Assembly (NCBI GenBank): GCA_019454045.1
Contig: SKCR01029101.1
Span: 310,001 to 374,000 of the forward strand
DNA from: Zanthoxylum bungeanum
Lineage: Eukaryota; Streptophyta; Magnoliopsida; Sapindales; Rutaceae
Direction of reading: 5' to 3'
DNA: 64,000 nucleotides
Shown: piece after piece, positions 1 to 64,000 of the stretch
Layout: each line of letters starts with the position of its first letter
Position numbering within the stretch: the stretch's first letter is position 1
The notes under the pieces: generated by a model
Databases searched by the model: none
What the model was told of the DNA's origin: nothing
What the model saw: only the letters and a program-made list of their open reading frames with translations
Program-made: the position numbers and the translations under genes

Positions 1-712
1 CAATCCGGAAGTTACCCCATAAGCCTAGAAATCAATTTAGGCCCATTAGGCCCAATTAAACTTTAAAGGTCCATTAAGTCGCATTTGGGCTTATGGATGC
101 GGTTTTGGGCCCAATTGGATCCAACCAATTTAGCCTAAACCCAACTTGGTACAACCAAGCCCAATAAGCCCAATAAAAACTTCAAAAGCCAATTTACAAA
201 ATAGGCCCAATTTAATTAAATTACAAAATCCAATTTCATATTTAATTAAACTAAAGTGTATTTCATGATTAATCACCCAAATTAACATTTCTAAAACATC
301 AATTTATACAATTAATCATGCTTTTTTACATCAATTAGTGTCCAACACATTTTGATCAAAATCAAACCCAATTCCATGCTCAAAGTCTCGGCCAAGTGGG
401 TTTTTCCAATTCAATTCGGTTTCAATCAAATTAAATCCGTAATCAACATTTCCCGATTGTTTCCAACTCATCCAATGAATCAAAAAACAAAAATCACCAA
501 GACATTTAGGGCTAGTGACATTCGGCCAACACCAAAAAAATTGGGGAAAAATGTTCCAATCAAATTTTAATCAAATTGATCCAATCAATCCTTAATTAAA
601 CATGTATTAAGCATACTCAAACATCCAATTTATTAAAATCATGCTCAAATACAATTTACCCAAATTTTAAGCCCTAATCAATTTCATGCTTTAACCTTGC
701 TCTTGATACCAT
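1..712 (-). mobile_element. Copia-A family leader fragment (PBS side of a truncated copy)
   Basis: This AT-rich non-coding stretch matches 2990-3810, 12780-13615 and 58230-59340, which are the leaders just inside the PBS of other copies of the same family. It ends in a slightly damaged primer-binding site at about 699-711 (complement of TGGTATCAGAGC with one extra T) and then meets an LTR start at 713. The small ORF at 352-570 has no family likeness and I do not call it. The left end lies outside the window. Confidence 0.8.
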
Positions 713-2453
713 TGTTGGTTTTAGCTAAGGTCCCAAGATCATAACACAAGCATGAAATAAGTGCCAATACAAATCAACGAAGTTGCGGAATACTCACATC
801 GATCGGTTGAGCGACGCGGAGATGAACAAAAACTGAAAATCTGCTCACCGGTTGCTCGGCAGTTCACTATCACAACACACTGTATTTTCGGTTTTTGACT
901 CCAAGTTTTGAGCTCCAAGCTTCGTCAAACGATTCCTGGCTCATGGGTTGACTTCCCTATCACCTTCGCATGACTTCGTAGTGTGCTAGCACTCCCAATT
1001 TTGCCACAAAATCGTGACTCTAAGGTTCCATTTTCTTCATGATTCTCGACAGTGGCTGCCAAAACCAGAAGCAAAAACAACCCTCCATGGGCGTGTAAAT
1101 GAGAGAAGAAAGGAGGAGAGAAAGTTGTGTTGAATTAGTTGGAAAAGTGTATATCATAAACTTATATATTTTCCAAAAATAAATAAGTGATTTACCACTT
1201 TTTAGCTTCCAAAAAGTCAAATGGTAAAGCTTTCCAACAACTCCAACAACTACCAACAATCAATCACATCAATCAATCAAGTGTCATATCACTCAAAGTG
1301 ACATGATTTGACGCTTGATGTGACTAGTGATTTGACGCTTGATTTGACTTGCGTGCCGCACTTGAATTCGAAATGCGAATCCGCTCACAAATAATCTCGG
1401 GCTCATGTTCGCTAATTCCAAATTAACAAATTTTCCATTGCGTCGTATGAGATCCCCAGATATGTTGGCAGTAAATTCGGTCGTCGGACTATCCGAACAC
1501 GTAAGTACCTAGTACTACATTTGTACCGATTTACAAGACAAGGTTGGCTTCTAGCAAAGCGCCATGTCTACCCAATTCTCCAGAAATATCCTTACAGGAA
1601 TAAAGGATCTATATCAGGCGTAGTATACGTGGTATTGCGTATTTCTGTCCAGTATCGGATGATCACGTGCTAGGCCTGGGGCTGGAATTGTGTTTGCCCC
1701 GCACGAAGCACATGTCGGATGTCTGGTAACTAGTCTCTATAATCGGATAAACATGACCTTGTCATTTTATCCCGATGACTGCAGTACTTAAGAGTAATAG
1801 CACCGTATGCTACGTGACCATCATCTCCATATGACTAGAGTGACACTTCTATCTTGACATCACACCCAACACACTACGATTCTCAATATACCCAGAATAG
1901 GCATACACAGAACCTGTTAAAGCCCTGGACGACCGCAACCAAAGTATATTGATTGTCGCAAGTATTAGCGGTGCAAGTCTCAGGTTAAGACCAAATACAC
2001 CTACCCTGATTTCGGACTTCCATAGACACATAGTCATACTACCAATAGAATTCCGAGGGGGTCTATCCAGAGCGAAGCTGTTTCCCATACCATCGGCAAA
2101 ACATAACCTCCTATTACACTTGCAGGAGTATCATATACCCAAATATATGAGAACTATGTCGTTATGCCCTCACAACACGCACAAGTGTAATACTAGTCTT
2201 TTATGCATTTATCGATGTCCAATCTCGACAATGTTCTGACTAGGGATATTTAATGATTAATCCTTCGTGGACTGATATTGTCTCATATCATTCTCAATCC
2301 AGGAACTAATCATAGGGACCTCCTATCATTTATACATCTAGGTGATCTAATCACAAATGATAAGAGTGCAATCTCCTTTGTCACATAGTTAATTTGTACA
2401 ACAACACCATGATCTGTACAAATAGTGACGCTATGGGTCATAATTGTCCAACA
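713..2453 (-). repeat. LTR of Copia-A family, copy 1 (internally deleted)
   Basis: On the plus strand the LTR runs from TGTTGG to CCAACA, the reverse complement of an element LTR. It aligns along its length with the LTRs at 3811, 5929, 13629, 51257 and 59341. It is about 300 bp shorter because the AT-rich block between the 'ccgttgcgtcgtaatta' part and the 'gcgacccatgagatcc' part is missing, with the junction near 1440-1452. It is followed at once by leader sequence, not by a polypurine tract. Confidence 0.85.
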
Positions 2454-3810
2454 CAAATCTCTCCCTTTCTCTCTCATGCTAGCACAAGTATTACTTCTAC
2501 CCGTCACACTACACTTCTAAAGAAACCTCATTTACATTTAGGGGAATAGGTGAGAAGATAATACAAAGAGTAAGGAGGTAATAAGGCTGGATACGCAGGT
2601 CCAATTAATAAATTCCAAATTTATTACAACAATTTCTAAAATTACCCCACCCATCTAATATCCATCTGATATACATTATTCATGCATCGCAACCATGTAT
2701 TCACACAAGCATGTTATCATTCAATCTAATCAAATTAATTAATCTGATAATTAATGACCATCCAATGTTCAAACAACGATTTGATTTTGCGCGAGTCAAA
2801 CTTGTTTTGCGAATAAGTACTCAAAGTATGAATTCTTGAATTAAATTAAACTACATAATTAAATCCAATTCAATTTGTATTTAATACTAATTCGCTATTT
2901 AATTCCAAATTAAATACTACACTTTAATAATAAACCTTTTACGATTTAAATTACAAATTTAATCGTTACGGGTCTCAAAGCCCGATTAATATCCAATATT
3001 AATTTAATTAAAGTCCAATGGGCTTTTAATTAATTTCTTAAGGCGTGGACTTTTGGTCAACTCGGGTCAAACCGAATAACCAAAGCCCAATCCGGGAATT
3101 ACCCAATAAGCCTAGAAATCAATTTAGGCCCATTAGGCCCAATTAAACTTTAAAGGTCCATTAGTCGCATTTGGGCTTTATGGAAGCGGTTTTGGGCCCA
3201 ATTGGATCCAACCAATTTTGCCTAAACCCAAATTAGTACAACCAAGCCCAATAAGCCCATTTACAACATTAAAAGCCCAATTTCCAAAATTAGCCCAATT
3301 CAATTAAATTACAAAATCCAATTTCACAATTTAATTACCTAAAGTGTATAACACAATTAATCACCCAAATCAATATTTCTAAAACACCAATTAGGCTAAT
3401 TAATCATGCTCACCATCATTAAATCATGTCCAACATAATTTAATCAAAAATCAAACCCAATACATGCTATTATAGTCTCGGTAATTGAAGGGAATTCATG
3501 TCCGATTCGGTTTCAATCCAATTAAATCCACAATCGACATTAAATCAACATCCCAATAGATTCCAACTCATCCAATGAATCAAAAAATAAAAAATCCAAG
3601 ACTTTAGGGCTTCTTAAACTCTCGGCCAAGCAAGATAAATTGGGAAAAATTGTTCCAAACAATATTTCATCAAATTGATCCAATTAATCTTCAATTAAAA
3701 CACATTTAAGCATATTCATTCATCCAATTTCATAAATTCATGCTCAAAATCAATTTACCCAATTTGAAGCCCTAAATCATATTTCATGTTTTTAATCGTT
3801 CTGATACCAT
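2454..3810 (-). mobile_element. Leader-only internal region between two LTRs (pol deleted)
   Basis: From 2454 the sequence matches Copia-A from about 12270 onward and runs to a PBS at 3798-3809. Everything that should lie between the left LTR and this point (polypurine tract, pol, gag, about 4.4 kb in Copia-A) is absent. There is no coding capacity. With its two LTRs this forms an internally deleted, leader-only derivative. Confidence 0.8.
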
Positions 3811-5862
3811 TGTTGGAGTTTCTACGGCCCCGAGGGTCGAATAACAAGCAAGAAATAAGTGCGAATACAACGAGGGAGTTGCGGAATACTCACATCGATC
3901 GGTTGAGCGACGCGGCAACGAACAAAAATATGGTTTCTGCCCACTGCAGCTCACGGCAGTCCACTGCTATGGTGTCCTCCATTTTCAGTTTTGGATCATC
4001 TTCGTCAAGCTCCAAGCTTCGTCAAATGATTCCAAGCTCATGGGTGGACTTCCCTATCACCTTCGCATGTCTATCGGAGTGCTAGCTCTTGATGATTTTG
4101 CCACAAAATCACCACACTTTGCTTCCCATTTTTCCTCTTTGGCTCTCGGTTTTACAGAAAACAGAAGGAAGAAGAAGGCCGAGAGAGAGATGAGCAATTT
4201 TGGCTCCAATTGCGTGAACAAAGAGAGAGAAAGGAAATGTGTATGCATTAATTGATTTCTAAAATCAATTCAACATATACCAAACATTTAAAATATATTA
4301 AATGTCAATCAAGCTTTCAAAAAGCTTTCCAACCACTTCCATCAAGTCACATCACTCAATCAATCAAGTGACAAGTTGTCACATCACTCAAAGTGACTAA
4401 TGATTTTACGCTTGATGCGACAAGTGATTTGACGCTTGATATGACTTGTGTGCCGCACTCGAATTTGAAATGTGAATGCGCTCGAAAACAATCCCGGGCT
4501 CGGGTTCGCTAATTCCAAATTAATGAATTTTCCGTTACGACGTAATTAAATAATTTTGCCTAGTGAAATCACTATTCACTTCGCAAATGAATTAATTCTA
4601 AATTAACTCGTTTGCCCGAATTAAAATCTAATTTTAATTCCGCGTCGAAATCCAATTTCATATAATATATCGAATATATTAATTAATCAATTAATTCCAA
4701 ATTAATCATTATCTCTCTTTAAATGATATTTTATCCCAGATAAAATATCTCCGCAATTAATCCCTGATCAATTTTTCTCTCTCATCTAATTAATCCCAGA
4801 TTAATTAAAAGTGCGAGTCATACGTCATCGGTGAATCTTCGGGAAGCGACCCATGAGATCCCCGGATATATTGGCAGTAAATACGGTCGTCGGACTATCC
4901 GAACACGTAAGTACCTAGTACTACGTTTATACCGATTTACAAGACAAGGTTGGCTTCTAGCAAAGCGCCATGCCTACCCTATTCTCCAGAAATATCCTTA
5001 CAGGAATATAAGGATCTATATCAGGCGTAGTGTACGTAGTATTGCGTATTTCGATCTAGTATCAGATGATCACATGCAAGGCCTGGGGCTGGTACAGTGT
5101 ATTCCCCGTACGAAGCATATATCGGATTACGAGCAACTAGTCTCTTTATTATCAGATAATCATGACCAAGTCATATTATCCCGATGGTTGCAACCCTTTA
5201 GTGAACCAGTTCTGTATCCCTACGCGATCATCATCTCCATATGACTGAAGTGATACTTCCGTCTTGACATCACACCCAACACACTACGATTCTCAATATA
5301 CTCAGCAGAGGCGTACACAGAACCTGTTAAAGCCCTTGACGACCACAACCAAAGTATATTTATTGTCGCAAGTATTAGCGGTGCAAGTCTCAGGTTAAGA
5401 CCAAATACACCTACCCTGATTTCAGACTTCCATAGACACATAGTTATACTACCAATGGAATTCTGATGGGGTCTATCTAGAGCGAAGCTGTTTCCCGTTC
5501 CGTCGGTAAACACAACCTCCTATTACACTTGCATGAGTATCCTATACCCAAATATATGAGAACTATGCCGTTTGTGCCCTCACAACGCGCACAAGTGTAC
5601 TACTAGTCTTTTACGCATTATCGATGTCCAATCTCGATAATACTCTGACTAGGGATATTTAATGATTTATCCTTCGTGGACTGATACTGTCTCATATCAT
5701 TCTCAATCCAGGAACAAATCATAAGGACCTCATATCATTTATACATCTTGGTGATCTAATCACAAATGATAAGAGAGCAATCTCATTTGTCACATAGTTA
5801 ATTTGTACAACAACACCATGATCTGTACAAATAGTGACGCAATGGGTTATGATTGTCCAACA
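3811..5862 (-). repeat. LTR of Copia-A family, copy 2
   Basis: A 2,052-bp LTR with TGTTGG...CCAACA ends, preceded on the plus strand by the complement of a tRNA-iMet PBS, so it is the 5' LTR of a minus-oriented copy. Short ORFs inside (for example 4831-5244) recur as shadows in every LTR copy and match no protein I know. The 66 bp after its right end belong to the Athila-2 LTR. Confidence 0.85.
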
Positions 5863-5928
5863 AACAAATCAGAATCTGAGAAAATTTGACTTTGCTAACG
5901 TGCATCGTGCCACGTGTCCCCATCACAG
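5863..5928 (+). repeat. Left fragment of the Athila-2 5' LTR (U3), cut off by Copia-A
   Basis: This 66-bp remnant contains a G-box CACGTG at 5911-5916. It resembles the sequence that resumes at 37510 (gctaac, then a gtgccacgtgtc segment). It lies between two insertions of the same Copia family. Its last five bases, CACAG, pair imperfectly with CATAG at 37510-37514 as the Copia-A target duplication. Confidence 0.6.
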
Positions 5929-7869
5929 TGTTGGAGTTCTATGGTTCCAAGGATCGAATCAAAAGCATAAATTAAGTGCGAATGCAACGAGGGAGTTGCG
6001 GAATACTCATATCGATCGGTTGATCAACGCGACGATGAACAAAAATGATTTCAGCCCTCCTTACTACTCACGACAGTGAGCTGCTGTTGGGCTCCATTTT
6101 CGGCCATTGTTGGTCCTCCATGAAAGCTCCAAGCTTCGTCAAACGATTCCAAGCTCATGGGTGGACTTCCCTATCACCTTCGCATGTCTCTCGGAGTGCT
6201 AGCTCTCGATGTTTTTGCCACAAAAACCATCACACTTGCTTCCCATCTTCTCGGTTTTGCCCAGCAGAAAACCAGTGAAGAAATGCCTCTAAGACCGAGA
6301 GAGAAGAGAGGAATTAGAGAGAGAGAGATGTGTTTTTGTTACTTAAAAAATGGTAAATGATTTTCCAAAAATCATATACACAAATTGCTTTTCAAAAAGT
6401 CAACAAAGTACAAGCTTTAAAAGCTCCCAACAACTCCCATCAAGTCACATCATTCAATCAATCAATGGTCATATCACTCAAAGTGACATGTGATTTGACG
6501 CTTGATGTGACTAGCGATTTGAAGCTTGATATGACTTGCGTGCCGCACTCGAATTTGAAATGCGAATGCACTCGCAAACAATCCCGGGCTCAGGTTCGCT
6601 AATTCCAAATTAACAAATTTTTTGTTGCGGTGCAATTAAATGATTATGCCTAGCGAAATCATTATTCACATCGCTAACGAATTAATTCTAAATTAACTCG
6701 TTCGCCCGAATTAAAATATAATTTTAATTCCTCATCGAAATCTAATTTCGATTAATATATCGAATATATTAATTAATCGTTATCTATCTTTAAATGATAT
6801 TTTATCCCAGATAAAATATCTCCGCAATTAATCCCAGATTAATTTTCTCTCTCATCTAATAAATCCCAGATTAATAAAGTGTGAGTCATATGTCATCGGT
6901 GAATCCTCGGGAAGCGACCATTGAGATCCTCGGATATGTTGGCAGTAAATTCGGTCGTTGGACTATCCGAACACGTAAGTACCTAGTACTACGTTTATAC
7001 CGATTTACAAAACAAGGTTGGCTTCTAGCAAAGCGTCATGCCTACCCAATTCTCCAGAAACATCCTTACAGGAATATAAGGATCTATATCAGGCATAGTA
7101 TACGTAGTATTGCGTATTTCGATCCAGTATCGGATGATCACATGCAAGGCCTGGGGCTGGTACAGTGTCTGCCCCGTACAAAGCATATATCGGATTACGA
7201 GCAACTAATCTATTTATTATCGGATAATCATGACCAAGTCATATTATCTCGATGGTTGCAACCCTTTAGAGAACCAGTTCTCTATCCCTACGCGATCATC
7301 ATCTCCATATGACTGGAGTGACACTTCCGTCTTGACATCACACCCAACATACTACGATTCTCAATATACCTTGCAGAGGCGTACACAGAACCTGTTAAAG
7401 CCCTGGACGACCGCAACCAAAGTATATTGATTGTCCCAAGTATTACCGGTGCAAGTCTCAGGTTAAGACCAAATACACCTACCCTGATTTCGGACTTCCA
7501 TAGACACATAGTCATACTACCAATGGAATTTCGAGGGGGGTCTATCCAGTACCCAAATATATGAGAACTATCTCGTTTGTGCCCTCACAACGTGCACAAG
7601 TGTAATACTAGTCTTTTACGCATTTATCGATGTCCAATCTCGATAATACTCTGACTAGGGATATTTAATGATTTATACTTCGTGGATTGATAGTGTCTCA
7701 TATCATTCTCAATCCAGGAACAAACCATAAGGACCTCCTATCATTTATATATCTTGGTGATCTAATCACAAATGATAAGAGTGCAATCTCCTTTGTCACA
7801 TAGTTAATTTGTACAACAACACCATGATATGTACAAATAGTGACGCTATGGGATTATAATTGTCCAACA
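5929..7869 (-). repeat. Copia-A 3' LTR
   Basis: This 1,941-bp LTR starts TGTTGGAGTT and ends GTCCAACA. It is directly followed by the complement of a polypurine tract, which fixes it as the 3' LTR of a minus-strand element. Compared with other copies it lacks about 80 bp near 7545, between the 'gggtctatccag' part and the 'tacccaaatatatgag' part. Confidence 0.9.
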
Positions 7870-7883
7870 ATCTCCCACTTGGC
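7870..7883 (-). other. Polypurine tract of Copia-A
   Basis: Read on the minus strand it is CCAAGTGGGAGAT, directly before the LTR start TGTTGG. This is the usual form of a Ty1/Copia plus-strand priming site in plants. The same motif follows the LTR at 53305 (Copia-D), and a variant follows the LTR at 21967 (Copia-B). Confidence 0.85.
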
Positions 7884-7889
7884 CTATAG

Positions 7890-9150
7890 CCAGTAACTCG
7901 AGTGTTTGACACTCGAACTATATACGGTTGGCTCAAATTGCTGAGAAAAGGCTTTCGTCAGCGGATTTGCATGATTATTATCTGATGCAATTTATTCAAT
8001 CATCACATCGCCACGATTTATGATTGAATAAATTAGATGAATATCGAAGTATGTATCTGGATCGTTGATGAGACCATTAATTCTTTAGCCTGTGCTGACG
8101 CCTAGCTCAGCTGCTAACAGAACTATATCTAATCTAATTAGATTTATTATCGACCCAAATGGCTTCTATTGCTGCCTCAGCTGCAGCAATAACCCGCATT
8201 TGTTGTTTATTTGGTAACAGTATTTTTCTTGGAAGATTTCCAGCTCATTGTTCCGTTATTCAAACTATATAGTACCGTTTGTGACTTATAGTCGTTTTAT
8301 CGGTTTGGAAACTTGCTACAGTGATCTCAGTCACTTCAAGTTCTCCTTCTCCATAGTATAAGACAGTATCCTTAGATCTCTAAGATACTAATGGATGTTC
8401 TTAACTTTAATCCAGTGACTATCACTTGGATTGGCCTGTTTGTGAATCCATATGCTCAAAGCGTATGAGACACCAGGTCACGTACATTTTTCATTGTACG
8501 AGTTCTTCGGAGAGTTTTCTCGAAAGCTTAGCTTTCACCGATTATTATGGGAATATCATTTCCAAGAAATGACATATCATCATTATTTATATAGGACTGC
8601 CACTGTCAGTACGCTCCCACTAACCCTCTTATATACATAAGAATCATTTCGTTTTGAATTAAATCATAAACCATTATGATTACATCAAAACGATAATTCC
8701 AATAACTTAATGCTTGCTTCAATCCAAACATGGATCGAATAACCTGCAAACCTTGTTTGATAGTTTTGGTACGAAAAAACCGACAGGATGTTATAAACAT
8801 CCTCCGAAAGGTTTCCTTTTCAGGAAAGCGATTTTCTCATTCAGCTGACATATTTCATAAATGAAACATGCAGCGTCAGCAAGCATTATCCAAATGGATA
8901 TACCGTGGCAACAGTTAAAAGGTTGAATCGAAATCAACATAATGTTGATAACGATACCTTTCCGTTAAAAGCCTAGCTTTATACGTTGGTATGTTGCCAT
9001 CTATGTATGTCTTCCTTGAAGACTTATAAGTACCAATAGGCACAATGCCTTGTGGTACAACAACTAGTGTCCAAACTAAGTTGTTATACATGGAATCCAT
9101 TTCGGACTCATGGCACTTTTCCATAATTGGGAGTCGATACCTTGTATCAT
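7890..9150 (-). pseudogene. Decayed Copia RNase H and reverse transcriptase
   Basis: Minus-strand fragments in several frames keep the Copia order. At 8915-9124 is the RT start, with a 'SEMDSMYNN.VW' segment and a 'PIGTYKSSRKTYIDGNI.TYKARL' segment. At 8606-8800 is the RT core, with 'SMFGLKQAL.YWN.RFD' and 'QNE'. At 8090-8240 is RNase H with 'AAAEAAIEAIWV'. At 7930-7980 is the RNase H end with 'NPLTKAFSQ'. The RT catalytic YVDD region is not recognisable and stops and frameshifts are frequent. The relic ends about 20 bp from the polypurine tract, as the C-terminus of a Copia pol should. Confidence 0.75.
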
Positions 9151-9433
9151 TTCCTCATACGTAGTCAGTTGGTATACCTCAATATGATTGACATCTTTAT
9201 GAGGTGAGATCAGAAACCTATACCCCAGGTTGTTTTCTGACTCTCTCTGACTTACGCGATTCTTGTGTATTCGAAGATTACTGGTATAGTTTCATCCTTG
9301 ATGAACTATTTGCGTTCCATTAAGATTCGATGCCTTGAATAGTATTACTCTGATTTTCATCGAGTTTTACTATCCTCCCATTTACCACTGCATATAGGTA
9401 TTCATATTAGGAAAACCGCATGCTGAGCAATAA

Positions 9434-10123
9434 TTAAATTATTCTCTTGTGAGTTGTATAAGTACTATACTTTGGTATCCCTAGGATAACTATTATTAGG
9501 CACTTATCCAATTTGGGTTTTAGTTTGGTATCATCCAAATATATGCCTAGCATTCCCAAATATTTAGGAATGAGAAACCTGGTTTCTTTCCTATTCATAT
9601 CTAATATGAAATCTGTCAAACAGATTTTATGGAACCTTATTCAAAATAAGTTCTGCACTGTTTATGCTTATCCGTTGAAGGAAATGGTAGCTCAGAGCGA
9701 CTCATGATTAACCTTATCATGTCTAACAAAATTCGGTTTATCATGTTCGGACACACCGTCAAAATGACGTGTTCCAGGAGGAGTCCTCATTGAAAGAATA
9801 CTATACTCTTTCAAGTATATTAGAAACTTATTGCTTAAGTATTTTCATCGTGGTCTAACTGTGATGATTTAATACTTTAGCCGATCTGTTTGTCTATTTC
9901 GGGTCGAAACTATAAAAGTTTCTGATTTGTGTTTCAATAGAAACACATAACCATAAGGCGATGCCACATCCGTAAAGGTCACGAAATATTCATATCCACC
10001 TCTAGCCAAGCTAGACATGGGCCCATTTGCTTCACTATGAACTAGGGCTAACAGATCGGTGGCACTTGCACTTTTACCAAGTAAATAGTGTTTTAGGCGC
10101 TTTGCCCAATAAACTAGATTCAT
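9434..10123 (-). pseudogene. Decayed Copia integrase
   Basis: At 9869-10123 the minus strand reads the integrase core: a 'SASATDLLALVHSEANGPM' stretch followed by 'ARGGYEYFVTFTDVASPYGYVFLLKHKSE', the hallmark region of plant Copia integrases holding the first catalytic Asp area. At 9434-9619 it reads the C-terminal part, with 'LKPKLDKCLIIV' where functional elements have the KL..RSDKCLFVGY-like segment. Frames change between pieces. The related relic in Copia-D at 54890-55640 has decayed similarly. Confidence 0.75.
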
Positions 10124-10627
10124 AGACTTTATTTGATTAGGATCAAATCAGTCCTAGTACCCACTCTTCGAAAGTGTGGATATACGATTCTTGTTTAATT
10201 GTGTCCCAGACAACAATGCCACTTCTAAGTTTCAACTGATCAAATCAGTTTGAGCTATTTGTTTGTCATGTTCTACGTTTGAGATTTATTTATATTAAAA
10301 ATATAAATGATGTTATTCACATCTAATATGTTTATCTCAAAATCATCTTTATATAATAAAACACTTTAGTGTTCTAGAATATAAAGGTTCATCCGCAGTG
10401 GATTAAACACTGATATAGAGATAATGTTTCTAGTCAAACTAGTTACATTATAAAAGTTCCATAATTTAAGTACACATCCGAGGGTAGTTCCTAAACTTAG
10501 GTATTTACGGTTAAAATAGCGACTTTCATCCCGTTTCCAATTCACAGATTAATCTCAATCTGAAGTCAGTATCTTGCTCATAGAAGATTCTGATCATCAG
10601 TATATATTTATATATCACACTAAGTAT
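10124..10627 (-). mobile_element. Copia-A internal spacer, unreadable gag-pol junction
   Basis: No frame over 60 codons and no motif I recognise. By position between the gag knuckle and integrase it should once have held the protease and the N-terminal zinc domain of integrase. Confidence 0.5.
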
Positions 10628-10870
10628 TTAAAATCCAATTTTAATACCAGTAATGAACATATTTATGACAAACATATTTGAAGTCAGAGCCATGCTCGTC
10701 TTCAATTCCTTCATGTCTGCTTTGTCTAAACGGCAGTCACGCTTCCGCGATCCCGTTTGCCACAATTTAGGCAGACATTTTGGGATATGTCTTTTATCTT
10801 CCCAGAAGACCATAATGATTTTGCCTTTGCCCTTTTCAACACTGAGAAGTGTTCGGCCTAGCCTAGGCAT
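10628..10870 (-). pseudogene. Decayed Copia gag nucleocapsid segment
   Basis: An 80-codon minus-strand frame has a Lys/Gly run (KGKGK) followed by C-x(4)-W-x2-G-x4-DC. This looks like a CCHC knuckle that has lost its second Cys and its His. Its position upstream of the integrase in element orientation fits the end of gag. This is a relic, not a functional zinc knuckle. Confidence 0.55.
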
Positions 10871-11600
10871 TCTGGAATGTCGAAGTAAGGTACGCCTTAT
10901 GCTACTTGCCTTATTGCAAATTTTGACTTTCTCTCATTGAGAATAGTCATTAACTCTCCAAGAGTTATTTATTGCAATATGTACTTCTAAGATCTAAGAA
11001 TAGATCTTTGAAGATCCAAGAATAGATCTTTGAAGATCCTTCAATTTCAGTATCATAGTTTAAGGATCTAATCCTTAGTTATGATTAAGAAATTAAGGAG
11101 TCTACTTGACAAGTTTAATGGATTAAGCACTTAAGTTATTATTACATGAATCTTCCAAAGATCATGCTCTACTATTTCCTTAACTCCGGGCTTAGGCCTA
11201 ATATGTTATTTTATCAAATAAAGTAACTTATTAGTTTTCAGGACTATCCTGAAACTTTATTCCTAAATTTGAAAATTAAACCATTTAAATACATTTTCCC
11301 TAGGATTATGTTTTAAATGTCAATCTTTCAATTTTATCTTGATTTTAATAGTCCAACTATTTAATCAACGATTTTTACGTACTTTTAAATATAATGATTA
11401 TTATAGTCCAACTATATTAATCAACTATACTTTAATTGTTTGAATATAGTCCAACTGTTAATTAAAACAACGATTTAAATATTAGTCCAACTAACATTTA
11501 ATTTATTTGACGAATGATATTTGTTTGAGCTCGTTTGGCAAGTAATTAAACGAATATTGCAAATTCAATTCTTGTCTCCCACTATTTTTCGGCGAGCCTC
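10871..11600 (-). mobile_element. Decayed gag region with short 'tagtccaact' repeats
   Basis: AT-rich, no usable frame. Four copies of the ten-base motif tagtccaact occur between about 11348 and 11500, each followed by an ATTAATCAAC-like stretch. The matching part of Copia-D (56640-56910) has about six such units, so this microrepeat varies in copy number between copies. A conserved 'cccactatttttcg' block lies near 11578. Confidence 0.6.
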
Positions 11601-12083
11601 TAACCCTCTGTCGAGTACTCGGGAAACCGTGTTTCCTAGCGGGCTAGGATCCCATTAAATATCACAAAATCTTGACTTTGGCCAACAAATTATATGATAA
11701 TTAACTAGGTAGATCTCTAAGATCAATTGGATCCAATCTAATTCCTAGATCTAGTAGGGGGACATCCAAGTCCGAAACATATATCTTATATATGCCAATA
11801 TATCCAATATATTGCCTAACCTTTTTCCTCTGAATCAACTAAGCCTTGGCTTTGGCACAACAAACTTAGTGATCCCAGTTAAGCGCGACCCATTGACCAT
11901 GGAAAGCTTCGTAATCAATATCGATGGACAAGAAGTGGTCTTGACTTTGGCCAACAAACCACAACTTGGACAAGACACCAATATGGAACAAAGCTCTCGT
12001 GATTCAAACACATCCTCGACGGACAAAGGCCTTGACTTTGGCCAACAAGCCAATGCCAGTCTCAGATCTTGAGTAAGAATCAC
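11601..12083 (-). mobile_element. Conserved block with three 'ttgactttggccaacaa' repeats
   Basis: The 17-base motif occurs near 11673, 11941 and 12031. The same block with the same three motifs is at 57020-57485 in Copia-D. Both strands are open for about 80 codons here (11812-12072 plus, 11835-12083 minus), and the plus-strand frame keeps similar wording in Copia-D ('LGFGTTNLVIPVKR' in both). In element orientation it lies between the leader and gag. I do not recognise a domain, so I do not call a gene. Confidence 0.5.
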
Positions 12084-13615
12084 TCAATGGAAGGAAAAAC
12101 GCTTAATATGATGTGAGGGTTTTTCGAGTGCAAATTGGCAACCAATTTATTATCTTTGTTAAGGTCTCATCATCATACACCCTTAAGCATGCATTCTAAA
12201 CACATAATAAAGCACATATGAATAAAATAATTATGATATGCGGATGGATACTTTACACAATGATCCTAGATCAAATCTCTCTATTTCTCTCTCCCGCTAG
12301 CACATGTATTACTTCTACCCGTTACACTACACTTCTAAAGAAACCTTATTTATATTGAAGGGAATAGGTGAGAAGAGAATACAAATAATAAGGAGGTAAT
12401 AAGGCTGGACACGCAGGTCCAATTACTAAATTCCAAATTTATTACAACAATTTCTAAAATTGCCCCACCCATCTAATATCCATCCGATATACATTATTCA
12501 TGCATCGCAACCATGTATTCACACAAGCATATTATCAATCAATCTAATCAAATTAATTAATCTGATAATTAATGATCATCCAATGTTCAAACAACGATTT
12601 GATTTTGCGTGAGTCAAACTCGTTTTGCGAATAAGTATTTAAAGTACGAATTCTCGAATTAAATTAAACTACAAAATTAAATCCAATTCAATTTGTATTT
12701 AATAGTAATCCATTTATTTAATTCCAAATTAAATACTACACTTTATTTTACGAACCTTTACGACTTAAATTCCAAATTTAATCGCTACGGGTATCAAAGC
12801 CCGATTAACTTCCAACGTCAATTTAATTAAAGTCCAATGGGCTTTTAATTAATTTCTTTAAGGCATGGACTTTTGGTCAACTCAGGTCGAACCCAATAAC
12901 CAAAGTCCAATCCGGGAGTTACCCCATAAGCCCAGAAATCAATTTAGACTCATTAGGCCCAATTAAACTTTAAAGGTCAATTAGTCGCATTTGGGCTTCA
13001 TGGAAGCGGTTTTGGGCCCAATTAGATCCAACCAATTTGGCCTAAACCTAACTTGGTACAACCAAGCCCAATAAGCCCATTTACAACATTACAAGCCCAA
13101 ATCCAATTTTAAGCCCATTTATATTTAAATTACAAAAACCCAATTTTACAATTTAATTACATAAAGTGCATTACATAATTAATTACCCAATTAACATTTC
13201 TAAAACATCAATTAGCCTAACTAATCATGCTCTTTAACATCAAATAGTGTCCAACACAATTTAACAAAAATCAAACCCAATTACATGCTCTTTAAGTCTC
13301 GGCTTTAGGGTTTACTTGTCAAATTGCAAATCCAATCAATTGAATCCAATTAAACATTAAATCGATATACCCAACATGATTCTAACTCATCCAATGAATC
13401 AAAAATCAAAATTCCAAGACATTTTAGGGTTCTAAACTCTCGACCAAGTAAAGTGATTTGGGGAAAATTGTTCCAAACAACATTTCATCAAATTGATCCA
13501 ATCAATCCTCAATTACAACACATTTAAGCATACTCAATCATCCAATTTCATAAAATCATGCTCAAATACATTTTACCCAAATTTTAACCCTAAGTCATAT
13601 TTCATACTTTTAATC
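12084..13615 (-). mobile_element. Copia-A leader (5' untranslated region)
   Basis: A non-coding AT-rich leader between the PBS and the conserved block. It is shared with 2454-3797 and 57490-59327, and from about 12800 on with 1-698. No ORF of interest. Shared phrases such as 'cccattaggcccaattaaac' make it easy to align among copies. Confidence 0.75.
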
Positions 13616-13627
13616 GCTCTGATACCA
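13616..13627 (-). other. Primer-binding site (tRNA-iMet type) of Copia-A
   Basis: The minus strand reads TGGTATCAGAGC, the standard plant Copia PBS complementary to the 3' end of initiator Met tRNA. It is separated by one base from the LTR that begins at 13629 on the plus strand. Confidence 0.92.
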
Positions 13628-13628
13628 T

Positions 13629-15259
13629 TGTTGGAGTTTCTACGGCCCCGAGGATCGAATACAAAGAATAAAACACATGTGAATACATTCGAGGGAGTTG
13701 CGGAATACTCACATCGATCGGTTGAGTGACGCGGCGATGAACAAAAATGATTTATGCCCTCCTTACTGCTCACGGCAGTGAGCTGCTGTTGGGCTCCATT
13801 TTCGGCCATTGTTGGTCCTCCATGAAAGCTCCAAGCTTCGTCAAACGATTCCAAGCTCATGGGTGGACTTCCCTATCACCTTCGCATGTCTCTCGGAGTA
13901 CTAGCTCTCGATGTTTTTGCCACAAAAAGCATCACACTTGCTTCCCATCTTCCCGGTTTTGCCCAGCAGAAAACCAGTGAAGAAATGCCTCTAAGGCCGA
14001 GAGAGAAGAGAGGAATTAGAGAGAGAGAGATGTGTTTTTGTTACTTAAAAAATGGTAAATGATTTTCCAAAAATCATATACACAAATTTCTTTTCAAAAA
14101 GTTAACAAAGTACAAGCTTTAAAAGCTCCCAACAACTCCCATCAAGTCACATCATTCAATCAATCAATGGTCATATCACTCAAAGTGATATGTGATTTGA
14201 CGCTTGATGTGACTAGAGATTTGACACTTGATATGACTTGCATGCCGCACTCGAATTCGAAATGCGAATGCGCTCGCAAATAATCTCGGGCTCGGGTTCG
14301 CTAATTCCAAATTAACGAATTTTCCATTGTGACGCAATTAAATGATTATGCTTAGCGAAATCACTATTCACATCGCTAACGAATTAATTCTAAATTAACT
14401 CGTTCACCCGAATTAAAATATAATTTTATTTCCGAGTCGAAATCCAATTTCGATTAATATATCGAATATATTAATTAATCGATTAATTCCAAATTAATCG
14501 TTATCTCTCTTTAAATGATATTTTATCCCAGATAAAATATCTCCGTAATTAATCCCAGATTAATTTTCTCTCTCATCTAATTAATCCCATATTAATAAAG
14601 TGTGAGTCATACGTCATCGGTGAATCTTCGGGAAGTGACCCATGAGATCCCTGGATATGTTGGCAGTAAATTCGATCGTCGGACTATCCGAACATGTAAG
14701 TACCTAGTACTACGTTTATACCGATTTACAAGACAAGGTTGGCTTCTAGCAACGCAATGCCTACCCAATTCTTCAGAAACATCCTTACAGAAATATAAGG
14801 ATCTATATCAGGCGTAGTATACGTAGTATTGCGTATTTCGATCCAGTATCAGATGATCACATGCAAGGCCTGGGGTTGGTACAGTGTCTGCCCCGTACGA
14901 AGCATATATCAGATTACGAGCAACTAGTCTCTTTATTATCGGATAATCATGACCAAGTCATATTATCCTTATGGTTGCAACCCTTTAGAGAACCAATTCT
15001 GTATCCTTACGCGATCATCATCTCCATATGACTGGAGTGACACTTCCGTCTTGACATCACACCCAACACACTAAGATTCTCAATATACCCAGCAGAGGTG
15101 TACACAGAACCTGTTAAAGCCTTCGATGACCAAAAACAAAGTATATCGATTGTCGCAAGTATTAGCGGTGCAAGGCTCAGGTTAAGACCAAATACACCGA
15201 CCCTGATTTCGGACTTCCATAGACACATAGTCATACTACCAATGGAATTCCGAGGGGGT
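13629..15259 (-). repeat. Copia-A 5' LTR, first part (continues at 37118)
   Basis: Begins TGTTGGAGTT beside the PBS and aligns with the other LTR copies as far as 'ccgagggggt'. There Athila-1 starts. The five bases GGGGT at 15255-15259 recur at 37113-37117, and the LTR resumes with 'ctatccagagcgaagctg', exactly as in uninterrupted copies. Confidence 0.9.
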
Positions 15260-16044
15260 TGACCGGTACTTACACACGCGTATAACGCAAGCGCACGTAT
15301 CGTTCAAGTAGTATAAAAAGTATCGATCCCACAAGGAATTAATACCTAATCTATTAATTTTATGAGGTCAAATGATTACTTGTATCTAACAGGTTGATTG
15401 ATTGATTTGAAATTATGAAGGTTTTGATTTAAAAACAAGTAAATAAAATTGCTCGATTGTTGGTTTAAGAAAATTCAATATTAAAAACTATCTAGGGTTG
15501 TGATTTCTTCCAATATCATTTTAAAGATGAAGTGCTTATTTTATTTTTGTGTAATAAATCGGTTTACTAACCTGGAACACTAAATTATGCAAAAGCCTCT
15601 GTCGATGGTCAGACACAAATACCCAGTTTAACCCAATTGAACCATATGTCTTTGTCAACCAAATTATCTGGATTCATTAAGTTTAAGTTCCAATTATGGC
15701 TACCCCCGCCCGACAGGTATATGTCTATCCTGTAAGGAAATCTATTAAAGGGTTATCTATCCTCAAGGAAGATCGTGGACTATTGAGTCTAAGGTCTTAA
15801 ACTTAAAATCCCTATGTCTAGTTCATTTTAAGTTTCCCAGTTCAATTTTATTAATGGCCAGTTAATGAAAAAACATTAAGATTAAGACTCAATAAATATA
15901 TCTTTATATTACCCAAGCTATAATCTAACCCCTTATAAACCGGTGATATTGGATTTCATCACAACCCCAGATAACTGGCTTAGTTACGACACATATTTAC
16001 GGGTAGTAAAAAAAACTTAAATAAAATAAAAGACATAAAGTAAA

Positions 16045-16300
16045 ATACTGAAAATTAAATACTGAAAATTAAATACTGAAAAGTAAATGCTGAAAGTAAA
16101 TGCTGAAATTAAATACTGAAAATTAAATGCTGAAAGTAAATTACTGAAAGTAAATTGCTGAAAAGTAAATTGCTGAAAAGTAAATTGCTGAAAGTAAATT
16201 ACTGAAAAGTAAAAACTGAAAATTAAAGAATGAAAAGTAATGTGCGTAAAAGTAAATTACGGAAAGTAAAAACTGAAAAGTAAAGAAAAGAAAGTGCGAA
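16045..16300 (-). repeat. A-rich minisatellite in the Athila-1 3' LTR
   Basis: About 17 irregular units of 13-16 bases of the form 'taaattactgaaaag' or 'taaatgctgaaag' in a row. The 5' LTR has the same array at about 36105-36370 with slightly different unit order. The Athila-3 LTR has only traces near 44850. Confidence 0.8.
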
Positions 16301-16412
16301 AGCGAAAATTAATTACTAAAAGCTATAAATAAACAAACAAGATACAATCTTCTTAGTATTCTTAAGGAATTCCTTAGAAGAAAGTGTGAATTTTACAAAT
16401 GAAATGGCTTGG

Positions 16413-16420
16413 TATTTATA
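16413..16420 (-). promoter_or_regulatory. TATA box in the Athila-1 3' LTR
   Basis: The minus strand reads TATAAATA in a 'gcctataaatacc' context; the identical motif is at 36491-36498 in the 5' LTR. By position in the LTR it would mark the U3/R boundary of the element promoter. Confidence 0.55.
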
Positions 16421-16978
16421 GGCAAAATTTTGCCTCCATAAAATCATCCACCAAATCAATTATTAATTGCTCCACTAATTGCTCCACCAAATCCATTATT
16501 AATTGCTCCAATACTCTCTTATAATCTTTGGTGATGATTTGATAATTTATTTATTAATTTATTTTTTGCTTTGAAAATGATTGAAAATGACTTTAATAAT
16601 TACACACAACACACTTCTGGATGGTTCATCAATTTCGGGCATGAAATCGTCAGAATTCGAAATTATTTTGTCTTTCAAAGCTGTAGATCGGAGTAAAACG
16701 TTATGCCCAAAATACGACAGATGCGCAAAACTGGAATTTCCAAAACTGCACTTTGTCAAAAACACCCTTTCAAGTTTCCAATCTCTAAAATTAAAATATC
16801 AAGTCCAATAATTGCCCTTATTTGACCCATATTTCGTCCTAAATGATTTCATCGAGATCCGATATTATTTTATCTGCAAAATAAACTAAAACACATCAAA
16901 ACGTTTATCAAACCTGAGAAACTAAACAAAATATTAAGTTAAAGGGGCGGTAAATATTGATATATTTTCCGCTCATCA

Positions 16979-16994
16979 CACCCCCAAACCTAAC
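16979..16994 (-). other. Polypurine tract of Athila-1
   Basis: The minus strand reads GTTAGGTTTGGGGGTG directly before the LTR start TGATGAGCGG. A G-run tract of this form beside the 3' LTR is usual for plant Ty3-type elements. Confidence 0.8.
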
Positions 16995-18203
16995 ATTTTG
17001 CTAGTCCTCGAGCAAAACAATAAAATAAAATACAAGAAACAATTAAAATTAAACTAAGCCACTTTCGTAGGGATCACAGTTGCATTTAGCATATGCAACA
17101 AGCCTTTAAACCCCTAGGTGTCCGTAGTGGACGAGTTATAGTCTCGTGAGGGCTTACAGCAACGATACCCACAAACGTTTTACAAAAGTAAAAAGATAGT
17201 GAAACTAATGCACAGAAAAGCAAAAATACAAGAGAAAAGAGAATAAAAAAGTTAGTGACTAATCAGGTGAAACTTCTACTCCAAATCAATAGTTGTTTTG
17301 TTTCATTCTAAATTACCGAATAAGTAAATTCTCCGATTATTTTTACCATTCTCCATATACACAGTCGACAAAATATTAATCAACTCATTTTTGCCCACAA
17401 CAGTCATACGTGTAGTTGATAAGAGAGTAATATTTTTGTCCTAAAGTTCTATCAGATTTCACACCATTTTGTAACAATGGGATAATTTTTCTGATTTTTC
17501 TGATTTTTTCTTTGATTTTTCTCTATTTTTTATTTATATACAATATCTTCCATCTATGTAGCGAGTGTTGGGTCGGTGGCTCCCAAACCAGTTGGCTTTA
17601 GGGCACCAGGTGTTAAGACACCCCCAACAAACTTAATTACTCAAACTTCAGATATATATATTTTTGCAGCATCTTTGATCCATGTAACGAGCATTGGGCC
17701 AGTGACTCCCAAACCAGTTGGTTTTAGGGCACTAGGTGTTAAAACACCCTTACAGACTTAATAACTCGGATCTCAGACGTTTTTTTTTTTTTTTTTACTC
17801 CATTGTTTTTTGAGATGCCTCCTCTAATTAAACTAGATCACTGAATATTACAATCTTTTCAATATTAGCTCATGTCCGTATGTTACTATATATGTTGATA
17901 ATACATGCCAACTGAGCATATGAAGATCAATTTTAGTCCGTTTTATGGAGAATTCACAAATTAAATAATTCAAAAGGAAATAAACAAAAATTAACTTATT
18001 TCGAAAATAGGCTTGAGATACGTCTCAGGAGTGGAAAATCCTTACTCAACTATCTCTTGCCAATTTCACCCTTTTAGTCAAAATAAAAACACAAAAACGC
18101 AAAATATTTTTGTAATTTTTGAAAATTTTTCAATTTTTTGTATTTTTCGAAAAATGTTGGATTAAAAATAAAAACAACACACAAACTAAAAACAAGGTAC
18201 TGA
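16995..18203 (-). mobile_element. Athila-1 3' non-coding region with a 115-bp tandem duplication
   Basis: No coding frame. Two diverged copies of an approximately 115-bp unit ('ccaaaccagttgg.tttagggca' core) lie at about 17557-17672 and 17676-17780. They are followed by an 18-base T run near 17780. A TTTTT-rich block lies at 17487-17535. I see no captured gene here. Confidence 0.6.
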
Positions 18204-18240
18204 TCAACTAATTCCCTCCCCCAAACCTAAATGAGACATT
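18204..18240 (-). other. PPT-like motif after the cargo ORFs
   Basis: The minus strand reads a 'gacattggggataatgt' block and then 'TTTAGGTTTGGGGGAGGG'. This is the block that plant Ty3-type elements typically carry after their last ORF, so it marks the LOG-like ORF as lying inside the region the element treats as coding. Confidence 0.6.
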
Positions 18241-18312
18241 ATCCCCAATGTCTTAAAAAGTAGAAGAATAGTTTAGAAAATAATACCTGGTTAGCTGAAA
18301 TTCTACAGGAAA

Positions 18313-18966
18313 TTAAAGGTTAAGATCTAGATTAATCCTACGCCTCTTACCACGATCATCCTCAGACCAATTTATCTTTGAAAGGATAGGGTCAACTCGT
18401 GGTTCATAGGCTATGAGTTGGTCTATTAGATCCGGAGCAGTTCTGGCAGTAAAGAGGAGTTCTTTCAAAGGTTTTGACACGAACCCATTTCTCTGGGCAT
18501 CATCAAGAAACACACAAAGAAAATCATAAAATCCATCAACGTTGTACAACCCAATTGGTTTCTGGTGTATGTTCAGGTTCGCCCAAGATAGCACAATAAA
18601 AATTTCCTCCAATGTACCTAAGCTACCTGGCAAAGCAATAAAAGCATCAGCACGGTTAATCATTTCTACCAAACGTTCAGACATACCTGGCACGATCATT
18701 TCCTCTCTGTTTGATGGTTCAATAAGATTTGCTTCTGCCAAGGGTTTTGGGATGATTCCCAAAACGTGACTGCCTCCTTCCTGTACAGCTTTTGAAACGA
18801 TCCCCATAAGTCCAAGATTGCCTCCGCCATATATTAAGTGCATATTTCTTGCAGCTAAGACTCGACCCAATTCTTGTGCTGCTTCTACGTATTATGGCTT
18901 AACACCAACACTACTACCGCAAAACACACAGAAGTTTTCAACTCGTCTTCTTGAAGTGGCTTCCAT
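18313..18966 (-). pseudogene. LOG-like: LOG-like cytokinin-activating enzyme retrocopy inside Athila-1
   Basis: LOG enzymes release active cytokinin bases from their riboside 5'-monophosphates in the cytosol. An ATG at 18964-18966 opens 217 codons, the usual LOG length, with no introns although plant LOG genes are multi-intron. Residues 13-19 read CVFCGSS. A TAA (18892-18894) falls at codon 25; after it the frame is open to 18313. Seen next: IYGGGNLGLMG, then MSERLVEM, then LPGSLGTLEEI in place of the usual PGGxGTxxE. The Gly to Ser change and the loss of Lys after the motif Arg may mark a divergent subfamily or weakened activity. The C-terminus has KRRR then LDLNL, an NLS-like and EAR-like tail. 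It is in the element's sense orientation, 366 nt after the upstream ORF's stop, and ends just before the PPT-like motif. Confidence 0.88.
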
Positions 18967-19331
18967 TTTTTATATGTATTTCTTTCTCAACTCTGGATGC
19001 CTTCAAAAGTGCAATGACAGGCTGAATTTATAGTACCTGTAGAGGGTGAGTAAAAATAGCACAAGTATCTTCCAGAGGATGATTAGTAGCGAAATAATAT
19101 CATGATAGTCAAAAAGGTATGGATCATGTCGGAGAAAATAAAAGAAAGCAACAAAACAAATCACAATTATTAAGAAAAGACAAAGAGATATAAAATTTAC
19201 AAGAAAAATAACGGCTTGATTGACGTCTATGCGTCAGGGACAAGCTTCCCATCCAATTTTCTTATAAACTGGCAAACAGGGTCTTTTTGAGTTAGATTCC
19301 CAAGACTTAATTGTTGTCTTTCTTTTTGGAA
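18967..19331 (-). mobile_element. Spacer between the two cargo ORFs of Athila-1
   Basis: 365 bp without a convincing frame. It would be the 5' flank of the LOG-like ORF in an element transcript. It is A-rich on the plus strand (19080-19210), with no clear TATA box or intron border. Its right end is the stop codon of the NABP-like ORF at 19332-19334. Confidence 0.6.
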
Positions 19332-19338
19332 TTATGTA
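19332..19338 (-). pseudogene. Last codons of the NABP-like ORF, separated by Copia-B
   Basis: These seven bases supply the end of a His codon, a Thr codon and the TAA stop of the ORF at 31894-32330, once Copia-B and one copy of its TGTAA target duplication (19339-19343) are disregarded. The insertion thus hit about three codons before the natural stop and left nearly the whole protein readable on the other side. Confidence 0.75.
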
Positions 19339-19343
19339 TGTAA

Positions 19344-21966
19344 TGTAGGGGTTTTTAGGGGTGAATCTGGTAACGCAGCGGAAGCGGCGGAAGATCGTAT
19401 CTTCCGATTTCAAAACTTTTTCTCGGATTAATTAAATAAACATATTTATTTAATTATCCAATAATCAAATTATGAAATAAAATTCAAATAAATCATATTT
19501 AAGTGAATTTACCAAATTACCCTTACTTTAGTATTTTGTCCATTTTAGTCCGAAAATTGATCTAATCAATTTTGAATGATTCTAAATCATTTCTAAGATG
19601 AACTTAGCATGTTCAAAACATCAAAACACCAAAAGAACCAAAAATCCCAAATTTTTTAATCCTTGGCCGAATGCACCTCCAAGGTGCCATTTTGTGCACT
19701 TTGTCATTTCATGCATCAAAACACATCAAGATGTAATCCAATGAACATGAAACTTTATATGCATCATATACACATCCAAATACACAACATATATGAAAAC
19801 CCCCAAATTTGGAATTGGTCATGAACCCTAATTTTTCAATTTCTTCAAATTGGACAAATTAGACAAATTGGTTAAATCAACTACTTCAATCATGTTTCTT
19901 CCATCCAATCAAAGTCTCAACACAATGAAAAAACTCAAGATCAAATCTAGGTCATCTAAGAGTGGGTCAACAACTCTAGATTAGCAACATGGTTTCCAAA
20001 ACCTTAAAAGAAAGCTTATAACTACAATAGTCACAACCTTCCTTCATCATACATGCTCAACACTTCCATCAAAACTTCCATCAACAAAAACACAAGGAAT
20101 AAAGAAAGAAATAACCTAAGAACATCATATGTTAAAGCCTAGATCCTAAGGAACATTTTCCTTTCTAATAGCAAGTTGAAAAAACTCACTAAAATCCAAA
20201 CTTTCTTTGATTTCTTCTTTCTTTCTCACAAGCTTCCTTTGCTTCCATTAATGGAGTTTTTCTTTAAAGTGTATTAGGTTAAGAATTAAATGAAATGAAA
20301 AACAATATATACTTGTATCAAAATGACCTTGGCCGAAATTCACTAAAGGAAATACAAGTTTTGTAATTTCAATTTCATTTCACTTTACATTTAATCAACT
20401 TGATAAAATATCTTAATAACACTTTATAGATATTTATATAAGTCAACAAATGCAACTAAGAAGAATATAACTCTTATATTTAAGTGTTATGGCCGAAATT
20501 AATGAAAAATAAAGGAAAAAGATATTTTCATTTTCAAACAATTTTGAACAAATATCTTAAGAAGTCAAAATCAATTTGACAACCTTTTCCTTTAATGTAT
20601 AGTCAACAATTGCAACTTATAATCATTTCCTAACTTTATCATTTGGTGATATATTTATATTTTAATTATATTAATCATTTAACAATTAAATAATTAAATA
20701 ATTAATTAAATATAAATATATCAAATATATGTATTATATTTACTTTAAATATCTCAAACACATATATTCATGATATATGTCAAATACCTTTATTTGACTA
20801 TTTATTAATGTGTATTTAATAATATCATATATTAAATACAAATACACATTAATTAGGAAATGACGTTTCGGCCCGTTCGCATGTATTTTTCGTTTAACGA
20901 TTAAACGATTTATAAATAATCATCATTATTCATAAATGTTGCTCTAGTGCTCTACGAGTTTGTTTCATTATTGAGACTCTCTAGATTCAGGTATATCCGT
21001 CATGAAATCCAATTTCATGTCCATAATCTATCCACCCGTAGATTATGACGATCACAGATAAACTAGCTGAATCATACAGGTCGAGGTCATTGCATACGTA
21101 TAATCCCTCCGTCACAGGTATCCAGATAATCCCAGAGATATAGATGTAAACGTCAAATCTCTATAGGTATTATCTCGTCGACGTATCTCTTAGCAATCTC
21201 TAAATAACACTCGGAACTTACTTCCGATGTATACTGTGGCCACAGATTTAACAGACTGCTAATAATATATGGACTACCTATGCTCTGTACACAGAACTGA
21301 CGGATCCTATCTTGACACACACAGGATATACTGAGGATCGATCCACACCCAACGAACAGGCGGAGGTCTGATCTAAATAGATCGGTGACGTGACGGCCAT
21401 CTAAGTGTGGAGGATGTCTCATACATCTACAGTGGTGTCTCAAGTCGAAGGACCACTATGCTACTCAACCCGAGAAGATTCTTATTGACGTTGGCGTACC
21501 ATCCATTAAGAATCTTCGGTGAGCCGTTCAGTGTTTATCCACTATAAACACCTACACGTCTATATGAGTCTCCATAGACTCATGGTTCATTGGGATAAAC
21601 CATCGGACCAAGTCACGATATACGACATGTACTGGTCTCAACGGATTTGACTAACCGACCCGTGTTAGCAAATCTTGACCAGGAACTATGTTTGATAATA
21701 TACATATAGCAGTGACACTTCCCAATGTCAATTACAAACTAACTTTGTAACTGTGTACTGCATTATATATTATCGGGCCTTTGTCTAATATATACATATC
21801 ACTAAACTACATTTAGTTTCAATCTAATCGTAATCAGATCGAATACGTATATAAGAACAAGAGGTGCAACCATAAATAAGTAATATTATGGAATAAGGGG
21901 ATGTTCGTATTCATGAATCAGACATAAATACGGCCCGGATTGGCGCTCTGAGCACCAACCCCAACA
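19344..21966 (-). repeat. Copia-B 3' LTR
   Basis: 2,623 bp from TGTAGGGG to CCCCAACA, matched by 29269-31893. The minus-strand frame at 21153-21443 (96 codons) recurs in both LTRs but resembles nothing I know; I treat it as chance. Confidence 0.93.
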
Positions 21967-21984
21967 ATTTCTCCCACTTGCTCT
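21967..21984 (-). other. Polypurine tract of Copia-B
   Basis: The minus strand reads AGAGCAAGTGGGAGAAAT directly before TGTTGGGG. It is a variant of the tract in the Copia-A family. Confidence 0.85.
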
Positions 21985-24900
21985 AATGCCAATCCACGGT
22001 ATCATATACACGTCTCAATGTGCATCGTATGCACATGGTCCTCAAAAGCTCACCCAGTACTTAAGAGGTAGGCAACCAAAAACAAGTCCGCTATGACATA
22101 TTGAGTTTGTCAAACAAACTCTATCGTTTCCCATAGTCAGCATCATTCATATTTTGTAGAATCTAGATTATACATTAATATGACTCTGATGCTACTTCAG
22201 TATTGTGCTACAGCTACTGAGTTGTCCAAGCATTTAAGGATCAAATCCAAAATACTATGAAGACAACCGCAAACACAATAACAATTCAACACTTCTATTT
22301 TATAAGGTCACTATGCAACTTCATAAGTCAATACTTCATAAGTTGCATCTAACTCTACTCAGTTAGTAGAATCCTTCGTGACACTCCCACTGCATCTTTT
22401 GTGACTCTTTTTGACGTAGACTGTCTAACGTCATAATTAGTCTCAAAACTAATATGACCCTAATGGTTGCAGACTATATTCTCCATGAATTAGAAACTCG
22501 TTCTTAATATCTCAAAGATCATAAAGAACGTGTTTCAAGATCCATCATATGGTCTATAGGATGTCAAAATAACTCGTAACAATTACGATTAAATCAATAT
22601 CTATAATCGCACATTATAAAGTATTTATTATGTCATCATCAAATGATACATAAGATTGATTAGACATTCTAATCAATATCTCTTTCGAAAAAGGAATCAT
22701 CCTTTACGAAAAATGAATACTTTATATAAGACACACAATAACTGTCGAACAGTTATACTAAATGTCATACAGATAGCCTTGTTATGTCTCTCATTAGATC
22801 ATATCTAATGTACGACTAATAGGAGTATCTCACAAGTCTCTTGGTTTTATATCTTATATAAAACTTTATATCGTATATAAAAGAGACAACTCCCACTTTT
22901 ATCACGGAGTAAAGAAGACTTAGGTAAATCTTTTACCTCATAAACATCTCATTATTACTATAATAATGACAATGTCGTTAATATATATAACACTAGAAAG
23001 TAATATGTACGCTCCCACTAACCCTTCTAATCACATATGTATTCTCTATACTTTGACAAGATCAGACAATCTGACGATATCAAAAATAGAGAACACATAT
23101 TTCTGGAAGACTTATCCGAGTCTACAATAGGCTCTATAAGCTAGCACACTAAACTGCAATTTCAGCAGAACACAAACTCTAGGGCCAATTCAGAATGAAC
23201 TCTTCAAATAAGGAAATCACAACTGATCTCTTATCTGAATAAGTCATCCAAAAACGCCACTTTGCATTCTTTAGCTAAAATATACAGTTTATTATCAACA
23301 TTAACCAATATATCTTTAATTGTTCAATTAGTGTGACTAGAGATAAGTTTTCTCAGAATCTATAATAGATTGATGAGTATAACTTTTCTCACTGTCATAC
23401 TATAAAGGTCAAACCTTTAATAAGCTCACATTGCTTCCGTTGTGCAAACAATTAGCACATATCATGAACTAATTCATAATGAAAGCGTAATCAAGTTCAA
23501 AACTTGATCATAGTAAGCTATGAACAATCTTAGATCTAAGGTTCAATGGTGAACTTCCAGAATCGATATCAAATATCGCTTCCATTAAAAGTCATAGGAT
23601 AATTTTTCTTCAATAAGAAAACAACAGAACCATTAAGTATCAAATACTCGTGAATGATTCTGTTATCCTATTGGACTTGCACGGAAGATGTATAAGGGTT
23701 GTTTCATCTTATTAATTACATAGTTCCATTTATAATTTATCATTCTCACATTTGACTTCAATAAGTCAAGTCTTTTCTACAATAGTTAACATCTGATGTT
23801 ACACACCAAGTAATAAAACGATTTTATTACTTAGAATCGTAGGAAAGATATTCTATTAAATAGAATACAATATTCTATTAAACAGAATAAACGATAAACT
23901 TTTACTTATACCTCTGAGGTGTAAGTAATTTCCATTATATAACTATTATATAAAAGAAAGATTGAAATCTCAAACTTTTCAAGATTCAAATTTTCTACCT
24001 ATACATATCATATATGCAACTGTAGAAAATAATGGAACATTAATTAAAGAGATGAATTAGTGTTACTGGAGTATAACCCCAAGAGTATTGAAACTAATTC
24101 GGTAACTTTCAATATCAGACGAATCAAATCATATAAGATTCGATTGCTCCCACTACTCAATTCCATCAAGATGGAATCGTGGAAGAACAATATTGAATAT
24201 GAATCATATTCACTAAATAACCTTAGAACTAATTGCTTTAAATTCATACGTTTGATCGTATCAAAGATCTTTGAACAGTTCAAAGACATGTTATGAATTT
24301 TGAGGATAGAATTCTCTAAAACCTTTAGATTGAATATATTTGAACAAGTCAAAAATGTTCAATCTACGTTTCATCAGAACAGATTGAAAGTACTTGATAC
24401 TTTCAAGACTTTCAATATGTGTTCCTTCAGAAACATGTAACTAAGTTATGACAATTCATCAACTAAGTTACGAAATAAAGAAAACTACCTTAAGCAATTA
24501 TTATTTATAAAACTACATACATCCAATGTATCAGTTAAATAAATTTGGTGGTCCAATGACAATCATTGGTTAAACGAGATCTTAATCACTTTCCTGAATA
24601 CAATATTCATTAAATGGATAAGGATGTGTAGTGTGATCTAGTATCAAATCATCATTTACCATACGGAATAAGCATCCAATGCTTAAGTGATTAAATTCAT
24701 AAAGCACCGTTCTAAATTATTTACTTTACCGAATAATTTCTCTTTATGTTTATCTCTACGTCAATGACACTACTAGTTATTATAAAATATGTAACAATTG
24801 TTTATAAAGAACAAGTGACTATCCAATAGTCGCAAGTTCCGATATCAAATATCAAAACAATCGTTAACCAATATTTCAAATAACTAGACGGGAGATCTGG

Positions 24901-26122
24901 TATCCAATACCTATAGTTGTAGTATTGTGAAAATCGATATTTTCTATACACAAATATACGCATCTCATTTCTTTAGCTTTACTATTTGCATTCAACTATT
25001 CACAACAATTGTAAATAACTGATTAGCAATTGTGTCATACACATTACCTCTAAAGGTAATTAAAGCTTAGAAACGTCATTACTAGATAAACAAATACCTA
25101 ATAGGGCTTTCTTAATGCCAGTCAAGAATCTCGAGACATGAACTAATTCAAGTCAATTCAACTGCATAAGAAACTATTGTCTCTAAAGTATTATATCCTA
25201 AAAAGGATATCTATCTAGATTATCTATCATGACTTAGAAACTAAGTCATTAACCATCTTTATTTTTCAAGAAAATTGGAACAACAGTTCCCGATGGTTTA
25301 GACTAATCTAATAATATCCTAGTATATTAGTATCTAGAACCTATTCTAGAATAACTGCAACCAAGAGTCAAGACAGATAACATATCAAAATATGTGTGCA
25401 GTAAATAAAAGTTTAATTCTATCTACTATAGAATAAGGAAACAAACAAGCGGCAATTTCCATAATAACATACACTGCCTAAGTTATGGAATATTTTAAAC
25501 TTAACAGTGCCTCCCACTATTTTTACGTAATGCCGTAATCCCCAACGAAAAGACGAGAATTCAATAATTAAATCGAATTCCATAATGGGAAGAGGACCCC
25601 ATGAATATATTTCGACTCAAAGCAGAGGCACGGTCTCGCCGACGTATATTCACAGGTAGACAACTAATTGTCAATCACTCACTAGTGACTCCAAGGTTCC
25701 GGTCCTGGCCGTTTCTCGTTGTCGCTGCGAAGGCAGGCCCACAAGGAGACGTACCAAGGTTAAACTCGTCAATGATAAACTCAAGTTACTTGCGTAACCC
25801 TGACAGCTAGGGCACGTTCAGGATTCCGCTTTCGCTTGAATTTATATAGTATTTAATATACATTCGGCATAAATAAATTTCTATCAGCTACATCCTCACA
25901 GCAGAGGCACGGTCTCGGATGTAGTCAACGAAAAGATATTTATAAACCGTATTGACAAGACGGACCAAGAAACAAGTATTCCAAATACTAGTTACTTTAA
26001 AACCTTATTAAGCGGGGATATTCCATTAAGTGTCATACAACCTAAATCTAATCAAATTAGATTATAACATGCATGTATAAAGTCAAGAAAACATGATTAA
26101 ACATTGAATAAAACAAGCTAAT
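21985..26122 (-). pseudogene. Copia-B internal region, gag-pol decayed beyond reading
   Basis: About 4.1 kb of very AT-rich DNA with no frame above about 100 codons on either strand. 'acgctcccactaaccct' near 22999 matches the RT-region block at 8611 and 54094 in the other Copia elements, so this is pol-derived. A 17-base phrase gcagaggcacggtctcg occurs twice (about 25623 and 25902). The 102-codon frame at 24044-24352 shows no domain I know. The five bases 26118-26122 (CTAAT) are the target duplication of the solo LTR. Confidence 0.6.
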
Positions 26123-29100
26123 TGTAGACAACAGGAGCTGGGCGACGCCGTCCTGGGCTCGCCGGCCTGGCTGAGAAGTGTGAAATAACATGGAGTCGCC
26201 ACCCGGTGTGAACCGGGACAAAGATTTAAGGCCGCACTCACTCCTCGCAGGAGAAGACCTCAAACCGTTGGGTTCGGAATGGTCTCTTACTTTATGATAT
26301 CTTGTAATGCTTGTGATTTGTGTAATATTAACCAAGTCTACTTAGCATGCATGCTCAAGGGTACTTAGATCTAACATGCTTTCATCCAAATAATTCCACG
26401 CAATATAGCACGACGAGTACATTGGATCATGACATTAACATGTATAAATCATTACCCAAACGCATCATAAACTAATAACATGCATAAAGGACAACCTAAA
26501 TATGCTTTAACAAATAAATAACAAACTAAACTAAATCATGCTTTAAATAATAAACGAATAACCTAAAGACTATAACATGCTCAAATACAAATTCGAATGA
26601 GACGAGATATGTGTATCTTAAGTGGTACGTGGCATTGTATCCCGAGTGCAGACCGCACTACCGTCCATTCAGAATCGGCTACGGAATTTACGTCCGGGTT
26701 TCCATCCGATATACCGCAAGCAAGCACACATATTCCATTCATCCGAATCACATCACATACTACGTCATTATTTCATGCGAACAAAATAAATTACATGCCT
26801 CTTAATTCGCTAATCCATACAAATAAAACAAATTACATGCTTTCTAATTCATTAATTCATGCGAATAAAAATGACAAATTAACTAAGAAATAAATGACGA
26901 TAAATAAAATAGGTGCCCTCAGGTCTTACCTTTTAGTCGCTATCCGGGAGTGCGTTCCACGGTGCCGGAAGGGTTATCATCCCACTGTTCTCACTGATCC
27001 GTTGTTTCCGCTGTTTTGTTCGGGTTCACCGTTTTCATTATTTTCGTCCGTTTTCAACGGATTTGATGTTTTACTGTTTCCACAGGTTCACTGTTTCTGC
27101 TGTTTTGTCCGTTTTCAATGGATCCGTTGTTTCTGCCATTTTTGCTGTTTTCACTGTTCGCTGTTTCCGTCGTTTTCTCAGGTTCACTCGTTATTTTCAC
27201 TCATGATTTTTCTGTGTTTTTCCTCTATTTTCACTCGCTGTTTTCTCTCTGTATTTTAACTCAAATTCTCATTCTCTCTCTTGGATTATTCTTGGGTTAG
27301 TTTGGTCACGGTTTTGGGCTAGTTAGGGCTCGGTAAAGGGTTGTGAATTGAGGGTTGTGTGTCACGTGTGATAGTGAAGTGATTCAAGGGGTTTTATATG
27401 TGCATGATAGTGGTGAAGATGGTCATTATTCGACCGCTCTGTGCGTGCGTGAAGGTGCTCAATTTAAAGGACTAAAATGAATGGCTTTTGCGTGGATGTG
27501 TTGAACTGAGGGGCAGTGGCCTGAAATGGGCAGTGAGGCAGTGAGATGAGCGTGAACAAGGCTGTGGGCGAGCTGCGTTGTGTTCAGGTTTTCAAGGGCT
27601 GTGAGTGTTATGGTCGTGGAGGAGGAATATGTGGCGTGAGTGAGGTCTTGTGCTGTGTGCGTTTCATGGCCAGAATAAGGCTTTGCAGTGCGTGTTTTTG
27701 GTCAGTGAGAGGCTGTGTGCTTCATTTGGTTGCAGTGGCGTGCATGAAAGGAGCGGGCTGCTAGTTACGTTGTTGGAGGGCTGATGAGGGTGAGGATAAG
27801 ACTGCCATTGCCGAGAGTTGAAGTGCAGTGAAGTCTAGGGTTATTCACGTGGATGGCAGTGAGGGATGATGGTGTTCGTGGATGGTGATTGACGATGGAG
27901 GTCCTATGATGGTTCACGATGCATGGTGATGGAAGGCTGCTGTGATGGCGTGAGCTGCTGAGGCTGGGAAGTGAAGGAGTTGTTGTGTGTTCTTGGAGGG
28001 TTATTCTTGATTGTAGGTCTACATTCCTTTGTGCAATGTGCTCGGCAGTGGTGCAGTGGCTATTTTGTGATATGGATGCGCTGTGAGAGGCGTGAAGATG
28101 ATGGTGTGTGAAGTGAGCTGGCCGTAGGGGGGGCTGTGATGATTTTGTTCTAATGAGTTAGTGGTGAAGGGGCGTGGGAGCTGATGAATGAAGACTGAAG
28201 CATGAAGAGGAGTAAGGGGCTGTTTCACGTCAGTTTGATGATGATGGTGGTGGTCTTGTCTTGTTGAAGATCAGTTCTGGTTTGATGATTGTTCAAGTGA
28301 GCTTCCCATAAGGTTCATTCATGGTGCCTTGGTTGTGTCTCGGCAATGAGGGTTCTTTGAGTGCTGGTTGTGCTTGAATGGCGTCAATTGAAGGAGCAAG
28401 CAGGCTGGAGGGATCTTGGCAGAGAGAGGGGTGTCATGAAGGTTGATCATCTGCCAGAGGCATGGGCGGTTAGTGGTTGAGGCAGTGAGCAGTGTATGGG
28501 CGTGAGCAGTGTATGGGGTGTGAAGGGATAATGGTTGATTGAATGGGTTCTTTGTTTATTTGAAGAGATGTGTGGCAGTGTATGGGTGGTGATGGGGCTT
28601 CACATGGGGGCTTTTGTTGGTTAGTGTTTGGAGTTAAAAGGAAGGTGCATGGGTTGGAATGGGTTTGTCTTGATAATGGCACGTGGGGCATATTATTGTT
28701 TTGAAAATAAAATAAAAAGGAAATGGAGAGTGGGATGCATGGTGATGGCCGAATATAGGGACAAAGTGGGGAAATTAATCTGGTTTAATTAAGTTGTTAA
28801 TTTATGTGTGTGTATGGAATGTGCGAATGGTGTATTTTATTTTGTGTTTTAGTTATCCGTTATTTATGTTAAAGTTATTATTTAATTGGTTGGTAATTTT
28901 TAATGATTTAATTTAATTCAAATTAATTTAATTGGTTGGTGAATTTTAATTTGCATGGAAGTTGAAGGGTCACAAGCATGGAAAGTTAGAGAGAGAGAAT
29001 ACGTGTGAGAAAGAGCGAGGAAATGGTTCCGAGCGAAGGATGATTTTGAAAAGGAAAAGGCGACGACGAACCCGAAGCAAAACGAGCGAATAAAATCCAC

Positions 29101-29221
29101 AAAATGTCAATTTTTGACTTTTCCCTTCCGACGACCGCTTTCCGCAACTTCCGCAACTAAAAAGTAGTGCCTCCATTCGAGGCTCATCATTGGGCTGATA
29201 TGCAAAAATGCAATGCCTACA
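26123..29221 (-). repeat. Solo LTR of a Tat/Ogre-type element inside Copia-B
   Basis: TG...CA ends on the minus strand (TGTAGGCATT to TGTCTACA), 3,099 bp, with perfect TSD CTAAT on both sides (26118-26122 and 29222-29226). Its start and end align with the LTR at 45221-48408: the first 110 bases, the block at 26620-26735 (matching 47862-47960), and the terminal block at 26140-26280 (matching 48220-48340). The middle differs strongly. No internal region or second LTR remains, so it is the product of LTR-LTR recombination. Small frames at 26597-27300 and 28019-28691 are not called. Confidence 0.88.
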
Positions 29222-29253
29222 CTAATCATTTATGGAGGCCTAGAATCAGACTC

Positions 29254-29265
29254 GCTCTGATACCA
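29254..29265 (-). other. Primer-binding site (tRNA-iMet type) of Copia-B
   Basis: The minus strand reads TGGTATCAGAGC, three bases from the LTR start at 29269. Only about 30 bp of leader separate it from the solo LTR's duplication. Confidence 0.92.
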
Positions 29266-29268
29266 TTT

Positions 29269-31893
29269 TGTAGGGGTTTTTAGGGGGTGAATCCGGTAAC
29301 GCAGCGGAAGCGGCGGAAGATCGTATCTTCCGATTTCAAAAATTTTTCTCGGATTAATTAAATAAACATATTTATTTAATTATCCAATAATCAAATTATG
29401 AAATAAAATTCAAATAAATCATATTTAAGTGAATTTACCAAATTACCCTTACTTTAGTATTTTGTCCATTTTAGTCCGAAATTGATCTAATCAATTTTGA
29501 ATGATTCTAAATCATTTCTAAGATGAACTTAGCATGTTCAAAACATCAAAACACCAAAAGCACCAAAAATCCCAAATTTTTTAATCCTTGGCCGAATGCA
29601 CCTCCAAGGTGCCATTTTGTGCACTTTGTCATTTCATGCATCAAAACACATCAAGATGTAATCCAATGAACATGAAACTTTATATGCATCATATACACAT
29701 CCAAATACACAACATATATGAAAACCCCCAAATTTGGAATTGGTCATGAACCCTAATTTTTCAATTTCTTCAAATTGGACAAATTAGACCAAATTGGTTA
29801 AATCAACTACTTCAATCATGTTTCTTCCATCCAATCAAAGTCTCAACACAATGAAACAACTCAAGATCAAATCTAGGTCATCTAAGAGTGGGTCAACAAC
29901 TCTAGATTAGCAACATGGTTTCCAAAACCTTAAAAGAAAGCTTATAACTACAATAGTCACAACCTTCTTTCATCATACATGCTCAACACTTCCATCAAAA
30001 CTTCCATCAACAAAAACACAAGGAATAAAGAAAGAAATAACCTAAGAACATCATATGTTAAAGCCTAGATCCTAAGGAACATTTTTCTTTCTAATAGCAA
30101 GTTGAAAAAACTCACTAAAATCCAAGCTTTCTTTGATTTCTTCTTTCTTTCTCACAATCTTCCTTTGCTTCCATTAATGGAGTTTTTCTTTAAAGTGTAT
30201 TAGGTTAAGAATGAAATGAAATGAAAAACAATATATACTTGTATCAAAATGGCCTTGGCCGAAATTCACTAAAGGAAATACAAGTTTTGTAATTTCAATT
30301 TCATTTCACTTTACATTTAATCAACTTGATAAAATATCTTAATAACACTTTATAGATATTTATATTAAGTCAAAAAATGCAACTAAGAAGAATATAACTC
30401 TTATATTTAAGTGTTATAGCCGAAATTAATGAAAAATAAAGGAAAAAGATATTTTCATTTTCAAACAATTTTGAACAAATATCTTAAGAAGTCAAAATCA
30501 ATTTGACAACCTTTTCCTTTAATGTATAAGTCAACAATTGCAACTTATAATCATTTCCTAACTTTATCATTTGGTGATATATTATATTTTAATTATATTA
30601 ATCATTTAACAATTAAATAATTAAATAATTAATTAAATACAAATATATCAAATATATGTATTATATTTACTTTAAATATCTCAAACACATATATTGATGA
30701 TATATGTCAAATACCTTTATTTGACTATTTATTAATGTGTATTTAATAATATCATATATTAAATACAAATACACATTAATTAGGAAATGACGTTTCGGCC
30801 CGTTCGCATGTATTTTTCGTTTAACGATTAAACGATTTATAAATAATCATCATTATTCATAAATGTTGCTCTAGTGCTCTACGAGTTTGTTTCATTATTG
30901 AGACTCTCTAGATTCAGGTATATCCGTCATGAAATCCAATTTCATGTCCATAATCTATCCACCCGTAGATTATGACGATCACGGATAAACTAGCTGAATC
31001 ATACAGGTCGAGGTCATTGCATAAGTATAATCCCTCCGTCACAGGTATCCAGATAATCCCAGAGATATAGATGTAAACGTCAAATCTCTATAGGTATTAT
31101 CTCGTCGACGTATCTATTAGCAATCTCTAAATAACACTCGGAACTTACTTCCGATGTATATTGTGGCCACAGATTTAACAGACTGCTAATAATATATGGA
31201 CTACCTATGCTCTGTACACAGAACTGACGGATCCTATCTTGACACACACAGGATATACTGAGGATCGATCCACACCCAACGAACAGGCGGAGGTCTGATC
31301 TAAATAGATCGGTGACGTGACTGCCATCTAAGTGTGGAGGATGTCTCATACATCCACAGTGGTGTCTCAAGTCGAAGGACCACTATGCTACTCAACCCGA
31401 GAAGATTCTTATTGACGTTGGCGTACCATCCATTAAGAATCTTCGATGAGCCGTTCAGTGTTTATCCACTATAAACACCTACACGTCTATATGAGTCTCC
31501 ATAGACTCATGGTTCATTGGGATAAACCATCGGACCAAGTCACGATATACGACATGTACTGGTCTCAACGGATTTGACTAACCGACCCGTGTTAGCAAAT
31601 CTTGACCAGGAACTATGTTTGATAATATACATATAGCAGTGACACTTCCCAATGTCAATTACAAACTAACTTTGTAACTGTGTACTGCATTATATATTAT
31701 CAGGCCTTTGTCTAATATATACATATCACTAAACCACATTTAGTTTCAATCTAATCGTAATCAGATCGAATACGTATATAAGAATAAGAGGTGCAACCAT
31801 AAATAAGTAATATTATGGAATAAGGGGATGTTCGTATTCATGAATCAGACATAAATACGGCCCGGATTGGCGCTCTGAGCACCAACCCCAACA
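29269..31893 (-). repeat. Copia-B 5' LTR
   Basis: 2,625 bp, TGTAGGGG to CCCCAACA, near-identical to 19344-21966. Its right end truncates the NABP-like ORF: the frame runs on into the LTR and adds unrelated residues before a stop near 31845. Confidence 0.93.
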
Positions 31894-32330
31894 TGTAATT
31901 TGCGAATGGCTATGTGAACATATCCCCTGGGATGCGTCTCAAGATTTAAAGATATATCATCTAAAGACTCCTTACTCAAGCCATCCCTAATGAATTTAAT
32001 TTTGTCTTCGCGATTATCAGACACCATTCCTAAAGAACGATAACGAGTATTGCAATTCCAGCGTGCACATTTGTAACAAACACCCATTTGTTTAGCTCTA
32101 CATTTTTTTGCATAGGTGCTTCTTCCAAAACCAGGCAGATGTGAAATAAAAGAGTCTGAAGACTCACCTGCCAATCGGACTCGTGCTTCAATTACCCAAC
32201 GAATGTCATTAGGAATACCTTTGATCATCAGTAGTCTCATCCGTTCCAAGCGAGCTTTGTAGACTTTCATCAGAGATTTTTGAGGGAGAGAAGGAAATTG
32301 CTTGCGAAGATTTGCGAGAGCTTCTTCCAT
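31894..32330 (-). CDS. Carlavirus-type nucleic-acid-binding-protein-like ORF captured by Athila-1
   Basis: The ATG at 32328-32330 opens 147 codons if the seven bases beyond Copia-B are counted; into the Copia-B LTR the frame runs to 31845. About residues 65-120 show a Lys/Arg-rich stretch (GRSTYAKKCRAKQMG) leading into CYKC, then a third Cys, then C-x4-R where I expect C-x4-C, then a PG/LG-type turn and a KFIRDGL helix. This layout fits the cysteine-rich nucleic-acid-binding proteins encoded last in carlavirus genomes, which bind RNA/DNA and in some viruses modulate host silencing or transcription. The N-terminal 60 residues are longer than usual for that family. The fourth Cys is Arg, so zinc binding may be impaired. 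It follows the integrase relic, in the extra-ORF position of Athila. Alternative: an unrelated plant zinc-finger fragment. Confidence 0.6.
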
Positions 32331-32516
32331 CGTGAAATGACTAAACCTGCAAAAATTAAACACACAAAAATAAAACACACCAGATCACAATATATACAAA
32401 AATTGAATGGGTTGCCTCCCTGCGAGCACTAAGTTTAAAGTCGTCAGCTAGACGTGACTTCTCGAATGTTAGGCTAGATATGAAAGTGTGACACTTTCTT
32501 TTTGTTGCTCAAATGA
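32331..32516 (-). mobile_element. Athila-1 segment between the integrase relic and the cargo ORF
   Basis: 186 bp, non-coding. The minus strand contains 'cgcagggaggcaacccattc', the kind of block that follows integrase in Athila elements. This places the junction with the captured ORF at roughly 32340-32400. Confidence 0.55.
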
Positions 32517-32910
32517 TTATCCCCAGTAGTGCTTAACACGCTTGTTTTTAACCTTGAAAGTTTTGTTGGAGTCAGGATCATGTATCTCAACGGCTCTGTC
32601 TGGTAAAACCTTGGTAATCACAAATGGACCTGACCACCGTGATTTTGGCTTCCATGGGAAGAATTTCCCCCTTGATTTGTTTAACAGTACATTCTGCCCT
32701 GGTTCCAGTTGTATGCGCACTATCTCTCATCTTGTATTTTCCTTGCCTTTTCCTTGTACAATTTGGCATCCTCAAAAGGCTGTATGTGAAATTCCTCCAA
32801 TTAGTTGAGCTGGTGGAACTTTTTCTCTTCTGTTGCTTGTAGTGCAAGAATAGGCTTCTTCAGTACGTAGTGCGCTTTATCTTCAGGCTCCACAGGTAAT
32901 TGACATGCTT
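32517..32910 (-). pseudogene. Athila-1 integrase C-terminal domain fragment
   Basis: At 32517-32720 the minus strand reads the integrase tail: 'KSRWSGPFVI' (GPY/F-type module), 'LPDRAVEI' and a basic end. At 32801-32910 the gag-protease frame runs straight into 'ACQLPVEPEDKAHYVLKK', the integrase segment just before the C-terminal module. A frameshift lies near 32800 between the two. No catalytic DDE residue remains, so the protein is not functional. Confidence 0.8.
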
Positions 32911-35215
32911 TAAGTTTGTCAGTAGAACTTTGTTTTTTATCAGAGTTCTGAACGGTACTATGTATCACATCAAGTCTGAAACATTCTTCCTTCTTTTCAT
33001 CATCTGGGAAATTCATGGCTTTGAAAACATTGAATGTTACTTCTTGGTCTTGTACCCTCATGGTTAGTTCTCCTTGTTATACATCAATAATGGTTCGACC
33101 TGTAGCCAAGAATGGTCTCCCGATGATGATTGGCACGTCTGCGTCTTCCTCCATATCAAGGACAATAAAATCTGCTGGGAAAATGAATTTGTCAACCTTG
33201 ACCAGCACATCCTTAACTACGCCTCTTGGAAATACGAGTGTTCTATCAGTAAGTTGTAGTGAGACTGAAGTGGGCATTGTTTCTCCAATCTGCAGTTTCC
33301 TGAAAATAGAAAAAGGCATCAAGTTAACACTAGCACCTAAATCACACAGAGCCTTACCGAAGTCATGTTCTCCTATTGTGCAAGGAACAGTGAAACTGCC
33401 AGGATCTTTCAACTTTGGAGGAAGTTTTCTCTGAATGATGGCGCTGTATTCTTCTGATAATGCTACTGTCTTATAATCTCCCAATCTCTGCTTTCGTGAA
33501 AGAATGTCTTTCATGAATTTGGCATAGCAGGGCATTTGTTCCAACGCTTCTGCAAATGGAATGTTGATATGCAGCTTTTTGAACACCTCCAAGAATCGAG
33601 CAAACTGCTTGTCAAGTTTATTCTTCTGAAGACGCTGAGGAAAAAGTGGAGGTTGAGTGATCTGCTCTTTTTCCTTTGCTTCTTTTTCCTCCATCTGTTG
33701 CTTTGTTTCTTTTGGAAAATCTTCAATTGTTGTTGCCTTGATTCCAACATCTTTGTTGATTTCAGTACCGCTTTTTAACATGATGGCATGACATTGCTCC
33801 TTCCCCATGTTCCTTGGATTTGGCTCTGTGTTGTTAGGAAGGGTACCTGGCGGTCTGTAACTCTGAGCATTGGCCAGTTGTCCAATTTGATTCTCCAGTG
33901 CTTTAATAGAAGCTGATTGACTTTGAATTAATGCTGCTTGGGATTGAAACATAGCATCATATCTTGATGCTTGAGATTGAAACATAGCATCATATCTTGT
34001 TGCTTGAGAGTCGTGTTTTGCTTCTATCTTTTTCAAGTGGGTCAACACTTCTGTTATTCCTGGTTCATTTTCCTATTCCTGGCTTTTGTTCTGTTGTTGG
34101 AATCCGGGTGGTGGATTATTCATTTGCCCTGAATTGTTGCTCCATGTGAAATTGGGATGATTCCTTCACCCTGGGTTGTAGGTGTTAGAATATGGATTGG
34201 TCCCCTGTCTGTTGAAATTATTGACATAATTAACCTTTTCTTTATGTTGGTTGAAAGATTCTGACTCAGGTGCTCCTCCAAATGGTGAACTTGTGGATCC
34301 ACCATTAACTTTTATGTTAAGAGTTTCCAAATTTTTGCAAATCACATCCAGCTTGGAATTCAGTGCTGTGTTGGCTCCAACTTCATAAATTCCTGCAATT
34401 CTTTGGATCATGCTCCTTTCAGTTGGCCATAAAGAATTGTTGTTGGCCATTTCTTCGATTAGGTCACAGGCTTCATCTTCTCCTTTTGCCATTAAAGCTC
34501 CTCCAGCAGCAGCATCGATTGTGGTTCTCATTATTCCAGAAAGTCCATTATAGAATGTTTGGACTTGAAGCCATTTTGGAATCTCATGGTGAGGACATTT
34601 CCGGAGCAAATCTTTGTACCTTTCTCAAGATTCGTAGAGGGATTCTGAATCTTGTTGTACAAAGGATGTGATGTCATTCCTCAGCTTTCCGACTCTGGCT
34701 GGTGGAAGGTACTTTGCAAGAAATTTGGTGGCTAAAGTGTTCTAAGTTGTGATAGAACCTGCTGGTAGTGAATGTAGCAAAGCTTTAGCTCTATCCTTCA
34801 AGGAGTATGGGAAAACACGCAGTCTCATTGCTTCTTCTGATGCTCTGTTTTAGTTGAAAGTGCCGCAAACTTCCAGGAAGTTACTGATGTGGGCATTAGG
34901 ATCTTCAGTTGCATTCCCCCCGAATTGAACTGACTGCTGAATCATCTGAATGTATGTTTTGATGTCACATGCATTTTCTGGTAAGGGAAGAAGTACAATA
35001 CAGGAAATGAGTCTGTCAACCACCGGAATGGTTCTGTCTCGAATAGGAATTGGTGGTGCAACCTCCAACGGTTCAGGTTCCATGTTGACTAAAGCTTCTT
35101 GGCCTTCTCGCCTTTTCCTTCTCCACTGTCTGATGGTTCTTTCAATTTCTGGGTCAAGCGATCGGAGTTCAAAACTTCTGGTTCGTCTCATGTAGTTTCT
35201 GAGAACCTGAAACAC
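32911..35215 (-). pseudogene. Athila-1 gag-protease relic, RT-integrase core deleted
   Basis: One minus-strand frame runs from about 35215 through gag ('QSVQFGGNATEDPNAHI' near 34900, 'WLQVQTFYNGL' near 34570) to the aspartic protease ('LCDLGASVNLMPFSIFRKL' near 33320 and the 'IIIGRPFLATG' flap near 33110). Only stops interrupt it: near 34850, 34625, 34166 and 33074-33079 among others. After the protease tail ('VTFNVFKAMNFP', about 33020) the frame passes within 40 codons into the integrase C-terminus. Athila-2 has about 2.5 kb of RT, RNase H and integrase at that point, so the deletion is internal and in frame. Confidence 0.85.
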
Positions 35216-35298
35216 AAGAAAACAAAGACAATAAGTAAAAAGAAATTAGATACAAGTAACGTATCTAACCCCAAAATTAATAGTGAAAGATAAATAAG

Positions 35299-35316
35299 TC
35301 CCCAGCAAAGGCGCCA
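35299..35316 (-). other. Primer-binding site (Asp-tRNA-like) of Athila-1
   Basis: The minus strand reads TGGCGCCTTTGCTGGGGA, six bases after the LTR end. It differs at two positions from TGGCGCCGTTGCCGGGGA, the form usual in Athila/Tat elements. 35317-35322 is the spacer. Confidence 0.8.
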
Positions 35317-35322
35317 AAAACT

Positions 35323-37112
35323 TGACCGGTGCTTACACACGCGTATAACGCAAGCGCACGTATGGTTCAAGTAGTATAAAAAGTATCGATCCTACGAGGA
35401 CTTAATACCTAATCTATTAATTTTATGAGGTCAAATGATTACTAGTATCTAACAGGTTGATTGATTGATTTGAAATGGTGAAGGTTTTGAATTTAAAAAC
35501 AAGTAAATAAAATTGCTCGAATGTTGGTTTAAGAAAATTCAATATTAAAAACTATCTAGGGTTTTGATTTCTTCCAATATCATTTTAAAGATGAAGTGGT
35601 TATTTTATATTTGTGTAATAAATCGGTTTACTAACCTGGAACACTAAATTATGCAAAAGCCTCTGTCGATGGTCAGACGCAAATACCCAGTGTAACCCAA
35701 TTGAACCATATATCTATGTCAACCAAATTATCTGGATTCATTAAGTTTAAGTTCCAATTACGGCTACCCCCGCCCGATAGGTATATGTCTATCATGTAAG
35801 GAAATCTATTAAAGGGTTATCTATCCTCAAGGAAGATCGTGGACTATTGAGTCTAAGGTCTTAAACTTAAAATCCCTATGTCTAGTTCATTTTAAGTTTC
35901 CCAGTTCAATTTTATTAATGGCCAGTTAATGAAAAAGCATTAAGATTAAGACTCTATAAATAAATCTTTATATTACCCAAGCTATAATCTAACCCCTTAT
36001 AAACCGGTGATATTGGATTTCATCACAACCCCGGATAATTGGCTTAGTTACGACACATATTTACGAGTAGTAAAAAAAACTTAAATAAAATAAAAGACAT
36101 AAAGTAAAATACTGAAAATTAAATACTGAAAATTAAATACTGAAAAGTAAATGCTGAAAGTAAATGCTGAAATTAAATACTGAAAATTAAATGCATAAAG
36201 TAAATTACTGAAAGTAAATTGCTGAAAGTAAATTGCTGAAAAGTAAATTGCTGAAAAGTAAATTACTGAAAGTAAATTACTGAAAAGTAAAAACTGAAAA
36301 TTAAAGAAAGAAAAGTACTGTGCGTAAAAGTAAATTGCGGAAAGTAAAAACTTAAAAGTAAAGAAAAGAAAGTGCGAAAGCGGAAATTAATTACTAAAAG
36401 CTATAAATAAACAAACAAGATACAATCTTCTTAGTATTCTTAACGAATTCCTTAGAAGAAAGTATGAATTTTACAAATGAAATGGCTTGGTATTTATAGG
36501 TAAAATTTTGCCTCCATTAAATCATCCAACAAATCAATTATTAATTGCTCCACTAATTGCTCCACCAAATTCATTATTAATTGCTCCACTAATCTCTTAT
36601 CATGTTTGGTGATGATTTGATAATTTTTATTATTTATTTATTAATTTATTTTTTGCTTTGAAAATGATTGAAAGTGACTTTAATAATTACACACAACACA
36701 CTTCTGGATGGTTCATCAATTTCGGGCATGAAATCGTCAGAATTCGAAATTATTTTGTCTTTGAAAGCTGTAGATCTTTGAGTATTCGTTAATCTGGAAC
36801 TTGAATCAGCTCAATCCGATATTGGAGTAAAAATTTATGCCCAAAATACGACAGATGTGCAAAATTGGAATTTCCAAAACTGCACTTCGTCAAAAACGCC
36901 CTTTCAAGTTTCCAATCTCCAAAATTAAAATATCAAGTCCAATAATTGCCCTTATTTGACCCATATTTCGTCCTAAATGATTTCATTGAGATCCGATATT
37001 ATTTTATCTGCAAAATAAACTAAAACACATCAAAACGTTCATCAAACCCAAGAAACTAAACAAAATATTAAGTTAAAGGGGCGGTAAATATTGATATATT
37101 TTCCGCTCATCA
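35323..37112 (-). repeat. Athila-1 5' LTR
   Basis: 1,790 bp, TGACCGGT to GCTCATCA, next to the PBS. It has a minus-strand TATA box at 36491-36498 and an A-rich minisatellite at 36105-36370. It carries an extra segment of about 50 bp near 36777 that the 3' LTR lacks, so the LTRs have diverged by indels as well as point changes. Confidence 0.92.
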
Positions 37113-37117
37113 GGGGT

Positions 37118-37509
37118 CTATCCAGAGCGAAGCTGTTTCCCGTACCATCGGTAAAACACAACCTCCTATTACACTTGTATTAGTATCATATACCCAAATA
37201 TATGAGAACTATGCCGTTTGTGCCCTCACAACGCGCACAAGTGTAATACTAGTCTTTTACGCATTTATCGATGTTCAATCTCGATAATACTCTGACTAGG
37301 GATATATAATGATTTATCCTTCGTGGATTGATACTGTCTCATATCATTCTAAATCCAGGAACAAATCATAAGGACCTCCTATCATTTATATATCTTGGTG
37401 ATCTAATCACAAATGATAAGAGTGCAATCTCCTTTTTCATATAGTTAATTTGTACAACAACACCATGATCTGTACAAATAGTGACGCTATGGGTCATAAT
37501 TTTCCAACA
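37118..37509 (-). repeat. Copia-A 5' LTR, second part
   Basis: Continues the LTR broken at 15259, starting 'ctatccagagcgaagctg' and ending TTTCCAACA. It aligns base for base with 2062-2453 and similar stretches. The 73-codon minus-strand frame at 37366 is a shadow seen in other copies. Confidence 0.9.
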
Positions 37510-37538
37510 CATAGCCGATCTGCTAACATGCGGCGTGC

Positions 37539-37852
37539 CACGTGTCATCATCCTACGGTGCCAACAGTCGCCATCGCCACGTGTCACTCCATGTGTCTGC
37601 TACATCATCATCCACATCACCGGTTGACCGAGTCAAACTACCACGTCATTGCCACGTCATCATCAACCAATCACAGCGTGCCATGTGTCGCAATTCTATG
37701 GTGCCGACAATCAAATTGCCATGTGTCTCCACGTCAGCATCAATTATTGACTGACTTATCCTTATCTGACACGTAGCGGATAAGAATCATCATCAACCAA
37801 TCACGAGCCGCCACGTGTCACAATAATTGAGCTTCAACCACCTTGCCACGTG
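37539..37852. promoter_or_regulatory. G-box/ABRE cluster in the Athila-2 U3
   Basis: Four palindromic CACGTG cores in GCCACGTGTC contexts lie at 37539-37544, 37578-37583, 37812-37817 and 37847-37852. A fifth, at 5911-5916, was contiguous before Copia-A inserted. Several further ACGT cores (CCACGTCA) lie near 37641, 37652, 37730 and 37770. Such sites are bound by plant bZIP and bHLH factors (ABA and light signalling). The cluster ends about 100 bp before the TATA box. Confidence 0.65.
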
Positions 37853-37947
37853 TCGCCTTATCACCTTATCCAGAATCTGAAACTGACGAACCAGAAGCTG
37901 CCACGTCGACCAAACAGGCATCGCGACGCGCGACCCTTACTGACGCC

Positions 37948-37955
37948 TATAAATA
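37948..37955 (+). promoter_or_regulatory. TATA box of the Athila-2 LTR promoter
   Basis: TATAAATA in 'gcctataaatagagc', downstream of the G-box cluster. Transcription would be expected to begin about 30 bp further on, near 37980. Confidence 0.65.
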
Positions 37956-38237
37956 GAGCTCAGTTTTCTGATTTCAGAGGTACCATTCTCTCTGAATTCT
38001 CTCATATAAATATGGAGTTTTCTATCTAATTTCTTTTAAATTTTAGTTTTGTAATTAATTTTAATTACTTTTTGTAATAATAGTGTTTTACATTCTTTAC
38101 TTTTTACAATTTTTACTATTCACTATGAGGAGGTAACTTCCCCATGCTAGGGTGAAAGGTAATTCTTTTACTATTGCTATTTAGATTAATCTCCCTTAAA
38201 TATAATATATTCACTATTTAAAATTTGACTTAAAAAT

Positions 38238-38445
38238 GATACCGCTATATTGGTCGGTTGGTAATTCATTTTAATCTGGTTTAAACCTGACTAATCAAGG
38301 ATACCGCCAGATTGGTCGGTTGGTAATTAAACTTTCTTACCGCCTATATGGCAGGTTCATGGACAAATCTTTTTACCGCCTTAATGGCTGGTTGGACTTA
38401 ATTTGACTTAATCAGGTTACCGCCTATATGGCTGGTTGGTAATGT
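38238..38445 (+). repeat. 'taccgcc...ggctggttggtaat' short repeats in the Athila-2 LTR
   Basis: Five diverged units built on 'taccgcc-tatatgg-(c/t)ggttggtaat', spaced 35-70 bp apart. The same units, reverse complemented, lie at about 44978-45120 in the Athila-3 LTR. Confidence 0.7.
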
Positions 38446-39363
38446 TATCACAAGTTTATATATTATATTATGGGAGATATCTAAATTAGTAGTAGTAAAA
38501 TAATTCCTCTTATCTTAGCATTTTATTTTATTGTAATTTATTTTTCAGCTTTACTTTACCACAATTACTTTTCAGCATTTTTACTTTATGTCTTTTACTT
38601 TGAAGTTCTTATTAGCCTAGTTATGTGTCGTAACTAAGTTATATATCTGGGGTTGTGATGAATTCCAATATCACCAGTTTATAAGGGGTTAAATTATAGT
38701 TTGGTTAATATAAAGATTTATTTATTGAGTCTTAATCTTAATGCTTTTTCATTAACTGGCCATTAATAAAATTGAACTGGTAAACTTAAAATGAACTTGG
38801 AAAAGAGATTTTAGGTTTAAGACCTAAGACTCAATAGCCCACGATCTTCCTTGATGATAGATAACCCTTTAATAGATTTCCTTACAGGATAGGAATATAC
38901 CTGTCGGGCGGTGGTAGCCATAATTGGAACTTAATCTTAATGAATCCAGGTAATTTGGTTGACATAAAGATAAGGTTCAATTAGGTTATACTGGATATTT
39001 GTAGTTGACCATCGGAATAGGCTTTTACATAATTTAGTGTTCCAAGTTAATAAATCAATATTTTACCCAACTATAAGATAACCACTTCATCTTTAAATAA
39101 TATTGGAAAGATTCACAACCCTAGATAGTTTTTAATATTGAATTTTCTTAACCCTACTTTCAAGCAATTTTATTTTCTTGTTTTTAAATTCAAAATCTTC
39201 ACCATTTCAAATCAATCAATCAATCTATTAGATACTAGTAATCATTTGACCTCATAAAATTAAAAGATTAGGTATTAAGTCCTCGTGAGATCGATACTTT
39301 TTATACTACTTGAACGATACGTGAGCTTGCGTTATACGCGTGTGTAAGCACCGATCAAGTTTT

Positions 39364-39381
39364 TGATGCCGTTGCCGGGGA
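39364..39381 (+). other. Primer-binding site (Asp-tRNA-like) of Athila-2
   Basis: TGATGCCGTTGCCGGGGA, six bases after the LTR end at 39357. It differs from the usual Athila PBS TGGCGCCGTTGCCGGGGA at two positions (GC to AT). Confidence 0.85.
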
Positions 39382-39490
39382 CTTATTTATCTTTCACTAT
39401 TAGTTTAGGGGTTAGATACTTTTACTTGTATCGAATTTTCTTTTTACTTATTGTTTTTGTTTTCTTGTGTTTCAGGTTCTTAGAAACTTC

Positions 39491-40698
39491 ATGAAACGAA
39501 CTAGAAGCTTTGAACTTCGACCGCTTGACATCAAAACATGCTTTTAGATGATTCAACAGTCAGTTCAGTTTGGGGGGAATGCAACTGAAGATCCTAATGC
39601 CCATATCAGCAACTTCCTGGAAGTTTGTGGCATTTTCAATTACAACAGAGAAGTTGAAGAAGCAATGAGACTGCGTGTTTTTTTCCATACTCCTTGAAGG
39701 ACAGTGCTAAAGCTTGGCTACATTCACTACCAGCAGGTTCCATCACAACTTTGAACAATTTAGCCACCAAATTTCTTACAAAGTACTTTCCACCAACCAG
39801 AACCGGAAAGCTGAGGAATGACATCACATCCTTTGTGCAACAAGAATCAGAAACTCTCTACGAAGCTTGGGAAAGGTACAAAGATTTTCTCCGGAAATGT
39901 CCTCACCATGAGATTCCAAAATGGCTTCAAGTCCAAACTTTCTATAATGGACTTTCTGGAATAATGAGAACCACAATCGATGCTGCTGCTGGAGGAGCTT
40001 TAATGGCGAAAGGAGAAGATCAAGCCTGTGACCGAATCGAAGAAATGGCCAACAGAAAGGAGCATGATCCAAAGAATTGCAAGAATTTATGAAAGTGGAG
40101 CCAATATAGCAGTCAACGCCAAGCTAGATCAAATATACAAATTCATGGAGACTTTTACCACTGGATCCACAAGTTCACCATATGGAGGAGCACCAGAACC
40201 AAACCAACTTGAAGAGACGGTGAATTATGTCAACAATTTCAACAGACATGGGAACAATCCCTACTCCAACACCTACAACCCAGGGTGGAGGAATCATCCT
40301 AATTTTTCATGGAGCAACAATTCAGGGCAAAAGAACAATCCACCACCTGGATTCCAACAGCAGAACTATCCACCACATGGATTCCAGCAACAGAACAAAG
40401 GCCAGGAGAAGGCAAATGAACCAGGAATAGCAGAAGTGCTGAATCAGTTAAAAAAGTATGATGCTATGTTTCAGAGCCAATCAGCTTCCATCAAAGCACT
40501 AGAAAATCAAATCGGACAACTGGCCAATGCTCAGAGTTACAGACCGCCAGGTAATCTTCCCAGCAACACAGCACCAAATCCAAGGAACCGAGGGAAGGAG
40601 CAATGTCAAGCCATTACCTTAAAAGTGGTACTGAGATCAACAAAGATGTTGGAATCAAGGCAACAATTGAGGAAGTTCCAAAAGATGCAGTTCCATAA
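39491..40698 (+). pseudogene. Athila-2 gag, frameshifted
   Basis: Starts ATGAAACGAACTAGAAGC. About 200 bp after codon 13 are missing relative to Athila-1, with a TGAC microhomology at the join, and a stop follows. Frame changes then occur at a T-run near 39680, at 40045 (20 bp lost between two ATGGCCAAC repeats that Athila-1 still has) and at an A-run near 40622. Readable gag segments include 'QSVQFGGNATEDPNAHI', 'WLQVQTFYNGLSGIMRTT' and a Pro/Gln/Asn-rich tail with repeated 'PPGFQQQN'. Confidence 0.85.
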
Positions 40699-43600
40699 AT
40701 GGAGGAAAAAGAAGCAAAGGAAAAAGAACAGATCATTCCACCTCCACCTTTTCCTCAACGACTTCAGAAAAACAAACTGGACAAGCAGTTTGCTCGATTC
40801 CTGGAGGTGTTCAAAAAGCTTCACATCAACATTCCATTTGTAGAAGCCTTGGAAGAAATGCCTAGCTATGTCAAATTCATGAAAGACATTCTTTCACGAA
40901 AACGGAGATTGGGAGACTACGAAACAGTAGCATTAACGGAAGAATACAGCGCCATCATTCAGAGGAAACTTCCCCCGAAGTTGAAAGATCCTGGTAGTTT
41001 CATAGTTCCATGCACTATTGGAGAATATTACATCGGTAAGGCTTTATGTGATTTAGGAGCCAGTGTTAACTTGATGCCTTTTTCTATTTACAGGAAACTG
41101 CAGATTGGAGAAGCAATGCCTACCTCAGTTTCGTTGCAACTTTCTGATCGAACACTAGCATTTACAAGAGGTGTTGTTGAAGATGTGATGGTCAAAGTTG
41201 ACAAACTGATTCTCCCAGCAGATTTCATCATCCATGACATGGAAGAAGACAAAGAAGTACCTATCATTCTTGGGAGACCATTCTTAGCTACAGGTAAAAC
41301 TGTGATTGATGTGCAAAAAGGAGAACTGACCATGAAAGTGCAGGATCAAGAAGTGACCTTTAATGTTTTCAAAGCCATGAAATTCCCTAATTATGAAAAG
41401 GAAGAAGAATGTTTCAGAGTTGATGTTGTTAAGAGTATCATTCAGGATACTGAGCTAAATCCCACGGATACACTTGAAGCTTGCATCACCAACATGACTG
41501 ACAGCGAGCTAGATGCTAAAACCCTGGAATGTATCAACTACCTTGACAAACCATTCCGATTCAAAGCGACACCACCATTTGAAAGCTTGGAACTGCCAAA
41601 GAAAGATCGAATCAAGCCTTCGATTGAAGAACCACCACAGTTGGAGCTGAAGTTACTTCCGAGCCATCTCAGGTATGCATTTCTTGGAAACTATTCTGAA
41701 TTACCTGTTATTATTTCTTATTCACTAACATTGGAGCAGGAAGAAAATCTACTGAGAGTATTACGAGAACACAAAAGAGCCATTGGCTGGACCATAGCAG
41801 ACATTCGAGGCATTAGTCCATCATTTTGCATGCACAAGATTCTGATGAACGATGAGTACAAACCCACAGTTGAGCATCAACGGAGACTCAATCCAATCAT
41901 GAAGGAAGTCGTGAAGAAAGAAATCATCAAATGGTTGGATGCTGGCATCATTTACCCTATCTCAGATAGAACTTGGGTGAGTCCTATGTAGTGTGTGCCA
42001 AAGAAAGGAGGAATTACTGTGGTCACCAATAAAAAGAACGAGCTGATTCCAACAAGAACGGTGACTGGATGGAGAGTATGCATGGACTACAGGAAGCTGA
42101 ACAAAGCCACGAGAAAAGACCATTTTCCGCTACAATTCATTGACCAGATGTTAGACAAATTGGCGAGACATGAATTCTATTGCTTTCTTGATGGATATTC
42201 AGGGTACAATCAGATTTCCATCGCCCCAGAAGATCAGAAGAAAACCACATTTACATGTCCCTATGGTACTTTTGCTTTCCGTAGGATGCCATTTGGATTA
42301 TGTAATGCCCCCGCCACTTTTCAGCGTTGCATGATGGCCATATTCTCAGACATGCTGGAGTAGAGTATGGAGGTATTCATGGATAACTTTTCTATGTTTG
42401 GAGATTCTTTTGACCCTTGCTTGCAAAATCTGGAACAGGTGTTACAAAGGTGCGAAGATACAAACCTGGTACTCAACTGGGAGAAATATCATTTCATGGT
42501 ACAGGAATGCATTGTTCTTGGACACCGGATCTCATAAAAGGGAATCGAGGTAGACAAAGCAAATATTGAAACAATTGAAAAACTACATCCACCAACATCT
42601 GTCAAGGGGATTCGAAGTTTTCTTGGACATGCAGGTTTTTACAGGAGATTTATCAAAGACTTTTCCAAATTTGCAAAACCTCTTTGCAATCTTCTGGAAA
42701 AGGATGTGCCTTTCAACTTCACTAAAGAATGCCAGGAAGCTTTCGAGATCTTAAAATAGAAGCTGGTTTCTGCACCCATCATTGTAGCACCAGACTGGAC
42801 CCTTCCATTTGAAGTAATGTGTGATGCTAGTGATTTTGATGTAGGTGCAGTTTTAGGACAACGCAAAGTAATGATTTTCCACACCATTTACTACTCCAGC
42901 AGAACTCTGAATGAAGCTCAACTCAACTACACAACCACTGAAAAAGAGTTGCTCGTAGTTGTGTACGCTTTCAAAAAATTCTGCTCCTATCTGCTGGGTC
43001 CCAAAGTGGTGGTCTACACAGATCATTCAGCAATCAAATACTTGATCACGAAGAAAGATGCCAAACCCATATTGATCCGTTGGATACTTCTTCTGCAAGA
43101 ATTTGACGTGGAGATTCGATACAGGAAATGGAAAGAAAAACAAGTGGCAGATCATCTATCGAGGATCGAGAATGGAGAAACAGTTGTCAAAGAACTGTCA
43201 ATCAAAGAAACTTTTCCAGATGAACAGCTGTTTGCCATGAAACAATAGGAAGTCCCTTGGTATGCTGACTATGTCAACTATATTGTGTCAGAAAAATGTC
43301 CGTTGGAATGGACAACTCAGCAACAGAAGAAATTCTTCAAAGAAGTCAAGCATTATGTCTGGGATGAGCCGTACCTGTTCAAACGTTGTGATGATCAATT
43401 ACTGAGGCGGTGTGTTCCACATAAGGAAGTGAACAGTGTTTTGCAGCACTGTCATTCATCACCATATGGCGGACACTTCAGTGGAAACAAAACTGCAGCC
43501 AAAGTCCTTCAATCAGGTTTGTTTTGGCCCACTATTTTTAAAGATGCTTATCTTTTTGCTTTTCAATGTGACAGGTGCCAGAGAACGGGAAATATTTCCA

Positions 43601-44072
43601 GGAGAAATGGAGGACCGTTGTAAAACATTTTAGAAGTGGAAATATTCGATGTGTGGGGTATAGATTTCATGAGACCCTTTGTTCCATCATTCAGAAACTT
43701 GTACATCCTGGTTGCTGTAGACTACGTCTCCAAATGGGTTGAAGTAATTGCACTGCCATCCAATGATTCAAAAGTGGTGATCAAATTCCTGAAAAAGAAC
43801 ATTTTCACTCGGTTCAGAACACCTTGTGCAATCATCAACGATGGTGGCTCACATTTCTGCAACAGATACTTTGATGCACTCCTATCCAAATACGGAGTTA
43901 CTCACAAGGTTGCCACAACTTACCATCCACAGTCAAATGGACAAGTTGAGGTTTCAAACGGGAAGATCAAAAGAATCCTAGAAAGAACCGTTGGATCAAC
44001 AAGGAGAGACTGGTCTATAAAATTGGATGACGCATTATGGGCCTACTGAACAGCTTACAAGACACCCATTGG
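40699..44072 (+). pseudogene. Athila-2 pol: protease, RT, RNase H, integrase (stops only)
   Basis: One continuous plus-strand frame, broken by stops at 41989, 42361, 42535, 42757, 43246, near 43621 and near 44047. Order: protease ('DLGASVNLMPFSIY' near 41055, 'IILGRPFLATG' near 41265); RT with 'GWRVCMDYRKLN' near 42070, 'LDGYSGYNQI' near 42190, 'CPYGTFAFRRMPFGLCNAP' near 42255, and VFMDN in place of the catalytic xMDD near 42370; RNase H ('[16 protein letters not shown]', '[10 protein letters not shown]'); integrase ('HSSPYGGHFSGNKTA', 'DVWGIDFM', '[10 protein letters not shown]', '[17 protein letters not shown]'). The C-terminus is cut at 44072 by Athila-3. The Asp-to-Asn change alone would abolish RT activity. 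Confidence 0.92.
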
Positions 44073-45220
44073 TGACCGGCGTAAACACACACGTATAACG
44101 CAAGCGCACGTATCGTTCAAGTAGTATAAAAATATCGATCCCACGAGGACTTACTATCTAAACTATTAATTTTATGAGGTCAAATGATTACTAGTATCTA
44201 ACAGGTTATTTGATTGATTTGAAATGGTGACGATTCTAAATTTAAAAACAAGTAAATAAAATTGTTCGAAAGTAGGTTTTAAGAAAATTCAATATTAAAA
44301 ACTATATAGGGTTGTGATTTCTTCCAATATCATTTTAAAGATGAAGTGGTTATCTTAAAGTTGGGTAATATATTGATTTATTAACCTGAAACACTAAATT
44401 ATGTGTAAGCCTCTGTCGATGGTCAGACACAAATACCCAGTTTAACCCAATTGAACCATATGTCTATGTCAACCAAATTATCTGGATTCATTAAGTTTAA
44501 GTTCCAATTATGGCTACCTCAGCCCGATAGGTATATGTCTATCCTGTAAGGAAATCTATTAAAGGGTTATCTATCCTCAAGGAATATCGTGGGCTATTAA
44601 GTCTAAGGTCTTAAACATAAAATCCCTATGTCTAGTTCATTTTAAGTTTCCCAGTTAAATTTTATTAATGGCCAGTTAATGAAAAAGCATTAAGATTAAG
44701 ACTCAATAAATAAATCTTTATATTACCCAAACTATAATCTAACCCCTTATAAACCAGTGATAATAAAAGTGATCACAACCCCATATAACTAATTTAGTTA
44801 CAACACATAACTAGGGCTAGTAAAAACTTAAAAATAAAAGACATAAAGTAAAAATGCGGTAAAGTAAATACTGAAAAGTAAATTACAATAAAATAAAATG
44901 CTAAGTTAAAGGAATTACTTTTACTACTACTAATTTAGATATCTCCCATAATATAATATATAAACTTGTGATAACATTACCAACCAGCCATATAGGCGGT
45001 AACCTGATTAAGTCAAATTAAGTCCAACCAGCCATTAAGGCGGTAAAAAGATTTGTCCATTAACCTGCCATATAGGCGGTAAGAAAGTTTAATTACCAAC
45101 CGACCAATCTGGCGGTATCCTTTTTAAGTCAATATTTTAAATAGTGAATATATTATATTTAAGGGAGATTAATCTAAATAGCAATAGTAAAAGAATTACC
45201 TTTCACCCTAGCTGGGGAAA
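44073..45220 (-). repeat. Athila-3 LTR, inverted and cut by the Tat/Ogre element
   Basis: Begins TGACCGGC (the minus-strand LTR end) right after 'cacccattgg' of Athila-2 integrase. It is the reverse complement of Athila-2 LTR positions 39357 down to about 38143. It stops at 45220 where the Tat/Ogre LTR starts; 45216-45220 (GGAAA) is the expected target duplication. It lacks most of the A-rich minisatellite of Athila-1. Whether it is a whole element or a solo LTR cannot be told, as the rest lies beyond the window. ATTGG at 44068-44072 is the duplication to look for. Confidence 0.8.
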
Positions 45221-45872
45221 TGTAGGCATCGCATTTTCGCATGTGAAACCCGATGATGAGTCTCAGTTGGAGGCACTACCTTTTTAGCTAAGGATATTAC
45301 GGGAAACGGAGGTCGGAAGGGGAAATTCAGAATAAGTACGTCATCAAGTTCATTTCACAAGTTCACTGTCTTCGTTAGTGCTGCGTTCGTTACTTCGTTC
45401 GAACGTCAGGCAGATTGCGGACGTTCGTGTAGCGTTCTAATTCGCGTTCAAATGGCGTTGGTGTTTCTGGTTTTGCTGCTAGCCTCGCACCCCAGCCCAA
45501 TTAGCCCCCCCAAAGCCCATAAAACACATCCCAATTAATAAAACACATTTAAAACACATGGGAAATTAAATTAAATATTAAATAAAATATTTAAACCATT
45601 TACCAATTAAATAAAACATAAAATATAATTATACCTAATAAAGATAAATCAAATATATTAACTTCCTAACCAAACAAAATCACATACTAAATTAAAAAGA
45701 TGTCATGCCTAATTAAAATCAATCATAACAAATTAAATATTTTTCATTCCTAATCTAGCCAAATTTTGTCCCCCATCAAATCCCTTGCTTTCCTTGTCTA
45801 AAACCAAATCATATCTCTCTTTAATGCCAAAATCCCTTCCTTGTGAGACAAGGTAGAACCCTAGCCCTTCTC

Positions 45873-45880
45873 TATATAAA
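45873..45880 (+). promoter_or_regulatory. TATA box of the Tat/Ogre LTR promoter
   Basis: TATATAAA in 'ctctatataaacaacccc', followed by a pyrimidine/A-rich start region with 'cctctagctcatac' about 35 bp on. No competing TATA box in a comparable context is obvious in this LTR. Confidence 0.65.
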
Positions 45881-46602
45881 CAACCCCTAACCAAGACATG
45901 CATCCTCTAGCTCATACATATAACTCACACAAAAATCACAACACAAAGAACTTTATCCACTCACGGCAATAGCAACAAGAAGAACATAAACAATTCCCTT
46001 CATCTCCTCCACACCATAACCGAAAATCTCCCCCATACAGCAGCCCCCCCATCACCAAAAATATACCTCCAAACAGAAGCCCAAACACACCCCCAAACAG
46101 CCCTTGAAACACGCCTGGACAACAGCCCAAACCACTCCCAAAACAGTCCCTAAAATCCCTTAAAACAGTAACATAAACTGCACTTATAACCCTTGAAATA
46201 ACCACACCAAACTACACTAAAAAACCACGAAAAACACTCGAAACAGTTCGTTGAAACATCAAAATAGGTGACCTGAACAGTGAGTAGCAAAGTAGAGACT
46301 GAACAGCAGCAGGACGGAGACCGAACAGCAGCAGAACGAAGACCAAACGGCAAGCAAAATGGCAAAACAGTGAGCTAGGACGCTAAACCAGTGAACCGGA
46401 GAAGTTGAGGAGCTGTACCCTTTTCGACGTCCGTGAAACGCAAGCCCGAAAGTTGGCAAAAAGGTTAGACCTCAGGGTACTTTCCACACCCATCTTTATT
46501 TGATTTTTGTTATTTATTTTGACTGTATTTTAATTATTTGTTGAATCTTGTGTGTGTATGATGCGTGTTGTGGGTATTGGATGAATGAAAGAGTGTCGTC
46601 TC

Positions 46603-46695
46603 TTGCGGTATATAGGATGGAAACCCAGACGTAAATTCCATAGCCGAATCCGAATGGACGGTAGTGCGGTCTGTACTTGGGATACAACTCCGAGT
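46603..46695 (+). repeat. Direct repeat, left copy (partner 47862-47960)
   Basis: About 93 bp from 'gcggtatataggatggaaac' to 'cttgggatacaactcc'. The right copy at 47862-47960 continues into sequence shared with the solo LTR (26620-26735 rc), whereas the left copy does not. The left copy therefore looks like the duplicated one. Confidence 0.8.
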
Positions 46696-46785
46696 ACCGC
46701 TTGAGTAAACGGAACCTTCTTTTGTTTTGTGTTGCTTTGGTTTATTTATTTTTTCGTCACTTGAATTCTGCATGTTGCTTATTTA

Positions 46786-47460
46786 TGCATGATCCAATCG
46801 AGCGCATGGGCTTAGTAAGTGGAATGAAAGATCCCCTACGGGGAGGGGTTAAAGCCCTTTACCACGATGTTTTGCCGCGCATGTTGATGTGTGTTCGGTT
46901 GAATGCAAGATACGTTCAATCGGGCATACTAAGTTTGATATTATTGCTTTTAATTCTATGTATGCATGATTCAATCGAGCGCATGGGCTTAGTAAGTGGA
47001 ACGAAAGATCCCATACGGGGAGGGGTTAAAGCCCTTTACCACAATGCTTTGCCGCGCCGGTTGATGTGTGTTCGGTTGAATGCAAGATACGTTCAATCGG
47101 GCATACTAAGTTTGATATTATTGCTTTTAATTCTTTGCATGCATGATTCAATCGAGCGCATGGGCTTAGTAAGTGCAATGAAAGATCCCCTATGGGGAGG
47201 GGTTAAAGCCCTTTACCACGATGTTTTGCCGCGCCGGTTGATGTGTGTTCGGTTGAATGGAAGATACGTTCAATCGGGCATACTAAGTCTGATATTATTG
47301 TCTTTTTAATTCTTTATATGCATGACTCAATCTAGCGCATGGGCTTAGTAAGTGCAATGAAAGATCCCCTATGGGGAGGGGTTAAAGCCTTTTACCATGA
47401 TGCTTTGCCGCGCCGGTTGATGTGTGTTTGGTTGAATGCAAGATACGTTTAATCGAACAT
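46786..47460 (+). repeat. Tandem array of about 3.8 units of 177 bp in the Tat/Ogre LTR
   Basis: The phrase 'agcgcatgggcttagtaagtg' recurs at 46801, 46978, 47155 and 47334, so the period is 177, 177 and 179 bp. Units differ by a few substitutions. Because 177 is 59 codons, the plus-strand frame at 46677-47309 stays open through three units and gives a repeating peptide. I treat that as a consequence of the period, not as a gene. The solo LTR lacks this array. Confidence 0.9.
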
Positions 47461-47501
47461 ACTGAGCTTGACATTGCTGACTTTATTCTTTGTGTTGCAT
47501 G

Positions 47502-47730
47502 CATCAGGTCTGGTTCAGTTCGAACGCGTTCTCGAATGCTACATGAATGTGAACCTTCTGTTTACCGTTCGAACGTGTTCTCGAACACTACGCGAACGCA
47601 CACGCACTTTCTTAGTCTCATAATACATCAGGTCTGGTTCCGTTCGAACGCGTTCTCGAACGCTACACGAACGCGAACCTTCTGTTTACCGTTGGAACGC
47701 GTTTTCAAACGCTACGCGAACGCGCACTGA
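47502..47730 (+). repeat. CGAACG-rich direct repeats in the Tat/Ogre LTR
   Basis: Two units (47502-47635 and 47636-47730), each starting 'catcaggtctggttc'. Each holds two copies of a 'gttcgaacgcgttctcgaac' core that is partly self-complementary (TTCGAA, CGCG). Similar CGTTCGAACG motifs also lie at 45380-45450. Confidence 0.8.
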
Positions 47731-47861
47731 CTGAACTGAGTCCTTTTCATTAGATTTCATACATAGTTTTCCTAGTAGTTATCCCCACATGTATGAATAC
47801 AATGTGTTTAATGTATTACAATTCATATACCTATGTCATGATAACATTTGAGTATTATTTC

Positions 47862-47960
47862 TTGTGGTATATCAGATGGAAACCCATACGTAAATTCTGT
47901 AGCCGAATCCGAATGGACGGTAGTGCGGTCTGTACTTGGGATACAATTCCACGTACCACT
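47862..47960 (+). repeat. Direct repeat, right copy (ancestral position)
   Basis: Matches 46603-46695, and on its right flank matches the solo LTR's 'ccacgtaccactt'. The two copies bracket the 177-bp array and the CGAACG repeats. Confidence 0.8.
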
Positions 47961-48219
47961 TGAGAAGGTGCTCACATGTGTGCTTGTGTGGTTAGTATGT
48001 GTGCTTGTGTTTTCTTGAGTATAATATGCCAATGAAGTTGTATGTTTGTCGCTCCTTTGATGTACTTCCAAGCATGCAATCTTAGATGTGAAATATATAT
48101 GTGTAAGTTTTATTTGGTACATGTGAATTTAGAAGCATGATACTCTTGGAAATAAGTGCTACTTAAGCCTGATTAAATTATTACATAAATCCTTTCATTA
48201 CAAGTGGCATGAGTAAGGG

Positions 48220-48408
48220 ACCATTTCGAACCCAACGGTTTGAGGTCTTCCCTTGCGAGGGGTGAGTGCGGCCTTAAATCTCATTTTCCCGGTTCACACC
48301 GGGTGACGACTCCATTATTCTCCGGTTTAGTCCCCCGTGGCTACTCCGTACTCCCGATCGGGCCGCGAGCCCGGGACAGCATGCGTCATCCAGTTTCTGT
48401 GTCCCACA
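48220..48408 (+). repeat. Conserved U5 end of the Tat/Ogre LTR with hairpin and PBS echo
   Basis: Shared with 26140-26290 (rc) in the solo LTR. It contains the 16-base palindrome cccggttcacaccggg, followed at once by 'tgacgactcca' (tggcgactcca in the solo LTR). That is the opening of the PBS found about 100 bp further on. Confidence 0.75.
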
Positions 48409-48411
48409 GTC

Positions 48412-48429
48412 TGGCGACTCCACTGGGGA
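48412..48429 (+). other. Primer-binding site (Arg-tRNA-like) of the Tat/Ogre element
   Basis: TGGCGACTCCACTGGGGA, three bases after the LTR end at 48408. This form, read as complementary to an Arg tRNA 3' end, is the kind I associate with Ogre-like Tat elements and differs from the Asp-type PBS of Athila. Confidence 0.75.
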
Positions 48430-49365
48430 TAGAGAATCGGCCCCGAAATATTGTCTTGTGATGTTTGGATTTATGTTTTAATTGACCGTGTCTATAGTGG
48501 ATAAAGTGAGGGTTTAATCAAAGGCATTTTGAGGCTAGGTAATGGTTTGGTGTCTTCCTTCATTCACTACCTTTCTAGAAGGAAAAGCTGTGAAGGCACC
48601 TAGATAGCCATCTACTCGTAGCCTATTGTGATGGACTAATTTGGAGGACTCGTTGTTTATTCCTGACACCAAGCGATAAGAGCCTAAGAGGCTTGGGTAT
48701 TTAAGTGAGCCTCGCTCCACCTTCCCTCTGGGGAATCTACAATGGGAAATCCATTTGACAGTCCGTCACACACCATAGCTCATTGGCACGTACCATAGTG
48801 TATAAAAAAGGGTGCGCTCACTTGGTTGCTCGAACCCTTGAGTGGGGAGACCTAGTTGTGGGCCATCATTCACCGGTGAGAGCCTTTGTCTATATTGTTG
48901 CTAACCCACCCATAGACCGGGTTGGCTAAAGTAACAATTATTTCCTTGAATATGTGCTTGTGGACCATCATCATTTGGATGCAGTTGGACTATTGTCAGA
49001 AATGCGGACTTGCTGGGCCATTTAAACTGGGGCGAGTTCGTACCTTATGACTAATAGGCCCGAAGCTTCTGAAATGTTGATGGGCCATTATGTAGAAATT
49101 ATTACGTTATGTTTGCATTATCTTTCTTCTATACTTGTGTTTGGGAACATCGTCGTTTAGATCCATTTGGACCATTTGTCATGGGATATGGGCTTGTTGG
49201 GCCATTTAAACTGGGACAAAAACGTATTTCATGACTGTTGGGCCAAAGGCGTCTAAGTGTTGATGGGCCACTTTGTGCTTCTGTTCGGAACATTACCATT
49301 TGGATTTAGTTGGGCTCCTTGTCATAAGATGTGAACTCGTTGGGCCATTTAAACTGGGATGGGTT
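48430..49365 (+). mobile_element. Tat/Ogre leader with three diverged repeats
   Basis: No coding frame. 'gggccatttaaactggg' recurs at 49015, 49199 and 49342 within units of roughly 140-185 bp that also share 'tgatgggccattatgt'-like ends. The last unit is cut at 49365 by the Copia solo LTR and continues at 61578. Many TGGGCC/GGGCCA motifs. Confidence 0.75.
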
Positions 49366-51256
49366 TGTTGGAGTTTCTAGGTCCATAGAATCGAATACAA
49401 GCCATGAAATATGTGTGAATACAAATCGAGAAAGTCGCGGAATACTTACATCGATCGGTTGAGCGACGCAGAGGCCACGAAGACGCCAAAAACTACTCAC
49501 TGCCTCACTGCAATGTGCGCCCACTGCTGCAGATTTGGCTTCTGTTTTTCGCCATTTTCAACAAGAATTTGAAGCTCCAAGCTTCATCATTTGAATCCCG
49601 GCTCATGGGTAAGCTTCCCTATCACCTTCGCATTGATCCCGGAGTGTGCTAGCACTCTTGTTTTGCCACAAAACACACTTGCTTCCCTCCATTTTGCTTC
49701 TTCTAATCGGCAGTTCACTGCCCTTTAGAAACCAGAAAATGGCGTGAGAGAGGAAGAGAATTTTGGCTCCAAAAATGAAACCAACGTTAGAGAGAGAGAG
49801 AGTTGTTAAAGTTAAAAAGTAGTCATTGATTTCTAAAATCAATTTTCAACATATACCAAAGATATTAAATTAATATATGTCACTCAAGCTTTTAAAAAGA
49901 TTTTCAACAACTCCCATCAAGTCACATCACTCACATCACTCAATCAATCCAATCAATTGTCACATCACTCAAAGTGACATGATTTGACGCTTGATGCGAC
50001 TAACGATTTGACGCTTGATTTGACGAGCCGCTCTCGAATTCGAAATGCGAATGCGCTCGTAAATAATATCGGGCTCGGATTCGCTAATTCTAAATTAACG
50101 AATTTTCCGTCGCGTCGTAATTAAATGATTACGCCTAGCGAAATCACTATTCACGTCGCTAACGAATTAATTCAAAATTAATTCGCTCGCCCGAATTAAA
50201 ATCTAATTTTAATTCCGCGTCGAAATCCAATTTTATTTAATATATCAAATATATTAATTTATCGATTAATTCTAAATTAATCGTTATCTCTCTTTTATAG
50301 TATTTTATCCCAGACAAAATATCTCCGTAATTAATCCCAGATTAATTTTCTCTCTCATCTTATTAATCCCATATTAATATAAGTGCGAGTCATACGTCAT
50401 CGGTGAATCTTTGGGAAGCGACCCATGAGATCCCCGGATATGTTGGCAGTCAAATTGGTCGTCGGACTATCCGAACACGTAAGTACCTCGTACTACGTTT
50501 ATACCAATTGACAAGACAAGGTTGGCCTCTAGCAAAGCGCCATGCCTATCCAATTCTCCGGAAAAATCCTTACAAGAATAAATGATCTGTATCAGGCGTA
50601 GTATACCGTAGTATTTTGTATTTCACCCCAGTATCGGATAGTCACGTGCTAGGGCTGGGGCTGGATAAGTGTCTGCCCCGTCCGAAGCACATGTCGGATG
50701 TCTGGTAACTAGTCTCTATAATCGGATATGCATGACCTAGTCATAATATCCCGATGGTTGCGCAACACTTAAGAGCACTAATACCGTATCCTGTGTGACA
50801 TCATCTCCACTATGACTAGAGTGATACTTCCGTCTTGACATCACACCCAATACTCTATGATTCTCAATATACCCAGCAGTCGGCGTACACAGAACCGGTT
50901 AGAGTCCTAGACGACCTCAACTAAAGTATATTGATTGTCGTAAATATTAGCGGTGCAAGTCTCAGGTTAAGACCAAATACACCTACCCTGATGTCGGACT
51001 CCCATAGACACATAGTCATAATACCAATGGGATTCCGAGGGGTCTATCTAGAGCGAAGCTGTTTCCCGTACCATCGGTGAAACACAACCTCCTATCGCAC
51101 TTGCATAAGTATCCAAAACTTAAATATATGAGAACTATGCCGTTGTGCCCTCACAACGCGCACAAGTGCAATACTAGCCTATTCCGTATTATCGATGTCC
51201 TGTCTCGATAATACTCCGGCTAGGGATATTTAATGATTAATCCTTCGTGGACTGAT

Positions 51257-53304
51257 TGTTAGAGTTTCTATAGGTCCCAAGATCAAAACTCAAGCATGAA
51301 TCACAAGTGAATACAACGACGGAAGTTGTGGAATACTTACATCGATCGGTTGAGCGACGAAGGAGGCAACAAAAACGAAATTCTGCTCCCTGCCCACTGT
51401 TCATGTGCGCCCACTGCAGCAGTTTGGTGGTCTGTTTTGCGCCATTTTCAACAAGAATTTGAAGCTCCAAGCTTCATCATTTGAATCCCGGCTCATGGGT
51501 AAACTTCCCTATCACCTTCGCATTGATCTCGGAGTGTGCTAGCACTCTTGTTTTGCCACAAAACACACTTGCTTCCCTCCATTTTTGCTTCTTAAAAGTC
51601 GGCAGTTCACTGCCCTTTAGAAACCAGAAAATGGCGTGAAGAGAGGAAGAAGAAGAAGAAGAGAGAGAAGGGAAAATGTGATTCATTCGGTTTTGTGTCT
51701 TTGTTGTGTATCTAATACACATGAGAAATGAATTTACATTTCATTTCAAACACATTTGGCTTTAATTGCCAACCACACACATCACTCATCACATCAAGTC
51801 AACTCAATCAAGTTGTCAAGTCACATCACTCAAAGTGACAAGTGATTTGACGCTTGATGCGACTAATGATTTGACGCTTGATTTGACGAGCCGCGCTCGA
51901 ATTCGAAATGCGAATGCGCTCGTAAATAATCTCGGGCTCGGATTCGCTAATTCTAAATTAACGAATTTTCCGTCGCGTCGTAATTAAATGATTACGCCTA
52001 GCGAAATCACTATTCATGTCGCTAACGAATTAATTCTAAATTAATTCGCTCGCCCGTATTAAAATCTAATTTTAATTCCGCGTCGAAATCCAATTTCGTT
52101 AATATATAAAATATATTAATTAATCGATTAATTCCAAATTAATCATTTTCTCTCTCTCTTTAAATTGATATTTTATCCCAGATAAAATATCTCTGTATTA
52201 ATCCCAGATTAATTTTCTCTCTCATCATATTAATCCCAGATTAATAAAAGTGCGAGTCATACGTCATCGGTGAATCTTTGGGAAGCGACCCATGAGATCC
52301 CCGGATATGTTGGCAGTCAAATCGGTCATCGGACTATCCGAACACGTAAGTACCAAGTACTACGTTTTACCGATTTACTAGACAAGGTTGGCTTCTAGCA
52401 AAGCACCAAGTCTTCCCAATTCTCCGGACATATTCTTATAAGAATATTCAAGGATCTATATCAAGCGTAGTATACCAATTGTATTGTGTATATCGGCCCA
52501 GTATCGGATAGTCACGTGCTAGGGCTGGGGCTGGATAAGTGTCTGCCCCGTCCGAAGCACATGTCGGATGTCTGGTAACATAGTCTCTATAATCGGATAT
52601 TCATGACCTGGTCACAATATCCCGATTGGTTGCGCAACACTCAGAGCACTAGTACCGTATCCTGCGTGACATCATCTCCACTATGACTGAAGTGATACTT
52701 CCTGTCTTGACATCACACCCAATACACTACGACTCTCTGATAAACCCAGAAGTGGTGTACGCAGAACCGGTTAAAGCCCTGTACCACCAAGACCAAAGTC
52801 TATCGATTATCGTAAGTATTAGCGATGTAAGTCTCAGGTTAAGACTATACACACCTACCTTGATTTCGGCCTCCCATAAACACATAGTCATAATACCAAT
52901 GGGATTCCGAGGGGTCTATCCAGAGCGAAGCTGTTCCCGTACCATCGGTGAAACACGACCTCCTATCGCACTTGCATAAGTATCCGATACTTATATATAT
53001 GAGAACTATGTCGTTGTGCCCTCACAACGCACACAAGTGCAATACTAGCCTATTCCGCATTATCGATGTCCAGTCTCGATAATACTCCGGCTAGGGATAT
53101 TTAATGATTAATCCTTCGGGGACTGATACTGTCTCATATCATTCTCAGTCCAGGAACTAATCACAGGGACCTCTCTTCATTTATATATCTATGGTGATCT
53201 AATCACAAATGATGAGAGTGCAATTTCCTTGTCACATAGTTAATTTGCTACAACAACACAATGATCTGTGCAAATAGTGACGCTATGGGTCATTTTGTCC
53301 AACA
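51257..53304 (-). repeat. Copia-D 3' LTR
   Basis: 2,048 bp from TGTTAGAG (G to A in the usual TGTTGGAG) to GTCCAACA, followed by the polypurine tract. The plus-strand frame at 52683-52979 is an LTR shadow also present at 60793. Confidence 0.92.
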
Positions 53305-53318
53305 ATCTCCCACTTGGC
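53305..53318 (-). other. Polypurine tract of Copia-D
   Basis: The minus strand reads CCAAGTGGGAGAT before TGTTGGAC, identical to Copia-A. Confidence 0.85.
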
Positions 53319-53324
53319 ACGTAG

Positions 53325-54680
53325 CCAGTCACTCGAGTGTCTAACACCCGAACTATGTACGGTTCGCTCAAATTGCTGAGGAAAGGGTTTCGTCAGCGGA
53401 TTTGTTTGATTATCGTTTGACGCGATTTATACGATCATCACATCGCCACGATGTATGATCCGAACGAATCAGATGAATATAGAAGTATATATATGGATCG
53501 TCGATGAGACCTTTAATTCCTTAGCCTGTGCTGACGCCTAGCTCAGCTGCTAAAAGAACTATATCTAATCTAATTAGATTTATTATCGATCCAAATGGCT
53601 TCTATTGCTGCCTCAGCTGTACAGTAATAATCCGCTTTTGTTGTTTATTCGGCAACAGTTATCTTGCTCGGAATATTTCCAGCTTACTGTCCCGTTATTC
53701 AAACTTTATAGTACCGCAGTAGTATTTACCGGTTTGGAAACTTGCAGCAGTGATCCTAGTCACTTCAAGTTCTCCTACTCCATAATTTAAGACAGCATCT
53801 TTAGTTCTCTAAGATACTAACAGATGTTCTTAACTTCAATCCAGTGACTATCACTTGGATTGTCCTGATTGTGACTCCATATGTTCAAAGCGTATGAGAC
53901 ACTAGGTTACGTACATTATTCAATGTACAATTTCTCAGAGAGTGTTAACAACTCCAAATCTAGCCCAGTAGATCTTTATTCCTTGAATAAAGGTTGTTAC
54001 TCCCAAGAATTATACGGAGAATTTCTATGAAAGAATATCTATGAAAGCCAAGCTTTCACCAATTGCTTTATTAGGAATTTCACTGTCAGTGCGCTCCCAC
54101 TAACCTCCTTATATACACAAGAATCATTTCGTTTTGAATTAAGTCATAAACCATTATGATTACATCAAAACGACAATTCCTAGAACCTATGCTTGCTTCA
54201 ATCCAAACATGGATCGAATAACCCGCAAACCTTGTTTGTCGGTTATACAAAATCGTCAGGATGTTGTAAGAATCCTCCAAAAGGTTTCCTTTTCAGGAAA
54301 GCGATTTTCCCGTAAAGCTGTCATATTTCATAAATGAAACACGCAGCTTTAGCAAGCATTATCCAAATGGATTAACCGTGGCAACAGTTAAAAGGTTGAA
54401 TCGTAATCAACACAATGTTGATAACGATACCTTTCCATCACAAGCCCAGCTTTGTACGTTGGTACGTTGCCATCCATGTATGTCTTCCTTGAAGACTTAT
54501 ACAGTACCAATATGCACAATGCCTTGTGGTACATCAACTAGTATCTAAACTTGTTGATATACATGGAATCCATTTTGAACGTCATGACACTTTGTCATGA
54601 TAGGGAGTCGATACCTTGTATCATTTCCTCATACGTAGTCAGTTGGTATACCTTAAAAGATTAACATCTTTATTAGGTGA
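53325..54680 (-). pseudogene. Decayed RNase H and RT of Copia-D
   Basis: The same relic order as Copia-A: an RNase H C-terminal piece near 53380-53420, the RNase H 'EAAIEAIWV'-type block near 53600, and the RT core piece at 54086-54280 ('RFDVIIMVYDLIQNEMIL', identical to Copia-A apart from a few residues). Between 53920 and 54060 it contains extra sequence absent from Copia-A. No catalytic RT motif survives. Confidence 0.7.
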
Positions 54681-54889
54681 GATCATAAACCAATACCCTA
54701 GGTTGTTTTCTGACTCTCTCCGATCTACACGGTTCTTGTGTATTCGAAGATTAATGGTATAAATTCATCATTGATGAACTATATGTGTTCCATTAAGGAT
54801 TTCGTGCCTCGAACAGTATTACTCCAATTTTCATCGAGTATCACCATCCTCCCACTGACCACTGCATATCGGTATTCCTCTTAGGAAAA

Positions 54890-55640
54890 CCGCATAGTGA
54901 GCAACAATCATATTGTTCTCATGTGAGATTTATAAGTACTATACTTATGGTTTCCTTTAGGATAACCAATTTGGCACTTATCCAATTTAGGTTTTAGTTT
55001 GGTATTATCCAAACATATGCCTAGCATCCCAAATGGTCAGGAATGAGAAACCCGGTTTCTTTCCTGTTCATATCTAATATGATATTTGTCAAACAAATTG
55101 TTAATAGAACTTTATTCTAAATAAGTTATTGCACTGTTAAAACTTATCCGTTGAAGGAAATGGTAGCTCAGAGCGACTCATGATTAGCCTTATCATGTCT
55201 AACATGATTCGGTTAATCCGTTCGGACACACCGTCATTTTGACGTGTTCCGGGAGGAGTCCTCATTTGAAAGAATACTATACTCTTTCAAGTATATAAGA
55301 AACTTATTGCTTAAGTATTTTCCATTACGGTCTTACCGTGACGGTATAATACTATAGCCGATCTGTTTGTCTATTTCGTGTCGAAACTCTAAAAGTTTCT
55401 GATTTGTGTTCTTCAAAAGAAACACATAACCATAATGCGATGCCACATCCTTATAGGTCACGAAATATTCTTATCTACATCTAGCCTAGCTAGACATGGG
55501 CCCACTTGCTTCATTATGAACTAGGGCTAATAGATCGGTGGCATTTACACTTTTACTAAGTAAATAGTGTTTTAGGCACATTGCCCATTAAACTAGATTC
55601 GTAGACTTTATTTGATTGGAATCAAAATAGTCCGAGTACC
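54890..55640 (-). pseudogene. Decayed integrase of Copia-D
   Basis: Aligns at DNA level with 9400-10140 of Copia-A. The minus strand at 55490-55560 still shows the 'ATDLLAL.H.EASGPM' part of the core, broken by a stop soon after. Both copies share much of their damage, which points to decay before they separated. Confidence 0.65.
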
Positions 55641-57015
55641 CACTCTTCGAAAGTGTGGATATACGAGTCTTGTTCGATTCTGTCCTAGACAATAATGCCA
55701 CAAATAAGTCTCTACTTGATCAAATCAATTGAGTTATTTATTTGTCATTTTATATGTTTGAGATTTTATTATATTCAAAATATAAATTCTGTTATTCACA
55801 TCTAATGTGTTTATCTCATCAGTATCATCTTATATAATGAAACACTTAGTGTTATAGAATATAAAGGTTTATCCACAATGGATTAAACACTGATATAGAG
55901 ATAATGTCTCTAGTCAAACTAGTTACATTATAACAGTTCCTAATTTAAGTACACACCCAAAGGGTAGTTCCTAAACTTAGGTATCTACGGTCGAAACAGC
56001 GACTTTCGTCCCGTTTCCGATTCGCAGAGCAATCTCAGCTTGAAGTCAGTATCCTGCTCAAAGCAGATTCTGAACATCAATATATATATTTATTATGTAC
56101 CATATTAAGTATTTAAAATCTAATTTCAATACTAGTTGTGAACATAACTTTGACAAACATTTTTAAAGTCAGAGCCTTGCCCTTTCTTTAATTCCTTCGT
56201 GTCTGCCATATCCAAATGGTAGTCACTTTGGTATATGTCAATTATCCTTTTCAATATTTTAGGAACCTTAGGCCAAGCCTTGGGTTTTTAGAATATCGAA
56301 ACGATGTGCACCTCGTGCTACATGCCCAATTGCAAACTTTGACTTTATCTCCTCTAGAATAGTCAATTAATTCTCCAAGAATTATAAATTGCAATTTTAA
56401 TACTTCTTAAATCTAAAATTAGATTTATGACAAGTATATTAAATTAAGCATTAAAGTCATCATCACATAAATCTTCCAAATATTTTATGCTCTACTTATT
56501 TTGCTTAATTTTGGGCGTTAGGTATAATAAGTTATTTTATCAAATAAAGTAACCTATTATTTATTCTCAATTTGAAAATTAAATCATTTAAAATATTTTA
56601 ATCCCAGATTATATTTAAATATCCAACTTTTCAATTTTATCTTGATTACAATAGTCCAACTATTTAATCAACGATTAGTGGTACTATATATATTATAATG
56701 ATTATAATAGTCCAACTATATAATCAAATATAATCCAAATTAATTAACCTCAATTACATTGATTACTATAATCCAATTATAAAATCAACTGTAACTGAAA
56801 TTAATTAATTCAAATATATTGATTAATATAATCCAATTATATATAATCAAGTATAATACAGTCCAACTGTTTATTAAAACAACAATTTAAATATTAGTCC
56901 AACTAACATTTAATATTACGACGAAATAATTTGAATGACGCGTATGGCGAGTAATTGAACGAATATTGCAATTCAATTCTTGCCTCCCACTATTTTTCGT
57001 CGAGCCTCTAACCCT
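55641..57015 (-). mobile_element. Copia-D gag-region remnant with expanded 'agtccaact' microrepeats
   Basis: AT-rich, no usable frame. 'agtccaact' and the related 'aatccaatt' followed by an ATAATCAA stretch occur about six times between 56648 and 56910, against four in Copia-A. The 'cccactatttttcg' block recurs near 56986. Confidence 0.6.
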
Positions 57016-57485
57016 CTGTCGAGTACTCGGGAAACCGTGTTTCCTAGTGGGCTAGGATCCCGTTAAATATCACACAATCTTGACTTTGGCCAACAAATTG
57101 TATGATAATTAACTAGGTAGATCTCTAAGATCAATTGGATCCAATCCAATTCCTAGATCCAGTAGGTGGACATCCAAGTCCTAAACATATATCATATATA
57201 TGCCTATATATCCAATATATACCCTAACCTATTTCCTCTGAATCAACTAGGCCTTGGCTTTGGCACAACAAACCTAGTGATCCCAGTCAAGCGTGGACTC
57301 ATTGACCATGGAAACTTCGTAATCAATGTCGATGGACAAGAAGTGGTATTGACTTTGGCCAACAAACCACAACTTGGACAAGACACTGACATGTAACAAA
57401 GCCATCGTGATTCAAACACATCTTCGACAGACAAAGGGCTTGACTTTGGCCAACAACCCAATGCCGTCTCGGATCTTGAGTGAGA
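57016..57485 (-). mobile_element. Conserved block with three 'ttgactttggccaacaa' repeats (Copia-D copy)
   Basis: Motif copies near 57081, 57351 and 57439, matching 11601-12083. The plus-strand frame (57166-57396) keeps the Copia-A wording but has a stop where Copia-A reads on. The minus-strand frame 57243-57587 is 114 codons. No domain recognised. Confidence 0.5.
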
Positions 57486-59327
57486 ATCACTCAATGGAAG
57501 GAAAAACGCATGATATTTTATGAGGGTTTTTCGTGTGCAAATTGGCAACCAATTTATTATCTTTGTTAAGGTCTCATCATTATACACCCTTAAACATGCA
57601 TTCTAAACACATAATAAAGCACATATGATAAAATAATAATGATATGCGGATGGATATTTTACACATTGATCCTAGATCAAATCTCTCACTTTCTCTCTCC
57701 CGCTAGCACAAAATTTTCTTCTACCCGTTACACTACACTTCTAAAGAAAACCTCATTTACATTGAGGGGAATAGGTGAGAAGAGAATACAAAGAGAATAG
57801 AGGTGATAAGGCTGGACACGCAGGTCCAATTTAATAAATCGAATTTATTACAACAATTTCCAAAATTGCCCCACCCGACTAATATTCATCTGATATACAT
57901 TATTCATGCATCACAACCATGTATTCACTCAAGCATGTTATCAATCAATCTAATCCAATTAATTAATCTTGATAATTAATGATCATCCAATGTTCAAACA
58001 ACGATTTGATTTTGTTCGAGTCAAACTCGTTTTTGTGAATAAGTACTTAAAGTACGAATTCCCGAATTAAATTAAACTACACAATTAAATCCAATTCAAT
58101 TTGTATTTAATTCTAATTGACTATTTAATTCCAAATTAAATATTACACTTTATTTTATTAATAAACCTTTACGACTTAAATTCCAAATTTAATCGTAACG
58201 CGTCTCAAAGACCGATTAATATCCAATATTAATTTAATTAAAGTCTAATGGGCTTTTAATTAATTTCTTAAGACGTGGTCTTTTGGTCAACTCGGGTCAA
58301 ACCCGCAACCAAAGTCCAATCCGGGATTTACCCCATAAGCCTTTAAATTAATTTTGGCCCACTAGGCCCAATTAAACTTTAAAGGTCCATTATGTTGCAT
58401 TTGGGCTTTATGGATGCAGTTTTGGGCCCAATTGGATCCAACCAATTTTGCCTAAAACAAACTTTGTACAACAAAGCCCAATAAGCCCAATAACAACAAT
58501 CCAAGCTCAATTTCCAAAATTAGCCCAATTAATTAAATTACACAAATCCAATTTCGCAATTTAATTACGTAAAGTGTATGTCATGATTAATCACCCTAAT
58601 TAACATTTCTAAAACACAAATTAGGCTAACTAATCATGCTTATCTTCATCATCACATGTCCAACACATTAAGATTAAAATCAAACCCATTACATGCTCTT
58701 TAAGTCTCGGCCAAGGAGAGGATTTTATATCGATTTGGTTTCAATCCAATTAATCCCACAATCGACATTAAATCAACATCCTAATTGATTCTAACTCATC
58801 CAATGAATTAAAAATCAAAATTACCAAGATTTAGGGCATACTCCTATTCGGCCAACACATCAAAATTGGGGAAATTTGTTCCAAACAATATTTAATCAAA
58901 TTGATCCAACCAATCATCAATTAAAATAAAATCAAGCATACTTTATCATCCAATTTCATAATCGCATGCTTAAATCAATTTTACCCAATTTCAAGCTTTA
59001 TGACATACTTGGCAATTTGGGGATTTTTCGTCCGATTCGAATTCAATCCAATTGATTCCGCAATCGACATCAAATCATATTCCCGAATGATTTCCAACAC
59101 ATCCAATTGCCAAAAATCAAAAATCCCAAGACATTAAAAGGCATCACATTTTCGGCCAAGGAGGAAATTTGGGGAAAAAATGATCCAATCACAATTTGTT
59201 GAAATTGACCCAATCAATCTTCAATTCAAACACAATTAAGCATACAAATCCATCCAATTTAATTTATCATGCTCAAAATCAAGTTTGCCCAAATTTTAGC
59301 CCTAACTTTTTCATGCTTTTAACCTAA
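57486..59327 (-). mobile_element. Copia-D leader with an internal tandem duplication
   Basis: The PBS-proximal part exists twice in diverged form: about 58700-58990 and 59010-59327, each with a 'caatccaatt...cgacat.aaatca' core and ending in 'catgct'. Other copies of the family have one such unit. Non-coding. Confidence 0.7.
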
Positions 59328-59339
59328 GCTCTGATACCA
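59328..59339 (-). other. Primer-binding site (tRNA-iMet type) of Copia-D
   Basis: The minus strand reads TGGTATCAGAGC, one base before the LTR at 59341. Confidence 0.92.
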
Positions 59340-59340
59340 T

Positions 59341-61391
59341 TGTTGGAGTTTCTACAGGTCCCAAGATCAAAACTCAAGCATGAATCACAAGTGAATATAA
59401 CGACGGAAGTTACAGAATACTTACATCGATCGGTTGAGCGACGAAGGAGGCAACAAAAACGAAATTCTGCTCACTGCCCCCTGCTCATGTGCGCCCACTG
59501 CAGCAGTTTGGTGGTCTGTTTTGCGCCATTTTCAACAAGAATTTGAAGCTCCAAGCTTCATCATTTGAATCCCGGCTCATGGGTAAACTTCCCTATCACA
59601 TTCGCATTGATCTCGGAGTGTGCTAGCACTCTTGTTTTGCCACAAAACACACTTGCTTCCCTCCATTTTTGCTTCTTAAAAGTCGGCAGTTCACTGCCCA
59701 TTAGAAACCAGAAAATGGCGTGAAGAGAGGAAGAAGAAGAAGAAGAGAGAGAAGGGAAAATGTGATTCATTCAGTTTTGTGTCTTTGTTGTGTATCTAAT
59801 ACACATGAGAAATGAATTTACATTTCATTTCAAACACATTTGGCTTTAATTGCCAACCACACACATCACTCATCACATCAAGTCAACTCAATCAAGTTGT
59901 CAAGTCACATCACTCAAAGTGACAAGTGATTTGACGCTTGATGCGACTAATGATTTGACGCTTGATTTGACGAGCCGCGCTCGAATTCAAAATGCGAATG
60001 CGCTCGTAAATAATCTCGGGCTCGGATTCGCTAATTCTAAATTAACGAATTTTTCGTCGCGTCGTAATTAAATGATTACGCCTAGCAAAATCACTATTCA
60101 CGTCGCTAACGAATTAATTCTAAATTAATTCGCTCGCCCGAATTAAAATCTAATTTTAATTCCGCGTAGAAATCCAATTTCGTTTAATATATCAAATATA
60201 TTAATTAATCGATTAATTCCAAATTAATCATTCTCTCTCTCTCTTTAAATTGATATTTTATCCCAGATAAAATATCTCTGTAATTAATCGCAGATTAATT
60301 TTCTCTCTCATCATATTAATCCCAGATTAACAAAAGTGCGAGTCATACGTCATCGGTGAATCTTTGGGAAGCGACCCATGAGATCCCCGGATATGTTGGC
60401 AGTCAAATCAGTCATCGGACTATCCGAACACGTAAGTACCAAGTACTACGTTATACCGATTTACTAGACAAGGTTGGCTTCTAGCAAAGCACCAAGTCTT
60501 CCCAATTCTCCGGACATATTCTTATAAGAATATTCAACGATCTATATCAAGCGTAGTATACCAATTGTATTGTGTATATCGGCCCAGTATCGGATAGTCA
60601 CGTGCTAGGGCTGGGGCTGGATAAGTGTCTGCCCCGTCCAAAGCACATGTCGGATGTCTGGTAACATAGTCTCTATAATCGGATATTCATGACCTGGTCA
60701 CAATATCCCGATTGGTTGCGCAACACTCAATAGCACTAGTATTATATCCTGCGTGACATCATCTCCACTATGACTGAAGTGATACTTCCGTCTTGACATC
60801 ACACCCAATACACTACGACTCTCTGATAAACCCAGAAGTGGTGTACGCAGAACCGGTTAAAGCCCTGTACCACCAAGACCAAAGTCTATCGATTATCGTA
60901 AGTATTAGCGATGTAAGTCTCAGGTTAAGACTCTACACACCTACCTTGATTTCGGCCTCCCATAGACACATAGTCATAATACCAATGGGATTCCGAGGGG
61001 TCTATCCAGAGCGAAGCTGTTTCCCGTACCATCGGTGAAACACGACCTCCTATCGCACTTGCATAAGTATCCGATACTTATATATATGAGAACTATGCCG
61101 TTGTGCCCTCACAACGCACACAAGTGTAATACTAGCCTATTCTGCATTATCGATGTACAGTCTCGATAATACTCCGGCTAGGGATATTTAATGATTAATC
61201 CTTCGGGGACTGATACTGTCTCATATCATTCTCAGTCCAGGAACTAATCACAGGGACCTCTCTTCATTTATATATCTATGGCGATCTAATCACAAATGAT
61301 GAGAGTGCAATTTCCTTGTCATATAGTTAATTTGCTACAACAACACAATGATCTGTGCAAATAGTGACGCTATGGGTCATTTTGTCCAACA
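59341..61391 (-). repeat. Copia-D 5' LTR
   Basis: 2,051 bp, TGTTGGAG to GTCCAACA, followed by the target duplication CTGAT and then the tail of the outer solo LTR. Confidence 0.92.
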
Positions 61392-61577
61392 CTGATACTG
61401 TCTCATATCATTCTCAATCCAGGAACTAATCATATAGACCTCTCTTCATTTATATATCTATGGTGATCTAATCACAAACGATGAGAGTGCAATTTCCTTA
61501 TCACATAGTTAATTTGTACAACAACACCATGATATGTACAAATAGTGACGCTACGGGTCATATTATCCAACAGGGTT

Positions 61578-61702
61578 CGCTCCTGTGACAATTAGCCCGA
61601 AAGATTCTAAAATGGTGACAGGCCGATTTGTTCGAAAATTTTAATTGATTTAATATGTTATATATGTTACATGCATCTCATGCACCTCATGCATAATATA
61701 TC
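61578..61702 (+). mobile_element. Tat/Ogre leader, right part before gag
   Basis: Continues the leader broken at 49365 ('cgctcctgtgacaattagcccg' parallels 'cgagttcgtaccttatgacta' of an upstream unit). An in-frame TAA at 61694-61696 bounds the gag frame on the left. Confidence 0.7.
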
Positions 61703-64000
61703 ATGTTAACACCCTCTATGTCTCAAAAAGACATCATAGATACCGTTTGGGTTAGAGAAGGGACAAGGCTCATTAAAAGAACAATAACAGTCATGAGTGA
61801 ATCTGGTAATGAGGTATCTCGAATAGGTCAGTTAGAGAACAGTCTCGCCAAGGTCACTGAACAGTTGCAAGCTTTGACTACTGATGTGGCTGGTATGGCT
61901 GTGCCCCGTGCTGGGGGAATTTCTGAGAATGTGAGGCATGAGGAGCCTCCGAATGGGTTGGGGGATGATATCCCCACTTTTGATGATGATATGGCAGAGT
62001 ATGCAGCAGGCAGAGTATCTGGGTCTCAGGCAGAGTTACAGAAACTTCGGGATCAGGTTGAATCGGTTACCCGCAAGATGAGGGGTAAGAATGAGGATTT
62101 GCTGGATTATGACACACTGACTTTCGAGGAACAGTTGCCGGTAAAGTTCAAGATGCCTGATATGGCTAAGTTTAACGGGAATGGGGATCCAAGGGTGCAT
62201 CTCCGACAGTTTGTATCAGTTATGAGTTCAGTTGGCTTATCTCAGCGCCAAGTGCAGAAAATGTTTGGAATGTCGCTTGAAGGAGCTCCCGTGGTATGGT
62301 ACCACAGTTTGGAGAAGAAAGTGGAGGAAGATTGGAGGGAGTTGGCCGATGCTTTCCTGAAGCAGTATGTCCCTGACTTAGAGATCGATCTGTCACTCCG
62401 TGATCTGGAGAATGTTAAGCAGAAAGAAGAGGAGAGTTTTAAGGAGTATGTGGACCGGTGGAGGGGTCAGTTATTGAAAATGAAGACTAGGCCCACAGAG
62501 AAGGACCAGATTAAAATGATTATCAAGGGCACCAGGCCCTCTATTTACAGCAATTTGAGGAGGATGACCTCCATGATTACAGACTTTCGGCAGTTGAGGG
62601 AGACTGTCATGGACATTGAAGATGAAGAGGCGGAAAATAGAAAATTCTATGGTCTGAACAGGAGGCCCATTGGGGGAACATCGGGAGCAAAGCCCGTTTC
62701 TGCTGAGATTTCCGCTAGCCGGAACCGGCAGTTTTCCAACTTGGGAAGACCCATGTCCAAGGTGCTAGAGAAATTGAAGAGGCAATGGCTCTTAAAACCC
62801 TTGGAAGCCAAACCATTACCCAATCCCCTACCATCACATTATAACCTAAGCCTTTACTGTCACTTTCACCAACAAAAGGGCCATGACACCGACAACTACG
62901 CCCGACTCCGCCATGAAATCCAAGACCTGATAGACTCCAAGAAAATACCTGACCCAGAAACAGAACAGCCTGACACACACAGAAACCTCTTACCCAACTA
63001 CCATGCCGTACCACCACCAGCCTATATGATCAATTCTGGCCTCCCAGAAGACCTTTTCCTGAAATCCTTTCACCCTCAAGCCTTTTGCCTGGGAATCTGG
63101 GATAGTACTAGTGAAGATGAATTTGAGCAGGGAAAAAACTTTTGGCTTGATTTCTCTAGCAGTGATGAGGAAGAAGTAAGGGGAATGACGCGCAATGGTC
63201 GTTTCTACAATGATATGGCGGAAAAGGGTAAGGAAGTTTTGACAGATGGTAGAGAAGTGGTTGAGACTGCAGAAAATACTGAAGGGGATATAATGCTGAG
63301 GCAATTGAGGAAGACTAGAGCACAAGTGAGTATCTGGGAACTGTTATGTGCATCTCGGGAGCATAGGCAGGCTATGGTTGAGGCCTTGAGCAAGATTAAG
63401 GTACCGGAAGACGCCAACCCTGCAATGTTTGTTGGGTCGGTTCAGAAAGAAGCTTTGCAGATATCTTTTTCTGAGAATGAACTCCCGGCGGAGGGGAGAA
63501 ATGATAACAGGCCTCTATTTATCAGGGCTGAGGTGAGGGGCAAGATAACTTCATGTGTAATGGTGGATGACGGTTCGTCCATCAATGTGTGCCCGCTAAA
63601 AATTCTGGCGAGATTGGGTATGAAAGCAACAGACTTGGACCCCTCCAGTATGACTATTAAGGCTTATGATGACAGTAAAAGGGGAGTTGAGGGTACCTTT
63701 GTGGCTATGGTCAAGGTAGGACCGATTGAAGATGAGGTCGAGTTCATAGTACTGGACATCCCGGCTACTTTCGCCTTATTGTTGGGAAGGCCTTGGTTTC
63801 ACAAACTTTGGGGCGTGCCTTCCACTTTGCATCAGATGATCAAGTTCCCGTATGAGGGAGAAGTTGTCACCATCCGGGCTGAGTTAGATAATGTCGTGGC
63901 TGCCTTGGAGATACAACCTTTCATGAGGTTTCAGGTGTCAGCTACTTTTGAGGAGTGGGTGGATCCTAGGGTGGCTAGGATTATGGAGAAAATGAAGTTT
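61703..64000 (+). CDS. gag-pro: Tat/Ogre gag-protease polyprotein, open to the window end
   Basis: The first ATG after an in-frame stop is at 61703; a second at 61718 is possible. The frame is open for 766 codons with no stop and leaves the window. Domains in order: a coiled, Gln/Leu-rich N-terminus (residues about 35-60); the gag core (about 150-280; 'KFNGNGDPRVHLRQFV', 'PVVWYHSLE', 'ADAFLKQYV'); a knuckle-like 'CHFHQQKGHDTDNY' near 400, where the last Cys of the C-x2-H-x4-GH-x4-C pattern is Tyr; an acidic stretch near 480-500; the aspartic protease ('VMVDDGSSINVCPL' near 625 and 'LLLGRPWFHKLWGVPSTLHQ' near 695). Gag packages element RNA; the protease cleaves the polyprotein. This is the only retrotransposon protein here without a break. 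Confidence 0.9.
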   Translation, partial: MLTPSMSQKDIIDTVWVREGTRLIKRTITVMSESGNEVSRIGQLENSLAKVTEQLQALTTDVAGMAVPRAGGISENVRHEEPPNGLGDDIPTFDDDMAEYAAGRVSGSQAELQKLRDQVESVTRKMRGKNEDLLDYDTLTFEEQLPVKFKMPDMAKFNGNGDPRVHLRQFVSVMSSVGLSQRQVQKMFGMSLEGAPVVWYHSLEKKVEEDWRELADAFLKQYVPDLEIDLSLRDLENVKQKEEESFKEYVDRWRGQLLKMKTRPTEKDQIKMIIKGTRPSIYSNLRRMTSMITDFRQLRETVMDIEDEEAENRKFYGLNRRPIGGTSGAKPVSAEISASRNRQFSNLGRPMSKVLEKLKRQWLLKPLEAKPLPNPLPSHYNLSLYCHFHQQKGHDTDNYARLRHEIQDLIDSKKIPDPETEQPDTHRNLLPNYHAVPPPAYMINSGLPEDLFLKSFHPQAFCLGIWDSTSEDEFEQGKNFWLDFSSSDEEEVRGMTRNGRFYNDMAEKGKEVLTDGREVVETAENTEGDIMLRQLRKTRAQVSIWELLCASREHRQAMVEALSKIKVPEDANPAMFVGSVQKEALQISFSENELPAEGRNDNRPLFIRAEVRGKITSCVMVDDGSSINVCPLKILARLGMKATDLDPSSMTIKAYDDSKRGVEGTFVAMVKVGPIEDEVEFIVLDIPATFALLLGRPWFHKLWGVPSTLHQMIKFPYEGEVVTIRAELDNVVAALEIQPFMRFQVSATFEEWVDPRVARIMEKMKF

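What the first reader, a model, noticed from the sequence alone, without database searches (positions are those of the whole stretch)
18313..32330. A defective Athila element carrying two cargo genes: a virus-like nucleic-acid-binding protein and a cytokinin-activating LOG
Disregarding Copia-B, Athila-1 reads gag-protease, integrase tail, a 147-codon NABP-like ORF, 365 bp, a 217-codon LOG-like ORF, PPT-like motif, LTR, all on the same strand. Athila elements normally keep an envelope-like or unknown extra ORF here. A transcript from the 5' LTR would carry both cargos. Both types of protein can plausibly change cell proliferation or defence (carlavirus cysteine-rich proteins act on host transcription or silencing; LOG makes active cytokinin), so their pairing may not be chance. 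The pairing's purpose is inference; the arrangement is in the sequence.
Basis: partly seen in the sequence, partly recalled or inferred. Interest (0 to 1): 0.92.

Follow-up and report, generated by a model that had tools for sequence, protein, structure and literature searches.

The report
Jumping gene carrying two accessory genes
A dead plant jumping gene here belongs to a very large family whose members often carry, side by side, a virus-like nucleic-acid-binding protein gene and a plant-hormone-activating enzyme gene, and both look preserved by natural selection, so the element probably uses them.

Summary
The pair is real and not an accident of one copy. The window holds an Athila-type Ty3/gypsy element (15259-37112, minus strand) whose 3' region encodes a carlavirus-NABP-like protein and, about 260 bp on, a LONELY GUY (LOG)-like protein. 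Both are broken here: the NABP ORF (182 codons in relatives, not 147) is split by the nested element and stopped; LOG has an in-frame stop and an altered PGG motif. In the 3.96-Gb host genome one exact LOG 22-mer occurs 18,612 times (reversed control 0). NABP lies upstream on the same strand in 38 of 48 profile-picked LOG loci and 11 of 19 informative loci picked without a score; 17 of the 18 others keep flanks of a lost NABP. Score-free dN/dS is 0.28 (LOG) and 0.41 (NABP). The LOGs end in a basic stretch plus LxLxL (91 of 120 nearest relatives listed; 0 of 120 LOG3/LOG1-like cellular LOGs), like an NLS plus EAR motif. LOG in gypsy elements was reported before; my ten paper searches showed no report of the NABP, the pair or the tail. 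Function is inferred: silencing suppression plus local cytokinin or transcriptional control.

The parts
15259..37112 (-). Athila-1, the whole host element, inserted in a tandem satellite array
   Evidence: LTR pair 92.97% over 1791 columns, 55 mismatches; G-run target duplication and an empty satellite monomer at about 60996-61000
35322..37112 (-). 5' LTR
35298..35316 (-). primer binding site (TGGCGCC... type; its assignment to tRNA-Asp is recalled)
   Evidence: sequence next to the 5' LTR
33077..34072 (-). gag (3' part) and protease open frame
   Evidence: ORF; weak Asp_protease_2 E 0.02, below its cut-off
32517..32726 (-). integrase C-terminal remnant; no RT, RNase H or integrase core was seen between it and gag-protease
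   Evidence: tblastx to the integrase ORF of L001; Integrase_p58_C E 0.065, below its cut-off; ORF list
31894..32330 (-). NABP-like ORF, first part (about codons 1-145 of 182)
   Evidence: PF01623 E 4.8e-5; tblastn 88% to P0001
19344..31893 (-). nested LTR element ('Copia-B'), LTRs 19344-21966 and 29269-31893, inside the NABP gene; 5-bp duplication at 19339-19343 and 31894-31898
   Evidence: (LTRs 98.86%)
19230..19343 (-). NABP-like ORF, last part (about codons 145-182), beyond the nested element
   Evidence: tblastn 94.7% to P0001 residues 145-182
18968..19226 (-). NABP-LOG spacer, conserved among copies (235-263 bp in the 35 copies measured)
18316..18966 (-). LOG-like frame of 217 codons, in-frame stop at 18892-18894, PGG motif altered, C-terminal basic + LxLxL tail
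16979..16990 (-). polypurine tract next to the 3' LTR
15259..16978 (-). 3' LTR

Best explanation
The window holds one dead copy of a very abundant plant LTR-retrotransposon family of Athila type whose 3' region, downstream of integrase, is a two-gene accessory module: a 182-aa zinc-finger-like nucleic-acid-binding protein of the carlavirus NABP kind, then about 250 bp on a 217-aa LOG-type cytokinin riboside 5'-monophosphate phosphoribohydrolase with a basic tail ending in an LxLxL (EAR-like) motif. Shown: the anatomy, its repetition across the genome, dN/dS well below 1 on both ORFs, the shared tail, and a LOG-only subfamily that most likely lost NABP by deletion. Inferred, and my most likely mechanism (about 40%): NABP binds RNA and blunts host RNA silencing of the element, as related viral NABPs are said to do, while LOG makes active cytokinin in the cell where the element is expressed and so favours a dividing, meristem-like state in which new copies are inherited. 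The tail would bring LOG into the nucleus and may recruit TOPLESS-type corepressors. The confidence given covers the whole: anatomy and family about 0.95, selected function for both ORFs about 0.8, this mechanism about 0.4.
For: Family: 18,612 exact LOG 22-mers; in the 150 scored PF03641 hits I read a stop in 3 rows; the 150 scored NABP hits are 90-99% identical to P0001, with a stop in 28 rows as I count them. Pair: 38 of 48 profile-picked LOG loci and 11 of 19 score-free informative loci have NABP upstream on the same strand; spacer 235-263 bp in 35 measured. Selection, score-free: LOG dN/dS 0.28 (0.22-0.36, n=19), NABP 0.41 (0.37-0.46, n=10); profile-picked: LOG 0.23 (n=42), NABP 0.35 (n=20), integrase 0.13 (n=8) as yardstick. 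NABP of the window versus L001: dN 0.23, dS 1.23. Viral kinship: of 24 NABP relatives 23 match Carla_C4 and 22 Viral_NABP at E 0.01. LOG fold: best PDB match Arabidopsis At2g37210; PGGxGTxxE kept in 34 of 34 gap-free full-length profile-picked copies and 88 of 98 database relatives of 200 aa or more. Tail: 91 of 120 versus 0 of 120; LxLxL in 79 of 93 against a shuffled mean of 2.1; predicted unstructured; L-D-L-N-L kept in 16 of 19 score-free copies and LxLxL in 28 of 34 profile-picked ones.
Against: No expression, enzyme, localisation or silencing data. In the score-free sample the last 33 codons of LOG are only weakly constrained (dN/dS 0.54, 0.33-0.90). Most score-free copies are decayed: as I read, 3 of 19 LOGs and 2 of 11 NABPs are full-length without stop or gap, and no locus has both. 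In 7 of 19 score-free loci NABP is gone while LOG remains, so the two need not act together. The NABP model is weak (pLDDT 67, pTM 0.34) and its viral fold matches are not significant (best E 0.75). The cellular comparison set covers only LOG3/LOG1-like proteins. 10 of 98 database relatives lack the full PGGxGTxxE motif. A related element, L001, carries NABP with no LOG in the 983 bp that follow.
Confidence: 0.6

Rival explanations
1. Passenger genes: a virus-related NABP and a host LOG transcript were captured and spread only because the element was successful; the ORFs are not needed by it.
For: LOG-only copies are common without NABP (7 of 19; 10 of 48); most score-free copies are decayed; gene transduction by plant elements is known (PMC7264820, part 1 of 3 read).
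Against: dN/dS well below 1 for both ORFs in both samples; NABP alignable across many plant-type sources, mean column identity 54% in 24 and 44% in 73 relatives; active-site motif and tail mostly kept.
Confidence: 0.15
2. Only LOG's tail or fold matters: LOG is an EAR-type corepressor recruiter or a nucleotide-pool enzyme, and cytokinin plays no part.
For: Basic + LxLxL tail in 91 of 120 relatives, 0 of 120 cellular; tail disordered in the model.
Against: The core (codons 54-184) is the most constrained part (0.16 profile-picked, 0.23 score-free), the tail region the least in the score-free set.
Confidence: 0.2
3. NABP serves the element's own RNA: a nucleocapsid-like or envelope-replacing chaperone rather than a silencing suppressor.
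For: Position after integrase, where Athila elements carry 3' extra ORFs (PMC11728184 and PMC6317226, passages); four-cysteine cluster in 93 of 114 relatives.
Against: A LOG-only subfamily exists without it; sequence similarity is to viral NABPs, and the two best, non-significant, viral fold matches are named silencing suppressors.
Confidence: 0.25
4. The two ORFs came by separate late insertions into this copy alone.
For: None found beyond the nested element in this copy.
Against: Same order and strand in 38 of 48 and 11 of 19 loci, spacer 235-263 bp in 35.
Confidence: 0.01

Closest known systems
Gypsy elements with a LOG-type (YgdH) domain in Citrus and Populus (PMC9289625, section 12 read; it cites Steinbauerova et al. 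2011, not held, whose abstract I recall as naming two Athila-like elements similar to LOGL4)
   Same: LOG-type ORF in Ty3/gypsy elements of plants
   Different: No NABP partner, tail, copy number or selection estimate stated in what I read
Carlavirus and related nucleic-acid-binding cysteine-rich proteins (Pfam PF01623, PF05515)
   Same: Basic stretch plus cysteine cluster; profile match over about 30-90 residues
   Different: 182 aa with a conserved C-terminal part, encoded by a retrotransposon in plant DNA
Plant cellular LOG3/LOG1 (At2g37210, PDB 2a33)
   Same: Fold and PGGxGTxxE motif; 46% identity over the aligned part of the modelled relative P0121
   Different: One uninterrupted reading frame in the element; basic + LxLxL tail absent from 120 of 120 LOG3/LOG1-like relatives listed
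AlkB-bearing orchid Ty3/gypsy elements (PMC9289625, abstract and section 12 read)
   Same: Captured enzyme ORF in a lineage of gypsy elements
   Different: RNA demethylase rather than hormone enzyme; no second cargo mentioned there

Membership tests
Athila clade (Ty3/gypsy, OTA) | LTR element structure: LTRs, PBS, PPT, target duplication | tested here: met
   (duplication only a G-run, read with the empty site)
Athila clade (Ty3/gypsy, OTA) | Ty3/gypsy integrase upstream of the 3' ORFs in family copies | tested here: met
   integrase hits upstream in many, not all, of the 48 loci; rve and H2C2 domains in L001
Athila clade (Ty3/gypsy, OTA) | RT/RH/INT phylogenetic placement in Athila rather than Tat | not tested
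   window copy lacks RT and RH; no reference set used; the Athila name rests on the PBS and layout, recalled
Athila clade (Ty3/gypsy, OTA) | extra ORF(s) between pol and the 3' LTR, sense strand | tested here: met
LOG phosphoribohydrolase | LOG family profile and fold | tested here: met
   PF03641, TIGR00730; PDB fold match of P0121. The NF058542 equivalog cut-off is not reached (101 of 300 bits)
LOG phosphoribohydrolase | PGGxGTxxE motif | tested here: inconclusive
   kept in 34 of 34 gap-free profile-picked copies and 88 of 98 relatives; not met in the window copy
LOG phosphoribohydrolase | releases free cytokinin base from its ribotide | not testable with these tools
   needs an enzyme assay
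Carlavirus-type NABP | Carla_C4 / Viral_NABP profile | tested here: met
   window: PF01623 above cut-off, PF05515 just below; 23 and 22 of 24 relatives at E 0.01
Carlavirus-type NABP | same three-dimensional fold as viral NABPs | tested here: inconclusive
   weak model; best viral matches E 0.75-4.8
Carlavirus-type NABP | nucleic-acid binding or silencing suppression | not testable with these tools
   needs a bench assay
EAR-motif repressors | LxLxL motif | tested here: met
   91 of 120 relatives; LDLNL in 16 of 19 score-free copies
EAR-motif repressors | binds TOPLESS-type corepressors | not testable with these tools
   no data

The most novel reading that the evidence does not exclude
A plant retrotransposon lineage evolved a two-protein host-manipulation module, as retroviruses have accessory genes: a virus-type silencing suppressor plus a nucleus-targeted LOG enzyme whose EAR-like tail couples cytokinin production to TOPLESS-type repression, and this helped it reach well over ten thousand copies in a 4-Gb genome.
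Probability: 0.25. Interest if true: 0.92.

Novelty: new variant of a known kind. Interest (0 to 1): 0.77.

Why it matters
Plant LTR retrotransposons are usually treated as gag-pol parasites; what their extra 3' ORFs do is largely unknown. Here the extra ORFs have recognisable identities, a hormone-activating enzyme and a viral-type nucleic-acid-binding protein, show dN/dS well below 1, and occur in very large number. That makes the question 'do retrotransposons manipulate host hormones and silencing?' directly testable. It also bears on where the carlavirus-type NABP gene came from, and warns that some annotated LOG genes (for example Populus proteins named LOGL10 with the same tail) may be transposon genes.

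Tried and rejected
NABP or LOG relatives in viral contigs: three scans, none confirmed. Genome contigs with the NABP alignment: one locus, L001, a plant-like contig inside a bacterial MAG, with a 466-aa integrase ORF and an intact 182-aa NABP but no LOG in the 983 bp that follow. NABP against PDB sequences: nothing significant (best E 0.44). NABP fold against viral models: not significant. Co-occurrence in other plants rests on coincidence of contig lengths in the tables (P0031/P0235, 4,511 bp; P0107/P0221, 66,318 bp and 14 contigs each), which is circumstantial; two other shared lengths (1,022 and 950), found by eye, I judged chance. The dN/dS values are invalid (codons misaligned across insertions) and crashed; replace them. 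A genome-wide count for an NABP 22-mer was asked for and never answered; a search for the host's own LOG gene was planned and not made.

Rows dropped or at issue: L060 (wrong side fetched, so 19 of 20); L030's NABP (opposite strand, a neighbour) counted as absent; copies with gaps in the ORF left out; ten of the eleven pair loci used for NABP (L068 holds only a piece). L006/L007 and L018/L019 give the same match tables and may be allelic or duplicated contigs, so neither the 48 loci nor the 18,612 places are all independent. Sampling bias: the 48 loci come from the best LOG-profile scores, which lowers LOG dN/dS in codons 54-184. The score-free 20 come from the exact LOG 22-mer list, so they favour copies with that stretch.
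Full report
What is there. Athila-1 spans 15259-37112 on the minus strand, with LTRs at 35322-37112 and 15259-16978, a TGGCGCC-type primer site beside the 5' LTR and a G-rich tract beside the 3' LTR. The flanks are satellite-like repeats, and an uninterrupted monomer near 60996 shows the empty site. The LTRs align at 92.97% with 55 mismatches in 1791 columns, about 3% substitution, so an insertion of the order of one to two million years on commonly used plant rates (recalled). A gag-protease frame runs to 33077 and a short integrase C-terminal remnant follows; no RT, RNase H or integrase core was seen between them.

The cargos. A nested LTR element (19344-31893, LTRs 98.86% alike, 5-bp duplication) sits inside the first cargo. 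Residues 1-147 of the relative P0001 match one side and 145-182 the other. 182 residues is the commonest length among the 120 relatives listed (44 of 120). The window's 147-codon reading is therefore a broken gene: an insertion, a stop beside it, and a lost cysteine. The LOG-like frame at 18316-18966 has a stop at codon 25 and PGS in place of PGG. This copy can make neither protein whole.

Identity. The NABP piece passes Pfam's Carla_C4 cut-off and falls just below that of Viral_NABP. Among 24 relatives, 23 and 22 match these families at E 0.01. 216 relatives were found at E up to 1 and 120 listed; those with organism names are Xanthoceras, Populus, Acer, Orobanche and Rhamnella. The LOG piece matches PF03641 and TIGR00730. 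A model of P0121, 86% identical to the window's piece, fits Arabidopsis At2g37210 with TM 0.92-0.93 by target. The stricter NCBI LOG equivalog cut-off is not reached.

The pair across the genome. One exact 22-mer of LOG occurs 18,612 times, the reversed control 0 times; duplicate contigs may inflate this. Of the 150 scored PF03641 hits 3 rows show a stop, and of the 150 scored NABP hits 28 do, as I count the tables; these are the best-scoring hits only. In 48 loci from the best LOG hits (8 cut, 40), NABP lies upstream on the same strand in 38; the spacer is 235-263 bp in the 35 measurable. Because those loci were chosen by score, I took 20 more from near the head of the 22-mer list; one was fetched on the wrong side. 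Of the 19 left, 11 have NABP upstream (one of them only a piece), 7 have a short leader-spacer layout without it, and 1 is truncated. Among the ten NABP-less loci of the first set all ten keep spacer sequence, and four keep a 62-base NABP remnant between leader and spacer or before the spacer (L002, L003, L004, L021). All seven in the second set keep leader and spacer, and two keep that remnant (L064, L069). The LOG-only subfamily therefore most likely arose from pair-bearing elements by deletion, perhaps once. If the score-free share (11 of 19) held for all 18,612 places, about ten thousand pairs would exist; this is an extrapolation from a small sample.

Selection. In the score-free sample dN/dS is 0.28 (0.22-0.36, n=19) for LOG, 0.23 for its core, 0.54 (0.33-0.90) for the last 33 codons and 0.41 (0.37-0.46, n=10) for NABP. 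In the profile-picked sample LOG is 0.23 (n=42), with 0.16 for the core and 0.34 for the last 32 codons, NABP 0.35 (n=20) and integrase 0.13 (n=8), its C-terminal part 0.28 (n=17). The earlier profile-picked run gave 0.22 and 0.38. Nei-Gojobori counts over all pairs mix selected and post-insertion change, so the active lineages are probably under stronger constraint than these figures, the profile bias on LOG apart. The NABP of the window and of L001 gives dN 0.23 and dS 1.23; dS is near saturation. Copies open in both frames exist: 9 of 48 profile-picked; none of the 19 score-free loci, as I read.

The tail. LOG relatives of the window's piece end in a basic stretch followed by LxLxL: 91 of 120 listed, against 0 of 120 relatives of At2g37210. 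Shuffling the last 30 residues gives a mean of 2.1 of 93 against 79 observed; the relatives are not independent. The tail is unstructured in the model. In the tree, 25 sampled tailed-set LOGs (the window's among them) and 15 LOG3/LOG1-like proteins are two fully supported sides. Only part of cellular LOG diversity was sampled, and most tailed database proteins were not shown to lie in elements; 106 of the 120 carry no NCBI source and come from ena, jgi or lgn records (my count), as would be expected of abundant intronless copies, against 10 of 120 for the cellular set (my count). LxLxL as an EAR motif, and TOPLESS as its partner, are recalled knowledge.

Mechanism. Shown: anatomy, abundance, joint carriage, constraint, tail. 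Inferred: NABP as silencing suppressor or RNA chaperone; LOG as local cytokinin source; tail as nuclear targeting and corepressor recruitment. The LOG-only subfamily says the two can act apart. L001 shows NABP without LOG after a 466-aa integrase ORF, which hints that NABP came first and LOG was added; with one outgroup locus this is weak.

Known and new. LOG-type (YgdH) domains in Citrus and Populus gypsy elements are stated in PMC9289625 (section 12 read), which cites Steinbauerova et al. 2011 (not held; abstract recalled). PMC7264820 (part 1 of 3 read) and PMC6317226 (passages) describe extra ORFs without mention of an NABP in what I saw. PMC11728184 (passages) describes other Athila extra ORFs in sunflower. 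PMC3136472 (passages) treats integrated RNA-virus genes; the passages do not mention this one. The search listings showed me no report of the NABP in a retrotransposon, the pair or the tail; most subscription papers are outside that library and supplements could not be read.

Noticed in passing
window 19344-31893: The nested 'Copia-B' has 2.6-kb LTRs but only two ORFs of 100 aa or more wholly inside it, neither clearly gag-pol by eye, so it looks non-autonomous; a tRNA-Met-like primer site (recalled motif) next to 29268 puts it on the minus strand, like Athila-1.
   Followed up: partly
window 38288-45131: A second Athila-like element on the plus strand (LTR, gag-protease, integrase to 44073) is cut off at an LTR fragment of opposite orientation; tblastn found no NABP or LOG there.
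   Followed up: partly
window 1-15258, 37113-37510 and 49365-61392: Long arrays of related repeats of roughly 2 kb flank the elements, plus a 177-bp tandem repeat at 46771-47506.
   Followed up: no
L001 1-3330: A contig filed under a Candidatus Nomurabacteria MAG is plant-type retrotransposon DNA (integrase and NABP), so that MAG appears contaminated.
   Followed up: partly
P0167, P0176, P0214 (protein list): Populus proteins named LOGL10 carry the same basic + LxLxL tail as the retrotransposon LOGs and may be transposon genes annotated as host genes.
   Followed up: no
L002, L003, L004, L008, L021, L023, L028, L030, L036, L049 and L056, L062, L064-L067, L069: LOG-only copies without NABP keep spacer and mostly leader remnants; whether this subfamily depends on paired elements is open.
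   Followed up: partly
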